Assembly: GCA_963921825.1 (NCBI GenBank)
Contig: OY997594.1
Coordinates: 33,214,956-33,278,955 of the forward strand
Length of the DNA stretch: 64,000 nucleotides
Source: Erodium maritimum
Taxonomy: Eukaryota > Streptophyta > Magnoliopsida > Geraniales > Geraniaceae
Direction: 5' to 3'
Made by a program: the position numbers and the translations under genes. Every line of letters begins with the position of its first letter. Position 1 is the stretch's first letter. The notes beneath the pieces were generated by a model. The model was not told where the DNA came from. It was given only the letters and a program-made list of their open reading frames with translations, and searched no databases. Shown here one piece after another: positions 1-64,000 of the stretch.

Positions 1-1642
1 GTGTCGCTGCCTGAACATGTTAGACATGTAAAGTCGATGGGCACATATTGGAATTTAGATTGGAACTAAGGAAAATGGGAGATTGTTAGTCTTAGTGCCC
101 ATAGTTCAATCCTAAATGTCCAAATGTATATATCATCGTTAGCAATAAAATTAAAGTGGCTTTATATTACTTATGTGTTGGAGTAATATATCGATGTGTG
201 CTCTGATCTATGCCCACCATGTGAATAGAACCATAGATCGAGATAGATCACACTCGATGGTTCCCTAGTCAACAAAGCTTCACTAGAAGCGACTAGTATT
301 AAAGATGGCTCTTTATGGCTTACGTTCTGTTAGTCATTGGAATGGGATTCCGGAGTCTGATCATAGATATCATGTGGGACATGATATTGGACGACCGGCC
401 CTGAATATGTGCCATAGATTAAGTCATGAACATATTCAGTGTCATAGCTTGTCATGTATCCTTAGACCAAGGAGTCTTTGTGATCGCTATGTAGTCAACA
501 ACTGAGTTTGACCTGAGCCTAACGTTGTCCGTAACAGGGCTTCCATAATGGCCAGGATTGGCTTGGGGATGGGCTACATGAGTGACACGAAAGGCGGCTA
601 AGGGATTTATCTCTCATACTGAGGTATGGGAAAGATATCTTTTCTCGGCCGCTTGATCGAGAGTGACTGAAAAATAGCATGGCCATGCACATGATACTGG
701 TATCATATCTTCAGTCATCTCACATATCAAAGAACGGTGATTGAGAATAATAAGGATGACGGCTCTATGTCTTATCTCAATCAGGATATCGGATATAAAA
801 GGATAGTGACAGGGATGACGGAAAGGTTAGAATCGACAAGGTCGATTCGTTATGCAGTGTCAGTCAATACTAAAGTCTCGTTAGTTGCCACTTAAATCGG
901 ATCAAGTAAAATGGGATTTTACGTTGATCTATTGACATGCATAAACCTAAGGGTCACACCGGAGGATGAAACTCATTGACACATTTATGGAGAATGGCCA
1001 AAAGGGAGTTGTCTCGGGACATGACCAAAACTGGGTTTTGGGTCATGTGCCCGTAAGTGAATAGAACTTTACGGATCGAGACAAGGCTTGGAGTCTTGGG
1101 ATTGATCGCGTCGGATAATGTTGGACATTTCCGGTATGGAAGGCTTGGAGGTGATGAGCGAATCACGGGACCTCGTTGGAAATGACCACGGGCCATGTTC
1201 CAAGAGGCCCATGCAACCAAGGCCCATGGAACTAATTAATCAAGTCTTGATTAATTAGTACTAAGTAAGGAAGACAAGGATTAAGGTGTTGGTGATTCAC
1301 CACCTAACCGAATCTTGTCTAGGCATACTTTGTCCTATTTACACCTTACTTGACACCATACTTGTCCCATGCCTTTAGTTGGACAAGTATGGGTTTTGTT
1401 ATGTTTAAGTCATCTTTTTTCAACATAACAAACACAAGACAAGAATAGGAAACACAACTTCTCTCCCCCTTCCCTTGCAATTTCGGGTTTGGCAAGCTCC
1501 CACCTCCATTTTTGTGTTCTTGAGTCCTCAAAGAGAAGAACTGCGTGGCTTTGATTCCCATGTGGATATGTAGGCGTCTTGGAGACTCAAGCCAATCATT
1601 CATTACCCGGTGTTCTTGTTTTGGTAAGAAATAATGCTGACA
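1..1642 (+). mobile_element. 3' end of an LTR retrotransposon (tail of body plus 3' LTR)
   Basis: A purine-rich tract, AAAATGGGAGAT, ends at 83 and is followed at once by TGTTAG, the arrangement of a polypurine tract and the start of a 3' LTR. MULE homology begins abruptly at about 1641-1643, right after a CA dinucleotide, so the LTR is best placed at 84-1642 (about 1.56 kb). No long coding region is present. The rest of the element lies left of the window. Its right edge falls inside the Ulp1-like gene of MULE-A, so it most likely inserted into that gene. The lineage is not recognised, since no protein domain is visible. Boundaries are inferred and the target duplication cannot be checked because the left flank is missing. 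Confidence 0.5.
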
Positions 1643-3379
1643 TAGGGAGGGCAGCATGTGAAGAAGTCCGAACAGACAAGGGTAAAGAGAAACAACAGGA
1701 GAGAACACCGGTAAGTCCTAAGAAGAGGCAAGTAATTGAGGAGGGGTGGAAAGCACCTGAAAATACTGTCAGTACAAAGAAAAGAAAAGCCAAACAACAA
1801 GGTAGAGCATCTGGAAGTACGAAGAAGATGCCTATATCAGGGAGCCTGGTAAGCAGGATGACAGATGTGGATTCTCCACTAACAGAAGAAGAGAAAATGT
1901 GGATGGACTGGCTCTTAAACGATGAGCGGGGAGATGAGTGGTAATCAGCTAAACCCTGCCCTTTAGTGTTTATCAATACTGTCTTGTAGTGTTATCAACT
2001 TAGTGTTTGCATTTTTATCAATCATGCTTTACATGTCTTTCCTTTTTAGCACCTCTGTCATCTAGGTTTATCAACACACGGACATAGGTTTATCAATCCT
2101 TTTGAGATAGGTTTATCAAACTTTCTATTTTCTTTTATTAACCATCATGACATTTTTTTATCAATCTGTTGTTTTTATATTTATCAACTTTGGCTGGACT
2201 TTTTATCAATACTGACAAGTTAGATACATATGTGTTTTTTGCATGGAAATGTTGTTTGAAGCCTTGGATGGCAATATGGGGGTGATGAAAAAGGATCTAC
2301 AGTCTATGAGAGTTGGGGAGCAAATAAAATTGGGGGTTGTTAATGCGTGGTCAGCCTTTATGAATTTAATGGAGGAGAAAAGAACAACAGATGAACCTTC
2401 GAGGTTTTTTTTTTCACACCATATGCGGGTGTAAGTTTTTTTGTTCATATAATTTTTGTTTGTTTAATAATAGTTATGTTGGAATGTTTTTATCATTTTG
2501 TGTTCTTTTTATCACTAGATTGGGTTAATTGAAGCAAAGGGCGAAAATTGGGCTGAACAACTTGAACTTGAGTTGGGCATGTACCCTAGTCTGAATATTG
2601 CTACAATCGATATGGTAATAATTACATCTTCAAATGGGGCCTATGTATGCTTATAGTTGTGTGCTTGTGTAATGACATTGGTTTTTCTTCCTTTAACAAC
2701 AACAGGTGTTCTTCCCGATACATGCATCTAATCATTATTACTTGATGTGCATGCATATGAAGAGACATGTTGTTTATGTCCTAGATAATTTGGTGGGGTC
2801 TAACTTTAGAGCCAAATACGGGAACAGAATCTCCGATTTGGTAAGTTTATATGTGTAATGTAGTTATTAAATTAAGCACCTTGTTGTGTTTATAAACTGT
2901 GTATTTTTTTCATCATTGGCAGAGGAATAGGTTTTCTGTCTTGGAAAAGTTTGATGCTACACTGGCAGTTAAAGTGAAAAGTGCAGTTGCAACCTGTGTG
3001 AAGCTAGGATGGAGTAGCAATGATAACAAGACTGACTATGGCGTGTACTGCATGTTCCACATGGAGAGGTACATGGGCGAAACCGGCAGTACTTGGGGGT
3101 ACCCTATGCTAAAAAACAAGGTAAGATTGTCTTTTCGAGTGTCGGTCTTTTAGCATCTGTATTTGCTGCGTGTTTAACTATTTTTTGGTTATGTTGTTGT
3201 TGTGTATATAGGCTGATCAACTATCAAACCTGAGGCATCGATACGTCATGAAGTTTTGCACGCACCCAAGCAACTCATCAATTGAAGTGAACAGGACAAA
3301 GTTTAGGAGTTACTATGAGAGAAAGCAAGCAAATAGAGGGGATGAACAGTCGTCTAGTTCTTCGGAAAGAACCATTTAG
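1643..3379 (+). pseudogene. Ulp1-like (C48) cysteine protease gene of MULE-A, 5' part missing
   Basis: In plant MULEs this gene encodes a SUMO-protease-like protein of uncertain role in transposition. Exons inferred by comparison with the MULE-B copy: 1643-1940 (Lys-rich linker, then MTDVDSPLTEEEKMWMDWLL), 2241-2430, 2519-2614, 2706-2840, 2923-3120 and 3212-3379. The fourth carries the catalytic His region (FFPIHASNHYYL) and the Asp (VLDN). The fifth carries the active-site block, which reads DYGVYCM, so the catalytic Cys of DCGVYCM is Tyr (TAT at 3037-3039). The acceptor before 2241 reads GCAT where MULE-B has GCAG, and a T run near 2405-2414 is 2 nt longer than in MULE-B and shifts the frame. 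Introns and the 3' flank are rich in TTTATCAA. It is convergent with the transposase gene. Certainly non-functional as a protease. Confidence 0.8.
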
Positions 3380-3917
3380 TCTTTGGTTCTAGATAAACAC
3401 TTTTAATATGACTGATGTTTTCTGAAGTATGGGTTAATTACTGTTGGTACAACTGATGTTTTTGTGAAGGAGGATGTAAATACTTTTGTTATGACTTTTG
3501 TTAATCACTTTAGAATTTGGTGGGGAACACACTTTTAGAATGGAACGCAATGGAATGTTAACAGGTTTATCAACTATATTGGATTTGATTATCAACTGTA
3601 CATGCATGTGTTATCAATTGACATGGAGAGGTAATTTGTATTTGAGTTAAGTGTGTGTGGAGGTGTTTTATCACACATATGCCAAAGGATTATCAATCAT
3701 TTGAACAGATTAATCATCTTCAATTTTCAGATTTCAGCAACAAACAAAAATATCATTTATCAACCTCTTGAGAAGAGTTTATCAGTTATATTGAAAGAGT
3801 TTATCAATCATATGAGTAGAGTTTCACACTCTGTGAATCTCACAGATAGCATTAAAAATTCCAGATTATCAAGTATGTGTAAAGGTATTATCAATAGTTG
3901 TTGAATGAATTATCATT
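3380..3917. repeat. Spacer between the convergent MULE-A genes, rich in TTATCAA
   Basis: There is no gene here. The stretch separates the 3' ends of the Ulp1-like gene (+) and the transposase gene (-). About eight copies of TTATCAA lie between 3560 and 3900 at irregular 20-60 bp spacing, all in the same direction. The reverse form TTGATAA was not seen in this spacer. Confidence 0.7.
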
Positions 3918-5849
3918 TTAATCATTCTTATTCTGGGAGCAGTTTCTGATGTCATGACCTGGTTCACCACATCCCTTGCAAGTTCGCTTCCTCTTCTTAG
4001 CTGCCTCGATAGAATTTTTCATCCCTGATTTCATTCTCTGTCCACACCCTTTTGTCCTTGATATATGTGGTAGCTTGACAACAACTTGGGAAGGTTTAGA
4101 AAGACCTGTCAAAGTTTGAAGTTCATGTGTTGTGGTTGATGCAAAGTCATCAGCTTCATCATCATTCAGTCTCTTCTTGAAGTCCTTTACTTGTTCCGCA
4201 AATTCCTTCAACTTTAGAGCGTTCACTGTTGGATGAAGGACACAAGAGTGAAGCATCGAGCATATATCTAATATAATTTGCTTACACTCACTGTAGGCAG
4301 TTGGTTGTGAATGTGCAGAAGTTGTAGAATTTTCAGCATTCCTGCGTACATCCTTCGTCCATCGTTGTGTGATCAAGCTCTCCGGGATTTGATCAACCAT
4401 AGATGCTTCCAAAGCCAAAAATATATGAATGCAAGGGATGCCAAATCCTTCAAATCTCATGCAAGTACATGTGCAGTGGTTCCCAGGTAAACTTTGCACC
4501 AGAATAAATGTTTTCTTCCCATGTTTGTTGGTGATTTTGTATATCTTCTTTCCATCCTCTTCATCACATGTATTGATCCCACACTTGAATGTTGTTCCCA
4601 CAACACTTTTCTTTATGATGTCAAATATTGTGCGGCTGTAAATCCTCCAAGCATCCTTCTCACTTTCAGACAACGTAATGAAATTAGGAGCTAATGTGCT
4701 TGATTGGAAGTCTAGCTGTAATTGTTTTTGTCTCTGCCCTTCAACGACTGTATCGAAGCGCCACATGAACTCAACCAGTGTAAGGCACCTGAACAAGAAA
4801 TTTCAGCAATTAAGAATATACAATTATCAATTATTAGTAAAATATTTATCACAAACTGTCATATATTTTATCAGCAAAGTTCATGACAACCACACACATA
4901 TTTATCAATCCAAAAGTGATACGTTATCATCTCGGTATGAAACATTTATCACCACTGAAAGTATTTGATCACCTCACAAGGTAGCTTAATCATTTATTGA
5001 ATTATAATACCACACATTTTTATCAATCATAAAGTTGTATGAATTCTCCAAAAATAAAGGGTACCTGTTAGTGAATTGACCAAATGCGCTGTTCTCGCTC
5101 TCTGATCTTGATGTCGTCCTAACGAATATACCCATTTTTAGACCTCTGAAGTATGCATGTATCCACCGATCCCGCATATCAAACATAGTAGACAACCAGG
5201 GGTGATCAGTTAGTTGGAATTCTTCTATCAAAGACTTCCAACTCAGCTCAAACTCATCTGTTTCGGTGTAGTTACTCCACACCAATGCTTTAAATTTCTT
5301 CTTGAAATCTGTCTCATGGTATATAGTGTGAGGCACCTGCAAGAATAATAACACATTTTATCACACTCAACCAAACAAATCTTTATCCCATTCCCTTTAG
5401 TTTATCAGCCATACAAACTGAAAACACAACTTACTTTAGAAGGAAGCTTCTGCATTATGTGTCACATACATAGACGATGCCTTCTTTGGGTGAACACTTC
5501 CTCAAACGCTTTTCTCATTGCTGGGTCTTGGTCTGTTATAAAACAGGTTGGTTCTTTCATCTTCATAGCTTTGAGGAATGTCCGGAATAACCAAACAAAA
5601 GATTCAGCATCCTCTTTGGCTAATAAAGCAGATTGACTTGTTATGGTTGTCAACCCAAGTGAATGGTGCAAAGACCATCATGTACCTATACAAACAAAAA
5701 CACAAGCAACAAGAATATATAAGTTATCAACATAGACTGTATTGTTATCAAGCATGCAAACAAGGTTTTTATCAATTCTCCCAAAAAGGTTTATCAATCA
5801 AAACAAAATGGTTTATCAAACCAACAATGAACAATTATCATACAGTAAC

Positions 5850-8800
5850 TGTAAGAACCACTCCCGGTCAACGCCAGTCAAATCGGCGAAAAACAGGAAA
5901 ATTTAAATTTTTTGAAAAAAATCCTAAATGAACCTAAATTTGACCCCGAGAGTCATATCGGACTTAAGTTGAGCCCGATGTAGACCAAAGTGAGTTCCGG
6001 GGGACTCAGGGCAACTTTCTGACCAATTTGGGAAAGGTTGACTTTTTGCTGGAAAAGTCAACCGAGCGACGTTTTGGTTCGTTCGAGGTCCGTTTTGGAT
6101 CCAAAAAGCTTAGCCGTCATCACAGTGGTCTTAGTTGAGCCGTTTCCTTGTAGCCCATGAAGTTTCGTAATTTCTTGGAAAAAGTGCCCGTTCGGGGCCC
6201 GAGACGGTAGAATTTCACGAATCTGAGTGGAAAATATCTAGAAGATATTTTCCAAAAGATGTGGGACCCACTTGCCACATGTCAATTATGTGGTGGTGTT
6301 AGGTTTCTTGAACAAAACAAAAGATGAGACTTTGAGGGTAGTTTTGTAATCAAAGGATAGTTTTGATTTTTTAAAACAAAATAAAGATGAATGGTTGGAG
6401 TATGTTCTCGGAAAAGTTAGAAAAAAAATAAGAGATTTAGAGAGAGAAAGTGGAGAGAGGAAAAAGAAGGAGAAAAGGGAGAAAAAGAGAAGAAAGTTTG
6501 GGGGTTTTGCCATTTCTCGATCATCCGACCGGTGGATCGTCTCAACGATAGAAGAATCGAGTTCACACTGTCATTCTCTACGGTGAGCACCTAACCGATT
6601 TTCGTTTTGTTAAGTTTAAAAGTTAGGGTTTGGTTTGAAATGGGTTGAATATGGATGAGTTGAGGTGTGGGGTTCGTTGGAGATGTTTTGGAGCGAAGAG
6701 ATGAACGTTTTCCGGTGACCGGAGGCTCGGGGGAGCTCCGGCCACCGTGGGTGGTGGCTGGCCGGAGCTAGGACCGGCCACCACCATGGTGAACCGGCCT
6801 AAAATAGCCCTAGCCACCCACGGCCAAGGTTGGCCGGGTGGGGCCCACACGCTCGGGTATCGGGTTTTCGTGTTCGGCTGGTTTAGAACGTTCCCCAAGT
6901 AATTAATCCACACCCGGATCGAAATGTGGAATTAAATTGTGAAAGTTGTAATTGACGGGTTTAGAAACTTTGAACGCCAATTAAATTACTCGGAAGTCGG
7001 AAATTGATTCCGTCGAGTGCATAGGAACCCTTGAATTATTCTAAGACCGTAGAAACGAAAACGGGAATTTTCGGAGCCCCGAAAGGACGTTTTCAAAACC
7101 CGGGAAGATTCGCCATGTTGGGCGAATCGGGCTTTTCCGGGTCCATTATCGACAATGTCGAGTATTTGGGAAGTTTGGGAGTGATCGACATTGTCGGGGT
7201 TACTTTTGGGCGTCAAGTTTATTAAAATTCAGTTTATTCCTACAAGCGTAAAAGTGTTTTAAATTGTGTTCTTTTTAGATCGTGCCGCAGACAGAGAAAA
7301 GGGAAAGCTAGGCGAGTGACCGAGATCACGCCGGAGCTTATTTGTGCGCTTTTGGAGAAAGCATATGAGGTAGGGAAAAGTAGCCGGATCTCGGCCCTGA
7401 CTAGGGAAGGTTAACAGTATAAATGCATGTTACACTTGGGAGTCGTGGGTTAAGTAAATTTATCGAATATTAGAAAGGCAGGCGACACCGGGTGGTGTCG
7501 TATGATACGGGAACGTATCGAACAATAGAAATGCATGTGACACTTAGTAGTGTCGTAGGAGCAGTGAACTTTTTGATATTTGAATTACTGGAGGCATTTG
7601 GTTATGCCCGGAGGTTGATTGTTTAGTTCGTGTCTTGGGTGGCCATGAGAGCCCGTACCTTACTGTTTGTGTCTTGGGTGGCCATGAGAGCCCGTACTTT
7701 ACTGTTTGTATCTTGGGTGGCCATGAGAGCCCGTACTTTACTATTTGTGTCTTGGGTGGCCATGAGAGCCTGTACTTTACTGTTTGTGTCTTGGGTGGCC
7801 ATGAGAGCCCGTACTTTACTATTTGTGTCTTGGGTGGCCATGAGAGCCCGTACTTTACTGTTTGTGTCTTGGGTGGCCATGAGAGCCCGTGTTTTACTAT
7901 TGGTGTATTGGGTGGCCATGAGTGCCCGTGGGGTTGTTGAGCCCGTGAGTTACTGTCGGTGTGTCTTGGGTGGCCATGAGTGCCCGTGGGGTCGTTGAGC
8001 CCGTGAGTTACTGTTGGTGTGTCTTGGGAGGGCATGAGTGCCCGTGGGGTTGTTGAGCCCGTGAGTTACTGTTGGTGTGTCTTGGGAGGCCATGAGTGCC
8101 CGTGGGGTTGTTGAGCCCGTGAGTTACTTTTGGTGTGTCTTGGGTGGCCATGAGTGCCTGTGAAGTGTTAGACCGGTATTGTTGCTGTTTGTTGAACTTT
8201 GCTTGTGATTGTGATTGTAGTTGCCTGAGGTTGGGGGGCCGCTTCATAATAACGGGGGTCCTGTGATCGCACGCGTCTGCATGTTCAGACGGGGTAGGGG
8301 GCCCGCCCGTGAGGAAAGGGGTCCTGGTCGCGCGTGCGTGGGTGGTGACAGGTCGACATCCTGATCCGACTTTGTGTCGGGAAAAGTGCAACAGGTCGAC
8401 CGCCTGGCCTGACAGGGATAGGCAAAGGGGCGACAGGTCGACCGCCTGGCCTCACAGGGATCGGTAAAGGGCATGAGGGGGTTACTGAATTGCTGGAGTG
8501 CGATCCTTTGCGATCTTGTTTGGTGTGTGATCCTTTGTGATCTTGGGTGTTGCGTGGTTGTCTTTCGTGTCTTTGGAAGAAGTCGTAATCGTTGTGTCAG
8601 GTCTACATGACGTGTCCGAGTGTTGAGTCTGTTGAGGAAAGTACCAGTTTGTGTGTCAGTCGGGTTACTTGAGTTTGGGGATGGTAGTCCCCGGTGTTTG
8701 GGTTATTGTTGGTGTTACCGTCATTGTCTGCTAAGTATGCCGTAGTCAGTCTGTTATCCGTGGTGGTGAGCGAATGCTCACCCCTAGCTTCTTTTCCTAC

Positions 8801-9057
8801 AGGTACTGGTCGCAGGATGGACTAGGTGAGCTTCCGAAGCTTGAAGAACTAGGAGCGGGAGTCCGGGTTTACTTTTGAGTCTAGCGACGTACACTTGTAT
8901 TTTGTCCGCTTGTTGGGACGTACTTTTGAGTTGTAAATTATGATTTTGTTTAAGTAAATGGTGGTTTTAAAATGATTTATTTAAAATGTCTGAAAATGTT
9001 TTATTGTTTTAAACGTTCACGTTCCGGGTTCGGTTCTACTGAATTTTGGGCGTGTCA
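5850..9057 (+). mobile_element. Solo LTR, Tekay-like family A, in intron 1 of the MULE-A transposase
   Basis: A 3208-bp LTR begins TGTAAGAACCACTCCCGG and ends GGGCGTGTCA. It is flanked by a perfect 5-bp target duplication GTAAC (5845-5849 and 9058-9062). Both LTRs of the element at 35323-45896 and the solo LTR at 19660-23099 belong to the same family. No internal region is present, which fits loss by recombination between the two LTRs of a former full element. The insertion lies about 12 bp inside the intron, next to the donor site at 9074. The LTR itself looks whole. It contains 39-bp and longer tandem repeats (7620-8170) and a conserved small hairpin near 8763. Confidence 0.93.
7620..8170 (+). 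repeat. Tandem repeat array inside the family A solo LTR
   Basis: Units of 39 bp with the core GTGTCTTGGGTGGCCATGAG recur about seven times (7632-7910). They are followed by about four longer units of 60-70 bp that add GTGGGGTTGTTGAGCCCGTG. The 39-bp length is a multiple of three, so several frames on both strands stay open and give false low-complexity proteins. The same array recurs with other copy numbers at 21395-21900, 37117-37520 and 44727-45040. Confidence 0.9.
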
Positions 9058-9929
9058 GTAACAAAAGATTTTACCTGTTTGATCGATAAGTTGAATCGAA
9101 CGATACTGTATCACCAAATAGCTCGTAATTCTTCCTCGACGTTGAATCAGCCCAGAAAAGGTGACTTAGTCGATCGCCAACGTCTACTTTGTACTCTAAG
9201 AAGAAGTCGCTACAATAGTCTTTCTTAGTGTGAAATTGGTCAATGGTGATCTGTGCATCGCTCTCTCCAATGTACACTTTCAGATCCCTTTGGAAGTTCC
9301 TGAAATCATTTGGACATGCTCCTACATTGACAGGCCCCCCAACTATTTGGCTATAAAGATTAAACGCGTTTGTAGCCCCCAAATTGACCTTTGAGCAATC
9401 TATGATAACCTGCTTGTGTCTTGGTGTTAAATGCCTATTCGATCTAAAATAGTGCAATTCACGCTTACACTGTAACGGGTGGTTGTGTTCTTCTCTGAAC
9501 TCATACACTATATAACCATTTCCATTGTGCTTCAAAGACATCCTTGCCATACAACGTGTTCGTGTAGACATCCTATATCTCTTTCTAGACTTGCCACCTT
9601 CTTCAATGTCATCTACAAATGGTTCCCCTTCTCTTGCACATAACATGTACTTAAAATCAACTGTATTACCCCTTGGTTTCTTCTTTTCCGTGCCACGACG
9701 TGTCCCAAAACCACCGTTTAACGCATATGTTTGGTAGAAAATAATACCTTTCTCCAATGAATTAAATTTCATATCCTTTCGAGGCTTTAGCTCATCATCA
9801 CAGTCAGGAATCCACACTTTCTGTGTGCTTATAGGTTCCGAAACAATCTCTTCTTCTTCATATTCGAACCCAAATTCTATATCATCATGATCCATGCTCT
9901 CCATCACTGTATCACATGTACACAGAGAA

Positions 9930-10620
9930 ATTATCAGTTTACAAATTTGTGTTTATCACCAGAAAGTATACTTTTATCAATGATTCATATTTTATGACAT
10001 GTGCGTGCATCCATTAATAACTCAAACAGGGAACAGGTCACATACATTTATCAACTGTCACTGAATAATTTATCAATGATAAACGAACAGTTTATCAATG
10101 CATTCATAGTATACGACGTGCGCCTGCATCAATTATCAACGTATATAGAGAAAAGATACCAAACAGTTATCAACGCACAAATCATAAGTTATCAGTGGAA
10201 ACGATTTATTTATCAATGATCTCTGAAACGACAATGATTATCCAAGAACATGAATATCAGATATACAGACGTTTATCAACTACTTAACGTGTGTTTATCA
10301 GCATTCTATTGTGCATTTATCAACGTATTCCTCTACCTAAGATCTGTGCCTGGAGCAATCATCAACTCAAGAGTGAACTGTAACAGAAGTTATCAACTCA
10401 TAACCGTTGCGTTATCAACAGCAAAAGAAATGTTTATCAACTGGCAGCGAATCTTATTAGCTATTATGCGAAACTTCATGATGAACGGAGAAGAAGATTT
10501 CCAGATTTTTAATTTTGTATTTAAACAACGAAATCGGTAATGTATAGACTTGTTTATGTTGATCAGCTAAGAAAATAGGTGAATTCACATCAAATAGTTG
10601 ATAAACCTTAGCAGCACAGT
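9930..10620. repeat. TTATCAA-rich upstream region of the MULE-A transposase
   Basis: This non-coding leader and promoter side of the transposase gene holds about a dozen TTATCAA copies in roughly 500 bp, mostly as TTTATCAA. Only one clear reverse copy (TTGATAA, near 10599) was seen. The matching region of MULE-B (31978-32510) shows the same density in the opposite direction. Between 10620 and the terminal repeat at 11090 nothing codes. Purine-rich short near-repeats there resemble the matching stretch of MULE-B (31590-31900). Confidence 0.75.
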
Positions 10621-11089
10621 CGCTAAAACCTAAAACAGAGCACGATTTTCATAATTTTGAAAACGACACATATTTTGATTTTTGGATCCTCCAATTGATT
10701 ACATGACGATTTAATCAAGTCAAAAGGTAATTGAAACCTGTTTTGGAGATTGATCCGGTGATAAAACAGCTAGAATCTTCGATTTACAGTCTAGAAGCAA
10801 AAACAGAGCATGCTTTTCAGGTTTTGGAGAAGCCATTGATTCTCACAATTGGTGAAGAAATTTGATTCTACGATGATCGAATCAATGAAAGACAGAATGA
10901 TCACCTGTTTTCTAGTTGCTTCGTTGAGAGAAAAGGGAATTTTCGTGTAATTGTGTTGACTGCGATTATGATGTTGTTCTGACTGTGTAATGAAGAAGCG
11001 TGGAATTGACAATATTACCCTCGGAACCTACATATAACGCGCACTTTTGGCCGGAGATGAAGGATCGATCTCGGCGGTTGGCTGCTTCT

Positions 11090-11154
11090 GCTGGACGGAC
11101 GGGATTGGTTCGTTGGTTTGTACGTTAATAGTGGTTTTCAGCCGATTTTGTATC
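11090..11154. repeat. Terminal inverted repeat of MULE-A (only end in window)
   Basis: Read on the minus strand, this runs from CAAAATCGGCTGAAAACCAC through TTAACGTA. It aligns with the left end of MULE-B at 30945-31011. The partner repeat lies left of the window. The exact outer base is uncertain by a few nucleotides. Confidence 0.65.
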
Positions 11155-11253
11155 CGAAGACACATACAATAAGAGTTCTAAAAAGAGAATGCCAAGAAAA
11201 ACACTCGCATGAATATCTATGTAAAATCCAGATATCGTGGGACTAAAATAAAA

Positions 11254-11598
11254 GGGGAAACCCTGTTTCCGAATCCCATTTGAGCTTTGTTTTTCAGTTC
11301 CTAACCTAGGTTTACCTTTGGGGACATTTCCCAACTGTCACCTTTCAATTTTTTGCAGAAAGTATCGTTTACCGTTTATTTTGACGATTCCGTTAGTTTT
11401 TTTTGTCACGTGTCACTTCATCGTGCCGACACGTGGCCGACACGTAGGCAAAAAACTAACGGAATTGTCAGTTTTAACGATTTTTGATACTTTCTGCAAA
11501 AAATTGAAATGTGACAGTTGAGAAATGTCACCAAAGGTAAAGCTAGGTTAGGAATTGAAAAACAAAGCTCAAATAGGGTTAGGAAACAGGGTTACCCC
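11254..11598. mobile_element. Palindromic MITE with a 9-bp target duplication
   Basis: A 345-bp element whose left arm (GGGGAAACCCTGTTTCCGA...) is the near-perfect inverse of its right arm, each about 125 bp. It is flanked by a perfect 9-bp direct repeat AAAATAAAA (11245-11253 and 11599-11607). A 9-bp duplication is characteristic of Mutator-like elements, so this is probably a MULE-derived foldback MITE. It has no coding capacity. Confidence 0.88.
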
Positions 11599-11607
11599 AA
11601 AATAAAA

Positions 11608-11778
11608 CAAAATATGTTCTCTTAATTAGTAGAGTTGAAAGTCACTTGTCAAAGTGCTCAAAAAGTGTGGTCGGGGTGATGATTTGATAGTTGTCAAAAC
11701 CACCGATAAAACTGTTGAGGATGGTGAGATTGGGCGGAGCATGCCCACTTCCGAAAAAGGGGCGATGCATTTTTATAT
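11608..11778. other. Unassigned sequence between MITE and retrotransposon
   Basis: These 171 bp continue, after removal of the element at 11779-24399, into the sequence at 24405. No gene, repeat or homology was recognised. The last five bases are the TATAT target duplication. Confidence 0.4.
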
Positions 11779-14590
11779 TGTCACGCCGCAAATCCGGTTT
11801 TGACCGGACTCGAGATGTGAACTTAAATAGAAGATAAACAAAACAGATTTTAAAGTAATAAAGATGGAAATAAAATCTGGAATTCATAAATCCGCTAAAA
11901 AGAGTCAACAGCTCTTAAATAAACTCTAAAAGCAGTAAATAGTTCAAAAACACGGTACGTCACTAGACAAACTAGTCTAGGACCCTCGCAAGCTCCCAAG
12001 CGTCGAGCATCCAGCTAGTACACATCCCGCTCAAGACCTGAAACACAGCAAGGTAAGGGGTGAGCTTTCACCCAGTAGAAAAAGTAGTTAAGGTAAAGAA
12101 CATCGGCTCACCACCACGAGTAACCGTCCAATTAGGGCATACTAGTACATCACAACTAACTGCCAAACCGGGGTTCATAGCCAAACTTACAACACACTCA
12201 AACGAGTTCTTTCACACAATAAAACATTAACCAAACAACAAACGTATCAAACCACGCAAAAGCAACCAACACACGTCCCGTACCGCAGTCCCCGAACTCC
12301 GCCGGCTGTACACAGCCCGACTCCATCATATCATACCGGAAAGTCAATGTATCATATCGGATTGCCCATCGGTCCAGAGGAGACACATGCATCGAGGCTA
12401 CCGGAAACGTTCCCTAGGAACGCATCTCATCGGAAGTCGCATAAATGTCCCCAAAGGACCATAGATCATCCGGGTAGAAACACGACACCTAGTGCCAACC
12501 ACGACATGTAGGCCAAATACCACCCGTAGGCCGAATACCACCCGTAGGCCCAACACAACCCGTAGGCCCAACACGACCCGTAGGCCCAACACGACCCGTA
12601 GGCCCAATACGACCCGTAAGCCCAATTAAAACCGTCGGCCTAGATGTCCTACACCGGCATACCCCCTCGATGTAGGCATCGTACCGGAATAACACACCGG
12701 GGGACCGCGCGCACGTGGGACCACATCATCGGCCTAAGTACTGCCCCACACCGGCACGCCCCTCGGTGCAGGTACCATGTTGGAATACAACTCCTCTTAG
12801 AACACACATCAAGATAATATCACGCATCATAATGCCACAGATCAAACACGGCTCATCAAGCCCACAATCTTACCACAATTACACGACACGTTGGTCTATC
12901 ACTCACCCGACCATATCACAACCAATAATTCACATCAAATCAGTCACGGCACCCTTGCCCACACATATCAACAACATGTTACACCGAAAATAATATGCTT
13001 TGACTCTTAATCTTATCGACACTAAGTCACACAACAAGCATCTCAAACAAGATCAGGCATTTCAATCAGCACACAACCTAAGGCTCGACGTGGCCATTCT
13101 ACCGGCACGGTAATTTCCCAGAATATTGAAAGCGGCTAAACTAGTGAATCACATCCTATATGCGATCTATGACTCGTCCGGTTATTTAATAATTTAAAGC
13201 GGTTATTATTATTAACTAATCATGCATACTAGTAACTTTCCGTAATTAAACCGGTATTTGCTACTTTCCCTACCTCAAGAAGAACACAACAGCTACATCT
13301 CCTAGCTGCTGACGTCCGGGCCTACCTTCGGTCTTCTCGGGCGAAGTCAAAGTCTGATTTTAACAGGTAAACGTCATAATCAGTCCCTGTACAGTCAGAA
13401 TCAGTCCTCTAATTATTAACTTAGTCCTTTAAATCTCCAATTAAATTTATTTAAAATTATTAAATAATTAATTTATTCTGCCTGACCCAGTTTCGACCCA
13501 GATCCGAAAACCGGACCCGAATCCGACCCGGTCCAGAACCCAGACCCGACCGGACCCAGAACCGACCCGGACCCGGCCCGAGACCCAATCCAGATCCAGC
13601 TCCGACCCATGTCCGGACCCGACCTGTTGGACTTGGGCCTGGCCCGAGGCCTGGCCTGGCCCAAGGCCCAACCGGGATCCGGTCTGGCCCAAAGCCTGGT
13701 CAGGCACGAGGCCCAGCTACCCGAGGCCCAACCTGGCCTACGCCCAGCTTGGTCCTGTTTGGCCCAAGGCCCGAGCTTTGGCCTGGCCCGAATTGGAGAC
13801 GAAGAGGTGCGACGAGGGTTTGTTTCAGGCCGCCGGCGACGGCGGCTGCGACGACAGGGAGCTCGGAGGGACGTGCAGAGGTGGTCGGGAGGGGCGTCAG
13901 GGCTCCAGCGTGACCACGGTAGGGACGGTTGTGGCTGGAGCGCGCCCCAACCGCTCCTTCGTCTCAGACCTGGCGAGAGAGCGAAGGTTCGCCGGCGTGG
14001 GAGTTTCTGGCCGGCGTCGTCCAGTCCGAGCTCATCCATGGCGTTGCCAGAGAGAGGGGTGCCCGGTGGAGTAGTCGGGGAAGCTGATAGGGATGGCGTA
14101 GGCACGAACCCGAGCGATTGTTCATCCGTCTCCGGCGCTATGCGACTCGAACCTGTGAGAGAAGAACGACGGCGTCCAGGCCTCGTTGCCGGCATGGAAT
14201 CGATGCGAGAGGGCTGAGGCAACGCACGGTGAAGCGGAGCACGACGAAGGCGAGGCGAGGGCGGCATTAGTGTGAGAGAGAGAGAAGGAGAGGAAGAGAG
14301 GAGTTGCGCGAGAGGGGAGAGAGATGCCTCGGTACGCGTGCACGAAACGAATAAGAAAGGGAAATAGTTAGGGTTAGCTAGTTGGGCTGGGCTGGCGCGC
14401 GGTGCTGGGCTTTGGCTCAGTCCTTCTGACTGGGCCTGAGCTTGGTCGGCCCAAGTCAACTTCCTTCTTTTTTTTTTTCTTTTCTTTTTCTTTTGCAATC
14501 GATCCAAAATTTTAACCCGCTTTCCAACCACGATGTTCCAAACGAATAATTTTTAAATATTTAATCTTTAAAACCGGGGCGGTCTTTACA
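11779..14590 (-). repeat. 3' LTR of the family B element
   Basis: This uninterrupted LTR of 2812 bp shows what the empty site of the nested solo LTR at 19660 looks like (CATACTAGTAAC at about 13226). It contains an 18-bp tandem repeat at 12525-12625 and a GC-rich, CCCGGACC-like stretch at 13480-13780. A purine-rich and pyrimidine-rich tail lies near 14460. Confidence 0.9.
12525..12625. repeat. 18-bp tandem repeat in family B LTR
   Basis: Five to six units of about 18 bp with consensus CGTAGGCCCAACACGACC. A matching, diverged array lies at 18950-19050 in the other LTR. The open frames across it (repeating GLRVV or IGPTGR) are low-complexity artefacts. Confidence 0.8.
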
Positions 14591-16184
14591 GTCTACCCCC
14601 CTAAAAAGAATTTCGTCCTCGAAATTTAAAATGAACGCGCTCCACTTGACCCTATCTCAGGGAACGTCCGATTAAAACTCCCAGTCCAATAACCCTCATG
14701 CACACGGAAACACTTAAACCAGTTAGTCGATACCGGAATCCTCCGTCGGTAAAGACGTCGCACCGACACACGCAGTTTGGTCGAGATATCCTATACCGGA
14801 ACCGTCCATCGGTATAGGTATCATACCGGAACTATTCTCACATCGCACTTAAAACGGATCCAACTCACCGAAACTTCTCCTCGACTACTCACTTCACTTA
14901 ACCAAGTATCGCGCACACAACCAAACAAAAGAAGCCCACGTCCTGTTACTCGGACAATCGACACCGGACTCCAAACGTGGTTACGTCATGACCAACCACT
15001 CACGATAACACAAGGAAATAACACGCAATCTAAGCCAATTTACAAGTAGTTCCCTCCAAAGTAACCACAAAACTGAAGACACCACAAGTACCACTTCCTC
15101 AGGGTCCGAACGGGTTTGGATACCTCGTGCGTATCTTATCCTCTCGCTTCCGCGTCGACTCTACGCGGTTCCCAATCGTTCACAATCCACGTCACTTCTC
15201 GATCGTTTCTCGAGCAACTCAGGGCCAACAAGGTTCGACTCTTTAACCCTCAACTGTGCCCCGCTTGGGCAACTGACCCGACCTACCATACAATGCTTCG
15301 TACGGTGCCATAATGTTACTGGCTTGGAAGCGTTGTGGTAGTCGTACTTAGCGATTTGTTTCCGGCTACCTTGTGAGTACTCTCACTTTTACCATGCACT
15401 GCACATACTCGTCAAACCATGTCGCACGTAGTTGGGATGTCAAGACACCTGGACCGCATCAAGGTTCTACTCTTAGGTTCCCCCACGTCTCATCAAGCGT
15501 AAGGAAGAACAGAAGAATGCGATGCCTGTGGTTTATGGGCCCACCACGCTTCCGCTGCGCCACTCTGATCTCATCGCTACTCGGCCATCTTCCCTGGCTG
15601 TTTTGGCGGTGTACTATTATTTCTGCGACCCTCCACCGCTCGTCCATTTGTCGCGGGTAAACAATCGAGGAAGCTTGCTGCTTCCCGATTTGGTTCTCTT
15701 AATTTTCTCAACAAGCTTGAAATAAACACAGTCCAGTACGGGAAGGTTATTAAGAAAACGGACGGTCTATTATTCTGCTTCCTCACTCACGACTAACACT
15801 AGTTGACACCGCCGCACCCCCAACTAGCTTACCAAAGTACACAGTTCTAAGTTCCGTCCCAACATTCGAACTAAGAAGTAATAGATTAGCGACTTAAACG
15901 ATGTAAACGTTCAAAAGTTGTTCCAATAACTAGCAGTAATAAAACCAAAATGAGTCAATTACAAGTCTTAAAAAATGGAAAATACGTCTCTAAAGTCAAA
16001 ACAAAACAACTCCCGGACTCTCGCTTCCCAAGTTCTGCGATGTCTTCTAATCCAAAACGTGCTCGAAACCATGAGCGATCTCCTGATCGGAATCCTGTCT
16101 CTCCGCTCATGAATCGGCAACAACATATGCTCTGCCCTGCGATGCCTGAGGTCCTCCTCTCGGGGGTGGTGGAAGTGCCACCTG

Positions 16185-17214
16185 TTACACGACGCTCTGC
16201 CTTGGCACTGGGGCGTTCGCTGCCTGCCTCAGAACTCTTTGCGTCTGAGCCTGACGCTGTAGGGACTGTGGCGACTGCTGTAATCGTGGAGCCGATGCCA
16301 CCAAAAATCGATCGGGGCACCTGGAAATGAATTGTCCTGGCCGACCAAACCGGCGACACAGCGGTGGTCTGGCACTCGACCCCTCCTCAATTCTACCTAC
16401 TGGACGGTCCACTGGTCCGCTGCTCCCCGGACAGTCTCGAGCCATGTGACCCGGCTGCCCACAACCGTAACATGTGCGCCCTCTCATGGAAGGTCCAGCA
16501 GAAGCCACCGACCCAGCCTGTCGCGATCCTCTCAACTAGGTCTGAGGCTGAAACAATCCCGAGGTCCTCTGCCTCCTCGGATCCTGAGACTCGGATGGCC
16601 TCAGGAAACTGGTCGGCCTCCGCCTGACCGCTCGTACTCTGGCTAACTCGAGAAAGCCCCGCTCCACAGCCAAGGCCTGATCTACCAGGTCAGAGTAAAC
16701 CTGGGTCCTAAAAACAGCGACCCCTGTCTGCGATCGCAGGACGAAGTCCTTCCTCGAAACGTCGGCAACAAAGAGCCTCAGTCTGAACAATCTCCTGATC
16801 AAAATGAGCCAAGGAGGTGAACCTCGCCTCGTACTCGGACACTGATAGTCTCTCCTGTCGCGGCTCCAGAAACTGTTGACGTATGTCGTCTAGTACCGAC
16901 AGTGGAAAATATTGCTCAAGAAAACGCTGTTTGAACAACGCAAGGTCATCTGTCACTCGCGCCTGCTCGCGCCGCCACCAGTGGTAGGCCTCTGTCTGGG
17001 CAACGGTTGCTACCAATCCCTGAACAGTGCGGGTCAGCTCCTCTAGAGCTACCGTCTGGGCTGTCTCAGCCCTCTCGTGCCCCTCAGCGGGCGCACCCTG
17101 GGCACTAGTCGCCCCTGCCGACCCAGCGGTCAAAGATCGTCCTCGGCCTCTAGCGGGCCGTCTCCTAGTACCTCGCGGAACGTAACATCGGGCCATGTCG
17201 TAAAACCTCTGCAT
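16185..17214 (-). other. gag-like region of the family B element
   Basis: The minus strand encodes a retrotransposon gag core (blocks YHWWRREQARVTDDLALFKQ and LEPRQERLSVSEYEARF, about 17010-16820). Further along is a CCHC nucleocapsid knuckle (CYGCGQPGHMARDCP, about 16470-16430). This is the structural-protein part of the retrotransposon. It is a fossil with more than one interruption. No protease or reverse transcriptase follows in recognisable form. Confidence 0.8.
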
Positions 17215-20200
17215 GGATAACGTACACGCTCAGATCCTTAACCCGAAAGGAGCAACACGCTTAGAAAAACTAACATCACACACGACCCACAACAACAGTA
17301 CTAGTAGTATACTCAGTAGTTGTCACACAATAGCACACATCAGAGAAGTCAGCACACTAGTGCGTCACACAGATTATATATACAAGTAGCGATTACACAA
17401 AATTTCACACTCAGCAGCGTAATCACACATAAGTCACACCGGCCACCGTTTACACCACACCGCAATTCCACAATGTACAACATATACTTAGTTTCAATTT
17501 TCTTAACACGTCCTCTTTCTAACATAACATTCATGTTGACACCGCGTCTTTACAACCCGGTTCAAGCGTCCCCAAATTATGTTACAACCACTTGGTATCC
17601 CCCCATTCACGTCCGGCTACAATGGCCCCTATAGCCGAATCGTGATGGTACATACACTTCAGTTTCTGTAGAAAATAGGGCATAACCCGTTAGTAAATTA
17701 AATTAACCATCCTCTTAAGCGAGACATTCAATAAACAACTGCACACGGCGTTCAGCACATAAAGCACACCACAACACCATAAGTACACACCACGCAAAAC
17801 ATCGTAAGTACACCACTCGGGTCTCTGTAATTACGCGATTACCAACCGGCCAAGTCCACATTTCAAGTTCACCAATCAAGAAACGCCCGACCAAGGCGGC
17901 AACCCACTTAGCAGTTAATCAACCAACACGTCATAAAGAGCTCGAGTATCGCTCGTTAACCAACCTCGATCTCAACCGGTCGGCATCATGGATCCACTAA
18001 GGTGTACAGCAAACAGATAAAAAGGTACAAATCAAGTAAGGTAAAACTTAACCAACACACTCTAACAATCGAGACTCTTGTCGTTTCAACTCTACGCACA
18101 GGATATTTCCGACTTGGGTCACCAAGATCTACGACTTCAACCACCTAACTCTACCCACCTAATTTACGTACGGTCCGAGGTTTTGAAAAATCATTTCAAA
18201 ATGAAACCAGGCTCTGATACCAAATTTTCACGGCCCAAATCCGGTTTTGACCGGACTCGAGACGTGAACTTAAATAGAAGATAAACAAAACAGATTTTAA
18301 AGTAATAAAGCTGGAAATAAAATCTGGAATTCATAAATCCGCTAAAAAGAGTCAACAACTCTTAAATAAACTGTAAAAGCAGTAAATAGTTCAAAAACAC
18401 GGTACGTCACTAGACAAACTAGTCTAGGACCCTCGCAAGCTCCCAAGCGTCGAGCATCCAGCTAGTACACATCCCGCTCAAGACCTGAAACACAACAAGG
18501 TAAGGGGTGAGCTTTCGCCCAGTAGAAAAAGTAGTTAAGGTAATGAACATCGGCTCACCACCACGAGTAACCGTCCAATTAGGGCATACTAGTACATCAC
18601 AACTAACTACCAAACCGGGGTTCATAGCATAACTTACAACACACTCAAACGACTGATTTCACACAATAAAACATTAACCAAACAGCAAACGTATCACACC
18701 ACACAAAAGCAACCAACACACGTCCCGTACTGCAGTCCCCGAACTCCACCGGCTGTACACAGCCCTACTCCATCATATCATACCGGAAAGTCAATGTATC
18801 ATATAGGATTGCCCCTCGGTCCAGAGGAGACACATGCGTCGAGGCTACCGGAAGCGTTCCCTAGGAACGCATCTCATCGGAAGTCGCAGAAATGTCCCCA
18901 AAGGACCATAGATCATCAGGGTAGAAACACGACACCTAGTGCCAACCACGACCCGTAGGCCCAATACCACCCATAGGCCCAATACCACCTGTAGGCCCAA
19001 CACGACCCATTGGCCCAACACGACCCGTAGGCCCAATGCGACCCGTAGGCCCAATCACAACCGTCGGCGTAGATGTCCTACACCGGCATACCCCCTCGAT
19101 GTAGGCATCGTACCGTAATAACACATCGAGGGACCGCACGTACGTGGGACCACATCATCGGCTTACGTACTACCCCACACCGGCACGCCCCTCGGTGCAG
19201 ATACCATGCCGGAATACAACTCCTCTTGGAACACACATAAAGATAATATCACGCATCGTAATGCCACAAATCAAACACGGCTCACCAAGCCCACAATCTT
19301 ACCACAATTACACGACACGTCGGTCTATCACTCACCCGACCATATCACAACCAATAATTCACATCCAATCAGTCACGGCACCCTAGCCCACACATAGCAA
19401 CACCATGTTACACCGAAAATAATATGCTTTGACTCTGAATCTTATCGACACTAAGTCACACAACAGTCATCTCAAACAAGATCAGGCATTTTAATCAGCA
19501 CACAACCTAAGGCTCGACGTGGCCATTCTACCAGCACGGCAATTTCCCAGAATATTGAAAGCGGTTAAACTAGTGAATCACATCCTATATGCGATCTATG
19601 ACTCGTCCGGTTATTTAATAATTTAAAGCGGTTATTGTTATTACCTAATCATGCATACTTGTAATAACCACTCACGGTCAACGCCAGTCAAACCTGCGAA
19701 AAACAGGAAAATTTAAAAAATTTGGTCAGGCACTTAATTAAACCTAAAATTGACTCTGAGGGTCATACCGGACGTAAGTTGACCCCGATATCGACCAAAG
19801 TGAGTTCCGGGGGACTCAGGGAAACTTTCTGACCAATTTGGGAAATGTTGACTTTTCGCTGGAAAAGTCAACCGAGCGACGTTTTGGTCCATTCGAGGAC
19901 CGTTTTGGATCCAAAAAGCTTAGCCGTCGTCGCAGCGGTCTTAGTTGAGCCGTTTCCTTGTAGCCCGTGAAGTTTCGTAATTTCTTGAAAAAAGTGCCCG
20001 TTCGGGACCCGAAAGAACCGAATTTCGCGAATCTGATTAGAAAATATCTAGAAGATATTTTCAAAATTGTGTGGGACCCACTTGCCACATGTAAAATATG
20101 TGGTGGTGTTAGGTATTTTTGAAAAGGGATAAAGATGAGAGGATGGGGATGTGGTTCCTCTCCAAGTGCGCAGCAGCATGCCTTGTAAAAGGAAGAGACA

Positions 20201-21394
20201 GTAGCTTCTTATGAGGAGCGGCGGCCATTTTGGTGGAGAGAACAAACCTCCATTTTTCCTTGGTCTGCGCGCGTACACAAGGTGCGTACTATTCTTTACT
20301 TTGTTACTGTAACATAGCATGACTCCATCTCATTAATTACTGAAGTAACATCAAATGAAATGGGTTAGCTCTATTCTCTAATCTATAATTGCCTATGGTA
20401 AGCATTGATTTCTCATCTTATTATTTGATTATCATTTGGTCCATCTTCACGAGAAGCAGTAGCATCATTTGGTAATTTTTTTTGGTAAGTAACAAGACAA
20501 TCTAAACGGATAAAGAGGTGTATTACTTCTTGATTTATTTTGTCTATCGAGATGCTACGCAGTGTCTTTAAGTTGGAGCGAGAGTTGGATTAGTTTTGAG
20601 TGTCATGTGTGTATTGAGAAATAGAGAATTAGGGTTTTGTAATTCGTGAGAGTTCGGAAATTGATTCCGTCGATTGCGTTGGAACCCTTGAATTATTCTA
20701 AGACCGTAGAAACGAAAACGGGAATTTTTGGAGCCCCGGAAGGGTATTTACAAAACCCGGGCAGATTCGCCATGTCGGGCGAATCGGGCCTTTACGGGCC
20801 CAATATCGACAATGTCGAGTAATTGGGGAATTTGGGAGTGATCGACATTGTCGGGGTTACTTTTGGGCGTCAGGTTTATTAAAATTCAGCATTGTGCCTG
20901 CAAGCTTAAAAGCGTTTAAACTTGTGTTCTTTTAGATCGTGTCGCGGACCGAGGAAAAGGAAAGTTGGGTGAGTGACTGAGATCACACCGGAGCTCGTTG
21001 GTTGGCTTTTGGAGAACACGCACGAGGTAGGGAAAAGTAGCCGGATCTCGGCCCTGACTAGGGAAAGTTAACAGTAGAAATGCATGTGACACTTGGGTGT
21101 CGTGGGTTAAGTGGGTTATCGAATATTAGAAATGCATGTGACACTTGGGGTGTCGTGGGTTGAGTAGGTTATCGAAGATTGGAAATGCATGTGACACTTA
21201 GTAGTGTCGTAGGAGCAGAGAACTTATCGATATTAGAATTACTGGAGGCATATGACCATGCCCAGTGGTTGATTGTGAACTTACCGATATTAGGAGTACT
21301 GGAGGCATATGACCATGCCCGGAGGTTGATTGAGAAACTGTTGATATTAGGACTATTGGAGGCATTGGTTATGCCGGAGGTTGATTGTTTATTT

Positions 21395-21900
21395 GGTGTC
21401 TTGGGTGGCCTTGAGAGCTCGTGCTATTATTGTTGAGTCTTGGGTGGCCATGAGAGCCCGTGTTATTATTTGTGTTTTGGGTGGCCTTGAGAGCCCGTGC
21501 TATTATTGTTGAGTCTTGGGTGGCCATGAGAGCCCGTGTTATTATTTGTGTTTTGGGTGGGCATGAGAGCCCGTAGTTTACTGTTGGTGTTTTGGGTGGC
21601 CATGAGTGCCCGTAGGGTTGTCGAACCCGTGTCTTTACCTTTGGTGTTTTGGGTGGCCATGAGTGCCCGTAGGGTTGTTGAACCCGTGTCTTTACTGTTG
21701 GAGTCTTGGGTGGCCATGAGTGCCCGTGGGGTTGTTGAGCCCGTGAGTTACCGTTGGTGTGTCTTGGGTGGCCGTGAGTGTCGTGGGGTTGTTGAGCCCG
21801 TGAGTTATGGTTGGTGTGTGTTGGGAGGCCGTGAGTCCCCGTGGGTTGTTGAGTCCGTGTTTTACTGTTCGTGTCTTGGGTGGCCATGACTGCCTGTGGA
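21395..21900 (+). repeat. Tandem array with core GTCTTGGGTGGCCATGAG
   Basis: This is the counterpart of the array at 7620-8170. Shorter units (about 36-40 bp) are followed by longer ones containing GTTGTTGAACCCGTG. The copy number differs from the other three LTRs. Confidence 0.85.
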
Positions 21901-21999
21901 TTGTTGAACCTGCGTTGTTGCTACTTGTTGAACTTTGCGTGTGATTGTGATTGTGTTTGCCCGGGGTTAGTAACCCGACTTCGTGTTGGGGAGTGGTGG

Positions 22000-22500
22000 A
22001 TTTTGGCAGGTTACGAGCATTCTTTGGCTGGCCTGACCAAATTCGAGTCTCGACAGGTTATGAGCATTCTTTGGCTAGCCCGTTCCGTGTCCGGATCTCG
22101 AAAGGTTATGAGCATTCTTTGGCTAGCCTGACCCGTGACCGGGTCTCGGCAGGTTACGAGCATTCTTTGGCTGGCCTGATCCGTGTTCGAGTCTCGGCAG
22201 GTTGTGAGCATTCTTTGGCTAGCCTGATCCGTGTTCTTGTCTTTGGAGGTGGTCATAAATGGTGGTGTCGGGTTTACATTACAAGTTTGAGGTTGAGTCT
22301 GTCGTGGAAGGTAATGGGTTGTGGGTCAGTTGAGTACTTGAGTTGGAAATTGTAGTCCCGGTAGGTTGCGAGCATTCTTGGGCTGGCCTGACCACGTTTG
22401 AGTCCCGGTAGGTTGCGAGCATTCTTGGGCTGGCCTGACCAAGTTTGAGTCTCGGCAGGTTGTGAGCATTCTTTGGCTAGCCTGACCCGTGTTCGCGTTA
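22000..22500 (+). repeat. Tandem array with core GGTTACGAGCATTCTTTGGCT
   Basis: About seven to eight units of roughly 60 bp carry the block GCAGGTTNNGAGCATTCTT and a following GGCTGGCCTGACC. The array is absent from the other family A LTRs in the window, where the corresponding stretch holds GACAGGTCGACCGCCTGGCC repeats instead. It therefore expanded in this LTR's own sublineage. Confidence 0.8.
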
Positions 22501-24404
22501 TTGAGGGAGGTTACTGAGCAGCTGGTATGCGATCCTGTATGATCTTGTTTGGTATGCGATCCTGTGTGATCTTGTTTGGTGTGCGATCTTTTGTGATCTT
22601 GGGTGTTGCGTGGTGGTCTTTTGAGTCTTTGGAAGAGGTCGTGATCGTTGTGTCAGGTCTACTTTACGTGTCAGAGTGTTGAGTTGGTCAAGGAAGGTAA
22701 CAGTGGGTGTGTGTCAGTCGGAGTACTTGGGTTGGGGATAGTTTCCCCAGTGTTGAGTTTATTGTTGGTGTTACCGGCATCGTCTGCTAATTATGCCGTA
22801 GTCAGTCTGTTATCCGTGGTGGTGATCGAACGCTCACCCCTAGCTGCTTTTCTTACAGGTACCGGTCGCAGGTTGGACTATGTGAGGTTCTGAAGCTTGA
22901 AGAGCTAGGAGCTGGTTTCTGGGTTTTATTTTGAGTCTAGCGACGGATACCATACTTTTGTCCACTTGTTGGGACATATTTTAAGTTGTAAATATTATTT
23001 TTGTTGAACAAACGGTGATTTATGAAAAAGACAACTAAATGTTTTATTATTTTAAATGTTCGTGTCCCGAGTTCGGTTTACTGAAATTGGGGCGTGACAA
23101 TACTAGTAACTTTCCGTAATTAAACCGGTATTCGCTACTTTCCCTACCTCAAGAAGAACACAACAGCTACGTCTCCTATCTGCTGACGTCCGGCCTACCT
23201 CCGATATTCTCGGGCGAAGTCAAAGTCTGATTTTATTAGGTAAACGTCATAATCAGTCCCGGTACAGTCCGAATCAGTTCTCTAATTATTAATTTAGTCT
23301 TTTAAATCTCCAATTTAAATTATTTAAAATTATTAAATAATTAATTTATTCTGCCCGACCCGGATGCGAAAACCGGACCCGGATCCGGCCCGGTCCATAA
23401 CCCAGACCCGACCGGACCCGGCCCCGGACCCGACCCAGATTCGGCTCCGACCCATGTCCAGACCCGACCTGTTGGACCTGGGCCTGGCCTGGCCCAAGGC
23501 CTAACCGGGATCCGGTCTGGCCTAAAGCCTGGCAGGCACGAGGCCCAGCTGCCCGAGGCCCAACCTGGCCTAGGCCCAGCTTGTTCCTGTCAGGCCCAAG
23601 GCCCGAGCTTTGGCCTGGCCCGAGTTGGAGACGAAGAGGGGCGGCGAGGTTTTGTTTCAGTCCGCCGACGACGGCGGCAGCGACGACAGGGAGCTCGGAG
23701 GGACGTGCAGAGGTGGCCGGGAGTGGTGTCAGGGCTCCGGCGTGACCACGGCAGGGACGGTGGTGGCTAGAGCGCTCCCTAACCGCTCCTCCGTCTCAGA
23801 TCTAGCGAGACAGCGAAGGTTCGCCGGCGTGGGAGTTTTTGGCCGGCGTTTTCCAGTCCGAGCTCGTCCACAGCGTTGCCAAAGAGAGGGGTGTCCGGTG
23901 GAGTCGTCGGGGAAACTAATAGGGACGGCGGTGGCACAAACCTGTGCGATTGTTCCTCTGTCTCCGGCGCAATGCGACTCGAACCCCTGAGAGAAGAACG
24001 GTGGCGTCCAGGCCTCGTTACCGGTGTGGAATCGATGCGTGAGGGCTGAGGCGACGCACGGTGAAGCAGAGCACGACGAAGGCGAGGCTCGGGCGGCGTT
24101 CGGGTGAGAGAGAAAAGGAGAGGAAGAGAGGAGCTGCGCGAGAGGAGAAAGGGATGCCTCGGTACGCGTGCACGAAACGAAGAAGAAAGGGAAACAGTTA
24201 GGGTTAGCTAGTTGGGCTGGGCTGGCGCGCGGTGCTGGGCTGGGGCTCAGTCCTTCTGACTAGGCCTGAGCCTGGCCGGCCCAAGTCAACTTCCTTTTTT
24301 TTTGCAGTCGATTCAAAATTTTAACCCGCTTTCCAACCACGACGTTCCAAACTACTAATTTTTTAATACTCAATCTTTAAAACCGAGGCGGTCTTTACAT
24401 ATAT

Positions 24405-26200
24405 TGAGTAATCACTATGGGATCTAGCTCACATAATTCTCCTTCTGATGATAAGTGAGGCTCTAAAAATGCCAAGATGCTAGTTCCCAAGATGGTAGTG
24501 AGAATAATGTCGTACTTGGTGGCACCTCTGCCACCCTAACACAAGTGAGGTGGTGGTTCTCGCTGACCCCTAACTTGTCATGTTGGCCATCATTAGAGAT
24601 GAGAGTGCTTACCACCCCCACCCCCTTTGAGTCTTGGACGCTCTATTGGAATCCGCTGATCCTTGTGGTTCTGATCCCAGAAAATCGTCCTTGGTCATTT
24701 TCCCAATCTTGTACATGGTCTTCCACTCACCCCATGGGAATGTTTTGGACGGTCCGCTGGAGGAGGTTAGATACTACAAAGGACCTCTCTCGTTCCAACT
24801 ACCTCCATTTGTCCTCCTAGGGTGAAGACTGGTAAGGGGAAGTTTCCTCTCTTGTGAGGATGTATGTGGGCATGTGCTCTTTCTCCTAACAGATTATGCA
24901 TTGTCTTGAGTCGAAGAGCCATCGGTCCCTTCCACCACCTTACCATTTCCCTTACGGTAATAAGGCCTTTCTAAGCCTGATGCCCCACATTCTCTTTAGT
25001 CGCTAGAGCATAACCTTCGCTCTGACCATCCCGAATGCGGGAAGGTCCTCCTTGGGACCACAGACCATGCCCGGATAGTCACGACCATTCTAAATATACA
25101 CCCAGGTATTCCATTCTGGGGTTCGACAATGGCACTCATCAAGATACCCTGAAGACCCGCGCCCAGCAGGAAAGCAGTAGCCATATGGCCAACGCGATTG
25201 TAGTCAAAACAGTTGTCTGGAGGGTACTCATAGGATAAATTCAATAGATTTTGTACCTCAGATTCTGTTTGATGAAACGACAACTAACGTAGTAGAGGAA
25301 GCCATGCATCCAAGCGGACTCTGATACGCATGTAATCCCCCTCAGTTCGTACCATTTGCATTATCATCTACAACCAAGCAAATTCTTAGAGATCCTCCAA
25401 CCCTAAACCTACCGCTATGTTCCAGTCCAACACAGTAAAAATGGTGAACCAGAGCCACATATAGAAATGGGTGAACAAAATGTCCTGGGGTCGCATCTAT
25501 TGTCGAAGATCTACAAAAGACTCGAGATCATTCCCGAGTAATGCGAAAAAAGAAACTGGCGATCCATGAATTCCGGCGATCGCCAAAGTTCTGCCAACCA
25601 ATCCACTAAGTAGTGCCAATAGAAGTTCCAAGGGGACAACATCATCGCCGCCACTTCATAGGCGAAGTTCAGAACGCGTCGACTAACTTTTATCGGGGGT
25701 ACCACCACCTCCAGAATAGAGAGGCCGCCCATCCGTCCACCCAAGTCATCAACCCTTCAGGGGTGGACCCTTAGCGCAACTGGCTCTCTCGGTCGTACAT
25801 CCGGAAATCCTAGACAAGTCTCCATGTGGACTTGGGAGACCCTTTCCGCCGCAACCAATTTAGGTTCCCACTAACTCCGAAAGGATGATGCTCATGGACG
25901 CCTATGCCAAGTTCTCGCTGAGACCCTATCCAAAATCTACCCCCCCCCCCTCAGACCCTTCTCGAATCCCCTCATTGTTCGATTTCTCCACACCCTTTAC
26001 CAGTGTTCTCGCCGCCCTACAGGCTATCCGTGAATTTGTTTCCCCTACCGTCGACCCGTTACACGATCCCCATTAATCCCCTATATGCCTCCTCCCTAGC
26101 CAAAGAACACACTATCGGCATTGCTCGACTTTCTAGAGATATTTGCTGGTTCAAGTCTGTCGTCGTCGGAACAATATTTTCCTAGGCACTCGAGGGACCC
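24405..26200 (-). pseudogene. LINE ORF1-like relic (DUF4283 / zinc-knuckle type)
   Basis: In plants, L1-type LINE ORF1 proteins carry a DUF4283 domain followed by a CCHC-like knuckle. The minus strand here reads MRIRVRLDAWLPLLR, then a linker, then YEYPPDNCFDYNRVGHMATA (about 25350-25150). This is the arrangement RVRLDVxxPLxRG...FxYERLPxFCxxCGxxGH. Further upstream (about 25745-25510) is VVPPIKVSRRVLNFAYEVAAM with several Trp residues, consistent with the DUF4283 part. Many stops and shifts interrupt it. No reverse transcriptase is present next to it, because the left side is cut by the family B retrotransposon. A run of ten or more C lies near 25940. Identification is by motif only. Confidence 0.45.
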
Positions 26201-26677
26201 TCTTTCACCGTCCATCGCTGGGGTTGGGTTGGAGGATCCATTTTCGGAAAACATACTATCCTCATTTTTCTAAAGATAAAAAGATAGGCGCGGACGTGGG
26301 TTTTTTGTTAAAAAAATTAACCATGTAGTTTAATGATTACAAGGTCATAATTCACAAACTACGAGAGATTATTATATTTCCAACATCAGAACAGGGAGTA
26401 GTTTACCATGATTATAAGGTTTTGATTTCATATCTCAATGATCTTTTTCAACTATTTTCAGAACATATGTAATGGAAGAGGATTCTGAAGCGACTCGGTT
26501 GTAAAAGGTGGGGAAATTCAACAAACTTAGGACGATTCGGCTCGGCTATTCACGTGGGGTGTAGAGTCTTACTTCTTTGGCTAATTTTGTTGGCTAGACC
26601 GCTTTTGCCAGCAGTTAGTTGACCAGTTAAGTAGAATCGGTCACGTGACCAATTCTATTAAAAAAATCTATTAAAAA
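26200..26677. other. Stretch without recognised gene
   Basis: AT-rich sequence containing no convincing reading frame, repeat array or element end. Confidence 0.4.
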
Positions 26678-27129
26678 GGTTAAATATTGGTCACGAATAC
26701 TACACTAACCAACGTTTCAAAATGACAAATGCACTATTTTAAGTATTGGTTACGCGATTCTGGTAATAAAAATGAACGGAATATTCTACTCCGCTAGTCA
26801 TATGACCTCATGTATCATTTAATGGATGAAAAATGACGATTTTTCCTTTACTTATTTGGCCTTTATACATTTTATAATTAACATTGTCATTGTACCCTCG
26901 TTATTGTTACTTATAAAATGTATAGAGGTCAAATAATTTAGGGCAAATTAGTCATTTTACCATCATTAAATGACACATGATGTCATATGACTAGCGGAAT
27001 GGAATATTCTGTCTATTTTCACTAATAGAATCGCGTGACCAATACTTAAGGTAGTGCACTTGTCATTTGAAATGTTGGGTAGTGTAATGTTCATGACCAA
27101 CACGTAAGAGTAAGTTTCGATATTTAACC
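26678..27129. mobile_element. Palindromic MITE, copy 1 of a two-copy family
   Basis: About 452 bp. The left arm starts GGTTAAATATTGGTCACGAA and the right arm is its near inverse for at least 170 bp. Both arms contain GTCATATGAC and CCATTAAATGA-type blocks. A second copy in the same orientation lies at 28262-28740. It sits about 140 bp upstream of a degenerate Harbinger-ORF1-like gene. No clear target duplication was found for this copy. Confidence 0.85.
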
Positions 27130-27269
27130 CTCAAAAACAGTAAGCAAAATTCAAAATTTTGTCTATATAAACTGATTCCATCTTCACTTCTCCATCACAC
27201 ATATTCCTCCTCAATACTTTCTATTTGTAACTACATTACCTCTTGTTCTCTCTAGATTCCTCATTTTCT

Positions 27270-28275
27270 CATGGCATACCCTAATAATGATCCCGATTTT
27301 GTTGGTCGCCTTCTCAAGAGAGATCCATGATTTCGGGTGCGTGCCCGACTCTCAAGTGTTATGGGCCCAACACTCTAATGAAATTTTTTGGGGGACCTTT
27401 ACATATCATCACCAATCCATCCATATATATAGTCAGTCGAGAGTCGGGCCTCCAGCCAGTCCCTACCCACCATATAGTGTGGTCGTCATCGATGCCATCA
27501 TCGATCCTTGGAGCTTATTTGACTCCATCCAGTACTGGAAGCTAAAAAAGGAGGAACAAACGGCCCGGAAAGAAGAACTCCTCATTCGTGCATGGATGAA
27601 TCATTACATCGATTCAGACATATTGACTAACCATAAGGGTGAATTTCTTGGAGGGTGTCGCAAATGAGGTTGTTACCATGAGAGTGGGTGACAAACCTCA
27701 GCATCACGGGAAGAATCACAATGATGACTAGATGATCGTGAATATGAATGTGAAGCAGTTCAAGGGGTGTTAGTCAAAGTTCAAGCGCATGTATCAAAAC
27801 TGAAGATCGGATGACCAAATTGTGGTTGACATGGAAGAATACGACCATGAATTCGCTTGGAAACACTGGTGGAAGCTCGTCAAGGATCAGCCTGCATGGT
27901 CGCACAAGTATGATAACGATGTAGACATCATAGGGTCTTTGATCCTGACGGCCTTGGCAACCCCGACTTCCAATATTTCCTTGGCGATCGGAACCTCATC
28001 CGGGTATGGCATGAAGGTCAAAGGGCGGAGAAGGCGATGTGGAAAAGGAAGGCAAGCCGCCTTTTGGGAACTAGTGAGGGTTGCAAAACTACTTGAGATG
28101 CGTAAAATTCTTGGCCCAAGCTGAGAAACATCATACCCGACAAATGAAGGTGCCAGACGACATATTAAAGTAGTATAGAGATATGCAATTTGTCAAACAA
28201 TCCATTGTGTCTCCAGAAGACCTTAAAACCCATGAAGTGCTTATGCAAGACCTAGACAAAAGATTAAATATCGAA
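27270..28275 (+). pseudogene. PIF/Harbinger ORF1-like (Myb/SANT) gene, degenerate
   Basis: PIF/Harbinger elements encode a Myb/SANT-like DNA-binding ORF1 protein that helps the DDE transposase. A TATA-like box (CTATATAAAC, about 27164) precedes an ATG at 27270 (MAYPNNDPDFVGRLLKRDP, then a stop). Later blocks match the family: EELLIRAWMNHYIDSDILTN (Trp-rich SANT start), YDHEFAWKHWWKLVKDQPAW, and a tail VSPEDLKTHEVLMQDLDKRL. Several frameshifts and stops separate them. The tail runs into MITE copy 2, and the sequence beyond it resumes with the same AAAGATTAAATAT and a TAG. No terminal repeats or DDE transposase were found, so it may be an element fragment or an old domesticated copy. Confidence 0.6.
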
Positions 28276-28740
28276 ACTAACTCTTCAGTATTGGTCACGA
28301 ACACTACACTGCCCAATGTTTCAAAATGACAAATGCACTACCTTAAGTATTGGTCACGTGATTTTGTTAGTAAAAATGGACAACATATTTCATTCTGTTA
28401 GTCATATGACCTCAAGTGTCATATAATGGATGTTAAAATGACGTTTTCCCTTAATTATCTACCACTATACATTTTAAAAGGAACATTAAAATTGAACCCT
28501 CGTTATTGTTCCTTATAAAATGTATAGAAGTCAAATACTTAAATACTTAAATGGAAAATGTCATTTTACCATCTATTATATGACACTTGAGGCATATGAC
28601 TAACGGAATGGAATATTCCATCCATTTTTACTAACAAAATCGTGTGCCCAATACTTAAGGTAGTGCATTTGTCATTTTGAAACGTTGGGTAGTGTAGTGT
28701 TCGTGACCAACACTTAAGAATAAATTTCAATATTTAACCC
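28262..28740. mobile_element. Palindromic MITE, copy 2
   Basis: This 479-bp copy has the same sequence family and orientation as 26678-27129. A 13-bp direct repeat AAAGATTAAATAT flanks or overlaps its ends (28259-28271 and 28742-28754). Part of that repeat resembles the terminal sequence itself, so the true duplication may be shorter, for example 9 bp. It interrupts the last codons of the Harbinger-ORF1-like frame. Confidence 0.85.
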
Positions 28741-28754
28741 CAAAGATTAAATAT

Positions 28755-30074
28755 TTAGGGTTTCTATCATGTTGTCTTTATATTTTTAGCTTTTATATAC
28801 TTTTTTTTCATTTTTTTCATTCTTTTTGTCAATTTCATTACGGTTTCAATACAGGTTTTTTTGTGATTCAATCATGTTCTGTAAATAACCTTAGGAGGTG
28901 ACGCGTGTGCATTCTATACTCTTTTTAGAGTCTCTTCACCTCCATTTACGACTATTTTAGTACCATTTTATTAAGGATCATTAGACTTTTCTCTTGTATT
29001 GGATATGTTGTCTCTTGTTACAGTTTTGTAGGTTTCCGAAGCAACAAAAGGGATTAAATGGGAGAAATTCGGTTCTTAGGAGTTTTGGAGTCTAACTTAT
29101 CAACGGTCATAATTTCATCATACAACATCCTATTTCGCATGTAAAATATCAACACAGAGATAAGTTAGAGATCTACAACTTTGGTTTCTGTACCCAGTTC
29201 GATAGACCATCGAGTACCACCGTATCCAACCACTCTATCTGTCGATTACCAAACCATATAGGAATTCTACTGGGTTCGACTTGATCTTTGAAGGTCATAA
29301 CTTCCTCATACGAACTCTGATTTTTGCCCGTAAAATATGAAATCGAAGGGAATTCAGGAATATGCAACTTTGGTATTCTATACAATCAGATGGGCCATCG
29401 TGTACCACCATACCCAATCGATTATATGTCGAGTAAAAAGATATGTATGATTTTCAGAGCCAGTTTCTGGTCGGTTTCCACCCTTTTGGCACCTTTTTTA
29501 GTGGGAGAAAAACTGGGAAACATGACAAACAGGGTGGGAGGAGTTTTGCATGAAATTATGAGCCAAATTACACTACAAATACATGTCTTCTAAGCTTAAG
29601 AAATGTGTGAACATTTAAGATAAGAAATTACGTTACAGGCTTATGAACACATTTGAGTGGCCGGAGAACCATCTTGTAGAGACGAAATCGATAAGATTCA
29701 TTAGTTGAGAGAGAAAAGTATAAGAATTCTATTAAATCAAAAGAAGAAGTTTTTCTCATCATTCCGAGTATTTCAGTATCTCATTTCTTGTATTTGTATG
29801 TTTATAATCTATCTGACAACCATTTTGTATGCATATATCTCAAACATGAGCAACTAAGTTTCGATTCTAAAATTGTAGCTAGTAACGATGTTCCTTTATG
29901 CATTGAGTGAATATTATGTGTTGACGCATGTTGAAAATTTTGGTAAATTTAATTGTATGTACTTTCTCTTAAGTAACAAGGTTCATACAAGTGCAACCTA
30001 AGTATTCGATTTCTACTTGTATGTACTTTCCTTAGATACCAATGTGCATATAGATAATCGATACTTTTCTATAA
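28755..30074. repeat. Non-coding stretch with an internal degenerate duplication
   Basis: No gene recognised. Positions 29100-29260 and 29285-29450 are diverged copies of one unit, with shared blocks GGTCATAA.TTC.TCATAC, GTAAAATAT.AA and CCATCG.GTACCACC. Around 28890-28960 lies an imperfect palindrome bounded by GGAGGTGA and TCACCTCC. The unit style resembles LTR or satellite-like plant repeat DNA, but no element ends were found. Confidence 0.45.
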
Positions 30075-30338
30075 GTGAATTATTATTGGCAAAATCTCTA
30101 CAAAGATAATAGAACGAAGTAAAGAAAGGAGTCACCAAGGAGGCGACCCTCTCAAAAGAACAAAACTGCTCCAAAGAGCAAAAGAAAACCGACCCCAAAC
30201 AGACATAACAGTCCGAACACTCCAAAAAAAACCAAGAAAAAAATACCAAAAACTCCAAGGACTTAACCCAAAGCATATGAACTACCACACCTCTGACATG
30301 TCATCAAACAGCCACCAGGGTCCATACACCAAACCTTA
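30075..30338 (-). pseudogene. LINE relic, 3' end (left piece)
   Basis: The minus strand reads MTCQRCGSSYALGKSLEF followed by a very hydrophobic, Phe-rich tail and ends near a TAATAATAATTC-like tract at about 30080. That fits the 3' end of a plant L1-type LINE. It joins, across the Harbinger insertion (TTA duplicated at 30336-30338 and 53563-53565), to the LINE piece at 53563-55060. The reverse transcriptase part is missing from both pieces, so the LINE carries a large internal deletion. Confidence 0.5.
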
Positions 30339-30627
30339 GAGCATGTACAACGGAACGCCCCTCGCCCCCGACCCGCGCGCGCGCGGTCCGCAGACCTCGG
30401 ACCGACCTGTTGTGGGAGCGAAAAAACGCGGTCCGCGGCCCTTAAACACGCGCTCCCGGGTGCGCTCCTCGCCCCTCGGTTGCTGGCCGGGCGCGCGGTC
30501 CGCGCTCCTCGCTCCCTCGCTTTGCTGGCCCTCTCCCGTGCCGCCACGTGGCCACCCTAGCCGACCGTTTGACAACGGTCACAAACGGCTACAATTTTTT
30601 TAATTAAAAATCAGCAAAATCAAACCC

Positions 30628-30635
30628 TATAAATA
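30628..30635 (+). promoter_or_regulatory. TATA box of the Harbinger ORF1 gene
   Basis: TATAAATA lies 108 bp before the ATG at 30743 and is followed by a CT-rich leader (30640-30740), a common plant core-promoter layout. Inferred from sequence only. Confidence 0.6.
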
Positions 30636-30944
30636 CCCATCCCCCCTTCTCATTTTTTCCACACCAATCCCCACTTTCACTCTCCAACTTCACTCTCCCC
30701 TTCCCAAATTCTCCTCTCTCATTTCAATTATTCTCGTGAAAAATGTCGGGCGACGCAGGGTCCCGTGCACAGTCACCTGGTGACGAAGTCGGATTCAGCG
30801 TCGACGAACTGGCACAGAATTTGCAAGACATTCTAGCGGACAATTGGGACGACTCCGCTTTCTCCCCATACTCGCAATCGGGGTCGAGCTCAGGTAAGTG
30901 CAAACTTATTATTTATGTAACGTAATTTTTTTAATTAATTTTTT

Positions 30945-31011
30945 TGAGGCGAAATCAGCTGAGAACCACAGTTAACGTAGGAACTGTGAGAACTCATCTG
31001 ATCCGTCCACC
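30945..31011. repeat. Left terminal inverted repeat of MULE-B
   Basis: It pairs with 51797-51863 at roughly 70-75% identity. The best block is GTAGGAACTGTGAGAAC, with CTTAAGATAGGAACTGTGAG on the other side. Confidence 0.75.
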
Positions 31012-31091
31012 AACAGCAACCAACAGCCCAGATCAAACCTTTAGCTCCTTCCTATTTTGCACGATTCTTCATCAACGCAGGGGCAAGACTG

Positions 31092-31459
31092 TAACACCCC
31101 GCCGTCCCACACAGGGCCCCACGCGCGGCGATGTTAGGTCTGCAGCCCAATACACCCCAACCCCTCAGGTGTATTGTCCACAGACAAATACCAACCTAGG
31201 TTGTTGGTGAGACTTGAACCCAAGACCTCACCCTTTATAGAATTTCCTTGAGTGATGCTATCACCAATTGAGCTGCAGCTCAATTGGTGATAGCATCACT
31301 CAAGGAAATGCTATAAAGGGTGAGGTCTTGGGTTCAAGTCTCACCAACAACCTAGGTTGGTATTTGTCTATGGACAGTACACCAGAGGGGTTGCGGTGTA
31401 TTGGGCTGCAGACCTAACATCGCCGCGCGTGGGGTCCTGTGTGGGACGGCGGGGTATTA
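31092..31459. mobile_element. Inverted head-to-head dimer of a tRNA-derived SINE (368-bp palindrome)
   Basis: Two arms of 184 bp are near-perfect inverse copies that meet at 31275/31276 in GAGCTGCAGCTC. Each arm, read outward from the centre, begins like a tRNA: an A-box-like GCTCAATTGGTGATAGC and, about 40 bp on, a B-box GGGTTCAAGTC. A non-tRNA body ending near ACGGCGGGGT follows. This is the structure of a plant tRNA-derived SINE with its internal Pol III promoter. There are only about a dozen mismatches between the arms. It lies in the non-coding left side of MULE-B. It is not a functional tRNA, since no acceptor stem can be formed. Confidence 0.75.
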
Positions 31460-31977
31460 TAAATACCGTCAATTCGCCATGCTTCTTCCTCCTAATATCA
31501 GTCATCGCAGTCGTTGTTGTCGCACGATTCAAACAGTTTCGCGCTTCTCTCTCGCCAATTCAACTACAAAACAGGTCAGAAATATTTGCTTTCATGATTT
31601 GATGATCATACAAACACATTCGAGCGACAATTCTCTCTTCTCTACAACCTGAAAATCGTGCTCTGTTTTCTTCTTTCACTGTGCATCGTATAATTCAGCT
31701 GTTTTATCGACGGATCAAGCTCAAAAACAGGTGATAATTTCCTTTCTACTTCATTAGCTCTTCATCTAATCAATTCGACAAAAAAAATATCAAAAATAAT
31801 CTTGTGATTCAAAAATTTGATATCATGCTCTGTTCTACGGTTTATCAACTTTTTTCTGCGAAATCATCTCGTTTATTGCCAGATCAACATGTCTGTGACT
31901 GTGATAAACATGTCCAGTCGTGGCGTAGAGAAGTCGTTGAGAAAATTACAGTTTCTTAGTGATAAAACCTAGCTTCA

Positions 31978-32510
31978 AGTCGCGTTATGTTGATAAATGT
32001 AAGGTTAATAGTTGATAAATGACTCTGCTCTGGTGCTTGTCTGAGTTGATAATCGATGCAGACGTGTGTTGTGTTGTCTGACAACGTTGATAAATCTGTA
32101 GTTATTATGTTGATAAATGTAAGGTTAACAGTTGATAAATGACTCTGGTCTGGTGCTTGTCTGAGTTGATAATCGATGGAGGCACGTGTTGTGTTGTCTG
32201 ACAACGTTGATAAATATATTGTGTTACGTTGATAACTGTGGGATTTAGGGTTGATAATTGACTGCGATGTGGTGTTTGTCTGACTTGATAACCTGATCAG
32301 GCACATGTTGTGTGGTCTGATAAAGATGATAAATCTAGCGCGTCTAGTTGATAAATTTAGGTTTAGGATTGATAAATCTTGTGAACTGATTCTTGTCTAA
32401 GTTGATAACCTATGCAAGAACATGTTGTGTGGACTGAAACAGTTGCTAAGCCTAATGTGTTATGTTGATAAAATATATGTTCGTGAGTTGATAATTGTGT
32501 ATGTACATGT
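31978..32510 (+). repeat. TTGATAA-rich array upstream of the MULE-B transposase
   Basis: About sixteen TTGATAA heptamers lie in some 530 bp, all on the + strand, with no TTATCAA seen. Part of the region is a degenerate tandem repeat of about 120 bp (copies near 31985, 32106 and 32226) that includes TTGTGTTGTCTGACAACGTTG. By chance a given heptamer would be expected about 0.03 times in this length. Confidence 0.85.
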
Positions 32511-32519
32511 GATGCAGTG

Positions 32520-35208
32520 ATGGGAAGCATGGATCATGATGATGCAGAGTTTGGATTTGAATATGAAGATGACGACGAGACTGTTACAGAAACTATAAGC
32601 AGTCAGAAAGTTTGGATCCCTGAATGTGGTGATGAGTTAAAGCCTCGGAAGAATATGAACTTTTCCTCCTTAGAGGAGGGAATTATTTTCTACCAAACGC
32701 ACGCGTTAAATTGTGGGTTTGGGATACGTCGAGGCGCTGAGAAGAAAAAACCAAGGAGTAACACGGTCTTTTTTAAGTACATCTATTGTGCAAGACAAGG
32801 AGAACCATTTGTAGGAGAAATCGAAGGACGTAGCAATGACAAGATAAGAAAGAGGTATAGAATGTCTACACGAACATGTTGTATGGCAAGGATGTCTTTG
32901 AAGGAAACTGAAAATGGATATACTGTATATGAGTTCAGAGAAGACCACAACCACCCGTTATAGTGTAAGCGTGATTTCCAATATCTGAGGTCAAATAGGG
33001 ATTTATCAGCAAGGCACAAGCAGTTTATTATAGACTGCTCAAAGGTTAATTTGGGAGCTACAAAGGCGTTCAATCTTTACAGCCAAATAGTTGGGGGTCC
33101 TAGCAAAGTAGGAGCATGTCCAACTGACTTCAGGAACTTCCAACGGGATCTCAAAGTGTACATTGGAAAGAGTGATGCGCAGATCACAATCGACCAATTC
33201 CATACCAAAGAAGATTATTCTAGCGACTTCTTCTTTGAGTACAAAGTAGATGCTAGTGACCGACTAAGTCACCTTTTTTGGGCTGATTCAAGGTCGAGGA
33301 AGGATTACGAGCTATTTGGTGATACGGTATCGTTTGATTCAACTTATCGATCAAACAAGTAAAATCATTTCTCAGTGTATGATAAATTTTGTTGTTACCT
33401 TGATAAACCATATTGTTTCAATTGACAACCCTGAATCTGGGAATGATAAACCATATTGTTTCAGTTGACAACATGAATCTGGGAATGATAAAACCTTGTT
33501 TGAGGCTTGATAAAAAGTCACTCTCTGTTGATAACTTATTTATTTTTTTTGCAGATACTCGATGGTCTTTACTATGGTGGATAACCATAACAAGTCAATC
33601 ATATTTGGGGCAGCTTTACTAGCCAAAGAGGATGCCGAATCTTTTGTTTGGTTATTCCAAACATTCCTCAAAGCTATGAAAATGAAAGAACCGATCTGTT
33701 TTATAACTGACCAAGACCCAGCAATGAGAAAAGCTTTTGAAGAAGTGTTCGCACAAAGTAGGCATCGCCTGTGTATGTGACACATAATGCAGAAGCTTCC
33801 TTCTAAAGTAAGTTTCATTTTGAATTAATATGGTGATAAATTACAAGTTAGGAGGTGCACATTTGTTTGGTCGAGCGTCATAAATATGTTATTCTTCTTG
33901 CAGGTGCCTCATAATGTATACCATGAGACAAGTTTCAAGAAGAAATTTAAGGCATTGGTGTTGAGTAACTACACTGAAACAAATGAGTTTGAGGTGAGTT
34001 GGAAGTCTTTGATGGAAGAATTCCAACTACATGATCACACTTGGTTGTCTTCTATGTTTGAAATACGGGATAGCTGGATCCCTGCATACTTCCGAGGGCT
34101 GAAAATGGGTCTATTCCTTAGGATTACATCAAGATCAGAGAGCGAGAATAGTGCATTTGGTCAATTCACTGACAGGTACCTTTATGATTGATAAAAATGT
34201 ATCATGTATTATTGATAAATTATGAATTCTTGATTGATAAATATTTATGTAGAGACCATGTTGTTTGCTGGTGATAAATGTTTCATGAAGAAGTGATAAA
34301 TATGCAGTCTTGATTAATAAAAAAAATTGTTGTCCAGGTGCCTTACACTGGTTGAGTTCATGTGGCGTTTTGATACAGTCGTTGAAGGTCAAAGGCAAAA
34401 ACAATTACAGCTGGACTTCCAATCAAGCACCTTAGCTCCAAATTTCATGGTATTATCTGAAATTGAGAAGGACGGTTGGAGGATTTACAGTCGCTCAATC
34501 TTCGACATCATAAAGAAAAGTGTGGTGGGGACAACCTTCAGGTGTGGGATCAAAACTTGTGTTGAAAAGGATGGAAATAAGATATATAACATCGCAAACA
34601 AACATGGGAACAAGACGTTTGTTGTTGTGCAAAGCTTACCTGGGAACCATTGCACATGCTCTTGCATGAGATTTGAAGGATTTGGCATCCCTTGTATGCA
34701 TATTTTCTTGGCTTTGCAAGCATCTATGGTTGATCAAATACCGGAGAGGTTGATCACGCAAAGATGGACAAAGGATGTACGCAAGAATGCTGAAAACTCT
34801 ACAGATTCTGAAGAATTACAACCATCTGCCTATGGTGAGTGTAAGCAAATTATATCAGACATATGCTCGATGCTTCAATCTTGTGTCCTCCATACAGTAG
34901 TGAACGCTGCAAAGTTGAAGGAATTTGCAGAACAAGTAAAAGACTTCAAGAAGCAACTAAATGATGATGAAGTTGATGATTTTGCATCAACCACAACACA
35001 TGAACTTCAGACTTTGACATGGCTTTCTAAACCTTCACAAGTTATTGTCAAGCTCCCACAACAATCAAGGACAAAAGGCTGTGGAAAGAGAATACAATCA
35101 GGGATGGAAAAGTCCATTGAAGAAGCTAAGAAAAGGAAGCGCACTTACAAGGTTTGTGGTGAACCAGGACATGACATCAGGAAATGTCCCCGGAATAACA
35201 AAGAATGA
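32520..35208 (+). pseudogene. FAR1/MULE-type transposase gene of MULE-B
   Basis: Transposase predicted to bind the element ends and cut with a DDE-type domain. Exons: 32520-33358 (FAR1-like DNA-binding region to SFDSTYRSN with the first Asp), 33555-33807 (second Asp in ITDQDPAMRKAF), 33904-34175 (YTETNEFEVSW, likely third acidic residue) and 34338-35208 (SWIM finger CSCMRFEGFGIPCMHIF and a C-terminal knuckle). Introns are GT/AG and contain TTGATAA motifs. ATG 32520 follows a CAG, so a non-coding 5' exon is possible. Breaks: TAG at 32961-32963 where MULE-A has Gln, and TGA at 33778-33780 at the Trp of LCMWH, shared with MULE-A. The knuckle's first Cys is Tyr (TYKVCGEPGHDIRKC). Not functional as read. 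Confidence 0.88.
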
Positions 35209-35322
35209 AGTGATAAATCTTTTAATTCTGTTGATAAACTATGTTCAAAAGGTTGATAATAGGTGTGTTTCTTACTACTGACTCTGTCAGGTTCACAACC
35301 TGTGCAACGTTCAAACTTTATT
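35209..35322 (+). repeat. Spacer 3' of the MULE-B transposase (left of the retrotransposon)
   Basis: Non-coding, with two TTGATAA copies and one GTGATAAAT. Its continuation lies at 45897, beyond the nested retrotransposon. Confidence 0.7.
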
Positions 35323-38300
35323 TGTAAGAACCACTACCGGTCAACGCCAGTCAAACCTGCGAAAAACAGGAAAATTTAAAAAATTTGGACAGACACTTAA
35401 GTGAACCTAACTTTGACACTGAGGGTCATACATGACTTAAGTTGACCCCGTTATCGACCAAAGTGAGTTCCGGGGGACTCAGAGCAACTTTCTGACCAAT
35501 TTGGGAAAGGTTGACTTTTCGCTTGAAAAGTCAACTGAGCGACATTTCGGTCCATTCGAGTTCCGTTTTGGATCCAAAAATCTTAACCGTCATCGCAGCG
35601 GTCTTAGTTGAGCCGTTTCCTTGTACCCCGTGAAGTTTCGTAATTTCTTGGAAAAAGTGCCCGTTCGGGGCCCGAGACGACCGAATTTCGCGAATCTGAT
35701 TGGAAAATATCTAGAAGATATTTTCCAAAAGGTGTGGGACCCACTTGCCATATGTCAATTATGTGGTGGTGTTAGGTTTCTTGAACAAAACAAAGATGAG
35801 ACTTGGAGTGTTAGCTTTCTAATTTAAAAGGTTGGTGTTGTTTTTTAAAAACAAATAAACGGGAATGTTTAGGTGGTTTCAGCAAAACAGAAACAAAAAG
35901 GGGGAGTTGAACAGAGAGAAAGGGGATAGAAAGAGGAGAGAAGGTGGAGAGAAAAGGAGAAGAAAATTTAGGGTTTTGGTGATTCCCGACGATCAAACCG
36001 GTGGATCGTCTCAACGATAAAAGAATCGAGCTCACATCGACATTCTCTACGGTGAGCACCTAACCGATTTTCGTTTTGTTAAGTTTGAAAGTTAGGGTTT
36101 GGGTTCGAACTAGTAGTTTTTGGATGTGTTGAGGTGTGAGGTTCGTTGGAGGTGTTTTGGAGCGAAGAGATGAACGTTTTCCGGTGACCGGAGGCTAGGG
36201 GGACCTCCGGCCACCGTGTATGGTGGCTGGCCGGTTTTGTAGGGTGGCTAGCCGGAGTTAGGACCAGCCACCACCTTGGTGGACTGGCCCCAAACAGGCC
36301 CTAGCCACCCACGACCAAAGGGGGTCGGATGGGGCCCACATGCTCGGGTATTCGGGTTTCGTGTTCGGGTGGTTTAAAATGTTCCCCAAGTAATTAATCC
36401 ACACCCGGATCGAAATTTGGAATTAACTTGTGAAAGTTATAATTGACGGGTTTAGAAACTTTAAACGCGAATTAAATTACTCGGAAGTCGGAACTCGATT
36501 CCGTCGAGTGCCTAGGAACTCTTGAATTATTCTAAGACCGTAGAAACGAAAACGGGAATTTTCAGAGCCCCGGAAGGGCGTTTTCAAAACCCGGGCAGAT
36601 ACGCCACGTCGGGCGAATCGAGCTTTTCCGGGTCCATTATTGACAATGTCGAGTAATTGGGAAGTTTAGGAGTGATCGACATTACCGTGATTGCGTTTGG
36701 GCGTTTAATTCTTTAAATTCGGGTTTCGCCTACTTACTTAAAAAGTGTGTTAATTGTAATAATTGTAGACCGTGTCGCCTACCGTGGAAATATGAGGCTA
36801 AGCGGGAATTATGAAGCCTTTCCGGAGTAAGAGCATCGAGTTTGACACGCTTCAAGAGGTAGTGAAAAGTAGCCGGATCTCGGCCCTGATTAGGGAAAGT
36901 TAACAGTAGAAATGCATGTGACACTTGGGTGTCGTGGGTTAAGTAAGTTTATCGAATATTAGAAAGGCAGGCGACACCGGGTGGTGTCGTATGATACGGG
37001 AACTTATCGAACAATAGAAATGCATGTGACACTTAGTAGTGTCGTAGGAGCAGTGAACTTTCGATATTAGAATTACTGGAGGCATTTGGTTATGCCGGAG
37101 GTTGATTGTTTAATTTGTGTCTTGGGTGGCCATGAGAGCCCGTATTATACTGTTGTGTCTTGGGTGGCCATGAGAGCCCGTATTATACTGTTGTGTCTTG
37201 GGTGGCCATGAGAGCCCATATTATACTGCTGTGTCTTGGGTGGCCATGAGAGCCCGTGTCTTTACTATTGGTGTCTTGGGCGGCCATGAGTGCCCGTGGG
37301 GTTGTTGAACCCGTGTCTTTACTTTTGGTGTCTTGGGTGGCCATGAGTGCCCGTGGGGTTGTTGAACCCGTGTTCTACCGTTGGTGTTTTGGGTGGCCTT
37401 GACTGCCCGTGGGGTTGTTGAACCCGTGTTCTACCGTTGGTGTTTTGGGTGGCCTTGAGTACCCGTGGTGTTGTTGAACCCGTGCTTTACCGTTGGTGTC
37501 TTGGATGGCCATGAGTGCCTGTGGAGTGTCAAACCGGTGTTGTTGCTGTTTGTTGAAATTTGTTTGTGATTGTGATTGTGTTTACCTAAGGTTGGGGGCT
37601 CGCTTCATAATAACAGGGGTCCTGTGATCGCACGCGTCTACATGTTCAGACGGGGTAGGGGGCCCGCTCGTGAGGAAAGGGGTCCTGGCCGTGCGTGCGT
37701 GGATTGGGGTGACAGGTCGACAGCCTGATCCCACTTTGTGTCAGGAAAAGTGCGACAGGGCGACCTCCTGGCCTGACAGGGATCGGTAAAGGGCGTGAGG
37801 GGGTTACTGAGCAGCTGGAGTGCGATCCATTGTGATCTTGTTTGGTGTGCGATCCTTAGTGATCTTGGGTGTTGCGTGGTTATCTGTCGTGTCTTTGGAG
37901 GAAGTCGTCAATCGTCGTGTCGGGTCTACGTTACGAGTCCGAGTGTTGAGTGGGTTGAGGAAAGTAACGGTTTGTGTGTCAGTCGGGTTACTCGAGTCTG
38001 GGGATAGTAGTCCCCGGTGTTCGGTTGTTGTTGGTGTTACTGGCATTGTCTGCTAAGTATGATGTAGTCAGTCTGTTATCAGTGGTGGTGAGCGAACGCT
38101 CACCCCTAGCTGCTTTTCCTACAGGTATTGGTCGCGGGATGGACTAGGTGAGCTTCCGAAGCTTGAGGAGCTAGGAGCGGGAGTCCGGGTTTACTTTTGA
38201 GTCTAGCGACGTATACCTTGTATTTTGTCCGCTTGTTGGGACGTACTTTGAGTTGTAAATTATTATTTTGTTAAACAAATTGATGGTTTTAAAGCGATTT

Positions 38301-38379
38301 ATTCAAAAGGTTTGAAAAGGTTTTATTAAATTAAACGTTCGCGTTCCGGGTTCGGTTTTACTGAATTTGGGGCGTGACA
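35323..38379 (+). repeat. 5' LTR of the family A element
   Basis: Starts TGTAAGAACCACTACCGG and ends GGGGCGTGACA. The tandem array with core GTCTTGGGTGGCCATGAG lies at 37117-37520. A small hairpin GGTGAGCGAACGCTCACC lies near 38086, just before a CTTTTCCTACAG tract. Both are conserved across the family. Confidence 0.93.
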
Positions 38380-38739
38380 GCTTGGTATCAGAGCTCGAGG
38401 TTTCACACCTCGGACTGTACGTCAATTAGGTGGGGAGAGTCGAGTCGGTGAAAGTCCCGTCGTGCGTAGTTGCGCAAGTCGGAAACCGTGTGTAGACCCG
38501 TGGTGTCTTGAGTCCTGTTTGTGATTGTGTGTATGTGCAGTATTTTATTACTGGCATACTAATTATTTGTTGCTGTGTGAACGTTTTTAAGCTGTCTTGG
38601 GTCGACTCAGGAGCGCTCCTGTAGTCGAACGTGACGGTGCTGATATCAAGTCGGTACAACGTAGTTCGGGGACGCCTGGACCGGGTTGTAGCTACGTGAT
38701 GTCAAAGAATGAGGTTTTATAATGAAAGGGAGAAAAGTT

Positions 38740-39560
38740 TTAAATTTGGTTGGCCCTGTGGGCGTGTGTGTAAGTTGGTTGGTCCGGTGGGTGCGTTTTG
38801 ATTTTGGTTGGTCCGGTGGGTGCGTTTTGATTTTGGGTGGCCCGGTGGGCGTGTTTTGGTTTTGGTTGGCCTTGTCGGCTTGTGATTGAGGTTGGGTGAC
38901 TTGTGTTTGGTTTTTAAATTGTTGTACGTGTGTTGTTAGTTTGGTGGTCGAATGTCTGCGACGCACAAGTGTGCGGGTTGCTAGGAGACGGGTAGGATGC
39001 GAGTGCCCTAGGGTAGACGTGACGGTGTGTTAAGTGCGAAGTCGTTGCAGCTACGGGACGGGCCATGGACCGGCCCGCTAGGAGACTGGGTCGGGGCCAC
39101 TGTTTTGGCGCGGAAGGTGAAATGGATCGGGTGTCTTACCAGCCCGGACGGCATAACGGACCGGGTGGCTTGCTGGCCCGGACGACAGCACGGTCCGGAT
39201 GGCTTGCCGGCCCGGACAGCAGCACGGTCCGGCTGGCTTGCCGGCCTGGTCCAGTCAGCTGCTTTTAAAAAATTTTGGTTTCGTTGTGTGGTTAATGTTG
39301 TTGTTACGTGACTTGGTGCACGTTCGTGCGGTTTATTTGAGGTTTCCTTCACGTGAGTGGGTTATTCGAGGTTTCCCTCGCGTGAACGGATGGTTTAAGG
39401 TTTCCTTCATGTGAGTGGGTTATTTGAGGTTTCCAATGTGATCCAGTAGTTGGGGTATTGAGGTTGTGAGCAATAGTGATTCGCTGAATTGAGAACATAA
39501 TCCCCGTTTTGAGGTTTCCCTTACGTAAGAGATTATTTGAGGTATTAATGGCTTGAGCAG
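38740..39560 (+). repeat. Three short tandem arrays in the leader of the family A element
   Basis: Units of about 29 bp (GGTTGGTCCGGTGGGTGCG) lie near 38770-38880. Units of about 31 bp (GGCTTGCCGGCCCGGACAGC) lie near 39165-39260. Units of about 30 bp (GAGGTTTCCTTCACGTGAGT) lie near 39330-39560. They lie where gag would be expected, and no gag domain is visible. Confidence 0.75.
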
Positions 39561-39779
39561 TGTGATGTTTTGGTATCAGTTTTTGAGGTAGTGGTTTTCC
39601 CTGATTAGATGGGTAATTCGTTAGTGCTTTACTAGTATGTCATAATCGAACGGGTGTCCGTGGAGGTGAGCAGAACGCTCATCCCCTTTACTACTTTTCC
39701 CGCAAGGGACGAGTAACGAATACTGGTTTGGTTGCGAAAAGTTATAAGTAAATGGATAGAGGACAGTGTGGGGGTTGCA

Positions 39780-42700
39780 CTAGACCTTACCGGAGTGACT
39801 AATGGAGTGGTTGTTCGGTCTCTGATTTGGGCGTCAGTTTTATTGGATACCGGGGCGTCACACTCGTTTGCTTCGTCGAGTTGTGCTGGGATGTTGGGGC
39901 TGAGTTTAGAGCCGTTGAGTACACCCCGGCGTCTGGACACGCTAGTTGGGGGTGTTGTGGTGTTGACTAGGGTCTGTCGTGCCTGCGAAGTTAGAGAAGC
40001 GAATTGATACATGAGTTCGAGAGAGGGCTCAAGAGCCCCGATGCTGGATCAAGTCCTCACCCCGAGGATTCGGGTATGTTCGGAGTTGGTAGGCACGACG
40101 ACGGTAGTGGAGCGAGGTCTTAGAGAGTCCGCGAGGGTCCGTGAGTTTTGGTAGCGACTGAGTTTGTGTGTGTATCCGTGGGAAGGATACTTACGAAATG
40201 ACCACCTTGACATGATCCTGGGAATGGATTGGCGGGCGAAGTACCAAGTCAATATCGACTGTTACGGGCGACGAGTGACGGTGTCAGCAGGAAACACGAA
40301 GGTGTCGTGTGTTCTGGGTAGTAAGAGCGGGGTTTTCCTGTCGGCATTGTCCGCAGTGAAGGAGGTATCAGCTGTGCAGAGCCGCGAGTTACCGCAAGTG
40401 GTTTGCGAGTTCCCCGAGGTCCTTCCGGAGGAATTGAGCGGGTTGTCACCAGTTCGTGAGGTGGAGTTCAGGTTTGACCTGGTGCCGGGAACGGCAGCGA
40501 TATCGATGGCGCCTTACAGTTTCGCGCCAGCCGAGTTGACCGAGCTGAAGCATCAGCTCGAGGAGCTTCAGGAGATGGGATTTATCCGTCCGAGCGTATC
40601 GCCGTGGGGAGCACCAGCACTCTTCGTGAAGAAGAAGAGTGGAGAGCTCCGGATGTGTATAGATTACCGGAAGCTGAACCGGGTTACGGTGAAGAACCGA
40701 TACCCGATGCCGAGGATTGACGACTTATTCGACCAGTTGAGAGGGTCGACCTGTTTCTCGAAGATCGATCTGCGGTCCGGATATTACCAGTTGCGAGTCC
40801 GAGAGGAGGACGTCACAAAGACTGCATTCTGGACACGCTATGTGCATTACGAGTTCTTGGTGATGCCGTTTGGACTGACGAACGCACCTGCAGCGTTCAT
40901 GGATCTGATGAACATTATATTCTGACCGTTCTTAGATCAATTTGTGGTGGTAGTTGTGGACGATATCTTGATCTTGTCGCAGAACGAGGCGGCGCATGAG
41001 GAACATCTGAGGGGTGTTCTGACCCTGTTGCGCACACATCAATTATACGCCAACCTGGAGAAGTGCGAGTTTTGACTCGCTGAGGTGGGATTCCTCGGTC
41101 ACGTTGTGTCCCGTGACGGTATATTGGTCGACCCGGCGAAGATCGATGCGGGTTTGAAGGGAGCGCGACCCACGAGTGTCTTCGAGATCCGCAGCTTCTT
41201 GGGGCTGGCAGGACGTTTATCGGCGGTTTTTTCCAGTACTTTGCGTGACTAGCCGCGCCTATGACTATTTTGACACGCAAGGGAGTTGGGTTTATGTGGA
41301 CCGACGTTTGTGAACGTGCGTTCACGGAGTTGAAGGCTCGTCTGACTACCGCTCCAATGTGATAGTGCCAGAGCGCGGGTTCGAGTATGAGGTCTGTTGT
41401 GATGCGTCCGGGGAAGGTTGTTGCTTGTGGCTCCAGGCGGCGGAAGACGCACGAGCGCAACTATCCTACCCATGACCCGGAATTAGCAGCAGTAGTGTTC
41501 GTGCGGAAAGGCTTGAGGTATTATCTGTATGGCGAGCGATTTCAGGTGTTCTCGGATCATAAGAGCCTTAAGTACATCTCTTCCCAACGAGACCTGAATA
41601 CGCGCCAGCGGCGATGGATGGAACTACTCGAGGAGTACGACTTTGAGCCATACTACCATCCGGGTAAGGCGAACGTGGTTGCCGACGCCCTGAGTAGGAA
41701 GTCGGTCTCGAGTCTTGCTAGCATATCAGTCCGAGAGTGGGACATGATATGGGAACTGGGCACGCTCGGGTTGGAGCTAGAAGAGGTTACTGGCGGCGTG
41801 ACCATGTACTTCTTGGTGACTCAGCCCAACCGGCTTGGCCGGGGAATAGAGGTGCAGTCGGTGGATGTCGAGACGATAGAAATCCGGGAGAGAGTTGCCG
41901 GCGGTGTTGACGCCGAGGGTTGGGATCGTCGTGCTAATTGGGAGTTACGGTATCGCGAAGGTTTATTCATACCAAGTAACGGTGGAGGTGACGAGCTGCG
42001 AGAGTCGCCGCATTCGCGTCTGACAGTGCACGTGGGTAGCACTAAGAGGAGCGCGACATCTGGTGGCTTGTCTAGTGGAGCGGGATGCGGAGAGCGGTCG
42101 CGGAGTTAGTATCGCGGTGCCTCACTCGTCGGCAGGTGAGAGCCGAACAACAGCGTCCCGCTGGATTATTGCAACCACTGCGGGTTGCACAGTGGAAATG
42201 GGGGCACGTCACGATGGACTTCGTGAGCGGTTAGCCGATTTTGCCTACAACAACAGCTTTCAGGCCAGTATCAGGATGGCACCGCTCAGAGCATTGTATG
42301 GTAGGCCGTGTCGGTCGCCCGTGTACGGGGCGGAAGTGAGGAATGAGGGTTCACTGGGTCTAGAACTGGACTAAGAGACAGCTGAGTCGGTCGTGTCGAA
42401 GCGTGAGCGGTTGAAGACCGCGCAGAGTCAGCAGGAGCTATGTTGACAGACGTTGCCGACCTCTCGAGTCAGCAGTCGGTGATCATGTATCCCTGGAGGT
42501 GAGTCCGAAAGGTGGACCGGTGCGTTTCAACCACGGCGCAGGCGGGTTAGCCCCGCGGTGTATCGAGCCTTTCGAAGTTTGAGTATAGGGGGAGCAGTTG
42601 CATACCGACCTGCACTACCGCCGCAGCATGGGAATATCCACGTTTCCCAGTTGCAGAAGTATGTGTGGACCCCTCGCACGTCATTGAGTGGGCAGATGTC

Positions 42701-42890
42701 GAGGTAGCTGATGATGTCTCGTATGAGAAGGAACTGGTTTGGGAAATGGATCCGCGGGAGCAGGTCCTGCGCGGAAAGGTTATCCGCTTAGAATGGGTGC
42801 AGTGGCGGCACCACAAGGCTGAGTCGACTTGGGAACGCAAGGACGAGGTTCGCGCGAAGTACCCTAATCTGTTCGAATCCAGAGGTATGA
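39780..42890 (+). other. pol region of the family A element
   Basis: Fossil polyprotein of a chromovirus. It contains an aspartic protease block (VLLDTGASHSFASSS), reverse transcriptase motifs ([43 protein letters not shown]), RNase H (YPTHDPELAAVVFVRKGLRY, FSDHKSLKY) and the connection LSRKS. Integrase survives only in small pieces, followed by a WRHHKAESTWE chromodomain-like end. The order and motifs place it in Ty3/gypsy, Tekay/Del side. It is broken in many places. Confidence 0.88.
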
Positions 42891-42934
42891 CTGTTTTGAA
42901 TTTCGTGGACGAAATTCCTTTAAGGGGGGTAGAT

Positions 42935-45896
42935 TGTAAGAACCACTCCCAGTCAACGCCAATCAAACCTGCGAAAAACAGGAAAATTTAAAAAATTTGG
43001 ACAGACACTTAAGTGAACCTAACTTAGACCCCGAGGGTCATACCGGACTTAAGTTGACCCCGTTATCGACCAAAGTAAGTTCCGGGAGAGTCAGGGAAAC
43101 TTTCCGACCAATTTGGGAAAGGTTGACTTTTCGTTGGAAAAGTCAACCGAGCGACGTTTTGGTTCATTCGAGGTCCGTTTTGGATCCAAAAAGCTTAACC
43201 GTCGTCGCAGCAGTCTTAGTTGAGCCGTTTCCTTGTAGCCCGTAAAGTTTCATAATTTTTGGAAAAAGTGCCCGTTCGGGGCCCGAGACGGCCGAATTTC
43301 GCGAATCTGATTGGAAAATATCTAGAAGATATTTTCCAAAAGGTGTGGGACCCACTTGCCACATGTCAGTTATGTGGTGGTGTTAGGTTTCTTGAACAAA
43401 ACAAAGATGACACTTGGAGTGTTAGTTTTGTAATTTAAAAGGTTGGTGTTGTTGTTTAAAACAAATAAAAGGGAAGGTTTAGGTGGTTTCGGCAAAACAG
43501 AAATAAAAAGGGGGAGTTGAAAAGAGAGAAAGGGGATAGAAAGAGGAGAGAAGGGGGAGAGAAAAGGAGAATAAAGTTTAGGGTTTTGGTGATTCCCGAT
43601 GATCAAACCGGTGGATAGTCTCAACGATAAAAGAATCGAGCTCACATCGACATTCTATACGGTGAGCAACTAACCGATTTTCGTTTTGTTAAGTTTGAAA
43701 GTTAGGGTTTGGGTTAAAACTAGTAGTTTTTGGATGTGTTGAGGTGTGGGGTTCGTTGGAGGTGTTTTGGAGCGAAGAGATGAACGTTTTCCGGTGACCG
43801 GAGGCTCGGGGGAGCTCCGGCCACTGTGTATGGAGGCTGGCCGGTTTTGTAGGGTGGCTGGCCGGAGTTAGGACCAGCCACCACCTTGGTGGACCGGCCC
43901 CAAACCGGCACTCGCCACCCACGGCCAAAGGGTGTCGGGTGGGGCCCACATGCTCGGGTATTCGGGTTTCGTGTTCGGGTTGTTTAAAACGTTCCCCATG
44001 TAATTAATCCACACCCGTATCGAAATTTGGAATTAAATTGTGAAAGTTATAATTGATGGGTTTAGAAACTTTAAACGCGAATTAAATTACTCGGAAGTCG
44101 GAACTCTATTCTGTCGAGTGCCTAGGAACCCTTGAATTATTCTAAGACAGTAGAAACGAAAACGGGTATTTCGGAGCCCCGGAAGGGCGTTTTCAAAACC
44201 CGGGAAGATTCGCCATGTGGGGCGAATCGGGCTTTTCCGGGTCCTTTATTGACAATGTCGAGTAATTGGGAAGTTTTGGGAGTGATCGACATTACTGGGA
44301 TTGCGTTTGAGCGTTTAATTCTTTAAATTCGGGTTTCGCCTGCTTACTTAAAAAGTGTGTTAATTGTAATAATTGTAGACCGTGTCGCCTACCGTGGAAA
44401 TAGGAGGCTAAGCGGGAATTATGAAGCCTTGCCGGAGTAAGAGCATCGGGTTTGACACGCTTCAAGAGGTATGGAAAAGTAGCCGGATCTCGGCCCTGAT
44501 TAGGGAAAGTTAACAGTAGAAATGCATGTGATACTTGGGTGTCGTGGGTTAAGTAAGTTTATCGAATATTAGAAAGGCAGGCGACACCGGGTGGTGTCGT
44601 ATGATGCAGGAACGTATCGAACAATAGAAATGCATGTGACACTTAGTAGTGTCGTAGGAGCAGTGAACTTTCGATATTAGAACTACTGGAGGCATTTGGT
44701 TATGCCCGGAGGTTGATTGTTTAATTTGTGTCTTGGGTGGCCATGAGAGCCCGTATTTTATTGCTGTGTCTTGGGTGGCCATGAGAGTCCGTATTTTACT
44801 GCTGTTTCTTGGGTGGCCATGAGAGCCCGTGTCTTTACTGTTGGTGTCTTGGGCGGCCATGAGTGCCCGTGGGGTTGTTGAACCCGTGTCTTTACTTTTG
44901 GTGTCTTGGGTGTCCATGAGTGCCCGTGGGGTTGTTGAACCCGTGTTCTACCGTTGGTGTTTTGGGTGGCCTTGAGTGCCCGTGGTGTTGTTGAACCCGT
45001 GCTTTACCGTTGGTGTCTTGGGTGGCCATGAGTGCCTGTGGAGTGTCAAACCAGTGTTGTTGCTTTTTGTTGAACTTTGTTTGTGATTGTGATTGTGGTT
45101 ACCTGAGGTTGGGGGCCCGCTTCATAATAACGGGGGTCCTGTGATCGCACGTGTCTGCATGTTCAGACGGGGTAGGGGGCCCGCCCGTGAGGAAAGGGGT
45201 CCTGGCCGCGCGTGCGTGGATTGGGCTGACTGGTCGACAGCCTGATCCGACTTTGTGTCGGGAAAAGTGGGACAGGTCGACCGCCTGGCCTGACAGGGAT
45301 CGGTAAAGGGCGTGAGGGGGTTACTGAGCAGCTGGAGTGCGATCCTTTGTGATCTTTTTTGGTGTGCGATCCTTAGTGATTTTGGGTGTTGCGTGGTTAT
45401 CTGTCGTGTCTTTGGAGGAAGTCGTCAATCGTCGTGTCGGGTCTACGTTACGAGTCCGAGTATTGAGTCAGTTGAGGAAAGTAACAGTTTGTGTGTCAGT
45501 CTTGTTACTAGAGTCTGGGGATAGTAGTCCCCGGTGTTCGGTTGTTGTTGGTGTTACCGGCATTGTCTACTATGTATGTTGTAGTCAGTCTGTTATCCGT
45601 GGTGGTGAGCGAACGCTCACCCCTAGCTGCTTTTCCTACAGGTACTAGTCGCGGGATGGACTAGGTGAGCCTCCGAAGCTTGAGGAGCTATGAGCGGGAG
45701 TCCGGGTTTACTTTTGAGTCTAGCGACGTATACCTTGTATTTTGTCCGCTTGTTGGGACGTACTTTGAGTTGTAAATTATTATTTTGTTAAACAAATTGA
45801 TGGTTTTAAAGCGATTTATTCAAATGGTTTGAAAAAGTTTTATTAAATTAAACGTTCGCGTTCCGGGTTCGGTTTTACTGAATTTGGGGCGTGACA
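42935..45896 (+). repeat. 3' LTR of the family A element
   Basis: Starts TGTAAGAACCACTCCCAG and ends GGGGCGTGACA. Its tandem array (44727-45040) has fewer units than the 5' LTR, which accounts for most of the length difference of about 95 bp. Confidence 0.93.
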
Positions 45897-46330
45897 TTAT
45901 TGATAAATTCTTCAAGTAGTATTGATAAAGTCTATTCCTAAGGTTGATAAAAAGAATATTATTCTTACTTCTGCCTGTCTGTGTGGTGCAGAACAGTTGA
46001 TAATTCCCACTGGATTAGACATGATAAATCTGTTCAAGCAGTTGATAATGTCTTCAGACATGTATGATAAAAATCAACTTCAAATCATAATTAACTCTGG
46101 ATATAAAATATATCCAGATGAACTGATAATACCTGAGAAACTAGTTGATAAAACAAGTTATTTAGTTGATAAATCTGTTCACACAGTTGATAATATCTGA
46201 AGACATGTATGATAAAAATCAACTTCAATCCAGATGAACTGATAATCCATGAAAAACAAGTTGATAAACACAAACACATACAGTTGATAAACCCTGTTTT
46301 CAGATCTGATAAGGCATTGAACCTTTCAGG
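45897..46330 (+). repeat. TTGATAA-rich spacer between the convergent MULE-B genes
   Basis: About ten TTGATAA heptamers and six further TGATAA cores lie in some 430 bp, all on +, with no TTATCAA seen. It is the right part of the spacer that starts at 35209. From 46330 to 46490 there is no gene. Confidence 0.8.
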
Positions 46331-47639
46331 ATCATTCTTGTCCACAAAAAAAATTAACACATGTCTGTACATTTCATACAACCTGTTTCCCCCCATAAAA
46401 ATAAAGTGATCACAAAGTCATTACACCTTTACCAAAACATAAACCACAACACACATTGTTTTTGTCATCTACCAAGTACTACCCGGTTCTTTCCAAAGAA
46501 CCTGAAGATACTCTATCGTCTTTAGTTTGTTCCTTCATCTGTCAATAACTCCTAATCCTTGTCTCATTAATTATCGTTCCTGTGCTACTTGGGTATGTGC
46601 AGAGCTTCATGAGATAGCGATGCCTCAGGTTTGCTATTTGATCAGCCTATATACACACAACAAAAATCCAAAACTAGTTAAATGCGTAGCAACAAAATAT
46701 ACGAAAAGACCAACAACTTATACAAAAATATGATCTTACATTGTTTTTTAACATTGGATACCCCAGGCACTGCCTCTCTGACCCATATATCGTTCCATGT
46801 GGAACATACAATACACACCACAGTCGATCTTGTTGGCGTTGCTGCTCCAGTCTATCTTCAGACACCTTGCACTTGCATTTTATTAATTTTCACCGAGAGT
46901 GTAGCGTCATGCTTTTCCAGAAATGCAGAAATCCTATTCTTCTGCCGATTATAGAAAACATACACATATTAGAACCTAAAAATGTGCATAATTTAATAAC
47001 TAAATTACATATATACTTACCAAATTGGTAATTATGTTCCCATATTTGGCCCTAAAGTTCGACCCCTCCAAATTATCAATTACAGAAATGGTGTGTTTCT
47101 TCATATTGATGCACACCAAGTAATAATGATTGCATGCATGAATTGGGAAAAACACCTATAGTTGATAAATGAACCATACCAATGTGGTTACACACATGCA
47201 CAAAACTATAAGCATAGATAGGCCAAAAAAATAGAGGGAGATTTATTACCAAATCAGTGGCAGTGATATCCATATCCGGGTACATACCCAACTCGATTTC
47301 AATTTGTTCAGCCTAACTTCCACTCTTTGCATCGGTTAACCCAACCTAACAATAAAAGGGATTCAAAATGATATACAAATTTCAACATTACTCTTATTAA
47401 AGAGAACAAATTATATGAACTAAACAACTTACACTTGCATATGGTGTGAAAAAAACCCTCGAAGGTTCGTCTGGTGTTCTCTTATCTTCGATGCAATTAA
47501 GATAAGCTGCCCATCCAATAAGGACACCCATCTTCAATTCCGACCCGACTCTCATAGTGCGCAGATTCTTTCTCATCACCCCTAGATCACCATCCATTAC
47601 TTCAAACAGCATATCCCTGCAAAAAAAAAACACATATGC

Positions 47640-47900
47640 ATATAACTTGACAGTATTGATAAAATGTCCAGATGGATTGATAAATCAGTTCAGGATTGGT
47701 TGATAAATTTGTCAAAGATGGGGATAACAAAATCTAAAATTGGAGTTGATAAACCTACATGAAAACATTGATCAAAATGTTCAGATAACATTGATAAAAA
47801 AATGTACAGACATATTAAAAAGGCAATATTTCATAAAAATGAGTCATGGTTAATAAAATAAAACACAGAGTTCATAAACCTACAAGACAATATTGATAAA
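47640..47900 (+). repeat. TTGATAA cluster in an intron of the MULE-B Ulp1-like gene
   Basis: Six TTGATAA copies on + within 260 bp. The host gene runs on -, so the motif is antisense here, whereas in the transposase introns it is sense. Confidence 0.8.
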
Positions 47901-49129
47901 AATAAATTAAAATAAAGGGCTAGCACAATACCAGTCATCTCCTCGCTTATCGTTAAGAAGCCACTCCATCCACATTTTCTCTTCTTCAGTTAATGGAGAG
48001 TCCACATCTGTCATTCTTGTGTCTGACATTTCCAATGCAACTTCCTTCCTTTTTTGCCTTTTCTTTGTACTTCCGGGTGATCTCCTGGATGATCTCTCTT
48101 GTTTCTTCTCTTTACCCTTCTTTCCGCTGGCTACATCTTCAAATACTGCACTTCTTTCATTGATTACTGGCCTTTTCTCAATACTTCCGACCATTCTCTC
48201 TTGTTCTTTTTCTTTGCCCTTGTCTAAACTGAGCAAACCTTCACACGCTTCTCTCCCTATCTCACTAACTTCCTCAAGCCCTAGGCTGAATGTTGGCATG
48301 CCACGACCTTCTATCTCCGCTCCATTAACCTCTTCCTCAACTCTCTCAACTTCCTCAACCCTCACACTAACATCATCTACAACTTTTCCCCCTACATCAA
48401 CAGCTTCGCCCTGTTCACTAACCATATCCCCTCCTAATCCCGCATCAACATCTTTTCCTAACTCTGCCACCTCTTCCAATATCTCCTCACTCACGTTGTT
48501 ATTTTCTCCCCCAACACAATCAGTTTCAACATTCTCTCTCTCTCTTGCAACATGTTGACCACTACTCTGACTGGTCACTTTAGTCGCAGCCTTCATCGCT
48601 GCTTCAAATTCTTTGATAACGTCTGGATGGTTAAAAAAACGGTCCTGTGAGGACTCTTCAATATCATGCTTAGGTTGAGCCCCAACATCTCGTTGACAAC
48701 ATCGTGCAGTCTCCTAACAGTGACAATATCAGAGAAGGTTGAAATGGCATTCCTAATGGTTTCCTTGAAAGCCACAAAGCAATCAGCAAGCTGTAATGCT
48801 TGATTCGCCAAGTTTACAATGCATTACTACAAAATTTGCAACAAAAAAAATGTCAGCGTTAACACAAAAATCATCAATTTCACACAAAAAATATTTTGAT
48901 TATACCTCTTGTTGTACTCCGGGAATGACATTATCTGTTTCCTTCGGCACGTACGGGTCTTTCTCGATATAACCTTCCCCGAACGAGGCATACTTCATTT
49001 CAAGAAGCTCCCGGTTTTTCAAATGCTCACTTGTCCAACCTATAACAGATGGTTGGGCCCTATCGACAGTTCTTTTCTCTAGAACTACACGATCGACATA
49101 GTATAGCTGCACAACACCAAAAAATGAAC

Positions 49130-49520
49130 ATGAGACTTCTGCCATTGATAAAACCAACAAAAAGAGATGATAAAACATGGGTTAACATTGATAAAAAGGG
49201 TGAGATCAGAAAATAAAACAAGTGACTTCTGACAGTGATAACATCATTTAACTGAGATGATAAAACACACAAACATGAAAGGAATATCAGAAACACACAA
49301 ACATGAAAGGAATATCCAGAAACAGAGATGATAAAAACATAGTTAACAGTGATAACATCATTTAACTGAGATGATAAAAATCAATTCTATGATGATAAAA
49401 CACAAACATGAAAGGAATATCAGAAACAGAGATGATAAAAACATGGTTTAACAGTGATAACATCATTTAACTAAGATGATAAAAATCAGTTTTATAATGA
49501 TAAAAACACAACATGAAAGG
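49130..49520 (+). repeat. GATAA cluster in another intron of the Ulp1-like gene
   Basis: About thirteen TGATAA cores on + (mostly GAGATGATAAAA and CAGTGATAAC) are arranged in a degenerate repeat of 60-100 bp with AACATGAAAGGAATATCAGA. Only two are the full TTGATAA. Confidence 0.75.
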
Positions 49521-50601
49521 GAGATCAGAAAAAAAAAGACTAACCATCAAAAAAGTCATTGGACCGGCATAGAACTTCTCTCCGGTAAGTGGTTTCTCCC
49601 ATTTCTTTTGGCTTTCAAGGAGGCCATCAATAAGATATGAACACCAGTTGTACTCCGCAATAGCTTCTAGATCCTCAATTCCATACAAGACTGTGTGATT
49701 CACATAGCTCCCACTTATGCCTTCTACCATCAGTGTAGAGAATAAGACCAAAAAATTCCATATGAACATTGCATCTCTTCCCCTTTGATTCTTCATTTTA
49801 TTGATCACAGTTCCCATCGTCACATCAAACACCGACTTCGCCTTCTCGAACTGCTCCAACCACCGCTCAACAACTGGACAATTCTCAGTCCGACTTGCAA
49901 CAATTGGACGCCCCCCCGAGGGGGATCCCCAATGTCTCCAAGACATATACATCGCTGACATGTAAAAACTTGTCCTGCCCAATTTTCAGACACCTACTAC
50001 TAGTATGGAAATTACTCGCAAGAAAAAACCCCAAGGCTTTGGGTAATTCCTTCACCCGCAGCTTAAAAAGGCTAGAAAACCCCATCTCAAAGATAGCCAC
50101 CCTCTGATCATCTGTCACACTCTCCAGGAAATTTACCAATGATTTTGGTGATGTCCTGATCTTCAACCTTCGGACACCATCCCCCCTTGAAACCACAAAC
50201 TCTTTCTTGTTCTTCTTCGTCGGTGGAATTGCAACATCTTCACCCTTTCCCAGCCCCCTCTTCTTCACAGGGACGACAGCAAGTTCCATCGATAGAGCCT
50301 CTCCTACATTATCTTCAGCATTCGGAGGTGGTGGAGTTGATGAACCTTGTCCTACATTATCTTCAGCATTGGGAGGGGTTGGAGTTGACGAATCTTGTCC
50401 TACATTATCTTCAGCATTAGGAGGGGTAGGACTTGATGAACCTTGTCCTATGTCTTTTTCTGTTTGACTACGAGTAACTACCGCTGATGAAACCTCTCCT
50501 GCTGGATTGGGAGGAACTTTGATCTTGACAGTGAGTTTTTTGGCTTTCCTTGTACACATAAAAATCAGAAAAATCAACTGAATAATCATCACAAAGACCA
50601 A

Positions 50602-51796
50602 GATAAAAAAACAATGTTTAAATAATTCAAAACCTTCTACCTGGAATCATATCCTTCAGAAGCATTGAATCATTATTCTCAATTATCTTCACCATTTTCT
50701 GAAAACAAAACACATTGATACACAAAAAGTGAGCAATCAAAACTTAGAGTGACTGATAAAATACATGAACACAGGTGATAAACTGTGAATTCAAAGTTAT
50801 TAAAATACATAGATGATAGAACAATCATTCAAACGCAAAAGGTAAAAGTAATCAACTTACAAACTTGATAAATTACATGCAAGCAAGTAATAACATGTGA
50901 AGACACAGTTGATAAAACAGATAAATGACAGAACAATCATTTATACACGAAAAGTGAGCATCATACTTAAAAAAGTTCCTGTTAAATTACATGCACTCTG
51001 TTGATAAATGTACAGACATAGTTGATAGAACACATAAGACGGAACACACAAATCTACATAGTGTCAACAACTAACACTGAACATGCAGATGATAAATCAT
51101 GACATGCAATTGATAAAAAGGACGTCCAATGTTGATAACATAGATTTAACCACCTGTAAGCAACCAAAGCATATGTGTAATCGATAGATCACATAATATA
51201 CTTGATAAAAATCAAGCAAAGTTGATAAACATAGAAAAACAGATCACAACCAAAGACACATTCACTCAAACATGCATCAAAACACTAAAAACAGAGTGCA
51301 TGCAACTTCAAATAGGTTCCTCCTTTGTAAATCACACAAATAAACGTTCAGAAGCAACTAAATCAAGTATCGAGCGCAAAAATTAGGTCAAAATCGACCG
51401 TTCTTAACAAAAAAATCCCTAAAATCAGTAACACTCACAGCAGACAAAAATAAACTTAAAATCAAAGGAATCGGAGCAAAAAACCTTCAGTAGACCACGG
51501 AATATGCTTCGATTTCACACCATTTGCTTCAACCTTCAACCACGCGCAACAAATATGGAGAACGAACACATAGAGAAAACAAGGAGCGAAGAACACGAAC
51601 CGAGAGAAAAAAATGAGAGAGTCGATTGCATGAGACGGTTGCTCTTTAGCGTGTGTGAGGAGATTACAAAATTACCCCTAAACCCTGACCAACACAGCGA
51701 TATTACAAAAATGCCACCGAAACTGCTGTTTTTTTTCAACAATTGAGTCAACAAGTCAAATGTTCAACTTTGCATCTAAGCCATCTATTCTTGAGA
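50602..51796 (+). repeat. Upstream region of the Ulp1-like gene up to the right MULE-B terminus
   Basis: No gene. About seven TTGATAA copies lie on + between 50700 and 51240, with none reversed. The rest is AT-rich with a purine-rich stretch (51550-51620) close to the terminal repeat. Confidence 0.65.
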
Positions 51797-51863
51797 TGGA
51801 TGGCTCAGATTGGTTCTCACAGTTCCTATCTTAAGAGGTGGTTCTCACCAGATTTCTCCTCTA
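51797..51863. repeat. Right terminal inverted repeat of MULE-B
   Basis: It is the inverse of 30945-31011. It runs from GATGGATGGCTCAGA through GTTCTCACAGTTCCTA to GATTTCTCCTC. The sequence after it rejoins the Harbinger intron. Confidence 0.75.
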
Positions 51864-53202
51864 ATTGTTTGTATGTAGTTAATGTATTTATTGAATTTAT
51901 GTAGTTACTTCATTGTATTTGTTTAATTAATGTACTTATTATAATTTTTTTAATTAATTTATTGTATTCATTTATTGTTTAGGGCAATTCCGTCCCCAAC
52001 AATTTCAAATGACGCCAGGGTTCCAGATGCCACCACAATTTGGTATGAACCCACAAGGGTTCCAGACGCCACCGTTTGGAATGAACCCACAAGGGTTCCA
52101 AATGCCACCCCAATTCTACAACTACCCCGGGTACACACTACCCGACGTAGTTGTCCCCCAACCATCCTCTACCGGACCTTCCCAACGACGACCCCGAGCC
52201 CGAGCACCACAGCCGGATGGGCGGACATTCAGCAAGGATGAAGACATCCACCTCATAGACTGCTGGTTGAGTACTACAAAAGACCCTATCAAGGGCAACT
52301 CTCAAGCCGCAAACACATTCTGGTGCACTATTGAGAGAAACTACAGCTCGAAGGCAAGTCTCCAAGATCGCAACTGGCAGGCTCTCAAGAAACTTTGGCT
52401 CAGAGGCTCCTCGCAGACAAGGAGGTTCCTCGGGTATTTGAAGTCCTCCAAGGATGAGTATGCGAGCGGCTACAACGACGAGGAGCACATGAGACATGCG
52501 AAGAACATGTGGGTGGACGCAGGGAAAGTGGGTGACCACCCACTAAAGTTCGACCTGGATCATTGGGTGATGAAGCTCGAGGGCAACAACAAGTTCGGTG
52601 CCGAGGAAGGCACAATGGGTAATGTCCTCCAACAACAAGTACGCCAACAACGACAACGGTTGGATGAGATTCGGGCTTATAGCTCAACCCCACCCATAAG
52701 CATAGGGGACGATTACACACCTCTCAGTGGTGAGTCCCAACAACCAGAATGCGGAGCTTCTGACAACTACGAGGGGACTGAGGTCCCTCTCAGCGACACA
52801 CCCCCATCCCCTTAGGCCGCCCCAAGTCCCCCTCGCCGAACCCGACCACAAGGGAAGAAGGCAGTGAAGGCCTCAAACAAGGTGACCGTCCTCACGACCC
52901 AAATGTCTGCCTTCGCCTTGATGGAACGTTCACGGTTGGAGGCTAAACGTACACGTGCTGAACAATATGCAGAAAGGACCCGCATGATACACACATTAAC
53001 CCAACAGTGGGAATCAAACTTTGCCACCTACAGGTCCATGTTGGACAAGGATACCTCTTCCTTCACCGAAGAGGATATGGTGGAGCATAAGTGGTGCAAG
53101 TCCTAACTGCGACAACTCATAGCAACCCTTAAAGGTAAAATTGATGATCTTCGACGACAACCCCCACCACCGAATGTCGACCCAACAGAGGATGATTCTT
53201 GA

Positions 53203-53562
53203 ACATGTATTTTTTACTGGGTTGTATTAAAAGGGATTGAATAAAATTAAAAGTTAATTTTTATTCGTGTTAAATTTATTTATTTATTTATTATTTATTG
53301 TCTTTAATTATTTATTTCCAAAATTGTTTAAATTATAAATAATTTAAACGGTTTCCGATAAAGAATTAAATAAAACAGCAAAATATCAATTAATAATCTA
53401 GTCAACATCCAGTCAGCACAGGGCCTCACTCCCAGGGCCTCAGAGGGCCTCTCCATTGCAAAACACCCACTATTCTACAGTCACGAGGCCTCACTTTTGT
53501 CCAGTCAGCACAAGGACCTCAGACCCAGGGCCTCACCAAGGTCCTTTCTGTTGTACATGCTT
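53203..53562. other. 3' flank and right terminus of the Harbinger element
   Basis: Non-coding. Near 53410-53550 three or four short copies of CAGGGCCTCA and of GTCCAGTCAGCAC-type blocks occur as subterminal repeats. The inverted terminus TTGTACATGCTT follows. Confidence 0.6.
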
Positions 53563-55060
53563 TTAAAGGAAAGGTCATCCCGCAAAGACATAGAATTCCA
53601 AACCATACCAAAGGAATGAAGTTGAATCTACAACTGAAAGGCAATCTCAAAACCAATCCAACAAAACATATTTTGCTCACACACAACACTAAACTGCGAG
53701 AAAATAGATAACCTCCAAGCCAGAAAAACTCCTTTGGTCGAGCCTACAAACAGCACCCAAACACATCCCCAATCTCCTCCAAACCCACAACTTTTCAAAA
53801 TAACTGAAGTAATCACGACTAACTTAATCCCATGCAAGAGGACCAATGAAGAAACACTCTTAGCACGACCTTCCTCACGTTGTTCCTCTTCACGACTGAA
53901 TGTAACCCACGAACATTCCACGTGAAGCGCCTCGTTAAATTAACATGAGATCGCAAGGTTGGAGGGACCAATGTTTGGTTCCTCTGCCCCATCTTCCGAA
54001 CCCGATTCCACTTACTCAAAAACACACAGAATATGATAAGGAAACTGAAGACAAAAGGAGTAAAATTCCTTAAGAAAAAAGGGCCAAGATCAAAAGACTT
54101 CTTGCCCACTTTCTTACAATATTCCCAATCACCTGTGGTACCTTTAATTTTTTTCGCAAAGTGCACAATGAGCGTACCAGAATTATTACCCTTTCGACCG
54201 GAACTAGTACGGGCTCTAGATTGGTACACGATTGTAGGAAACTCCACCTTATTCTTCACCCGGTTTCGTTTGTTCTTTCGCTTTGATTGAACAATATCCT
54301 CACCTTCCTTAGCACAATCTGTTTTATCTTGAACAAGACCAAGAACGTCTTTCACCGGGTACAACTAGTTCTGTAGAATTAAAAGAATGACTCTTGGTAG
54401 TAGTAAAAGAGTTATCACCACGAAAAGTAGTACCACACATCTATGATCTATGTATTGGATGACGCAACTTCGAAACCAATTGAGTAGTCCACAAGATGTG
54501 AAAGCGATGTGATACCGATTCCACTCGATCAAAAATAAGGTGGTGCATCCTGCGACCCAGGCCCATTAGTCCCAACCTTCTTCTAAGAATCAGTTTGCTT
54601 TAGAACAGATTCTATCAGATCTAAAGAAGCCAAAAAACCACAATTTGACGAAGCTTGAGAAGCTACAGCTACAAAACGAAATGTAATTTCCTTCTAACAA
54701 ATCAGCTTCAACACAATCGAAAAAGCTTCACCCCATCTCAAAATTAACCACCGATGAGACCGGTTGCAACTCATTACACTTAACCAAACCAAAAGCCCTT
54801 CCAAACGACTCACCAAGGTTTTAGGTATCAACAATACTCAGTAGCTTACCAAGCAAACCTGCTAACAGTACAATATTGGCCTTGGGAAACTCGATCAACT
54901 CCATCCACATAAAGCATCCATCCATGAGCAACAAATCTGCCGGAACACCCACAACTTCAAACCAATAATGTAACTAGCCATCCCCATTCTCCCTTAGAGC
55001 AGCTGCAAAAATTGGGTCTGGGCAGGAGATCAACAAGACACTCTTATCAAAATCACAAAC
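53563..55060 (-). pseudogene. LINE relic: ORF1 and start of ORF2 (middle piece)
   Basis: On the minus strand the right part (55055-54380) reads as a plant LINE ORF1 with DUF4283-like features (DFDKSVLLISCPDPIFAAAL, then WFEVVGVPADLLLM). Near 53930-53860 an ORF2-type endonuclease start is seen (FTWNVRGLHSVVKRNNVRKV, the family's SWNVRGLxSxxKR), followed by SCGFGGDWGCVWVLFVGSTK. After that the sequence passes directly to the 3' tail at 30338, so most of ORF2, including the reverse transcriptase, is deleted. Many stops and shifts occur. The Harbinger element and the LTR element at 55061 both inserted into it. Confidence 0.6.
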
Positions 55061-56839
55061 TGTTGGATGATAATGAAAAATATGATGGTCAATATCATAT
55101 TAATCTTTTTATTAAAATTCTGATTTATTTAAAACTTTAATACTAATAATGTGAGTTATTAGAATTGACTGACAATCAATTCTATGAGGAATTCATGGGA
55201 CTTGTCACCCTATGAATTCCCCACTTTGCCCTTTCCAAAAGGCTATAAATATTCACATCATTAGTCTTATTTTACACACATCAAATACCATCTCTAAAAT
55301 GGTCTCCATTATATCTTTCTCTACTTTTTTGTTCTTGGTGATCTTCTAGACGGTTTTGAGTTCGCTGACGTTAGTCGTTGTATCCTGGGAGACCGCTGCC
55401 CATACGGGGCAGTCAAGTGTCTTAAGGAGACAGGAGTACCTGGACTCGACTAAACCCGAATTTCCTATTCTGTAATCAGTAAGCTAGCTGATCGGTAAAG
55501 GTTATTCTAAATTTGTTTTGCAATTTCTATTATTATTATTATGAATTTGTTTATTGTTGATATACTAACCCCTATATCCTACAATCTTAAGACACTTGAT
55601 ATACAAGGTGTATTGACGATGAACAGGTTCTATAAATTCTAATTTCTAGCTTTGCTAGTTCTTCGACATCTGGAATTGAAGTACCTGAAAGGAAATTGTA
55701 AACGGAAATTTAGATTATGTTTGATATTTGTTTCTAACAATCTGTTTTGACAGGTTTCGTTATGCCGGGAAAAAAAATCTAAATTGTTTTGGAAACAATT
55801 TTTCCGAATCTGTTTGGATTGAAATAGTTTTTTTTCCTCTTGATTTTTTCTCTAATCTGGTCGGACAGCCAAAATAATTTTTTTTGGACTGTCAGATTCA
55901 ATTGTGAATTTGAAGAACGAAAAAAAAACAATCAAAACCAAAAGATTCTGAACCGAAAATTGAAATGTTTACACTGTTTCAAATGGATTTTAAAGAGGTT
56001 TAGAACAATTTTTTTCCGAAACCGTGTACAAAAAATCTGAAAATAAAGAGATTTTGGAAATCTGAAAATAAAGAGATTTTTCGAAACCCAGGACTTTCAA
56101 ATCTGATTTTGAAGAGAAAGGAATTTTTTTTTCGAAACTGAAAATCAAAACAAAAAGTTTGCATCTGAGTTTTGGTTCTTACCTAAGTTTCGGAATCTGG
56201 AAAAATTGGCTCGAAATCGTGTGGAGCACGAGTTTCCTTTTCCTTTTGCTGTTGTTTTCGCTGCTGGTGTTCTCCCTTGGTTGTAGGTTGAATCCGAAAA
56301 AACTTCGCTAGAAGTTGAAGAGGAAAAAAAAACGGAAAATGATTCGCTCATGAAGGTTGAAACGGAAAAAGGAAAAAACAAACGGAAACGAAGGTTTGAA
56401 TCTTACCGTTTTTGTTGCTGGAAATCTCCTTTCAGATTGAGTGTCGCGTCTGAAAGTCGGAGGAGGGAGGTTGTTGAAGAGTTCGGCGTGAAGAGAACCC
56501 TAAAAGGGTTATTTTCGTGTGGGCCGCAAATTCAGCACAAGCCCAACTTCAGTTCAAGCCCAAGCAAAGGAAAAAAAAATTTGATCAGGCCCAAGGGCCT
56601 TGGCTTAAGATTTCAGCGCGCATGACACAAAAGAAAAAATTTGATCAGGCCCAAGGGCCTTGGCCCAGGAAACGCACGGATCAGGCGTGGGTCGCGAACT
56701 GGCCGGGTCAGGCGCAGGTCCTGGGCGCGGGTGCGGGTCCTGGTTGAGGGTCCCGGGTCACCCGACCCGGTTGGACAGTTATATTAACAAAAAAGTAATG
56801 ATTTTTTTTTCTCTTATGAATGATTTTCAAAGGGAAATT

Positions 56840-57680
56840 AAAAATTTATTAACAAATTTTGAATTCATACGGAATTCAAAGTCGGGAAATAAACTTGGAA
56901 TTATATTTATTCCTAAACGTTTTTCCCAAAAGAAACGAACTTGGAATTCAATTTCTAAACGTGTTTCTTAAAATTTCTAGAAGAAAACAAATTGGAATTA
57001 CGTTCCTAAATGGTTTTCTTCAAATTCAAGATAAGGGAAACAAACTTGGAGTTATTCCTAAAAGGTTTTCCCTTGATTCAAGAAACAAATTGGAACTTGT
57101 TCCTAAACGGTTTCTTATTGATCGATCTTGTTTCTTGGAAACACGTGGAGATGATCAACAAATTCGAATTCATACGGAATTCATGGTCGAGGGAAATAAA
57201 TTGGAATTTTAATTCCTAAACGTTTTCCCAAGAGAACTAAACTTGAAATTCAATTTTGAATTCATACGGAATTCAAAATCGAGGGAAATAAACTTGGAAT
57301 TTTAATTCCTAAACGTTTTCCCAAAAGAAACAAACTAGGAATTCAATTCTTAAACGTGTTTCTTAAAATTTCAAGAAGAAAACAAATTGGAAATAATTTT
57401 CCTAAACGGTTTTCTATTTTGAAAAAAAAAACGTATTTTCCACAACGGATCGTGGAAAATAAAAGGAAAATTAACGTTTGTTTCAACATTAATTTCCAAG
57501 GAAATTATATATTCATGAACAAATTCCGAATTCATACGGAATTCAAAAATGAAAGAAACGAACTTGGAATAAAATTCCTAAACGGTTTTCTTTAAACTCA
57601 AGAGAGAAACAAAGTGGAATATTTCCTAAACGGTTTCTTATTTCCCCATAAAAAAAAATTATAAGAAGGAAATAAATTGG
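56840..57680. repeat. Degenerate repeats in the LARD-like interior
   Basis: The blocks GAATTCATACGGAATTCA and TTCCTAAACGGTTTTC recur about four and eight times in a mixed order. They give an AT-rich, non-coding stretch. Confidence 0.7.
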
Positions 57681-57894
57681 AACGGTTTCTTGGAAACACG
57701 TAAAGACGATCAAAAAACGGATTCGTGAAATTCGCAACGTAAATCTTATTTGGTTCTAAATGTAGAACACGTACGAATAGATAAAAATGAGAAGTGTTTC
57801 AACGAATTGAAAACTATACGATCAAAAATGACAAATTGAATACTAAAAAAAAAAACAATTTGATCATCGAATGTATCGACTTCTCATTGGTATG

Positions 57895-58985
57895 ATTAAT
57901 TTGATCTTTGTTCAATTAATCGATTTCTGTTTCGTTGCGAAACACGGTAGAATGACTAAACTTTGACTCTCAAAATTTAATTGAGAATTAAAAATCAAAG
58001 TTGATTTTATGCCCAAATTGATTAATTTCAATCTTGGATAGATATGGAAAAAGGTGAAACCTTTTTCATAATTACCCGTCAATGTGGGGGTTGGTCCCAC
58101 TACTAAAGGGAAATTCTTGACGGAAAGTTCTCGGGTAATCAAGATTCGTGTTCAAGTTATGCGTGCATAATATAGCATCAACTAATAAGGCACGAAACTT
58201 GAGTCAACACGTGTCATTGACATACCAACTGATCTCAAACGAGAGTTATTGCCTTTTGATCTTTCAAAAGTTAAATCGAGATTTAGTTGGACAAACATCC
58301 AAGGGAATGTGATTAATACTCGTACCATTTAAGGCGTTATGTGAAGTGAAACCCAACCTAGTTGACTGGAGATCCCAAGATCTAGGTTCAATAGGCCAAC
58401 CTAAGTGCATAACCCTTATAAGGTAACTATGAGGGGTTAAACCCGTGTCCATTCCTATGATGTAGAAACGGTGACATAAAACATGTTGAGGACTCTGTGA
58501 TACAAGTTATCGATTATAAGACTAGTTTGATTAGTGACCAATTAATTGGTTTCTTTTTTCATTGCGAAACACGTTAGAACGATTAAATTTGGATTCTTAA
58601 ATCAAGCAAGTCTTGTACTTTGACCAAGTTGAATGATTTCAACTTTGGATAATACTTATAAATGTGGGGGTCGGTCCCACTACACGGAATATTTCCGATC
58701 GACTAAGATCTGTGTCTACGATAAACGAAACGAATGTTATTTCCTTATATTTCAAAGGATAACACCGCGGATCCGCTAATCTAAACGTTAAATTGAGATC
58801 TAGTTGAGAAAAAGACATCCAAGGGAATGTGACTGAAGCCCATTTAAAGGATTTATGTGAAGGAAAAACCCATCCTAGTTGACTGGAGATCCCAAGATCT
58901 AGGTTCAATGGGACAACCTAATTGCATAAACCGTGTACGGTCACTATGGGGGTCCAACCCCTAGTCCATTCCTATGATGCAAACT
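57895..58985. repeat. Tandem duplication of about 0.6 kb in the LARD-like interior
   Basis: Units at about 57895-58460 and 58535-58985 share GTTGCGAAACACG, GTGGGGGTNGGTCCCACTAC, ACATCCAAGGGAATGTGA, TTGACTGGAGATCCCAAGAT and CCATTCCTATGATG in the same order. The copies are well diverged, so the duplication is much older than the nearly identical LTRs. Confidence 0.8.
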
Positions 58986-59915
58986 AGCGACATGTTTAGG
59001 ATAAGCATTGCTTTTAATGACTCCTTGCATCAAGATTATTGAGCAAAGTGAATCACCTATGTGAGAGGAAGTAGGGTCGCTTCAAGGGTGGCTAATGGGG
59101 CTAGTAATCTTAAACTCTTGCAGAACCAGGCAGTGCTCATGACCATAACGGGCACACCCATGAGAACCAAAACCGTTCGTGTTGGTATCTGTGTGGGGTA
59201 TATGATCATTTGCATAAACGACAGAATAGTTCAAGGACATCGCGTCTGCTAGTCAGTCAGCAGATTAAATATACTTTCACAAGGGAAGGTTTAAGGATGA
59301 ACATCTACCTATCATATGCAGGTATCGCCTTTGAGAAGTCACCACCTCCTCGTTATCCTCTCTTTCACCATCACATTTTTGTGGGGGATTGTTGGATGAT
59401 AATGAAAAATATGATGGTCAATATCATATTAATCTTTTTATTAAAATTCTGATTTATTTAAAACTTGAATACTAATAATGTGAGTTATTAGAATTGACTG
59501 ACAATCAATTCTAGGAGGAATTCATGGGACTTGTCACCCTATGAATTCCCCACTTTGCCCTTTCCAAAAGGCTATAAATATTCACATCATTAGTCTTATT
59601 TTACACACATCAAAAAACATCTCTAAAATGGTCTCCATTTTATCTTTCTCTACTTTTTTGTTCTTGGTGATCTTCTAGACGGTTTTGAGTTCGCTGACGT
59701 TAGTCGTTGTATCCTGGGAGACCGCTGCCCATACGGGGCAGTCAAGTGTCTTAAGGAGACAAGAGTACCTGGACTCGACTAAACCCGAATTTCCTATTCC
59801 GTAATCAGTAAGCTAGCTGATCGGTAAAGGTTATTCTAAATTTGTTTTGCAATTTCTATTATTATTATTATTATGAATTTGTTTATTGTTGATATACTAA
59901 CCCCTATATCCTACA

Positions 59916-59960
59916 CAAACCTCCACGTCCATGACCCCGTCTCTACTCATCGATTCCTGA
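59916..59960 (-). pseudogene. LINE ORF1 relic, right piece
   Basis: The minus strand reads MSRDGVMDVEVC, which continues without a gap into DFDKSVLLIS at 55055 when the LARD-like element and one CAAAC are left out. The junction with the chromovirus lies somewhere between about 59955 and 60110. Confidence 0.45.
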
Positions 59961-59965
59961 ATCAC

Positions 59966-62900
59966 TCAAACTGTGATTTTTACTAGGAGATACACATAGA
60001 AAAGAGGAATCATCCACCTTCCGATACCTCTCCCTTCAATCCTTGGGCCTCGACATACAAAGATTCCTTCCTCATGTCCATCTTCCAGCCCATTTAATTT
60101 TGCGATCCTAACATTGCCCCTCCCTTCGATCGGACTTGACCTCAAGTTCGGTATAGGAAATTTTGGGAATTTGCTGCGGAATGAATTTGCCTCTTCCCAT
60201 CTAGCGTCCTCGACGCTATCCGGATCCCACTGGACCAGATATTCCACCACTGCCTGTTTGTTCTTCTGGGCTAGTCGGAGCTCGAGTATCTTGTGAGGTC
60301 CGGCGAGGATTTGGCCGTCTTTTCCCGTCTCTGGGAGTTGCGATACAAAGGTGTGATCCTTTCCCAGCTTTTTCTTCAGGAGCGATACATGAAAAACATT
60401 GTGAATTCTTGCTGTGTCCGGGAGATTGAGTTTATATGCGACCTTTCCGACCCTTGCAATTACCTCAAACGGCCCGTAATACTTGGCCGCCAGCTTCATG
60501 TTCTTCCTCGGGGCTATGGATGCCTGTCGATAAGGTTGAAGATGCAGGAATACCCAATCTCCTTCCTGAAACTCCCGCTGCGTTCGATGCTTGTCGGCAT
60601 AGAGTTTCATTCTCTCCTGGGCCTCTTCTAAATTCCTCTTCAGTAACCGAGTAATAGATGCTCGGTTCCTCAAGAACTCCTCCGCCGCAGCCACTGGAAC
60701 CTCCAATTCAGTGATGTTCAATGATCTGGGCTTGTACCCATATACAACCTCAAAAGGGGTCATACCCAGAGATGAATGCCAACTCGTGTTATACCAATAT
60801 TCTGCCATTCCCAGCCACTTACTCCAGACTTTTGGCTTTTGATGGACCATGGATCGAAGGTAGTTTTCCAGACACTGGTTTAGTCTCTCCGTTTGGCCGC
60901 CCGTCTGAGGATGGTAGGCCGACGACATCCTTAATTGAGTACCTATAGCCTTGAACAGTTCTCCCCAAAAAGTACTAGTGAAAACCCGATCTCTATCTGT
61001 GACTATAGAGTCTGGTAGGCCATGAAGCTTGTAAATGTTGTTGACGAAGGTTTCAGCCACAGAGGAAGCAGTGAAAGGGTGTTGGAGAGGTATGAAATGA
61101 CCGAATTTAGAGTACCTGTCGACGACCACCAAGATGCATTCAAATCCGGACGACTTTGGGAGACCTTCCACGAAGTCCATGGCGATGTCTGTCCATGGTT
61201 TTGAGGGAATCTGTAACGGTTGTAGGAGTCCGGGGTAGGGAACATTTTCGCTCTTACAGCATTGACATGTTTCGCAGCCCTTAACGTATTCTTTTACTTC
61301 CTTGGCCATGTCTGGCCACCAAAACTGGGCTTGGATCCTCTTCAGTGTTGCTCTCACTCCCGAGTGTCCTCCCAGTGCTGAACCATGCAAGGCTTGGAGG
61401 ATCCTCTCTCTGATTCCTTCCCCACTTCCCACATAAACATTTCCTTCCATGTATATCACCTCATGCTTCAACTTGTGATCGGGAAATTGATCGGGCGTGA
61501 TCAGTAATTGCATCAGTAGGCCTTCTGCTTCCAGATCGCCTATGTACCCACTTGCTATCTCTTCCATCCACGCCGGAGTGATGGTGGTCGTGGCTCTGCA
61601 TTCGTAACTGTCACGGCGTGATAGAGCGTCTACCGCCCGATTTGTGGTGCCCTTCTTGTATTCGATGGTATAGCTCAGACCCAAAAGCTTCGCCAACCAC
61701 TTTTGTTGAAAGGAAGTAGTGAGCTTCTGCTCCAGGAGAAATTTGAGAGGCTGGTGATCGGTTTTTATGGTGAAGGTCGTACCTTGCAAGTATTGTCGCC
61801 AATGTTTGGTACCCACCACTACTGCCAGTAGTTCCTTTTCGTAGGTCGATAACTTGCTATTCTTTGGACCGAGGGCTTTACTGAGGTAGGCGATGGGTTT
61901 CTTCTCTTGCATCAAAACCGCCCCTATCCAAGTATCACAGGCATCTATTTCGATCGTGAATGGAAATTGGAAGTTGGGTAATTGAAGGACATGAGCAGTT
62001 GTCATGGCTGTCTTGAGCTCTTCAAAGCTATCTTGTGCCTCCTGGCTCCATTTAAAAGCGTCTTTCTTCAGGAGATTCGTGAGCGGCCTGGCTATAATTC
62101 CATACTTCTCTATGAACTTCCGGTAATATCTCGTGAGTCCTAGGAAGCCCCGGAGCCCCTTCAAATTCTGTGGAACCGGCCAGTCTTGCATAGCCTCGAT
62201 TTTTTTTGGATCAGTGGCAACACCCTTCTCAGATATGATGTGGCCCAGGTATTCAACGGAGTCTCTTCCAAATTCGCAGTTGGATCTTTTGGCGAACAAG
62301 GACTATTTCTTCAGCAGTTGCAACACGAGCTCCAAATGCTTGACATGCTCCTCCCAATTCCTGCTATAGATTAAAATATCATCGAAGAAAACAAGAACAA
62401 ATTTTCTTAGATATGGTTTGAAAACCTCATTCATCACCGCTTGGAAGGTCGCCGATGCGTTGGTAAGCCCGAAGGGCATCACCTTCCACTCGTAATGGCC
62501 GTGGTGTGTTCGAAAGGTTGTCTTCTCCTCTTCCCCCTCCTTGAGGCAAATTTGGTGGTACCCCAATCGTAAATCGATCTTGGAGAAGATAGTACTCCCA
62601 CATAACTCATCGAGCAGCTCATCAATCGCAGGAATAGGATATTTGTCCTTGATTGTGAGGTCGTTAAGCTTGCGGTAGTCAACACAGAACCTCCAATTCC
62701 CGTCCTTCTTCTTGACGAGGATGACCGGAAATGAGAAAGGAATGGCGTTGTCCCTGATGATTCCGGCATCGAGCATTTCGTCTACCATCATTTCCACCAC
62801 ACCCTTTTGCTCATGGCTGAGCTTGTATGGCCTGATCGACGGCGGGTTTGCCCCTTGAACCAAAGGTATCGCATGATCCAGCCTACGTCTGGGAGGCAGC

Positions 62901-64000
62901 GAAGTGGGCTCTTGGAACACCTCTGGAAACTTGTTGAGAACTGCCTCCAGCTCTGACCCCTTTTGGTTTTTGGTACCTCCTAATTCCACGGCCTCAACCG
63001 TACAAAACTGACCCAACAGTAAATCGTCACCTCTTTTGGCCTCCTTCTGAAGAATGGTGAAATTTATGAGGCTAGGACCGCGAATTGCACCTGCTTCCTG
63101 AATCGTGACCTGTTGCCCTCCAATGTTCACCGTAATGGTTCGCCTGACATGGTCAAAAGTCACCGGATTCACACACTCAAGCCAATCCACCCCTAAAATA
63201 AGGTTACAATCTCCCAGGGGCATAACGAGAAACGACCCTTCGAAGATGAATACCGCGATTTCACATACAACCTGGCACTTCAAGTTACAGGGAAATTTCT
63301 TCCCATTGGCTAATCGGACTTGTCGTCGGTGGGTGGCCTCGAGGCGGAGTTGGAGAGCCTTGGCCGTACGCTCATCGACAAAGGATGATGTGGCTCCCGT
63401 ATCGACGAGAATCGACATCGACGTCGCTCCAATCCAGCCCTTAACCCTCATCATCTTTGCTCCGGGTTGGGGGCCCATGGGATCGCCGATGGCACAAATC
63501 CTCTCCTCTGTGACCACGTCTTCGTCTTCGGGGTTCGGCACCGGCTCCGCTTCAATTGGGGGGCCCTGATCCATGACAACTTTGCCTTCTTCCTCGTCGT
63601 CATCGGAATAGCTAAGCATGTATAGCTGATTCTGGTTAGGGCAAACGAGGCGGTGCTCATCGGTGTATCGCGCCGGGAAGTTGAAACAGCTACCCCTTCG
63701 TCTTCTCTCGCGAAGATAAGCTGGAGTGGCCCTGGGCCAGTTGGTGTCACGTTGGGGTCGTGGGCCTTCACGGTTGGGCCCTGCGTGTCTCGGCCCTGGC
63801 CCGGGAGGGTTGGTGTTTCTGGGCCGGCCCACATATGGGACTATAGCCCGTGACTGAGAGATAGTCGGGCCCGTCATGGGTTGCTGACGTTGCTCTTCGA
63901 GGCGTGCTAATCGCATCGCCTGATAGATGGATGTCGGCGACATCATCTTGACGTCGGCTCTGAGTCGTGGTTTCAGACCACTAATGAAACAGGAGATGAA
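59966..64000 (-). mobile_element. Chromovirus (Ty3/gypsy) polyprotein region, cut by the window edge
   Basis: Reading leftwards from the right edge: gag end (CFISGLKPRLRADVKMMSP and a nucleocapsid-like segment, 64000-63580), protease (ILVDTGATSSFVD, about 63400), reverse transcriptase (about 62960-62000; [45 protein letters not shown]), RNase H (about 61980-61600), integrase (about 61430-60600; HHCC finger and TDRDRVFTSTFW, YHPQTGGQTERLN) and a chromodomain-like tail (about 60300-60170; VVEYLVQWDPDSVEDARWEE). It is a chromovirus, probably outside the Tekay type seen elsewhere in the window. The coding part is long and well preserved, with about one interruption. Neither LTR is in view: the 5' LTR lies beyond the window, and no 3' LTR is found on the left. 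Confidence 0.88.

Follow-up and report, generated by a model that had tools for sequence, protein, structure and literature searches.

One-way TGATAA arrays at two-turn spacing in a FAR1-type Mutator-like element of Erodium maritimum, candidate targets for the element's own Ulp1-type protein

The closest described systems are the VANC anti-silencing proteins of Arabidopsis and the elements that they act on. In the parts of Hosaka et al. (2017, PMC5735166) that deal with VANC21/VANDAL21 and VANC6/VANDAL6, a short motif (YAGTATTAY and AGTTGTCC/AC) lies in the same orientation in introns, the spacer and terminal non-coding parts, and not in exons; these targets are tandem and dense, differ in motif between related elements and grow by tandem duplication. 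VANDALs are described as non-TIR MULEs in passages of a review (PMC13317346). KIU and Kaonashi, Ulp1-carrying VANC genes of Arabidopsis non-TIR MULEs, lie beside the transposase in reverse orientation (passages of PMC13317346 and PMC2528002), and according to the review genes of this type cause related elements to become hypomethylated, by way of motifs (PMC13317346). In ULP-containing TIR and Jittery-like MULEs of grapevine and melon, the ULP gene is found downstream of the transposase and can point either way; the passages of Benjak et al. (2008, PMC2528002) on these elements do not mention motif arrays.

The window analyzed here is a stretch of 64,000 nucleotides of E. maritimum DNA (contig OY997594.1, positions 33,214,956 to 33,278,955) that contains two copies of a Mutator-like element, MULE-B and MULE-A, as inverted repeats (87-90%; Table 1). 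FAR1, MULE transposase and SWIM domains are all present, which makes this a FAR1-type element: the MULE-B transposase matches FAR1 (E-value: 2.9e-13) and SWIM (2.3e-5), with a stop between ORFs 32487-32963 and 32964-33362, and the MULE-A transposase matches FAR1 (3.3e-14), the MULE domain (1.4e-13) and SWIM (6.4e-6). MULE-B has TIRs at 30943-31010 and 51794-51862, with 55 of 68 aligned columns identical, and is flanked by a possible 9-bp target duplication identified by eye (TAATTTTTT, 30936-30944, and TAATTGTTT, 51862-51870). Because TIRs are present, the element is not filed as a VANDAL; compared with VANDALs as described in those review passages (PMC13317346), it is a TIR element with a FAR1/SWIM transposase, known from sequence alone. 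The remainder of MULE-A is probably to be found outside the window, on its left side (C7:33,193,966-33,195,538), where 8 + 6 further motif copies have the same orientation as in MULE-A.

Table 1. Coordinates in the window of the two elements, their genes and their TGATAA arrays
Feature	Position	Strand	Remarks
MULE-B	30945..51861	+	imperfect TIRs; split by nested LTR retrotransposon (~35311-45880)
MULE-B transposase gene	32517..35208	+	domain search; FAR1 + SWIM domains, broken by in-frame stops
MULE-B Ulp1-type gene	46521..50686	-	domain search + homology
Leader array upstream of transposase	31902..32494	+	20 TGATAA
Transposase intron array	33380..33534	+	6 TGATAA
Transposase intron array	34189..34299	+	5 TGATAA
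Array directly past transposase stop codon	35211..35259	+	3 TGATAA
Intergenic spacer array	45901..46312	+	16 TGATAA
Ulp1-type gene intron array	47657..47899	+	6 TGATAA
Ulp1-type gene intron array	49146..49503	+	13 TGATAA; 105-bp higher-order repeat
Array upstream of Ulp1-type gene	50754..51228	+	10 TGATAA
MULE-A, inverted copy	1555..11200	-	interrupted ~5850-9050; left side cut off inside window
MULE-A Ulp1-type gene intron array	1970..2208	-	9 TGATAA
MULE-A spacer array	3567..3915	-	11 TGATAA
MULE-A transposase intron array	4824..5025	-	7 TGATAA
MULE-A transposase intron array	5724..5840	-	6 TGATAA
MULE-A leader array	9931..10439	-	16 TGATAA

Like the MULEs with KIU and Kaonashi as presented in those sources, the element has a Ulp1-type gene that adjoins the MULE transposase in reverse orientation; unlike them, it is a TIR MULE of the FAR1 type. 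This gene is broken in both window copies. The joined MULE-B pieces (with X at the breaks) match Peptidase_C48 (E-value: 2.5e-10), a trait shared with the Ulp1-carrying VANC type of KIU and Kaonashi, while the joined MULE-A pieces have no Peptidase_C48 match and match SENP7 weakly (E-value: 0.0062). In MULE-B, peptidase pieces form the C-terminus (47620-46521) and a PMD/DUF1985-like domain forms the N-terminus (50169-49545, with a frame change near 49911). No Pfam family matched this N-terminal domain as found in the window, and PDB sequence searches with it returned nothing credible. Protein searches identified one relative, P0001, for which an AlphaFold model based on a three-row alignment (pLDDT 36.6) gave no usable structure. 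DUF1985 appeared below the cut-off in three other sequences (P0001, E-value 0.099; L052, 0.14; L053, 0.091; range 0.09-0.14) and was not seen in 10 further family members scanned. In this the protein differs from VANC21 and VANC6 as partly described, in that the DUF1985 of VANCs is not recognized above the cut-off here. It resembles them in combining conserved domains with variable parts containing peptide repeats (as given in part of PMC5735166), represented here by a 48-bp coding repeat at 50302-50450 in MULE-B.

A sequence-only reading of this locus had claimed roughly 45 copies of TTGATAA on the + strand of MULE-B and about 40 reverse copies in MULE-A, with almost none on the opposite strands, and these estimates were close. 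TTGATAA occurs 51 times forward and twice in reverse in MULE-B (31480-35300 and 45880-51860), and 37 times on the - strand and once on the + strand in MULE-A (1555-5850 and 9050-11200), or 37 against 1 in that element's own orientation, so the strands are far from equal. When three stretches were each subjected to 200 dinucleotide shuffles and TTGATAA was counted per strand, the means were 0.6 to 1.4 and the maxima 3 to 6; chance, at about one copy per strand, is ruled out as the source of the excess, and the observation is stronger than had been stated. The constant core is TGATAA, mostly within RTTGATAAA, with forward to reverse counts of 83:3 in MULE-B and 53:5 in MULE-A. AT-rich composition is also ruled out as the source, since five control loci (49.8 kb; two that flank the window and three that surround matches of a genome pattern with 15-bp spacing) are at shuffle level, with 46 TGATAA vs 43.6 in shuffles. 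The 15-bp pattern itself mostly picks up another repeat.

With exon boundaries drawn by eye, exons hold 1 of the 51 forward TTGATAA copies in MULE-B (at 48613), 0 of 37 in MULE-A and 2 of 136 forward TGATAA copies in the two elements together. The nested retrotransposon (35311-45880) contains TTGATAA on neither strand. As the transposase and the Ulp1-like gene are convergent, the motif runs in the sense direction of one gene and against that of the other; it belongs to the DNA element and not to the transcripts, as the reading had argued. Introns and leaders do contain many of the arrays, but this orientation, together with arrays that fill the intergenic spacer and occur in short elements without family-protein matches, makes it hardly conceivable that they are RNA-level signals for splicing or transcript control.

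Neighboring copies are 21-23 bp apart, a spacing absent from the earlier reading. Distances between TGATAA pairs in MULE-B are 21 bp (13 pairs), 22 bp (23), 23 bp (4), 43-45 bp (22) and 64 bp (6), and those in MULE-A are 22 bp (25 pairs) and 44-45 bp (16). The best period is 10.65 bp in MULE-B (power 36) and 10.80 bp in MULE-A (power 45), against powers of at most 9.5 and 10.4, respectively, in 500 jittered nulls; the exact helical phase is approximate, because the best period outside the window is 11.05-11.35 bp (clades 1 and 2, see below). Single positions between motif copies carry merely 0.02 to 0.34 bit. Following alignment of MULE-A with MULE-B (shared sites counted from both sides, gapped sites set aside), the motif was intact at 70 of 78 ungapped sites, vs 16 of 71 for words of the same letters in other order. 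Repeats can flatter alignments of this kind. Genome-wide, there are 6,978 same-strand TTGATAA triples at 21-23 bp (24 for the pattern read backwards) and two at 26-28 bp, while head-to-head pairs with a 21-23 bp gap are found at 64 places (control 41).

Such arrays might be a passive repeat with no binding involved, in which slippage and unequal exchange within the element multiplied a 21-23 bp unit as well as longer ones. Higher-order tandem repeats do occur, with units of 105 and 120 bp (the latter at 31985-32472 in the MULE-B leader array), and published VANC targets also enlarge by tandem duplication (in the relevant part of PMC5735166). We consider this explanation unlikely: core and spacing have been retained although the sequence between copies is close to random, same-letter words are much less well preserved than the core, hardly any triples occur at 26-28 bp, and clades with other words hold to approximately 22 bp.

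The N-terminal domain of the MULE-B Ulp1-type gene has homologs at no fewer than 160 genomic places. The loci taken with the N-terminal exon for the best 30 of 160 listed matches (one being MULE-B itself) all contain TGATAA in phase (30 of 30), so that the motif is not missing from other members, and with no motif supplied it ranks first or ties for first among phased 6-mers in all 30. Some copies have an open first exon, among them L026, L028 and L030. Further loci were hand-picked from the diverged end of the match list (L052 and L053), picked from 123 matches (six loci, L054-L059) or taken as stretches flanking L052 (L060 and L061). Clade 4 of the diverged Ulp1-type protein (3 loci) carries TTTGCG in ~22-bp arrays and clade 3 (5 loci) carries TGTATG, weakly (phase power 6.4); tabulated by clade, the motifs fall nearly on the diagonal. 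The evidence that the word changes with the diverged protein is strong for clade 4 and weak for clade 3. Clade members share descent, and locus counts are therefore not independent. The clades are supported in a protein tree of the loci whose segments reach 175 aa or more (31 of 40 loci plus P0001; L010, L012, L023, L035-L038, L042 and L046 are absent), in which clade 2 does not form a single branch, L047 being placed beside clade 1.

GATA proteins read a WGATAR word, which is found in TGATAA, and the core contains GATAA, so the arrays could be sites for host GATA factors, borrowed as enhancers. However, clades 3 and 4 keep the spacing with TGTATG and TTTGCG, words that would be unreadable by GATA factors, and it is atypical of enhancers to have many sites strictly phased on one strand. 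We regard this origin as very unlikely.

By analogy with VANC proteins, it is likely that the TGATAA arrays are targets for the element's own Ulp1-type protein, which would act in the same anti-silencing manner. Dense one-way arrays of a short motif that keep to non-coding parts, and a different motif with a diverged protein are both VANC-type traits, although the words here (TGATAA, with TTTGCG and TGTATG in other clades) are unlike those given for VANC21 and VANC6 in part of PMC5735166. The second-gene product, with its PMD/DUF1985-like N-terminal domain and Ulp1-type peptidase domain, is predicted to bind the phased one-way arrays side by side along the non-coding parts, one site per approximately two helical turns. 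Once bound, it would strip or block DNA methylation across the whole element; we infer the binder and this effect, along with any role that the Ulp1 domain may have in it. Non-autonomous elements bearing the TGATAA array may be affected in the same way. Two short elements (L017 4261-5637 and L019 4865-6199) have MULE-B-like ends on both sides, a TGATAA array inside and no match to family proteins; five loci were labelled non-autonomous in the motif-vs-clade comparison, both ends being matched in these two only.

Array-bearing short elements also keep TIRs, as would be required if the arrays were sites for the element's own transposase spread through the element. The transposase has a FAR1 DNA-binding domain and could have changed in step with the clades of the Ulp1-type protein. 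However, FAR1/FHY3 proteins bind a CACGCGC-type site, and the arrays occupy introns and spacer instead of the ends, which makes transposase sites distinctly improbable. The sequence-only reading had offered both a FAR1 binder and a replication or transposition polarity signal; its element-bound motif and repeated binding sites are favored here. Its element-wide strand polarity is strict in clade 1 (6:520), but clade 2 (48:123) departs from it through small arrays in the opposite direction. The FAR1 binder and the polarity signal are not supported because the arrays are not terminal, different clades of the Ulp1-type gene have different motifs, polarity does not extend over the whole element in every clade and the layout is that of VANC target arrays (as described in part of PMC5735166).

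More tentatively, the family may represent a VANC-like system in a FAR1-type TIR-MULE lineage, with a word that changed between clades (TGATAA, TTTGCG and TGTATG) and a fixed spacing of about two turns. The protein might assemble one way along the DNA, a conserved protein-protein contact fixing the spacing and a variable part choosing the word, and a single protein clade might support a very large non-autonomous set in one genome. For eudicot VANCs, Sasaki et al. 2022 reportedly found that motif sequence, density and helical periodicity set specificity, that domains were gained and lost and that non-autonomous elements are involved. Systems of this kind have been described before; a FAR1-type TIR-MULE as host and the motifs found here seem to be new, but that work, the closest one, may already contain some of these motifs. 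If the proposal is correct, sequence-specific anti-silencing would extend from VANDALs to FAR1-type TIR-MULEs. A single genome would then provide natural protein-motif pairs, all with about the same spacing, from which DNA reading and assembly could be learned, and a search of non-coding transposon DNA for one-way words phased at ~22 bp would serve as a simple sequence test for such systems.

The tally of TTGATAA made by eye in the sequence-only reading proved accurate: we counted 51 copies on the + strand and 2 on the - strand of MULE-B, and 37 on the - strand and 1 on the + strand of its inverted copy MULE-A, while dinucleotide shuffles of these stretches gave an expectation of about 1 per strand and a maximum of 6. 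The constant core is TGATAA, with 83 forward and 3 reverse copies in MULE-B and 53 and 5, respectively, in MULE-A. Exons, delimited by eye, account for 5,135 of the 9,799 bp scanned in MULE-B and 3,430 of 6,445 bp in MULE-A; they contain one of the 83 and one of the 53 forward cores, and two of the three and two of the five reverse cores. No TTGATAA was counted in the LTR retrotransposon nested in MULE-B.

A feature overlooked in that reading is the regular spacing of TGATAA. In MULE-B, 13 pairs are spaced at 21 bp and 23 pairs at 22 bp, and in MULE-A 25 pairs are spaced at 22 bp; additional peaks stand at 43-45 bp in both copies and at 64 bp in MULE-B. The best periods are 10.65 bp (power 36) in MULE-B and 10.80 bp (power 45) in MULE-A, against maxima of 9.5 and 10.4, respectively, in 500 jittered sets. 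Across the loci grouped by their Ulp1-type protein, the best periods are 11.35 bp in clade 1 and 11.05 bp in clade 2, which suggests that the step follows a constant 22 bp more closely than exact helical turns. Positions between copies carry 0.02-0.34 bit each, so the majority of the arrays are not recent duplicates of a single 22-bp unit; longer units, of 105 and 120 bp, were also found in tandem. When MULE-A and MULE-B were aligned, the core was intact at 70 of 78 ungapped aligned sites, compared with 16 of 71 for the 59 remaining permutations of its letters; this comparison counts shared sites twice, once from each copy, and can be flattered by repeats.

In the 763 Mb genome that contains the window, TTGATAA triples at 21-23 bp occur 3,583 + 3,395 times (backwards-read control: 9 + 15), while triples at 26-28 bp occur 0 + 2 times (control: 3 + 2) and head-to-head pairs with a gap of 21-23 bp occur at 64 places (control: 41). 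Spacing and orientation are therefore jointly a genome-wide property of the arrays. Among the roughly 100 first matches listed, a few triples sit in a MULE-B relative (C1:8102456-8107795, adjoining locus L027), and many resemble loci L017 and L020 in their type of spacer. A separate repeat, TTGATAACACGCTGT, with 15-bp spacing is common in the genome (e.g. C1:30568797): TTGATAA-N8-TTGATAA was found at 90 + 108 places (control: 15 + 14).

Dense arrays also occur in three loci in which no MULE-B protein matches were found: L017 (22 same-strand copies inside 0.66 kb), L019 (21 and 23 copies in two oppositely oriented arrays) and L020 (34 copies inside 1.05 kb). No match to the MULE-B right end was found in L020. 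From the inverted end matches listed below, we read segments of L017 and L019 as putative non-autonomous elements of approximately 1.35 kb.

Coordinates of features (window positions unless a locus is named)
Feature	Position	Strand	Details
Long repeat	5838-8926
Long repeat	19648-22982
Long repeat	35311-38248
Long repeat	42923-45765
Palindrome	31092-31459		arms 2 x 184 nt, 96% complementary, no spacer
Coding tandem repeat	50302-50450		48 bp, 3.1 copies
TGA stop, MULE-B	33778-33780	+
TGA stop, MULE-A	5462-5464	-
Ulp1 piece, MULE-A	~3057	+	KTDYGVYC (KIDCGVYC in MULE-B)
Putative element, L017	4261-5637		inverted MULE-B right-end matches both sides, 91%/55 bp and 100%/24 bp
Putative element, L019	4865-6199		inverted MULE-B right-end matches both sides, 85%/65 bp and 90%/40 bp
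Convergent frame, L060	3653-4000	-	zinc-knuckle-like stretch at end

With no preset motif, TGATAA was the top or tied-top phased 6-mer in all 30 loci retrieved with the Ulp1-type gene's N-terminal exon (MULE-B itself included), and in all 30 its majority strand was opposite to that gene. More distant protein members carry other words. L052 (~35% identical) has no TGATAA in 4 kb and 5 in the surrounding 11.9 kb, where 31 TGTATG occur, many as 22-bp pairs; these lie on the + strand upstream of the gene and mostly on the - strand in the intron beside the N-terminal exon and farther downstream. The claim that the motif runs one way across the whole element holds for clade 1 (6:520) and fails for clade 2 (48:123) and L052. 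TTTGCG has strand counts of 7:1, 12:1 and 13:0 in L057, L058 and L059; in L059 the spacing is 22 bp in 8 pairs and 44 bp in 6. Past the clade 3 gene of L052, a frame in L060 may correspond to the last part of that element's transposase.

Word totals on both strands by protein clade (means of 20 shuffles in brackets)
Clade	Loci	TGATAA	TGTATG	TTTGCG
1	22	526 (76)	75 (53)	16 (25)
2	8	171 (25)	11 (18)	3 (11)
3	5	12 (18)	61 (16)	4 (5)
4	3	8 (6)	5 (5)	34 (4)

Among pairs 7-40 bp apart, those at 21-23 bp account for 288 of 325 in clade 1 and for 91 of 98 in clade 2 with TGATAA, for 14 of 20 with TGTATG in clade 3 and for 14 of 14 with TTTGCG in clade 4, in element copies that share descent and hence are not independent. 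For the three words and four clades, no such pairs were found off the word-clade diagonal; TGTATG in clade 1 exceeds its shuffles (highest: 64) yet is unphased. The weakest case is clade 3, with a phase power of 6.4 from 59 distances; in L052, L054 and L056, TGTATG is outranked by other words, several containing GTATG. In a protein tree of 32 rows, for which the tool warned of long branches between deep groups, support was 100/99 for clade 3, 100/100 for clade 4 and 98/94 for the TGATAA loci, and clade 2 was not one branch.

The MULE-B terminal inverted repeats are imperfect (55 of 68 columns identical). Its transposase has FAR1 and SWIM domains, and a MULE domain was detected in copy A. The Ulp1-type gene, which runs convergently to the transposase gene, is broken in both window copies: its C-terminal pieces match Peptidase_C48 in MULE-B (E-value: 2.5e-10), while those of MULE-A have no Peptidase_C48 match and a weak SENP7 match (E-value: 0.0062). 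The domain of the N-terminal exon has at least 160 genome matches, and no Pfam family matched the window's own. PMD appeared below the cut-off in L052 (E-value: 1.2e-5), L053, L054 and L055, and DUF1985 did so in the related protein P0001, L052 and L053 (E-values: 0.09-0.14); neither was found in the four clade 1 members, L056 and three clade 4 members scanned. A TGA stop occupies the equivalent position in both transposases, which suggests either a damaged ancestor of the two copies or the same change twice. In its altered Ulp1 piece, MULE-A has another residue in place of the cysteine presumed to be catalytic. A near-perfect palindrome is inserted near the MULE-B left end. The four related long repeats have internal tandem units of 38-39 and 55-58 bp; those within MULE-B resemble the LTR pair of the nested retrotransposon, and another splits MULE-A.

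A literature search for TTGATAA together with MULE returned papers unrelated by their listing, and other searches turned up the VANC and ULP literature used here. The newness of the motifs is therefore provisional. The determinants named by Sasaki et al. in 2022 are reportedly motif sequence, density and helical periodicity.

On the action of VANC, the anti-silencing protein of Arabidopsis VANDAL transposons, PMC10398659 and the review PMC13317346 agree with Hosaka et al. 2017 (PMC5735166), and Ulp1-carrying VANC genes work likewise according to the review. VANC variable regions have peptide repeats, which the coding tandem repeat in the N-terminal exon of the MULE-B Ulp1-type gene resembles. 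The present arrays agree with the published VANC system on every point that can be tested in sequence. Based on this agreement we propose, inferring both binding and effect, that the Ulp1-type protein encoded by these MULEs is an anti-silencing protein: it would bind the phased word of its own clade and, once bound, would release from silencing both the element itself and the non-autonomous elements related to it.
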